From a virus, in IMG/VR virus record IMGVR_UViG_3300030333_005567, positions 1 to 24,395 of that record: a stretch of DNA of 24,395 nt, one strand, 5' to 3'. The notes beneath the pieces were generated by a model, which was not told where the DNA came from, did not search any database, and saw nothing but the letters and a program-made list of their open reading frames with translations. Numbering within the stretch: the first letter of the stretch is position 1; each line of letters begins with the position of its first letter. The translations under genes were made by a program, and so were the position numbers. Shown here piece by piece: positions 1 through 24,395 of this stretch.

Positions 1-2
1 TA

Positions 3-236
3 TGTGATGCGTCGTTAATTGAATTTTGGCATACCGTTAATGAGATTAAGTTGGCAGCGTTGCAAAGTTGCAAAGATGAGTCAGATTTCCAGACATGCGT
101 GATGGGTGATCCTCAACCTATTCAGGGTGAGGGGTACGTTATGGTCAGTCGGTTTGGATATTTCAAACTGGTTAACAGACGGGCATTTTCATATGCTAAT
201 TTTCAGAATGATCGGTTTGTCGCATTTGCCAGTTAA
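3..236 (+). CDS. C-terminal fragment of an unrecognised protein (5' end outside window)
   Basis: The frame is open from the left edge and ends at TAA 234-236, so the start codon lies outside the window and only about 77 residues are visible. The fragment includes GEGYV (nt 126-140) and FKLVNR (nt 162-179), followed by a short polar and aromatic tail. The spacing of EGxV and a K-containing beta strand faintly recalls motifs IV and V of the ATP-dependent ligase/nucleotidyltransferase fold, but that is only a guess and no family is assigned. Codon use (CGG, GCG, CTG, GTC) is visibly less AT-rich than in the genes downstream. A GC-rich hairpin follows 43 bases after the stop and could end its transcript. 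An internal TTG at 51 is an unlikely start because the frame continues upstream of it. Confidence 0.6.
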   Translation, partial: CDASLIEFWHTVNEIKLAALQSCKDESDFQTCVMGDPQPIQGEGYVMVSRFGYFKLVNRRAFSYANFQNDRFVAFAS

Positions 237-278
237 CGTGCTCATGCGTTAAGGTCATTCGTTCGTGAATCTGACAGT

Positions 279-300
279 CCCCCCGTTGTTCGGGGGGTTT
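279..300 (+). terminator. GC-rich intrinsic terminator-like hairpin
   Basis: CCCCCCG (279-285) pairs perfectly with CGGGGGG (291-297) across the loop TTGTT, giving a 7-bp all-GC stem followed by only three T residues. It lies just after the partial gene ending at 236 and before the next gene, as expected for a transcription terminator, although the short U-tract makes it imperfect. CGGGGG (291-296) can also pair with CCCCCG (305-310), giving an alternative, mutually exclusive hairpin. A weak UUCG-loop hairpin (257-270) sits just upstream. Confidence 0.6.
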
Positions 301-396
301 GCCGCCCCCGTGTTTAAAAACGCCTAACTACCCTAACCTACAAAGTGTTACCCAAGGCAGCTATATTATTCGCCGTTATAAAAAAATTGCGGCCCA

Positions 397-404
397 TATA
401 TAAT
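397..404 (+). promoter_or_regulatory. Possible -10 element of a promoter for the 425-595 gene
   Basis: TATATAAT lies in the intergenic stretch between the GC-rich hairpin and the first small gene. Its TATAAT core (399-404) matches the bacterial -10 consensus. The hexamer at the -35 distance (376-381, TTATAA) matches TTGACA at only three positions. Initiation here would give a very short leader beginning next to the Shine-Dalgarno at 412. The rest of 311-396 shows nothing else recognisable. Confidence 0.3.
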
Positions 405-411
405 TCAATAT

Positions 412-415
412 GAGG
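412..415 (+). promoter_or_regulatory. Shine-Dalgarno GAGG that favours the start at 425
   Basis: GAGG sits 9 bases upstream of ATG 425. The alternative in-frame ATG at 410 lies upstream of this element and has no purine-rich site before it, so 425 is the better supported start. Confidence 0.5.
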
Positions 416-424
416 TTCAAATGT

Positions 425-595
425 ATGTTGAAAAATTTTTCAGAAATTTTTACCACCATAGAGGTCGATACAGTAACGGGGGAGTATTATACAATTATAC
501 CTGAGCAAATAATTAATGAATTAAATTTATATGAAGAATCAGAAATTGAGTGGAACGTCGATGGCGACGAAGCGATTATAAAGGAAAAAAAATGA
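425..595 (+). CDS. Small AbrB/MazE-like beta-domain protein
   Basis: This is a 56-residue protein when started at 425; a start at 410 would add five residues. The core TGEYYTIIPEQIINELNLY, followed by an alternating acidic and hydrophobic strand ending in EAIIKEKK, has the shape of the swapped-hairpin AbrB/SpoVT/MazE DNA-binding fold, in which a TGxxxxxIP strand leads into a short helix and a final strand. Proteins in that fold are transcription regulators or antitoxins. Here no toxin partner is visible, so a regulatory role is inference. The stop TGA (593-595) overlaps the next start in an ATGA arrangement, so the two genes are probably translationally coupled. I recall similar short proteins in cyanomyoviruses, but no function is assigned. 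Confidence 0.7.
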   Translation: MLKNFSEIFTTIEVDTVTGEYYTIIPEQIINELNLYEESEIEWNVDGDEAIIKEKK

Positions 596-768
596 AAGAA
601 TATCACGTATATTTCAAGGAACGCTGTATATTCAAAGAACTGAGTGAGATGCAGTTTAAACTTATATGGCCATTACTTAATACTGAATATAACTCCGAGT
701 TATCCTATACGGAAATTACGGTAAACGATACAGAACAAAGAGAATTATTAATGGACGCATCTTATTGA
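592..768 (+). CDS. Conserved-looking small phage protein of unknown function
   Basis: This 58-residue protein starts at ATG 592, which overlaps the preceding stop (ATGA). AAGGA at 581-585 provides a Shine-Dalgarno at about 6-base spacing. A longer GTG-initiated version from 550 would lie inside the upstream gene and is rejected. The N-terminus YHVYFKERCIFKEL, the central WPLL segment and the DASY C-terminus resemble a family of short cyanophage proteins that I recall as unnamed. It has no signal peptide, membrane segment or catalytic motif. Its stop codon (766-768) lies within the -35 box of the next promoter, so the gene boundary doubles as a regulatory element. Confidence 0.7.
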   Translation: MKEYHVYFKERCIFKELSEMQFKLIWPLLNTEYNSELSYTEITVNDTEQRELLMDASY

Positions 769-793
769 CAAAGCCTATATAATAAAGTATAAT
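765..793 (+). promoter_or_regulatory. Perfect-consensus sigma70-type promoter
   Basis: TTGACA (765-770) and TATAAT (788-793) are separated by exactly 17 bases, matching the full bacterial sigma70/SigA consensus. Initiation would be expected near 800, giving a leader of about 16 bases before ATG 816. The -35 box overlaps the upstream gene's stop codon. Such a promoter would be read by unmodified host RNA polymerase, unlike the TATAAATA late promoters further downstream. Confidence 0.85.
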
Positions 794-815
794 GATTTGA
801 AAGTAAGCTAACGTT

Positions 816-1571
816 ATGGCAAAAGGATTTACAGTAAAAGCAAAGTCCCCGACAATTAAAAAAGAGTCTGAGTGGGATTATGAAAGAGCAAGAGAAATTG
901 TTAAAGGAAAATCAGTAGTTTTTTGTTTACCTGGAAGAGGAGTATCCTATCAGTTCTTAAAGACTTTCGTACAACTTTGTTTTGACTTAGTGCAAGCAGG
1001 TGCCAGTATACAGATCTCGCAAGATTATTCATCTATGGTAAACTTTGCAAGATGCAAATGTTTAGGAGCGAATGTACTGCGAGGACCGAATCAAATACCA
1101 TGGGATGGTAAGTTAAAATATGATTGGCAATTATGGATTGATTCCGATATTGTTTTCAATACTGAAAAGTTTTGGCAATTAATTCTAATGGAAAAGGATC
1201 TTGCAGCAGGGTGGTATTGTACCGAAGATGGTAAGACTACTTCTGTAGCACACTGGTTAGAGGAAGATGACTTCAGAAATAATGGTGGAGTGATGAATCA
1301 TGAAACTATTGAAAGTATTTCAAAGCGTAAAAAACCATTCACAGTAGATTATACAGGTTTCGGATGGCTCCTAATTAAGCACGGAGTATTTGAAAGTGAA
1401 GGAATGCCTTATCCATGGTTCGCACCAAAGATGCAAGTTTTCGAAAGTGGCGAAGTACAAGACATGTGTGGGGAAGATGTTTCTTTCTGTCTCGATGCGA
1501 AAGACGCAGGTTTCGAAATATGGTGCGATCCACGTGTACGTGTAGGACATGAAAAAACAAGAGTTATATAG
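816..1571 (+). CDS. GT-A-like glycosyltransferase
   Basis: This 251-residue protein has features of GT-A fold, family 2-like glycosyltransferases. There is a VVFCLPGRG strand near residue 34, an ARCKCLGANVLRG segment (78-90) in the nucleotide-sugar region, and the strand WQLWIDSDIVF carrying a DxD-type metal and nucleotide-binding motif at D109-S-D111. A later GED (219-221) and H246 could supply catalytic or metal-binding residues. Such enzymes transfer a sugar from a nucleotide donor; the acceptor cannot be read from the sequence and could be a virion protein, phage DNA or host surface glycan. No membrane segment is visible. It starts 16 bases after the predicted transcription start and has little Shine-Dalgarno, and its last 23 bases overlap the next gene. 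It is the first gene after the perfect sigma70-type promoter, so expression under host polymerase is likely. Confidence 0.75.
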   Translation: MAKGFTVKAKSPTIKKESEWDYERAREIVKGKSVVFCLPGRGVSYQFLKTFVQLCFDLVQAGASIQISQDYSSMVNFARCKCLGANVLRGPNQIPWDGKLKYDWQLWIDSDIVFNTEKFWQLILMEKDLAAGWYCTEDGKTTSVAHWLEEDDFRNNGGVMNHETIESISKRKKPFTVDYTGFGWLLIKHGVFESEGMPYPWFAPKMQVFESGEVQDMCGEDVSFCLDAKDAGFEIWCDPRVRVGHEKTRVI

Positions 1572-1719
1572 AATTCTTATAGACGGTAAAGAAGTATATA
1601 CTGCCTTAACGCAAGGTGAGTACTTCAATCGCATGGAGGACTTGTCAATAGAATTCTATCAGACAGGTGCTCCTCATCCAGACACAGTTAAAACTGAAAT
1701 TTACACAGAGGACAATTAA
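1549..1719 (+). CDS. Small conserved cyanophage-type protein, overlapping the glycosyltransferase gene
   Basis: This 56-residue protein starts at ATG 1549, inside the end of the glycosyltransferase gene in another frame, and stops at TAA 1717-1719. It contains LYRILIDGKEVYTALTQGEY, then an acidic RMEDLSIEFYQTG segment and a polar tail. I recall very similar short proteins in T4-like cyanophages, always without a known function. An AGGA lies only one base before the start, too close to be a normal ribosome site, so reinitiation after the upstream gene is likely. Its stop shares a base with the next start (TAATG). The net charge is acidic and there is no signal peptide. Confidence 0.75.
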   Translation: MKKQELYRILIDGKEVYTALTQGEYFNRMEDLSIEFYQTGAPHPDTVKTEIYTEDN

Positions 1720-1865
1720 TGGCTAAAGCATCAGGTGGTATTAGTGGTGGAGACTTCGTTTCGAGTCCCCCGAAAAAGACTCGTCAGGGAAATGGGAAAC
1801 ACACTAAATATTCGGCAACATCTCGTAACTCGGCTCGTAAGAGGAAACGGGGTCAAGGAAAATAA
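1719..1865 (+). CDS. Highly basic 48-residue phage protein
   Basis: The start ATG at 1719 shares its first base with the previous stop and is preceded by a good Shine-Dalgarno, GAGGA (1708-1712), at 6 bases. The protein has a Gly/Ser-rich N-terminus followed by a basic C-terminal half with TKYSATSRNSARKRKRGQGK. Thirteen of 48 residues are Lys or Arg and only Asp12 is acidic. Such composition suggests binding to nucleic acid or another polyanion, but no fold is recognisable. Similar tiny basic proteins occur in cyanomyoviruses, to my recollection as unnamed genes. A terminator begins 9 bases after its stop, so it closes this transcription unit. Confidence 0.75.
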   Translation: MAKASGGISGGDFVSSPPKKTRQGNGKHTKYSATSRNSARKRKRGQGK

Positions 1866-1873
1866 TTAAGAAC

Positions 1874-1898
1874 GGACAGTCTATGAACTGTCCTTTTT
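1874..1898 (+). terminator. Intrinsic terminator ending the glycosyltransferase unit
   Basis: GGACAGT (1874-1880) pairs perfectly with ACTGTCC (1887-1893) across a 6-base loop and is followed immediately by TTTTT (1894-1898). It is placed directly after the 1719-1865 gene and has all the features of a Rho-independent terminator on the + strand. Confidence 0.9.
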
Positions 1899-1923
1899 AA
1901 TGGTTTAAATTAATTGAGCATAG

Positions 1924-1934
1924 TATAATATAAG
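1924..1934 (+). promoter_or_regulatory. Possible promoter element before the signal-peptide gene
   Basis: TATAATATAAG lies 18 bases upstream of ATG 1952. It contains a perfect -10 hexamer (1924-1929) and also resembles a degenerate T4-type late element. No -35 box at a sensible distance is convincing. A promoter is expected here because a strong terminator ends just upstream. Confidence 0.4.
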
Positions 1935-1951
1935 TATATCAAACAAAGTAT

Positions 1952-2188
1952 ATGAAGTATTTCATTCTTTTCTCATTACTATTCACTACCAGTACTGCAC
2001 AAGCACTCACATGGAATGACATCTTTGGATGGGATGATGATAAACCTTATGGTTATTACATTCGTAATAAACAAGAGAGATGTTGGAAGAGAACAACATG
2101 GGAAGAATACCACCCTCCTGTAGAAGGTTCAGGAAGAGATAGAGGATATGTAAAGCATCATAATCGTCTAGAAGAAATCCACTGTTAA
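1952..2188 (+). CDS. Small secreted protein with signal peptide, function unknown
   Basis: This 78-residue protein begins MKY followed by a hydrophobic stretch (residues 4-13) and a polar segment ending AQA (16-18), a textbook signal-peptidase I site with cleavage before Leu19. The mature part of about 60 residues is rich in Trp, Tyr, His and charged residues and has two cysteines, C44 and C78, which could form one disulfide in the periplasm. There is no lipobox cysteine after the cleavage site and no second membrane segment. Candidate roles include changing the host envelope, lysis or superinfection exclusion, but the sequence does not choose among them. No Shine-Dalgarno is evident. The gene stands alone between a terminator and the late promoter of gp25. 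Confidence 0.7.
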   Translation: MKYFILFSLLFTTSTAQALTWNDIFGWDDDKPYGYYIRNKQERCWKRTTWEEYHPPVEGSGRDRGYVKHHNRLEEIHC

Positions 2189-2207
2189 TAAAAGTAAGAA
2201 CAAGAGG

Positions 2208-2215
2208 TATAAATA
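2208..2215 (+). promoter_or_regulatory. T4-type late promoter of the baseplate block
   Basis: The exact T4 late consensus TATAAATA lies 21 bases before the gp25 start. T4-like phages use this octamer with the gp55 sigma factor and the sliding clamp to transcribe virion genes. The short spacing to gp25 and the tight packing of the genes that follow suggest that it drives gp25, gp6 and the giant gene. Confidence 0.85.
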
Positions 2216-2236
2216 AAGAAAAACCTTCTGTTCATA

Positions 2237-2638
2237 ATGGCGATTACAAGGATATCACGATCATTTAAAGATATTACCCTATCCTTTGTTCCTCATCCTG
2301 TAACAAATGATTTGAAGGTTCTTAAGAATGAAGATGCTATTCGTAGATCAATACGTAATATTGTACAAACGATACCAACTGAAAAATTCTTTAATCCGCA
2401 ATTAGGATCAGATATACATAAAAGTTTATTTAACTTTATTGATTTTGGTACTGCATCTAATATTCAAGCTCAGATTGAAATTGCAATTGATAATTTCGAA
2501 CCAAGAGTTAATAATGTAAGAGTTTTGGTCGAACCTCGACCAGATGAAAATACATTTGAAGCTACTGTTTCATTTGATATTATTGGACAGCAATTTCCCA
2601 CCCAAGAATTTTCTTTCCTCTTAGAGGCAACTAGATAA
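2237..2638 (+). CDS. 25: Baseplate wedge subunit gp25
   Basis: The 133-residue product matches T4 gp25 (132 residues) in length and pattern. An N-terminal strand region is followed by EDAIRRSIRNIVQTIPTE, then FFNPQLGSDIHKSLF and the helix carrying the conserved EPRV (about residues 88-91), with a beta-rich C-terminus typical of the GPW/gp25 family. gp25 belongs to the inner baseplate, joins the wedge core bundle formed with gp6 and gp7, and helps to start sheath assembly. It is the equivalent of P2 gpW. The gene follows a perfect late promoter and is separated from gp6 by only two bases, fitting a co-transcribed baseplate unit. Confidence 0.95.
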   Translation: MAITRISRSFKDITLSFVPHPVTNDLKVLKNEDAIRRSIRNIVQTIPTEKFFNPQLGSDIHKSLFNFIDFGTASNIQAQIEIAIDNFEPRVNNVRVLVEPRPDENTFEATVSFDIIGQQFPTQEFSFLLEATR

Positions 2639-2640
2639 AA

Positions 2641-4599
2641 ATGCCTTTTACTAAATTTACAAATCTTGATTTTGATCAGATAAAGACCTCCATCAAAGAT
2701 TATCTCCGTGCAAATTCAACATTTACGGATTTCGACTTTGAGGGGTCTAATTTTTCAATATTAATAGATACACTCGCTTATAATACCTATATTACTGCAT
2801 TTAACTCAAATATGGTTGTGAATGAATCTTTTTTAGATTCTGCAACGATTAGAGAAAATGTAGTTTCATTAGCACGTAATATTGGGTATGTTCCACGTTC
2901 TAAGACTGCTGCAACCGCCCGTATATCGTTTACAGCAAACTTTGGTGAAAGTATTAATGAAGATGATGATTTCACGATTGCAACGCTTAAAGCAGGATTA
3001 GTATGTATTGGAAATGCTAATGAAACCAATTATGTTCTTTCAACTTCAGAAAATATATCAGCACCAGTTGTAAAAAAAGAAATAGATGGTACACTGAATT
3101 ATATTGCTTCCTTTGAAGATATTGAAATTAAGGAAGGAACATTTTTAACTAGAATTTTTAACGTAAATACTTCTTTAGATCAAAGATTTATATTAAACAA
3201 TAAAGATATTGATACCTCTACCATTAAAGTATATGTTAAAGGTTCAAATGAGAGTGGATTAGGTAATGAATATTCATTAGTTGAGAATATTTTAAATATA
3301 GATTCTTCATCAGAGATCTATTTGATACAAGAAGTACAAGATGAAAGATATGAATTACTTTTTGGTGATGGTTTTATTGGTAAAAAATTAAATAATGCAG
3401 ATGTTATTACTGTTCAATACATCACAACTGATGGAAAAGAAGGAAATGGTATTGGAAAGAACAATAGCCTTCAATTTGCAGGAAAAATAGTACAACTTGA
3501 TACACAAAATGATACTGAAATACCAAAAACTATAGTTGGAGATACAGAAGTAGAAACAAATCAGATATCACAAAATGGTTCAGATATAGAATCAATAGAT
3601 TCTATTAAGTATTATGCTCCTAGAATATATTCTTCACAATATAGAGCAGTAACACCAAGAGATTATGAAGCAATTATTAAAAAAGTGTACCCTGAAACAG
3701 AGTCAGTTGCTGTTGTAGGTGGTGAAGAGTTGGATCCTCCTGAATTTGGAAATGTACTTATTAGTATAAAACCAAAAAATGGAACTTTTGTTTCAGATTT
3801 CAATAAATCTAGGATTTTATCCCAATTGAAACAATATACTGTATCTGGTATTAATCAAAGAATAGAAGATCTTAAGTTGCTATATGTGGAGGTTGTCTCA
3901 TCAGTTTATTATGATAATAATAAAGTTTCAAATATACAGTCTTTAAGATCACAAGTTATCAATTCTTTAGAGACTTATGCTAACTCTATTGATATGAATA
4001 AATTTGGTGGAAGATTTAAATATAGTAAAGTTCAACAAGTTATTGATCAAACTAGTACTGCTATTACATCTAACATTACCAGAGTGATCATTAGAAGGGA
4101 CTTGAAGGTGGTCTTTAATCAATTTGCACAATATGAGTTATGTTATGGTAATCGTTTCCATGTAAAGGCAAATGGATTAAACATAAAATCAAGTGGTTTT
4201 TATGTTTCTAGTAATACAGCACCAGTATACATTACGGATATTCCTAATGATGATCTAAAAACGGGAGTTTTGGCATTTATAGAAATCACAGAAGAGGGTG
4301 AATATAAAGTTATTGCACCATCTGCAGGAACTGTTGACTATCTTAAAGGTGAAGTAATGATTGATACTGTCAATATTACTAAAACAGTTGATGGATCTGA
4401 AGTAATTGAGATACAAGCAATTCCAGAATCAAATGATGTTGTTGGTCTTAAGGAATTATATCTTGATTTTAGTCTTTCGAAAAGTAAAATAAATATGGTT
4501 AGGGATGTGATTAGTTCTGGTGATGAAATTACAGGAACTACATTTGTTAATGATTTCTACACATCTAGTTATTTAAACGGACAATTAATAAGAGAGTAA
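2641..4599 (+). CDS. 6: Baseplate wedge subunit gp6
   Basis: This 652-residue protein is close to T4 gp6 (660 residues). The N-terminal segment (residues 31-90), including DFDFEGSNFSILIDTLAYNT, NESFLDSATIRENVV and IGYVPRS, is the signature of the gp6/baseplate J family. YRAVTPRDYEAII (334-346) is also characteristic, and the C-terminal half has the long beta/helical region with a GGRFKYS segment. gp6 is the central protein of each wedge; two copies pair with gp7 and form the inner ring that opens on sheath contraction. It is the equivalent of P2 gpJ. A GAGG (2624-2627) lies 13 bases before the start. The giant gene begins 7 bases after the stop. Confidence 0.95.
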   Translation: MPFTKFTNLDFDQIKTSIKDYLRANSTFTDFDFEGSNFSILIDTLAYNTYITAFNSNMVVNESFLDSATIRENVVSLARNIGYVPRSKTAATARISFTANFGESINEDDDFTIATLKAGLVCIGNANETNYVLSTSENISAPVVKKEIDGTLNYIASFEDIEIKEGTFLTRIFNVNTSLDQRFILNNKDIDTSTIKVYVKGSNESGLGNEYSLVENILNIDSSSEIYLIQEVQDERYELLFGDGFIGKKLNNADVITVQYITTDGKEGNGIGKNNSLQFAGKIVQLDTQNDTEIPKTIVGDTEVETNQISQNGSDIESIDSIKYYAPRIYSSQYRAVTPRDYEAIIKKVYPETESVAVVGGEELDPPEFGNVLISIKPKNGTFVSDFNKSRILSQLKQYTVSGINQRIEDLKLLYVEVVSSVYYDNNKVSNIQSLRSQVINSLETYANSIDMNKFGGRFKYSKVQQVIDQTSTAITSNITRVIIRRDLKVVFNQFAQYELCYGNRFHVKANGLNIKSSGFYVSSNTAPVYITDIPNDDLKTGVLAFIEITEEGEYKVIAPSAGTVDYLKGEVMIDTVNITKTVDGSEVIEIQAIPESNDVVGLKELYLDFSLSKSKINMVRDVISSGDEITGTTFVNDFYTSSYLNGQLIRE

Positions 4600-4606
4600 C
4601 AGTAGT

Positions 4607-7600
4607 ATGATAGAAACTGGTTTTGACTCAAAGGTCAAAGTTCAACAAATTATTAGCAATCAGCTTCCTGAATTTTTATTGAGTGAAAGTCCTAATTCTG
4701 TTGACTTCTTTAAACAGTATTATATTTCACAAGAATATCAAGGAGGTCCGATTGATATATCGGATAATTTAGATGAATATTTAAGAGTAGATAATTTAAC
4801 ATCTGATGTAGTTAAGGGAAATACTACTCTTTCTGCTGGTATTACTACAGAAAGTACTACTATTACGGTTGCTAATACTAAAGGGTATCCAGATCATTAT
4901 GGTTTATTGAAAATTAATAATGAGATTATTACATATACTGGTCTTACTACCAATACATTTACTGGATGTATTCGTGGATTTAGTGGTATTACAAGTTATC
5001 ATGCAAAACTTAATGAAGAAGAATTAGTTTTTTCAACATCTGAAGTATCTTCTCATAATGAAGGTGAAAATGTTGAGAATTTAAGTGCTTTATTTCTTAA
5101 AGAATTTTTTAAGAAATTAAAATTTACTCTTGTTCCAGGAATGGATGGAGTAGATTTTAAAGAGGGTATTAATGTTGGTAATTTTATAAAAGAAGCAAGA
5201 TCATTATATGAATCAAAAGGAACTCCCGAATCTTTTAGAATTCTATTTAATGTGCTTTATGGGGAAACTCCTAAAATCATAAATCTAGAAGACTATTTGA
5301 TTAAACCATCCTCTGCAGAATATGTTAGAAGAGAAGTAATAATAGCAGAAGCAATAAGTGGGGAACCAAAGGATTTAATTGGACAAACTATCTACAAACT
5401 TAATGATTTAACCACTAATGCATCAATATCAGAGGTTGAACCATTTACTAGAGTTGGAGTAGCTTTAACTACTAATCAGCAATATTATAAAATTTCTCTA
5501 TTTTTGGGTCCTAATGATAAGGAAACATCAATACAAGGAACTTTTTCAATTACTCCAGCATCAAAATGTACAGAAACAGTTGCTATTGGTGCATCAGTAA
5601 TTTCTGTTGATTCTACAATAGGTTTTGGTGCAACAGGATTGTTATCTAAATCAGGAACAATTATTTCTGGAATTAACACAAATATTAATTACACTCATAA
5701 GAGTCTTAATCAATTTTTTGGATGTACTGGAATAGACAATGAGATTGAGAGTGGAGATACTATTAGAAATGATGATATTTATTTTGGTTATGCAAATGGA
5801 GATGTAAATAAAAAAGTTGAATTAAGATTAACAGGAGTATTATCAAAATTTGACCAAATATCAAAGAGTGTAGATATTGATGAGAATCAAATTATTTCTG
5901 TTAAGAATTTAGGAGATTTGATTAAAAACCCTACAAGAGATAGAACATATAAAGAAATTTTAGCTAATTCATGGATATACAATACAAGTGTAAGATATAA
6001 AATAGATGAGGGTGCAGGAGGAGACACTACTCTCAAATTCTTTGCTGATATTGATAGATCAAGTTTAAAACTTGGGGATTATGTAGAAATACTGAGAAGA
6101 GGATCTAATAGTGTTATTTCAGGTGATACATCTACTGTTTCTGTAACTGAGATTGTAGGGCAAAATAAGAATAACTGGTGGGATAAGAAATGTAATGAGA
6201 TTAATATTTCACCAAAAATACCAGATGGTACAATTGGGTATTTGGATCTTAGAAGAAAACTTTCTAGTCCTATTAGTGATAATGTTTTATTATCATCTCC
6301 AAATATTATTTCAGATGTACAAAATTTTTACGTTGATGGTACTGAGGAATTTTATATTGCTTCTAATTCACTTCCTACAGGTAATATAACTGGTGTTTCG
6401 ACAAATTACAGACACAATATAGATACTCGTATTCAAAGTGTTGTTGCGGCAGGATTGACAGGTTTTCTAGGTGATCTCAATTACAAAGAAATTCAATTTA
6501 ATAATAAAGTTCCATTTGTTAGTGGTGATGAAATTTATTATGAATATACAGGTATAAGCACTTTTGGAACTTATGTTGGGTTAGATACTGGAAATTATTT
6601 TGTAGGAATATCTGATGAAGATGATGGAAAGAGAATTAAATTATACAATAACAGAGCATTAATTAATAATGATGATTATATAAAATTAAATATTATTGGT
6701 AGAAATCTTTCTGATCCTGGCCATAAATTTACTTTAGCTTCGCAGCAAAGAAATATAATTGGACCTCAGAAAATATTAAGAAAATTCCCATTTAATACTA
6801 ATATTGATAATGGAGATCAAGTTGAAACGAAACCAGGTACTACTGGGGTATTAATTAATGGTGTAGAAATTAGTAATTATAAGGGTATCGATAAAATTTA
6901 TTATGGTCCATTATTATCTGTAGATGTTTTAGGTGAAGGTGATGACTATGATGTAGTTAATCCTCCTAAAATAGAAATATCTGCTGGTGTTGGTACTACT
7001 GCTATAACACAAGCAGTTCTTAGAGGATCTATTAAAGATGTTTTGGTAGATCCTCAAGGGTATGATGTTCAAAAAGTAATATCTATTACTGCTAGTGGTG
7101 GAAATGGAAGTGCTGTATTAGAACCAATAGTAATTCCTAGAAGTAGAGAAGTTAGTTTTGATGGAAGAACTTTAGTTTTTGGTGGTGGTATTAATACAAC
7201 TACTAATACTATTACTTTTGATAAAGATCATACTTTCTCAAATTTAGAAGAAGTAATTTATAAGGTTGGTACAGGAAATAGTTCTATTACTATTGGTGTA
7301 GGTAATTCAGCATTAGCTAACAATGCTAGTTATTTTGTAAATGTAGTTGATACAAAAACAGTTAGATTGCATGAATCCAGAAAAGATGCTGAACTTAACA
7401 TAAATCAAGTGTCCTTTAATGGACGAGTATCTGCTGGTATCCATAATTTTGCCACCTTACCCAATCAAAAGACTGTTATTGGGGTTAGAGTTGAAGATGG
7501 TGGTACATTTACTAACAGAAAATTACGTTTAACTCCTTCTGTTGGAGTGTCAACTGTATATAACACACTTAATTTTAAAAATCATGGATTTGAAGATGGA

Positions 7601-10600
7601 GATTTAGTTAATTATACCTTCCAAACAAGTGCAATATCAGGTCTTTCTACCGAAAATCAGTATTTTGTCAATAAAATAGACAATAATTCGTTCCAATTAT
7701 CTAATGCTGGTGTTGGTGGGACAATAATAGGCAATTATGAGAGAAAAGATGTTGTTAATTTTGCAAATAAGGGTGAAGGTTATCAATATTTTGCTTATCC
7801 AGACATTTCAGTCTCTTTAAAATACACTCCTGTTGGATTTGGCACCACTAGTCAGACAGTTGAGGAGATGGTATTGACTCCTTCTGTTCGAGGTAGCATT
7901 ATTGACACTTATTTGTATGAATCTGGAACAGGATATGGTTCAAGTATATTGAATTTTGAGAAAAAACCAATAATTTCTATAAAAAATGGTAAAGATGGCA
8001 ATCTAAAACCTATTTTTGTTAATGGAAAGATAGATCAGGTCAATATTCAATATGGTGGTGTTGAATATTTCTCAATTCCTACCTTAGAAGTAATAGATAG
8101 TTCTGGAAAAGGGTCAGGAGCTAAGTTAAGACCTGTTGTTACAGATGGTAGAATAAGTGATGTTGTAGTTGTTAATACTGGAATTGGGTATTCTCACTTA
8201 GATACGTCTATTAATGTTGTTTCAGCAGGAAAAAATGCAACTTTAGATGCTAAAGTTAGACCTTTAACTGTCAATTTAAGAGAAAAGTATAAAAAATATC
8301 CAGGAAGTGCATCTGATGGTTATAAATTAGAGGACAATAAAGATGAAGCTATTCTTTCAGAAGGTATAGAGAATACTTTACAGTATAATGTTTGTGCATA
8401 TGGAGAACCTTATAGGCAATCCTTTAACGAAGTAGGGACTGGAAATACTCAAGCTTCTAAGATTATTGGATGGGCTTATGATGGAAATCCAATATATGGT
8501 CCATATGGATACAGTAATGCTGGTCTTTCAACTAATCCACGACGTTTAGTTTCTGGATATACCTTAGATACATCTAATGTTGAAAATAGACCATCAGGGT
8601 TTAGTGATGGTTATTTTATAGAAGACTATAAATTTACAAATTCTGGAGATTTAGACAGAAATAATGGTAGATTTGGTAAAACACCTGAGTTTCCAGAGGG
8701 TGTTTATGCATATTTTGCAACTATAAAATCTGATTTGGACAATAATGAACCAGAATTCCCTTATTTTATTGGAAATTCTTATAGATCTACTCCAGTAACT
8801 CAAAATCTTAATCAAGAATTTGATTTTAAGGATTCGAATTTAATAAGAAATACTTTCCCATATAGAATTTCAGATAAAAACGTTGATAATGACTTTATAA
8901 TTGAGACTAATGAGATTGAAAGACAAAAAGTTGAGATAGAATCTGTTACAACTGGATCAGTAGAGAAATTAAATATTGTAAATTCAGGGAAAAATTATAA
9001 AATTGGTGATTTATTGACATTTGATGAAAGTGGTACGTCTGGTGGTGGGTTAAGAAGTAAAGTTTCATCACTAGAAGGTATTGATATTCTAAATGTCAGC
9101 ACAGGTACATCATCTTATACTGATAGGGTATTCAGTTGGGTTGATGAAAGTACTGTAAAAGTTACTGTTTTCCCTAGTCATGATTGGAAAAATAAAGATA
9201 ATGTTGTGGTTTCGGGATTTAGTACCACTTTAGCTTCTTTAAATGGATCTTATACTATTGGTGTTAGTTCATTAACTTCAGTTTTAAGTCAGAATTTGAA
9301 TTCTGGAACTGTAGGAATGTCTACCGATATATTTGTTTCGGATATTCCAACAGGTGTTTCTGTAGGTAGTACTTTAAGAATTGGTGCAGAATCTTTAAGA
9401 TTATTGAACATATTTAAAAATGAGAATATTTTAAGAGTACAAAGAGGTTCTGGAGGAGTTTCTCATACTGCATCATCTCCAATTACCTTTGTACCTGATT
9501 CATTTACTATTAAGAAATCTATTAGATATTTTGAATCTAAACCAACTGATAGGTTCTATTTCAACCCTCATAAAACTATTGGAGTAGGAGTTACTCCAGG
9601 AATTTCTATACCCATTAATTTCACTTTTGCTGGAATTGGAATTACTAGAGATGTTACAACTCAAAGCATTTATTTGGAAGATCATCCATTTAAGGATGCC
9701 CAAGAATTGACATTCTCTACAGGTGGTGGAAATGCTATCTTAATTTCAGATACTGCGGCTAGTGGAACATATAGTATGCCATCTACTGTATATGTTACTA
9801 ACTCTACAAAGAATAGTATTGGTATAAAAACAGGTATAGGTACTACAAGTGGAGATTTTAATGATGTATTTTTCCGTGGTAATGGTAGTAATATTAATGA
9901 TTATTCCTTTGCAAGTAATTACACCCAGCAAAAAGGTAGAATAGATCAATTTAATACAACTGTTGCATTATCAACAGCTCATGATTTAAAAGTTGGAGAT
10001 AAAGTAGTTTTAACTATTGAACCAGATTTAAATGTAGGTTTAGGAACAACAACTCCAGTTAAGGTAGAGAGGCAAACAACAACAGGATATTTATTACTTG
10101 ATCCAGTACAAGTCACTAATAGTGGAGTTAGTACTACAGCAGATTCCTTTACTATTACAAATCATAGATTTAATACTGGAGATAAAGTTTACTATGAGGT
10201 TATTAGTGGAACTTATCCTAGTGGTTTATCAGAAGGGACGTATTTCACATATGTAATTGATGTTGATACATTCCAGTTATGTAAAACTAATATTGATGCT
10301 ACTGGAGTTCCTCCTGTATATGTTAATTTTACAAATAATCCAACTGCTACACATAAATTCTCTAGAGTTAATCCTTCAATTGAAGTTGTTAATACAAATA
10401 GTTTAGTATTTGATTTAACTCATTCTTCTTTATCTGATTATAAGTTTAAGTTGTATTATGATAAAGAATTTAAAAATGAATTCACATCCATTAAATCTGA
10501 TACATTCAATATAACTGGTGTTGGAACTGTAGGTGTTGGAGCTAGTGTAATTGATTCTAGTCTTACTGTTGGATATAGTACTGCATTACCAAGGACATTA

Positions 10601-13600
10601 TATTATAATATTCAAAAATCTGGATTTATTAGTACATCTGACACAACGGTTCCAAATTATTCGGAAATAGTTTTTGTAGATAGTCATTATAATAGAAGTT
10701 ATGATATTGTTTCTATTGGTGCTTCTGCGTTTAATATAACGTTAGAGGATGATCCAGAAAGACTTTCTTATGAATCTAATCAATGTAATGTTTTAAAATA
10801 CACTACTACTTCATTAACCTCTAAAGGAGGAATTGAAAATGTTAACATTATTTCAGCAGGTTCTGGTTATAAGAAATTGCCTAGTTTTGTTGGATCTTCA
10901 TCCACTCTAGGTGAAGGTGCATATGTTATTCCTAGTTCAACAAAAATTGGTAATGCTAAGGAAATAAGGTTTATTAATGAAGGATTTGAATATTCATCTG
11001 ATTCTACTTTACGACCAGAAGCATTTATATCACCTTTTGTTGTTATTAATAATTCTAATACTATAGGAATTATTACAATTACTAGTGGTGGTGTAGATTA
11101 TATAAATGCACCTAATATTAAAGTTGTTAATTCAAATACAGGGCAAGAAATTGATAGTGGATTCCTTGAAGCAGATTTAATTGGTAGTACTATTGGTTCT
11201 GTTGATATAATAAATTCTCCAAGTGGACTTCCTGATGAACCTGTAAGGTTAGTAGCAGTTAATAATGATAATGGTGTTGGTATTGTAAGTGTACAATCTA
11301 ATGCAAGTGGTATATTTACTTGTTGGATAACAACTCCTTCAGTAGGATTTTCCACTTATCCTTTTAATGTTAATGATAAAGTTTATACTGAGGGTATTGA
11401 AAAGGTTGGTGCAGCTGGATCTGGATTTAACTCTTCTAATTGGGGATATGAGTTTGCTGTAGTTTCTGAGGTTGTTCCTGGCGGTGCTCCATTACCAGAA
11501 AATCCTTCTCAAAATAATGGAGTTAATTTCCGAGTAAGTATTGATGCTACTGGCGTAAGTACTAATACTGGAATTGCAAAAACTGATCAGAGTGCTGGTG
11601 CTTCTCTTATTAATGAGAAGAAATATCCTACATTTGTAGTTACACAAAAACCTGATTTGTTTATTGAGGGTGAAATATTAATTAGAGATTCTGTCGAATT
11701 AGATTTATATGTTTCAAAAACTGGAAGTGATTTTATTAAAGTTACTGGAAATGATATCTTAGTCAAGGGTGATAGAATTCTAGGAAAAGATTCTGGCACT
11801 TTAGCAACTGTTGATTCAATTACAGAATATAATGGAAGATATGTTGTTAATTTCTCAGTTAAAAAGGATATTGGATGGACAAATGAAATAGGAAAATTAA
11901 GTGTAGACAGTCAGGTAACACCTGATAATGATTATTATCAAAATCTTTCTTATAGCATTCAAAGTACTAAAGGATTTGACGAATTAAGAAGTCCTGTAAG
12001 TGCAATGCTTCATACTAGTGGTTTGAAGAATTTTGCGGATGTTGGAATTAGATCAACATCAACAGCTGTAGGACCATATGATGCTTCTCTTGGAAAGAGA
12101 ACTGGAATTGGTAGTGCAGACTTTACTGAAACTATTCAGGACTTGCTCGGTTATAATCGTGTAGATACTATTTACGATTATGATAGAGCAACTGATGGAT
12201 CTACAGATGGAAGTTATTCAACACTTATAGAATTTGAAAATAAGACTCTTAGTGATTATTTTAAGGCAAAAAGTAATGAAGTTATAGTTCTTGATGATAT
12301 TGATAAGTTATTCTCAAATTTGAGTGGAGAACCTAGCGAATTTTTAGATTTAATAGAACTACAATCTAATACACCATATCAAAATTTATTCATTAGAATT
12401 ACTAATGCGGATGGTACTGATATTCAGACATCAGAATTGATTATAATGAATAATGGAGGTGATATAACTTTAATAGAGAAGCAAAATATTAATGATAGTT
12501 ACTATATTGGAGACTTTAGTATTAGTGAAGAAGCTGGTTTACAGTATTTAAGATTTACTCCTTTACCTAATGCATATGATTATGACTATGATTTAAAATT
12601 AGTTAAAACAGAGTTTAATGCTGGTACTGGTATAGGAACTAATACTATAGGATTTGTTGATAAGGTTGGAACAATTAGTGTTGCTACTACCACTACATCA
12701 GGAGTAACGACTACTTCGGTTATTTCTGGAATTGCAACTGCTTATAATTCTTTCTATACAAGTAATCAATTACTTAATAGAACAACAAATGAAATGAATT
12801 ATGTTGATATATTTGTCACTCATGATGGTACAAATACATATATGTCTCAGGCTTATGCTGATAATAGTGAGAGAGATGCATATTCCGATTTATTGTTAGG
12901 ATCTTTTAGTGGAAATATTACTGGTAATACTTTCTCTTTAGATTTTGAAAATAGTTTAACTGATGAAATTGAAATTAGATCTAATATTGTTGGATTTGGT
13001 ACAACTAGTGTTGGAATTGGTACATATAGATTCCAAGTATCTGGTCAACCAGATGGATCAGAAAGATCTGCTATTTATCAATCTGATTACAGTTACACTT
13101 CTGGAACAAGAAATGTAGTGGGTTTCGATACCTCTCTCTTCAATTCAGTTAAGTCTGTAGTTGAGGTTAGTATTGGATCAACAAAAGCATTACATCAAAT
13201 TGTAATGAATCATAATACTACTGATGTATATTTGCAGCAAGGTCCTTATCTTTCTGTTGGAAGTATAGAAACACTTGATACAAAACTTGGAATTGGAACT
13301 TTTGGTGGAGAATATGTTGCTTCTAATTTTGTAATGAAATTTTATCCTAATGCTGAGTTTGCATCAGATAATATTGAGGTATCTTCATTAAGTTTGGGTA
13401 TGTATTCAAGTTTAGATTCAGATAACTTATCTAATGTTACAGATTTAACTTATGGAAAAGTAACTGAATCACTTAATGCATTTTCATATAATGCTATTGA
13501 TGGTGAGAGAATTAATAGAACTAGTTTCCCATTAACAGTAGATGGTCTTAAAATATTTGCAAAACAATTTAATCCTAGCGATTCTAATGCATTAAATCTT

Positions 13601-16600
13601 ACAACTGGAAAATTCAGTATTACAGACCATTTCTTTAGGACTGGTGAGGAATTAATTTATAAAGCAGGTTCCACATTTGTCGGTGTTGGTTCAACTGCTA
13701 TGCAGTATGAGAGTGCTGAAGGAGTAGATGAATTACCTTCACCTGTTTTTGCTATTAGAGAGGATGCTGATAATTTCTATATTGCAACGACAAAAGCATT
13801 AGCAAATGCAGGAACTGCAGTGACCTTTGTTAGTGTGGGTGAAGGTAATTCTCATGAATTTTCTATGAGTTTAGCTAATACAAAAAATATTATTACTCTT
13901 GATAATATAATTCAATCACCAATATCATATAGTCCTGTATCACATACATTAGAGAATAATATTGAATCTGTGTTTGGTAGTACTGGTATTGGTACTACAT
14001 CAACTACATTTTCCTTAAGTGGTATATCATCTATTTCTCTTAATGATGTTTTGAAGATTGATGATGAATTTGTTAAGGTTATTGGAGTTGGTATGGGTAC
14101 TGAGACTTACGGTCCAATTGTTGCTGGTATCGGAACTACTTCTCTTGTTACTGTAGAAAGAGGAGTTCTAGGTACAGGAGTTACAGCACATTCCAATACT
14201 TCAACTGCTCAGTTATATAAGGGATCTTATAATATTGTTGGAAACAATATACATTTTATAGATCCTCCTAGAGGAAATCCCCAAATAACTAAAACTAAGG
14301 GTAATTTAGAATTCCCAAGAACAGAATTTAATGGTAGAGTATTCTTAAGAGATAATTATGATACTAACCAAATATATGATGATATTTCCCATGAATTTAC
14401 TGGTATAGGTCAGACTTTTGATTTGAAAGTTGATGGATCTGGAATCGTTGGTATGGGAACTACTGGTGGCAATGGACTTGTTATTATAAATGGAATTTAT
14501 CAAAGACCAACTACACCAAATAATCCTTTAAACAATTTTATAATTAAAGAACCATCTGGAGTATCTACAAATATTACATTTACAGGTATTACTAGTGTAA
14601 CTGAAAATGATATAGTTATTAATCCATCTGATATTAATCAAAATCAGTTACCAAGGGGTGGAGTTATAATTTCTTTAGGTTCAACTCCAGGTTTGGGATA
14701 TGCCCCTCTTGATGGAGCAGTAGGTTATCTAGAAGTTGGTGCTGGTGGATCGATTACAAGTGTTGTTGGTATTGCTACGACTGGACCTGCTTTTGGAATT
14801 AGTACAGCAACTTATAATCATGTAACTGGTAGATTGGATATAGTTACAACCGAATCAACTAATTTTGAACTTAGAATTATAGATCAAGTTAAATTGGTAG
14901 GTTTAGAATTCACTTGTGCTACTGCTCATGCTGGAGTAACAACTACTATATTCCCTGAAGCAGCAATTGGTGCAGGTAATACCGATAAATCTTATCCTAT
15001 ATTAAATACTGAACCAACTCTTTATACCCATACCTTTGTAAGTGCTACTTCTACTGCTGTTAATGGATCATTACAACCAACTGCAGCAACTTATGATTCT
15101 TTGAGTGGAGATTTGGTACTAACATTTGCTAGTGCTCATGGAATAAGTAATGGTTCTAATATTACAATTGCTAATAATTCAATAATATTTACATGTAGTA
15201 GAGATGAACATGCTACACAACATAGTTATCCTAGATCAACTGATCCTGCTTCTGGAACTGGATTGACTGTTTCTAATGCAACTGCAAAAACTCTTACTGT
15301 TAATGTTGGAAGTTCGAATAATGGATTACGTAGATTTACAACAAATGTAGGAACCAGCACTATACCTCATACTTATGTTGGTGGTGGTAGTGTGGTAACA
15401 TATTATGCTAATGCTAATTTTGGATCAGGATATAGAGGAACAGTTTCTATCGGAGTAACTGATCATCCATTTACTCATAGATTTGTTAGTGCTGGTATTG
15501 GTTCTATTACCGATAATACAACTGCAACTCATACAGCATCAAATGCTAGTTATGATGGAGGTACTGGTGATTTAATATTAACAATTCCTTCACATGGGTT
15601 AACCGATTCTAATACAATTCAAATAGACAATAATTCTTTAGTATTTACGTGTTCAAAGGATGAATATAGTAGTCATCATTCTTATCCAAGAACAACTGAT
15701 CCTGTCTCTGGAATACAAACAGCAATTACTAATGCAACAACAAATACAATTACTGTTAATGTTGGATCTAGTGTTGGTTCTGGTGCCACAGTTACAGCCA
15801 CAGTCGGTGCTGGAGGTACTTTGGCCTTTGCAATTACTGGACCAGGTACAAATTATGCCAATCCACAAATAAACATTCCTGAACCCTCCTACGCAGGCTT
15901 AGAAGTTACTGGTGTTTCTAGAATAGGTGTTGGTAATACAACTGATACAGGTACTGGTTTACTCCTCAACTGTAAGGTATCACCAATAGCATATGGTGTA
16001 GATCATAAATTTGTAAGTGCGGTTGCTGGTAGTATTACGGCAACTGGCATAGGAACTACTACTGCTACTGATGCAACTTATGATCCGTTAACTGGAAATT
16101 TGGTTTTAACAATTGCAGGACATGGATTAGATACTGATAATACTATTGGTATTGATACTGGTTCTTTAGTCTTCAGATGTGCTCAAGATAATTATGCTAG
16201 TGTACATTCTTATCCTCGTGCTACTGATCCTATTGCTCTTGCTATGCCTATAAGTATTGGATCAACAACAGTTAATACAATTACTGTTAATGTTGGAGTA
16301 GCAACTGATATTATTGGTGTTACTACTCAATTTGGAGTAACTGAATGGGAGATGGTAAGAAATGGGTATGGATTTAAACGTGGTGATATATTCACACCAG
16401 TTGGATTGGTAACTGCTTTAGGTCTTTCTAGTCCTATAAGAACTGCTGAGTTTGAGGTGTTGGATACATTCCATGATGCCTTCTCTGCGTGGCAATTTGG
16501 ACAACTTGATTATATGGATGATATTAAGGATCTCCAAGATGGTAGTAGAAGAAGATTCCAATTAAAGTATGATGGAGATCTTCTAAGTTTTGAAGTTGAT

Positions 16601-18025
16601 AAGGAAAGTGGTTATAACTTTATTAATCTTGAAAATTGTTTATTGATTGTGATAAATGGTGTTGTGCAAGAACCAGGAGTAGCATACAAATTTAATGGAG
16701 GAACATCATTTGTATTTACAGAACCACCTGCAGCTGAGGATGATGTTTCAATCTATTTCTATAGGGGATCATCACAAAGTGATACTGAGTTAGTTACTAC
16801 TATAAAACCACAAGTTGAAGCAGGTGATGATGTTCAATTAATGGGAATATCTGATAATATTAATCAAAATGAAAGAACAATATCAGCAATCTTTAATTCT
16901 AATACTCTAGAAACTAATATCTATAGTGGTCCAGGAATTACTACGGAAGAGAAATCTTTAAACTGGACTAAACAGAAGAAAGATAAGATAGTTAATGGAA
17001 ATATAATTTACAAGACCAGAAACAGTATAGAAGCACTAATTTTCCCAACAGCAAAGGTTATTAGTGGATTCTCAACTAGTGATAATACTCAATTCTTTGT
17101 AGATAATGTAGATTTATTTGGTTATGATGCACCATTCCTCAATAATGCTGCTGCATTTATTGTTGATAAGAGTACTACACCTATTGCTGCTGATTTAACA
17201 GCAAATGTTTCTACTGCTGGTACTATTACTTCTTTAACTATTGTTAGTGGTGGTTCTGGATACGTTGGATCAACAACTTCAGTTTCTGTTGGAATACCTA
17301 CAGTTGGTATTGGTAGTTATATTCAGGCAAATGGTCTAGTGGGTTTTGGAACAACAGCAACAGCAACAGCAACAATAACTAATGGTACTATAACAGCCAC
17401 TACGATTGTTAATCCAGGATTTGGATATACTAATACTAATGCACCATTAGTTATAGCACCATCCCCAACTTATAAGACAGAGACTGTTACTGGTATTAGT
17501 AGTGTTCAAGGATTTACTGGAATCATAACTGGTATTGGTACTACTGCTGGTATAGGAACTGCTTTGGCACTTAAATTCCATTTAGATTCAACTACAACTA
17601 ATTGGTCTAATCAAACTTTAAAGGCTGGTTATCCAATTTCTATTTTCGATACTTCAATCGGAACTGGAGTAACTTCAGTCTATGAATCAGGTAATGGTGC
17701 AGTTGGAATTGGTACAACATTCCTAGATAACATTTATAGATTAGTTTATGATCCTGCATATACTGGTACTTTAGGAATTATTACATGTAATATTGCTTCT
17801 GAAACTGGTCTTAGTGGATTAAGTACTAGTGGAGAAAAATATTCTCCTGTAGGAGCGTTCTCTTGGGGTAGATTGTATCAGAAGAGTGGGTCACTTACTA
17901 GAGCAACAAATCCTATAGGAATTGCCCTTAGTAACTATACTGTAAATTCAGGTTTAACCACTTTCCCCACCCTTCAAAGAAGGGATGAAGGTATGAGAGA
18001 TAGTGGAGCTATCAAGTCATCTTAA
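4607..18025 (+). CDS. Giant modular virion structural protein (4472 residues) in the gp7 position
   Basis: A single 13.4-kb frame encodes a virion protein of a type found in T4-like cyanophages. The N-terminal ~230 residues include SKGT (203-206) in SKGTPESFRILFNVLYGE, recalling the KGT motif of the P2 gpI/gp7 wedge family. The rest is Gly/Thr/Ser/Asn-rich and beta-prone, built from recurring modules: (a) 'eIiyytg...RG..G..a.aHa' units near nt 4850-5010, 9330-9490 and 13970-14240; (b) 'NHxFxxGDxVxY ... Y.V..id...f.L' units near 7205, 7570, 10140 and 13610; (c) at least nine GGxGY-type units; (d) three HSYPR repeats at 3475-3900; (e) a YHYH-like domain at about 1260-1395. It also has an LLIVINGVVQEPG fibre-type segment near residue 4013. 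No enzyme motif, signal peptide or membrane segment was found. By gene order (25-6-this-8) it replaces T4 gp7, which has 1032 residues. Fibre or outer-baseplate function is inferred. Confidence 0.85.
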   Translation: MIETGFDSKVKVQQIISNQLPEFLLSESPNSVDFFKQYYISQEYQGGPIDISDNLDEYLRVDNLTSDVVKGNTTLSAGITTESTTITVANTKGYPDHYGLLKINNEIITYTGLTTNTFTGCIRGFSGITSYHAKLNEEELVFSTSEVSSHNEGENVENLSALFLKEFFKKLKFTLVPGMDGVDFKEGINVGNFIKEARSLYESKGTPESFRILFNVLYGETPKIINLEDYLIKPSSAEYVRREVIIAEAISGEPKDLIGQTIYKLNDLTTNASISEVEPFTRVGVALTTNQQYYKISLFLGPNDKETSIQGTFSITPASKCTETVAIGASVISVDSTIGFGATGLLSKSGTIISGINTNINYTHKSLNQFFGCTGIDNEIESGDTIRNDDIYFGYANGDVNKKVELRLTGVLSKFDQISKSVDIDENQIISVKNLGDLIKNPTRDRTYKEILANSWIYNTSVRYKIDEGAGGDTTLKFFADIDRSSLKLGDYVEILRRGSNSVISGDTSTVSVTEIVGQNKNNWWDKKCNEINISPKIPDGTIGYLDLRRKLSSPISDNVLLSSPNIISDVQNFYVDGTEEFYIASNSLPTGNITGVSTNYRHNIDTRIQSVVAAGLTGFLGDLNYKEIQFNNKVPFVSGDEIYYEYTGISTFGTYVGLDTGNYFVGISDEDDGKRIKLYNNRALINNDDYIKLNIIGRNLSDPGHKFTLASQQRNIIGPQKILRKFPFNTNIDNGDQVETKPGTTGVLINGVEISNYKGIDKIYYGPLLSVDVLGEGDDYDVVNPPKIEISAGVGTTAITQAVLRGSIKDVLVDPQGYDVQKVISITASGGNGSAVLEPIVIPRSREVSFDGRTLVFGGGINTTTNTITFDKDHTFSNLEEVIYKVGTGNSSITIGVGNSALANNASYFVNVVDTKTVRLHESRKDAELNINQVSFNGRVSAGIHNFATLPNQKTVIGVRVEDGGTFTNRKLRLTPSVGVSTVYNTLNFKNHGFEDGDLVNYTFQTSAISGLSTENQYFVNKIDNNSFQLSNAGVGGTIIGNYERKDVVNFANKGEGYQYFAYPDISVSLKYTPVGFGTTSQTVEEMVLTPSVRGSIIDTYLYESGTGYGSSILNFEKKPIISIKNGKDGNLKPIFVNGKIDQVNIQYGGVEYFSIPTLEVIDSSGKGSGAKLRPVVTDGRISDVVVVNTGIGYSHLDTSINVVSAGKNATLDAKVRPLTVNLREKYKKYPGSASDGYKLEDNKDEAILSEGIENTLQYNVCAYGEPYRQSFNEVGTGNTQASKIIGWAYDGNPIYGPYGYSNAGLSTNPRRLVSGYTLDTSNVENRPSGFSDGYFIEDYKFTNSGDLDRNNGRFGKTPEFPEGVYAYFATIKSDLDNNEPEFPYFIGNSYRSTPVTQNLNQEFDFKDSNLIRNTFPYRISDKNVDNDFIIETNEIERQKVEIESVTTGSVEKLNIVNSGKNYKIGDLLTFDESGTSGGGLRSKVSSLEGIDILNVSTGTSSYTDRVFSWVDESTVKVTVFPSHDWKNKDNVVVSGFSTTLASLNGSYTIGVSSLTSVLSQNLNSGTVGMSTDIFVSDIPTGVSVGSTLRIGAESLRLLNIFKNENILRVQRGSGGVSHTASSPITFVPDSFTIKKSIRYFESKPTDRFYFNPHKTIGVGVTPGISIPINFTFAGIGITRDVTTQSIYLEDHPFKDAQELTFSTGGGNAILISDTAASGTYSMPSTVYVTNSTKNSIGIKTGIGTTSGDFNDVFFRGNGSNINDYSFASNYTQQKGRIDQFNTTVALSTAHDLKVGDKVVLTIEPDLNVGLGTTTPVKVERQTTTGYLLLDPVQVTNSGVSTTADSFTITNHRFNTGDKVYYEVISGTYPSGLSEGTYFTYVIDVDTFQLCKTNIDATGVPPVYVNFTNNPTATHKFSRVNPSIEVVNTNSLVFDLTHSSLSDYKFKLYYDKEFKNEFTSIKSDTFNITGVGTVGVGASVIDSSLTVGYSTALPRTLYYNIQKSGFISTSDTTVPNYSEIVFVDSHYNRSYDIVSIGASAFNITLEDDPERLSYESNQCNVLKYTTTSLTSKGGIENVNIISAGSGYKKLPSFVGSSSTLGEGAYVIPSSTKIGNAKEIRFINEGFEYSSDSTLRPEAFISPFVVINNSNTIGIITITSGGVDYINAPNIKVVNSNTGQEIDSGFLEADLIGSTIGSVDIINSPSGLPDEPVRLVAVNNDNGVGIVSVQSNASGIFTCWITTPSVGFSTYPFNVNDKVYTEGIEKVGAAGSGFNSSNWGYEFAVVSEVVPGGAPLPENPSQNNGVNFRVSIDATGVSTNTGIAKTDQSAGASLINEKKYPTFVVTQKPDLFIEGEILIRDSVELDLYVSKTGSDFIKVTGNDILVKGDRILGKDSGTLATVDSITEYNGRYVVNFSVKKDIGWTNEIGKLSVDSQVTPDNDYYQNLSYSIQSTKGFDELRSPVSAMLHTSGLKNFADVGIRSTSTAVGPYDASLGKRTGIGSADFTETIQDLLGYNRVDTIYDYDRATDGSTDGSYSTLIEFENKTLSDYFKAKSNEVIVLDDIDKLFSNLSGEPSEFLDLIELQSNTPYQNLFIRITNADGTDIQTSELIIMNNGGDITLIEKQNINDSYYIGDFSISEEAGLQYLRFTPLPNAYDYDYDLKLVKTEFNAGTGIGTNTIGFVDKVGTISVATTTTSGVTTTSVISGIATAYNSFYTSNQLLNRTTNEMNYVDIFVTHDGTNTYMSQAYADNSERDAYSDLLLGSFSGNITGNTFSLDFENSLTDEIEIRSNIVGFGTTSVGIGTYRFQVSGQPDGSERSAIYQSDYSYTSGTRNVVGFDTSLFNSVKSVVEVSIGSTKALHQIVMNHNTTDVYLQQGPYLSVGSIETLDTKLGIGTFGGEYVASNFVMKFYPNAEFASDNIEVSSLSLGMYSSLDSDNLSNVTDLTYGKVTESLNAFSYNAIDGERINRTSFPLTVDGLKIFAKQFNPSDSNALNLTTGKFSITDHFFRTGEELIYKAGSTFVGVGSTAMQYESAEGVDELPSPVFAIREDADNFYIATTKALANAGTAVTFVSVGEGNSHEFSMSLANTKNIITLDNIIQSPISYSPVSHTLENNIESVFGSTGIGTTSTTFSLSGISSISLNDVLKIDDEFVKVIGVGMGTETYGPIVAGIGTTSLVTVERGVLGTGVTAHSNTSTAQLYKGSYNIVGNNIHFIDPPRGNPQITKTKGNLEFPRTEFNGRVFLRDNYDTNQIYDDISHEFTGIGQTFDLKVDGSGIVGMGTTGGNGLVIINGIYQRPTTPNNPLNNFIIKEPSGVSTNITFTGITSVTENDIVINPSDINQNQLPRGGVIISLGSTPGLGYAPLDGAVGYLEVGAGGSITSVVGIATTGPAFGISTATYNHVTGRLDIVTTESTNFELRIIDQVKLVGLEFTCATAHAGVTTTIFPEAAIGAGNTDKSYPILNTEPTLYTHTFVSATSTAVNGSLQPTAATYDSLSGDLVLTFASAHGISNGSNITIANNSIIFTCSRDEHATQHSYPRSTDPASGTGLTVSNATAKTLTVNVGSSNNGLRRFTTNVGTSTIPHTYVGGGSVVTYYANANFGSGYRGTVSIGVTDHPFTHRFVSAGIGSITDNTTATHTASNASYDGGTGDLILTIPSHGLTDSNTIQIDNNSLVFTCSKDEYSSHHSYPRTTDPVSGIQTAITNATTNTITVNVGSSVGSGATVTATVGAGGTLAFAITGPGTNYANPQINIPEPSYAGLEVTGVSRIGVGNTTDTGTGLLLNCKVSPIAYGVDHKFVSAVAGSITATGIGTTTATDATYDPLTGNLVLTIAGHGLDTDNTIGIDTGSLVFRCAQDNYASVHSYPRATDPIALAMPISIGSTTVNTITVNVGVATDIIGVTTQFGVTEWEMVRNGYGFKRGDIFTPVGLVTALGLSSPIRTAEFEVLDTFHDAFSAWQFGQLDYMDDIKDLQDGSRRRFQLKYDGDLLSFEVDKESGYNFINLENCLLIVINGVVQEPGVAYKFNGGTSFVFTEPPAAEDDVSIYFYRGSSQSDTELVTTIKPQVEAGDDVQLMGISDNINQNERTISAIFNSNTLETNIYSGPGITTEEKSLNWTKQKKDKIVNGNIIYKTRNSIEALIFPTAKVISGFSTSDNTQFFVDNVDLFGYDAPFLNNAAAFIVDKSTTPIAADLTANVSTAGTITSLTIVSGGSGYVGSTTSVSVGIPTVGIGSYIQANGLVGFGTTATATATITNGTITATTIVNPGFGYTNTNAPLVIAPSPTYKTETVTGISSVQGFTGIITGIGTTAGIGTALALKFHLDSTTTNWSNQTLKAGYPISIFDTSIGTGVTSVYESGNGAVGIGTTFLDNIYRLVYDPAYTGTLGIITCNIASETGLSGLSTSGEKYSPVGAFSWGRLYQKSGSLTRATNPIGIALSNYTVNSGLTTFPTLQRRDEGMRDSGAIKSS
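8385..8790 (+). other. Degenerate YHYH-like domain within the giant protein
   Basis: Residues about 1260-1395 carry GWAYDGNPIYGPYG (from 1288), DLDRNNGRFG (from 1348), PEFPEGVYAYFAT (about 1360-1372) and PYFIG (about 1385). This is the order of landmarks in the YHYH family: GxAxDGxPIYG, then DxxNGR, then the YHYH strand, then PYxxG. The defining tetrapeptide reads YAYF at 1367-1370, so both histidines that would serve as metal ligands are missing. The fold is probably kept for structure, while metal binding is probably lost. Confidence 0.6.
15029..16300 (+). repeat. Three tandem HSYPR-type protein repeats in the giant gene
   Basis: Three related units of about 95-100 residues begin at nt 15029, 15476 and 16004 (residues 3475, 3624, 3800). 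Each runs (H)xFVSA, YDxxxGxLxLTxxxHG, xxNSLxFxC, D, HSYPRxTDP, and ends xTITVNVG. Spacers of variable Gly-rich sequence separate them. The DNA has diverged, but a 24-base tract at 15743-15766 recurs exactly at 16274-16297. A degraded fourth unit with YNHVTG and FTCATAH may precede them (about 14760-15000). I recall the same unit in other marine phage virion proteins, without a named function. Confidence 0.8.
17354..17374 (+). repeat. In-frame hexanucleotide microsatellite
   Basis: ACAGCA is repeated three times and followed by ACA, encoding alternating Thr-Ala within the C-terminal part of the giant protein. Because the unit is six bases, slippage would change the length by two residues without shifting the frame. 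Confidence 0.7.
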
Positions 18026-18032
18026 AAAACAT

Positions 18033-18040
18033 TATAAATA
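18033..18040 (+). promoter_or_regulatory. T4-type late promoter of gp8
   Basis: A second exact TATAAATA lies 17 bases before the gp8 start, in the 32-base gap after the giant gene. It would allow gp8 and the following structural gene to be transcribed independently of the 13-kb gene upstream. No terminator is visible between them. Confidence 0.85.
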
Positions 18041-18057
18041 TCTAAAAAACTATTAAT

Positions 18058-19659
18058 ATGTCTGCTATAGTAACAGATCAATTTCGAATATTTAATGCGG
18101 GTAATTTTGTAGATTCGGTCTTATCTGATAATAATTCTTATTATGTTTTTCTAGGTCTTTCCAATCCAGGTACTGATCCATCCATCGTTGGTTTTGGGAG
18201 AACTGATACTTGGAATAGTAGTCCTCCAGCACCGACAGATAATCTTCAATATGAAACCCAGTATAGAAGTACTTCTCTTTTTGGGAAAAAGGTTAATAGT
18301 ACTAATATAAGAAGAGTTATAAGAAAGGTTGATTGGAAATCTAATACTCCTTACGATATGTATAGGCAGGATTACAGTATTAGTAATATGGCTCCAGTTT
18401 CAAAAACTGGAAGATTGTATGATGCAAATTATTATGTAGTTAATAGTGATTATAATGTTTATGTGTGTTTAGATAATGGATCTTTTGGTTATGAGGGAGA
18501 TGGTACTGATAATTATAAACCAGGCAACTCTAAAGATGAACCTACCTTTACTGATTTAGAACCATCAGCTGCAGGATCTAGTAATGATGGATATATTTGG
18601 AAATATCTATTTTCAATTTCTCCTAGTGATATTATAAAATTTGACTCTACAGAATATATTGTTGTTCCTAATGATTGGGAAACATCAACTAATTCTCAAA
18701 TTCAAAAAGTTAGAGAAGCTGGCGATTCTACAATTAATTTTAACCAAATTAAAACTGTTTATATTGCAGATGGTGGTAGAGATTACATAAATCAAACTAC
18801 CACAGTTGATATATTAGGAGATGGAACAGGAGCAAAAGCATCGGTTACTACTTCTAATGGAGCTGTTACTTCGGTAGTCATAACAGCTGGAGGAACTGGA
18901 TATACATATGGAATGGTTGATTTAAAGGTCTTTCAACCTACAGATTTTACTCCTGCGGATGCTGCACGATTAATAGTTATTATACCTCCTTCTAGAGGTC
19001 ATGGTTATGACATCTATAAAGAATTGGGAGCTGATAGAGTATTGGTTTATGCTAGATTTGATGATTCTACTAAAGATTTTCCAACTGATGCAAAATTTGC
19101 TCAAGTGGGAATTATTAAAAATCCATCAACATCAACAGCTATTGGAGTAACATTTACTGGAACTGAGTATTCTTCTTTAGGTGCAATTAAATTTGATCCT
19201 GATAATTTTACAGATAGTGCTTCTATTGTAATAGGTACTAAGATAACTCAGACTAAAAATAATGGTGACGTTGCAAAAGCATATGTTGCTTCTTATGATA
19301 GTGATACTGGAGTTTTGAAATATTATCAAGATAGATCTTTATATTATAACTCAACTACATCTGATCAAACAGATTATGTTGGAGTTAGTAGTGATGCTAA
19401 GGTAATTTCATTTGAAACAGGAACTAAAGCAATTAATTTTGCAGGTGGAAGTCCTGGTGAAGAGACGATACAAGATTTTACTGGTATTACCACAACAGTA
19501 GGAACTAAAGAAATAAATTTAGGAGTCAGTTTTACAAAAGGTCTTGCTGATCCTGAGATAAATAAAACAACTGGTGATGTCATTTACATTGACAATCGAA
19601 AGATAGTCACACGTGATGATAGACAAAAAGAAGACATCAAAATCATCCTGGAATTTTAA
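18058..19659 (+). CDS. 8: Baseplate wedge subunit gp8, enlarged by insertions
   Basis: The 533-residue product shares T4 gp8 landmarks in order: AIVTDQFR (3-10), FGRTDTW (46-52), an APTD segment, VIRKVDW (87-93), DGYIWKYLFSISP (177-189), EYIVVPNDW (199-207), FAQVGIIKNP (347-356), GDVIYIDNRKIV (506-517) and the C-terminal IKIILEF. T4 gp8 has 334 residues, so about 200 are extra. They fall between about 235-335, where two GGxGY-type units (239-243 and 278-282) occur, and 360-500, which I do not recognise. In T4, gp8 dimers bind the wedge and contact gp7 and gp10. The gene has its own late promoter and is followed 7 bases later by the DUF4815 gene. The core assignment is firm; the role of the insertions is unknown. 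Confidence 0.9.
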   Translation: MSAIVTDQFRIFNAGNFVDSVLSDNNSYYVFLGLSNPGTDPSIVGFGRTDTWNSSPPAPTDNLQYETQYRSTSLFGKKVNSTNIRRVIRKVDWKSNTPYDMYRQDYSISNMAPVSKTGRLYDANYYVVNSDYNVYVCLDNGSFGYEGDGTDNYKPGNSKDEPTFTDLEPSAAGSSNDGYIWKYLFSISPSDIIKFDSTEYIVVPNDWETSTNSQIQKVREAGDSTINFNQIKTVYIADGGRDYINQTTTVDILGDGTGAKASVTTSNGAVTSVVITAGGTGYTYGMVDLKVFQPTDFTPADAARLIVIIPPSRGHGYDIYKELGADRVLVYARFDDSTKDFPTDAKFAQVGIIKNPSTSTAIGVTFTGTEYSSLGAIKFDPDNFTDSASIVIGTKITQTKNNGDVAKAYVASYDSDTGVLKYYQDRSLYYNSTTSDQTDYVGVSSDAKVISFETGTKAINFAGGSPGEETIQDFTGITTTVGTKEINLGVSFTKGLADPEINKTTGDVIYIDNRKIVTRDDRQKEDIKIILEF

Positions 19660-19665
19660 AGAAAC

Positions 19666-22600
19666 ATGGCACAGAAAAAAGATTTAAATATAAGTCCTTA
19701 TTATGATGATTTTGAATCGGATAATAATTTTTACAAAGTTTTATTTAAACCAGGTTTTCCCGTTCAAGCTAGAGAATTAACTAATTTACAGTCTATTTTA
19801 CAAAATCAGATTGAAGATTTTGGTAGTCATATGTTTAAAGAGGGATCTATAGTTATCCCTGGTGCTCCTACATATGATGATGAATTTGATGCTGTAAAAC
19901 TTAATGCCACACAGTTTGGAGTTGATATTTCTTTATATACAGATCAACTTATAGGTAAAGTAGTAGAAGGATCAGTAACTGGAGTAAAAGCTGTTGTAGA
20001 TTTTGTTGCTTTACCTGATTCAAATAATGTACAAGATTTAACCATTTATGTAAAATATAATACTGGTACTCTTGATAGAACCGCATTTGTAGATGGTGAA
20101 TCTTTAATAGTAAAAGAAAATATAGTTTATGGTAGTACCACAATTAATGCTGGAACTGCAGTTGCTACATTATTATCTACTGATGCTACTGCCACTGGTT
20201 CTGCTGCTTCTGTGGCTGATGGTGTGTATTTTATTAGGGGAACTTTTGTTAATGTTTCCAAACAAACTATAGTTTTAGATTATTATAGTAATACTCCATC
20301 ATATAGAGTTGGATTGCAGATTGATGAGCAAATAATTACTGCAAAAGATGATCCTTCATTATATGATAATGCAAAAGGATTTACTAATTATGCTGCTCCA
20401 GGAGCAGATAGATTAAAAATTTCTTTAACTCTTGTTAAAAAGGAAATATCCGATAAGAATGATACCGATTTTGTTGAGATATTAAGAGTTCAAGAGGGTA
20501 GAATTAGAAAAATTACTACGAAGACAGATTATAATATAATTAAAGATTATTTAGCTGAGAGAACATTTGAAGAATCTGGAAATTATTCCCTTCAACCTTT
20601 TAATATAATTGCTAATAATTCATTAAATGATAGAATGGGAAATGGTGGATTATTCTTCGGTGATCAAAATACTGATGAAGGTAATACTCCTTCAGACGAT
20701 TTGATGTGTTATAGTGTTTCTGGTGGTGAAGCTTATGTAAAAGGATATGATGTAGTAACAGATTCTGTAACTATTTTAGATGCAAATAAAACAAGAGATG
20801 TTGAAAAAATAGATGCTGCTAATGTTCCTTTCACAATGGGATCTCTTTTAGTTTGTAATAATTTAAAGGGACAACCTCAATATAGAAAAGTTATTGATTT
20901 GTATGATCAATTGAATTCTACTGGAACAGTAATTGGAAAGGCAAGAGTATATTCAGTTACTCCTAAAGATAATACTTATTCAGGTGCAAGTAGTAAATGG
21001 AATGTTCGTCTATATGACATCCAAACTTATACTAAATTAACATTAAATCTTGATGTATCAAATACTCAAATTAAAGAGACTTATTTTATAAAAGGTAAAA
21101 ATAGTGGTGCAACTGGATATGCTACAGCAGCTGGTGGTGGTTTAACAACTGTTTATGTGAGACAGACTTCTGGTACCTTTATGGTCGGAGAACAGATTCT
21201 TATTAATGGAGTTGATACACTTCCTCGTTCTATTACCGCAATTGAGGCTTATACTGGTAGTGATATTAAATCAGTAAAACAGACTGCAACTTCTCCATAT
21301 GTACAAAATTTTACAGCAGATGCACGATTAAATACTGTTGATTTACCTAATGGTATTACCGCAGTTCAAGTATCTAGTGGTACTATGACGTTTGTTGGAG
21401 GTGTCATTTCAGGTATTAAAGCTAATGACATAATTAAAGTTAAACCTACTGCATCTGCAGATGGTTCAAGTGACTTATTTTTTGTAAGAGTAACAGAAGT
21501 CGCTGCTGATGCATTAACAGCAACAGTTGCTGATATTGGTCAATCTGTAGCAGGTGTATATAAAGGAACTGGTGCAGGATCTTTGGGTGCTTGCAATGCA
21601 TGGTTAGGTCGTTCTAGAGTTGATGATATTGAAGGAGGTTTGTATGAAAGACTTCCCGATTCTAATATTTCATCAGTTGATCTTTCATCTTCAGTTCTTA
21701 GACTTTCTGCTCAAGTAACTGGTATTGATGCCGTTGGATCAGCATCAACTATTAGTTTTAGTGATGTTAAAGATGGATCAGGTTCAGGAATATCTACAGC
21801 ATTTTTTGAAGCTTATAATTTAAATAGATATGCTTATCATTATGGAAGTAATACAGGAGTTGGAACTATAACTTCAGACTCATTCAAGTTACTTGGAGAT
21901 GGTTCGAAGGTACAATTTACTGGATTAAATGCTACTGATACTGATGGAGTTATTGGTATAACTGCTAAGAAGCAAGGTATTCAAAGTAAAATAAAAAATT
22001 ATATAAGAAGTCAAATATTAACTGTTGATAAATCTAGTTTAGAAGGATCTGGTAGTACTGCAGGAAGTACACGTAATGATGGATTGACGTATAATGGTGA
22101 GGCTTATGGATTAAGAGTTCAGGATGATTCAATATCTTTGAATGTTCCTGATGTATCAAAAGTTTTAGCTGTTTATGAGTCTCTTGATACTAGTGCACCA
22201 ACATTAGATACTATTACATTAACTGCTACTGCATCTGTAGGAACTAATGTAATTATAGGTGAAAATGTAGTTGGTAAAACTAGCAATACAATTGCAAGAG
22301 TTGTTACTAATAATGGATCTACACCTTCTAGTGGTGGAGCAAATAGATTAGGTGTAGTTTATCTAAATGAGAAGAGATTTAGTAAGTATGAAGATGTTGT
22401 ATTTCAAGAATCAAATATAACAACTACTCTTCAAGCGATTAATGAAGGTACAACAGATGGTCAATATCAAAATATTACAAATTCTTTCACTTTAGATAAA
22501 GGTCAAAGACAACAATATTATGATTTTTCTAGATTGAATAGAAATAGAACTGCATCAGTACCATCAAAACAATTATTAGTTGTATATGATTTTTATAGTG

Positions 22601-24395
22601 TTCCTTCAAATGATACTGGAGATGCATTTACAGTTTTAAGTTATGATAAAAATAGATATTCTAAAGATATTCCACTTATTAATGGTAGTGTAAGAGCAAC
22701 TGATACATTGGACTTTAGACCAAGAGTATCTGAATTTGTTGGAGTTACTACTTCACCATTTGATTTTAATACAAGATCATTAGCATTTAATGAGACTCCA
22801 AAATTTATACTTGCTGCTAATGAATCCACTCTTCTTGGATATGAGTATTATCTTGGTAGAATTGATAAAATTTATTTGAGTGAGTATGGTGTTTTAACTG
22901 TACAAAAAGGTAAACCAGCAAGGAATCCTCAACCTCCAACTTTGATTACCGATTCTATGGAATTGGCTACACTTACTATTCCTGCATATCTTTATAATCC
23001 TGCTTCTATTCGTGTTAATTTGACGGATAATAGAAGATATACTATGAGAGATATTGGAAAACTAGAAGATAGAATTGAGGAACTGGAAGAAGTAACGACA
23101 TTATCATTACTTGAAGTTAGTACTGAAGCATTATCTATTCAAGATGCAGCAGGAAGAGATAGATTTAAGAGTGGATTTTTTGTAGATAACTTTAAAACAC
23201 CAAATTTTGTCAATTTAAGTGTTTCTTCAATAACAATAGATACTAACGAGCAAGAAATTAGACCTCTTATTACTAGAAATACTCTTGATAGTGCTTTAAT
23301 GCCACAAACAAGTACTAGTGATGCTAATGCAGATTATGGTACCAATTTCACATTATTGGATGCTAATGTTCAGAAAACTGGCGATATAGTGACTTTGGCA
23401 TATGATGAGGAGTTGTGGATAGAGCAAGTTTTAGCAACTAAAATGGAAAATGTGAATCCATTTAATGTAACAACTTTCCATGGAAATCTTACTCTACAAC
23501 CAGATAGGGATACTTGGGTAAGAACAGTTAGACTTGATAATATTGAGAGTGTAGAAAATGTAGAAGAACAGATAATAACAGGTCGTGGATGGAATGTTGT
23601 AATAAGAGATGGTCAAACCATATCGAATGTACAAGGTAGTGGGTGGAATACACAGACCTTTACTAATGAAGAAGAACGAAGAACAGTAGTAGAGGAGTTA
23701 GAAGAAGAGTCTCGTGATGTTTATATGAGGTCTAGGAATACTCATTTTAATGCGAAAAGATTAAGACCTTTTACTCCACATTATCAATTTTTAGATGGAA
23801 TCTCTGGAGTTGATTTTATTCCTAAATTATTAGAAATATCGAATGATAGTACTTTAACCAATTATGGTTCTTCTGGAACTTTTAGAGTTGGAGAAACAGT
23901 TAAAGGATTTGCAGAAACAAGTGCTGGATCTTCCTCAGAAATAATCACTTTTAGAGTTGCTCAATCCAACCACCAAGAGGGTGCTTATAATAGTCCAAGT
24001 GCAGTTTATGGACCAAATCCATATTCACCTTCAGAGACTATACAGGCAGAATATACCAATTCTTCCAAGATAATAAATGTTGATTGTGTAGCATTAGCTG
24101 CAGAAGCACAAGGTTTATATTATGGTTATGTTACTGTTGGTACTAAATTAGTTGGTCAAACAAGTGGTGCAATTGCATACGTTAAAGACTTAAGATTAGT
24201 TAGTGACACATATGGTGAGTTACAAGGAACATTTTTCCTAAAAGATCCAAATACAACTCCACCTCCTAGTGTTGTTGTTAGAACAGGAAGAAAGACTTTT
24301 AGAATTACTGACAGTTTTACAAATGTGAGAGGACCAGGTCTAAGACTATCAGATGCTCAAGCAGAATATGAATCTGTAGGTACATATAGAACTCT
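19666..24395 (+). CDS. DUF4815-type virion structural protein (3' end outside window)
   Basis: The frame begins at ATG 19666 and is open to the right edge, giving at least 1576 residues. The N-terminus has ISPYYDDFESDNNFYKVLF, PGFPVQARELTNLQSILQNQ and a following FGSHMFKEGS, the hallmark of DUF4815 proteins in T4-like marine phages. Further on are a FRPRV-like TLDFRPRVSEF (about 1015), a predicted coiled coil YTMRDIGKLEDRIEELEEVT followed by LSLLE (about residues 1126-1150), GRDRFKSGFFVDNF, an acidic EELEEESRDVYMRSR, and NAKRLRPFTPHYQFLDG near 1361. The last visible part, GELQGTFFLKDPN and TFRITD, matches a C-terminal fibre-like module I recall from these proteins, so the real end is probably not far. 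A tail or baseplate-fibre role is inferred from the family and from its position after gp8. Confidence 0.85.
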   Translation, partial: MAQKKDLNISPYYDDFESDNNFYKVLFKPGFPVQARELTNLQSILQNQIEDFGSHMFKEGSIVIPGAPTYDDEFDAVKLNATQFGVDISLYTDQLIGKVVEGSVTGVKAVVDFVALPDSNNVQDLTIYVKYNTGTLDRTAFVDGESLIVKENIVYGSTTINAGTAVATLLSTDATATGSAASVADGVYFIRGTFVNVSKQTIVLDYYSNTPSYRVGLQIDEQIITAKDDPSLYDNAKGFTNYAAPGADRLKISLTLVKKEISDKNDTDFVEILRVQEGRIRKITTKTDYNIIKDYLAERTFEESGNYSLQPFNIIANNSLNDRMGNGGLFFGDQNTDEGNTPSDDLMCYSVSGGEAYVKGYDVVTDSVTILDANKTRDVEKIDAANVPFTMGSLLVCNNLKGQPQYRKVIDLYDQLNSTGTVIGKARVYSVTPKDNTYSGASSKWNVRLYDIQTYTKLTLNLDVSNTQIKETYFIKGKNSGATGYATAAGGGLTTVYVRQTSGTFMVGEQILINGVDTLPRSITAIEAYTGSDIKSVKQTATSPYVQNFTADARLNTVDLPNGITAVQVSSGTMTFVGGVISGIKANDIIKVKPTASADGSSDLFFVRVTEVAADALTATVADIGQSVAGVYKGTGAGSLGACNAWLGRSRVDDIEGGLYERLPDSNISSVDLSSSVLRLSAQVTGIDAVGSASTISFSDVKDGSGSGISTAFFEAYNLNRYAYHYGSNTGVGTITSDSFKLLGDGSKVQFTGLNATDTDGVIGITAKKQGIQSKIKNYIRSQILTVDKSSLEGSGSTAGSTRNDGLTYNGEAYGLRVQDDSISLNVPDVSKVLAVYESLDTSAPTLDTITLTATASVGTNVIIGENVVGKTSNTIARVVTNNGSTPSSGGANRLGVVYLNEKRFSKYEDVVFQESNITTTLQAINEGTTDGQYQNITNSFTLDKGQRQQYYDFSRLNRNRTASVPSKQLLVVYDFYSVPSNDTGDAFTVLSYDKNRYSKDIPLINGSVRATDTLDFRPRVSEFVGVTTSPFDFNTRSLAFNETPKFILAANESTLLGYEYYLGRIDKIYLSEYGVLTVQKGKPARNPQPPTLITDSMELATLTIPAYLYNPASIRVNLTDNRRYTMRDIGKLEDRIEELEEVTTLSLLEVSTEALSIQDAAGRDRFKSGFFVDNFKTPNFVNLSVSSITIDTNEQEIRPLITRNTLDSALMPQTSTSDANADYGTNFTLLDANVQKTGDIVTLAYDEELWIEQVLATKMENVNPFNVTTFHGNLTLQPDRDTWVRTVRLDNIESVENVEEQIITGRGWNVVIRDGQTISNVQGSGWNTQTFTNEEERRTVVEELEEESRDVYMRSRNTHFNAKRLRPFTPHYQFLDGISGVDFIPKLLEISNDSTLTNYGSSGTFRVGETVKGFAETSAGSSSEIITFRVAQSNHQEGAYNSPSAVYGPNPYSPSETIQAEYTNSSKIINVDCVALAAEAQGLYYGYVTVGTKLVGQTSGAIAYVKDLRLVSDTYGELQGTFFLKDPNTTPPPSVVVRTGRKTFRITDSFTNVRGPGLRLSDAQAEYESVGTYRT

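Follow-up and report, generated by a model that had tools for sequence, protein, structure and literature searches.

A probable gp7-type baseplate wedge protein of 4,472 residues in a cyanomyovirus, with a T4 gp7-like core region and a long modular arm

The window analyzed here, a 24,395-base virus record from a P-SSM2/S-SRM01-like cyanomyovirus, carries late structural genes in series on the plus strand, on which all features described below lie. Among them is a gene of 4,472 codons (4607..18025, +), whose product has a calculated mass of 480.6 kDa. Profile comparisons show homology between the first ~300 residues of this giant protein and the helical core region of T4 gp7. The best explanation, to which we give a probability of about 0.85, is that the giant is a gp7-type baseplate wedge protein, including a role in the core bundle and a peripheral arm. 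Cyano- and pelagimyophages have been said to lack gp7 and to have VrlC in its place (PMC7029224), whereas database annotation identifies the giant as gp7. The present analysis settles this conflict at the homology level; it adds a controlled test, in which the giant is gp7-type and VrlC is not, an inventory of repeats, and the identification of one repeat family behind much of the length variation.

Results

A single frame within the wedge gene cluster

The frame begins with ATG and contains no internal stop, as the first-pass annotation had described. By our own estimate, a random frame at ~32% G+C would meet a stop about every 13 codons; a chance origin for 4,472 open codons was therefore excluded. 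Upstream lie the genes for the baseplate wedge proteins gp25 (2237..2638; PF04965, E = 3e-15) and gp6 (2641..4599; PF21379, E = 3e-17), the latter being the expected partner in the core bundle. Downstream are gp8 (18058..19659; PF09215) and a VrlC/DUF4815-type structural gene (phrog_358; 19666..24393), which was recognized by gene calls, Pfam and PHROGs and is cut by the window end. HHalign aligned the gp6 and gp8 neighbors over their full lengths to T4 gp6 and T4 gp8 (P = 100 for both). The order gp25–gp6–giant–gp8–VrlC/DUF4815 is that of a wedge cluster, in which the giant gene takes the place between gp6 and gp8, like T4 gp7. The earlier view of the gene as a virion or tail gene of a cyanomyovirus, and as a baseplate-wedge component, is supported.

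Several neighbors show features of their own. The gp8 of the window is 533 aa long, against 334 in T4, and its extra middle part holds an inserted family B module (aa 230–293) of a kind common to the giant. The VrlC/DUF4815-type gene is itself giant (2.2–2.8 kaa in relatives), and no relation of its product to T4 gp6–gp10 was found. A 251-aa gene upstream of gp25 (816–1571; phrog_1574) has a weak glycosyltransferase match in PHROGs.

The giant gene is a member of a known family

PHROGs placed the giant in phrog_2885, ‘baseplate wedge subunit’, with 3351 bits (aa 2–3816 against profile positions 2–3634 of 4179). The full-length profile match and the shared locus that define the cyanomyovirus giant gp7 were thus both observed. 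The P-SSM2 gene at the same position measures 15,588 bp and has the annotation gp7, ‘baseplate wedge initiator’ (AAX44489, 5195 aa), and the S-SRM01 counterpart (11,688 bp, 3895 aa) carries the label ‘baseplate wedge initiator’. Further counterparts measure 12,945 bp in S-CAM7, 12,678 in ACG-2014f, 14,250 in S-T4, 14,637 in Sf-CH8, 13,365 in P-HM2, 12,924 in P-TIM68 and 18,231 in Syn9, and about 5.7 kb in S-B68. Protein lengths within phrog_2885 span about 1.9 to 6.1 kaa. From these lengths at the same locus, the giant is a real gene of a known kind and of ordinary size for its family. That the gene is undescribed or of unusual size is not supported: it belongs to an annotated family, is called gp7 at the same place in P-SSM2, P-HM2 and S-SSM7, and is exceeded in length by the P-SSM2 version.

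Two isolates have the nearest full-length relatives: S-SRM01, 44% identical over 3.4 kaa, and P-SSM2, 38% identical. Identity among relatives is 37–64% along most of the chain. The N-terminus of S-SKS1 is also near (57%), and an IMG/VR contig, L009, is 89% identical across the first 3,798 residues. P-SSM2 gp7 and its S-SRM01 counterpart resemble the giant in gene order, in repeat families A–E, in the YHYH domain and in the C-terminal region, and align with it over nearly the whole chain (38–44% identity), but differ in the number of tandem family E copies and in total length. Syn9 gp101 (6076 aa, ‘structural protein, putative fiber’) occupies the same locus after gp25 and gp6 and shares the core domain and the YHYH region. 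Unlike the giant, however, it carries 13 copies of family B and none of family A, its core domain is enlarged by an insertion of about 500 aa, and it gives no single continuous alignment with the window protein. The cluster C proteins S-CREM2 ORF122 and S-B68 (about 1.94 kaa) have in common with the giant the core, the YHYH domain and part of the C-terminal repeat region, but lack most of its middle modules.

A join of separate genes during assembly, raised in the first-pass annotation, was checked and rejected, since independent isolates (S-SRM01, S-T4, S-CAM7, ACG-2014f, Sf-CH8, P-TIM68, P-HM2, P-SSM2 and Syn9) and many IMG/VR contigs have single frames of 3.9–6.1 kaa at this locus.

Some relatives have broken versions of the gene. 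In S-SSM7 (L090, 17986–37077), two ~9-kb genes, both called gp7, replace the giant and match window aa 9–2626 and 3385–4459; a 1-kb ‘virion structural protein’ gene lies between them, and the second has about 14 family E modules. The S-SKS1 gene (L002, 16992–29384) is spread over four overlapping frames, and its first ~7 kb carry no gene annotation. The window protein matches it nearly continuously over the first two junctions, but about aa 3232–3683 are unmatched at the third. Three IMG/VR records divide the gene between two overlapping frames, with the break near window aa 950 in L083 (6444–19057), 1149 in L085 (4761–16714) and 907 in L025 (3703–8573). The broken frames of S-SKS1 and these three records may be sequencing errors or real splits, and a programmed frameshift was also considered.

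The N-terminal region aligns with the core of T4 gp7

For the comparison with T4, we built profiles of the giant N-terminus (121 sequences), VrlC (43 sequences), T4 gp7 (27 sequences) and other T4 baseplate proteins. With HHalign, aa 198–298 of the giant profile (5198..5500) aligned directly to T4 gp7 732–813 (P = 93.3, E = 2.6e-7). When a beta insert (aa 65–152) was removed, the alignment extended to T4 gp7 644–813 (P = 93.9), into the Pfam gp7 helical domain, which corresponds to T4 gp7 643–689. Restricting the giant profile to aa 1–300 gave P = 94.8 and E = 5.2e-8. The controls were clean: T4 gp6, gp8, gp9 and gp10 reached P of at most 0.1 and reversed gp7 0.3, while the best of 40 column shuffles scored 23.9 compared with 65.5 for the real alignment. 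In a PDB profile search with the N-terminal alignment, a T4-type gp7 (9f4a) ranked first of 177,635 sequences (E = 8.8e-4), with the same motif aligned. No relation was seen between the giant and T4 gp8, gp9, gp10 or VrlC, and HHalign detected no homology between VrlC and T4 gp7 (P at most 0.2). The HHalign values of 93–95 with clean controls, together with the PDB profile search, thus identify the giant by profile homology as gp7-type in its core region, the only part that can be aligned to T4 gp7.

Less sensitive comparisons gave little. A plain sequence search of the whole giant against the PDB found nothing, and the window protein alone returned only YHYH from Pfam and nothing from NCBIfam. 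The Pfam models for gp7 domains V and VI (Gp7_5th, Gp7_6th) and the helical model had no match on the window protein; the fifth and sixth were found in T4 gp7. We did not count the absence of Gp7_5th and Gp7_6th as defining, given that the 242-residue XM1 gp17 is called an orthologue of T4 gp7 (PMC10457771). PF23786 (‘Baseplate_wedge’) was touched by 44 of 54 N-terminal relatives (best E = 4e-7), but was dropped as proof of gp7 identity because T4 gp7 itself does not match that model.

The core domain is composed of two parts. The first half (aa 1–64, 4607..4798), assigned from the insert-free HHalign alignment, has a predicted helix-turn-helix at aa 12–43. The second half (aa 153–240, 5063..5326), defined by profile alignments, bears the conserved motif Y..KG..ESF..LF..LYGE. 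Between them lies the beta insert (4799..5062), which holds the first family C module and is indicated by the repeats and the AlphaFold2 model; Syn9 has about 500 residues inserted at the same point. T4 gp7 (1032 aa) is like the giant in its position between gp6 and gp8 and in the core region (T4 644–813). It differs in that about 640 residues precede its core, whereas the core of the giant is at the very N-terminus; T4 gp7 also lacks families A–E and has no sequence match to the giant outside the core.

AlphaFold2 models were computed for both ends of the chain and are used here as support for secondary structure only. In the model of aa 1–450 (pLDDT 69, pTM 0.40), the N-terminus is helical and contains the beta insert, with helices placed at low to moderate confidence at aa 12–43, 159–175 and 190–218. 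That of aa 3956–4472 (pLDDT 73, pTM 0.51) is almost all beta; it covers the conserved C-terminal region (16472..18022), which is also delimited by alignments and whose ~500 residues retain 42–44% identity to P-SSM2 and S-T4. Foldseek searches of both models against the PDB gave nothing that reached E = 0.001, and no gp7-like structure was found. A resemblance of the C-terminal model to the N-termini of T7-type tail fibers was set aside, as the Foldseek matches were weak (E about 0.4–0.7).

Five repeat families cover 41% of the chain

Internal repeats were sought by comparing slices of the family profile with the whole profile, using the reversed profile as control, and were then modeled as HMMs. 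Real repeats were found by this self-comparison, in five families above the control. Unless stated otherwise, the modules below were detected by both profile self-comparison and HMM. Family A (H.F..GD.V.Y type) has six copies, at aa 621–710 (6467..6736), 860–951 (7184..7459), 980–1069 (7544..7813), 1683–1743 (9653..9835; partial or weak), 1837–1927 (10115..10387) and 2997–3088 (13595..13870). The five copies of family B (GxGY type) are at aa 766–842 (6902..7132), 1139–1217 (8021..8257), 2067–2132 (10805..11002), 2147–2213 (11045..11245) and 4198–4277 (17198..17437). Family C is present four times, at aa 78–140 (4838..5026), 315–380 (5549..5746), 1580–1642 (9344..9532) and 3132–3202 (14000..14212), and family D as two tandem copies, at aa 2633–2748 (12503..12850) and 2763–2878 (12893..13240). 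Family E has five copies, mostly in tandem near the C-terminus: a divergent one at aa 3189–3284 (14171..14458), tandem modules at aa 3468–3568 (15008..15310), 3617–3720 (15455..15766) and 3798–3897 (15998..16297), and a partial one at aa 3722–3785 (15770..15961; HMM).

Of the 4,472 residues, 1,831 (41%) fall within strict HMM families, and 3,013 (67%) are reached when every self-link that beats the best control score is counted. No repeats lie in the first ~64 residues, in residues 153–240 or in the YHYH stretch, and most of the last 500 residues are likewise free of them. The earlier picture of a protein made almost entirely of recurring beta modules therefore stands in part: the repeats are real and fall into at least five families, but their extent was overstated, and the beta character is seen at moderate confidence in the two models, which span residues 1–450 and 3956–4472.

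In close relatives with full-length genes, we counted 5–7 copies of family A, 4–9 of B, 4–5 of C, 2 of D and 1–15 of E. Protein length rises with the family E count (Spearman 0.77, n = 33 complete genes, kinship ignored), by about 149 aa per copy. With the same count method, the 89% identical L009 has one family E copy fewer than the window.

Namesake histidines are missing from the YHYH domain

A YHYH domain (PF14240, profile positions 87–183) matches aa 1277–1374 (8435..8728) with 82.3 bits, against a Pfam cut-off of 25. By alignment, its namesake YHYH motif reads YAYF in the window (aa 1367–1370), with loss of the namesake histidines. Among 94 aligned family sequences, the first His is present in none and the second position is H in 14. 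Phage YHYH domains have been predicted to be zinc-dependent hydrolases on the basis of a histidine triad plus an aspartate (PMC7824862). Our check concerned the namesake motif positions. Judged by these residues, the YHYH copies of this family more likely serve a structural role.

Discussion

Alternatively, the giant could be mainly a tail fiber or adhesin that is anchored in the wedge via a short gp7-like domain and has host binding as its main job. Modular beta repeats whose copy number varies would suit such a protein, as would the ‘putative fiber’ annotation of Syn9 gp101 and the listing of YHYH among carbohydrate-binding or host-recognition domains (PMC7029224). We nevertheless regard this as unlikely, though it is the alternative with the most to recommend it: identity is sustained over most of its length, and conservation rather than hypervariability marks the C-terminal ~500 aa, unlike a typical receptor-binding tip. 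In addition, a separate YadA-domain gene has been highlighted as a main site of adaptation (PMC6224464), and the mutated genes named in part of another report include gp8 and the short fibers (PMC9910659). A role as a tail-associated hydrolase that depends on metal and has a part in breaching the envelope is suggested by the strength of the PF14240 match and the prediction for phage YHYH domains, but is highly improbable in view of the YAYF motif and the rarity of the histidines across the family.

It is also improbable that gp7 is absent from cyanomyophages, with VrlC in its place and the giant only an accessory receptor-binding structural protein. That reading has the published statement behind it, and plain hmmscan of the window protein indeed finds no Pfam gp7 domain; however, it is the giant N-terminus, and not VrlC, that aligns with the T4 gp7 core, and the PDB profile search and gene order agree. 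Least credible of all is a frame that joins separate genes through misassembly or yields several products. The broken frames of S-SKS1, L083, L085 and L025 and the two separate genes of S-SSM7 could be read in this way, yet many independent isolates and contigs have a single frame with the same layout.

Based on the homology of its core, we propose a plausible arrangement for the gp7-type giant. The N-terminal helices would pack with two gp6 chains to form a (gp6)2-gp7 core bundle, which would start wedge assembly with one giant per wedge and six per particle. One copy per wedge, as the first-pass annotation had supposed, is expected by analogy, because each wedge of XM1 and A-1(L) contains a single gp7-type protein, as does that of T4 according to the same papers (PMC10457771, PMC10966104). 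The six copies of a particle would have a calculated weight of about 2.9 MDa. The beta insert and the long C-terminal arm would project outward, hold or extend peripheral parts through fiber attachment or surface contact, and take the place of the separate outer domains of T4 gp7. Such a peripheral arm is, we infer, the likely function of the modular region. The solved baseplates of Vibrio phage XM1 (gp17, 242 aa) and A-1(L) (gp32), compared here from the papers, contain gp7-type proteins with an N-terminal helical core, as in the giant, but without its modular arm. In XM1 gp17, an unresolved insert in domain I and a C-terminal tail are both embedded in spike density and bind the spikes (PMC10457771), a description to which the giant may be likened and which supports, by analogy, an insert and arm that organize peripheral attachments. 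In A-1(L), the long fiber is held by a wedge insertion domain that belongs to the gp6-type gp31 (PMC10966104). A shorter family member is present in virions: S-CREM2 ORF122 (77594–83407), homologous over 99% of the S-B68 gene, was identified with 91 unique peptides at 27.2% coverage (PMC10665884, Table 3). S-SSM7 encodes equivalents of the two chain ends as separate genes, which shows that not every relative depends on a single chain.

Near the end of the giant, the tandem family E modules could act as a length-adjustable spacer. More speculatively, and with the odds rather against it, the cyanomyovirus gp7 arm may be an accordion, in which gain and loss of tandem family E copies (1 to 15) sets arm length and with it fiber placement or host reach, while the wedge core and the C-terminal region stay conserved.

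Although cyanomyoviruses abound in the ocean, our literature search turned up no baseplate structure of a marine cyanomyovirus. For cryo-EM, the gp7-type reading predicts that each wedge core anchors a ~480-kDa chain, whose length would vary among these viruses mainly by one tandem repeat family.
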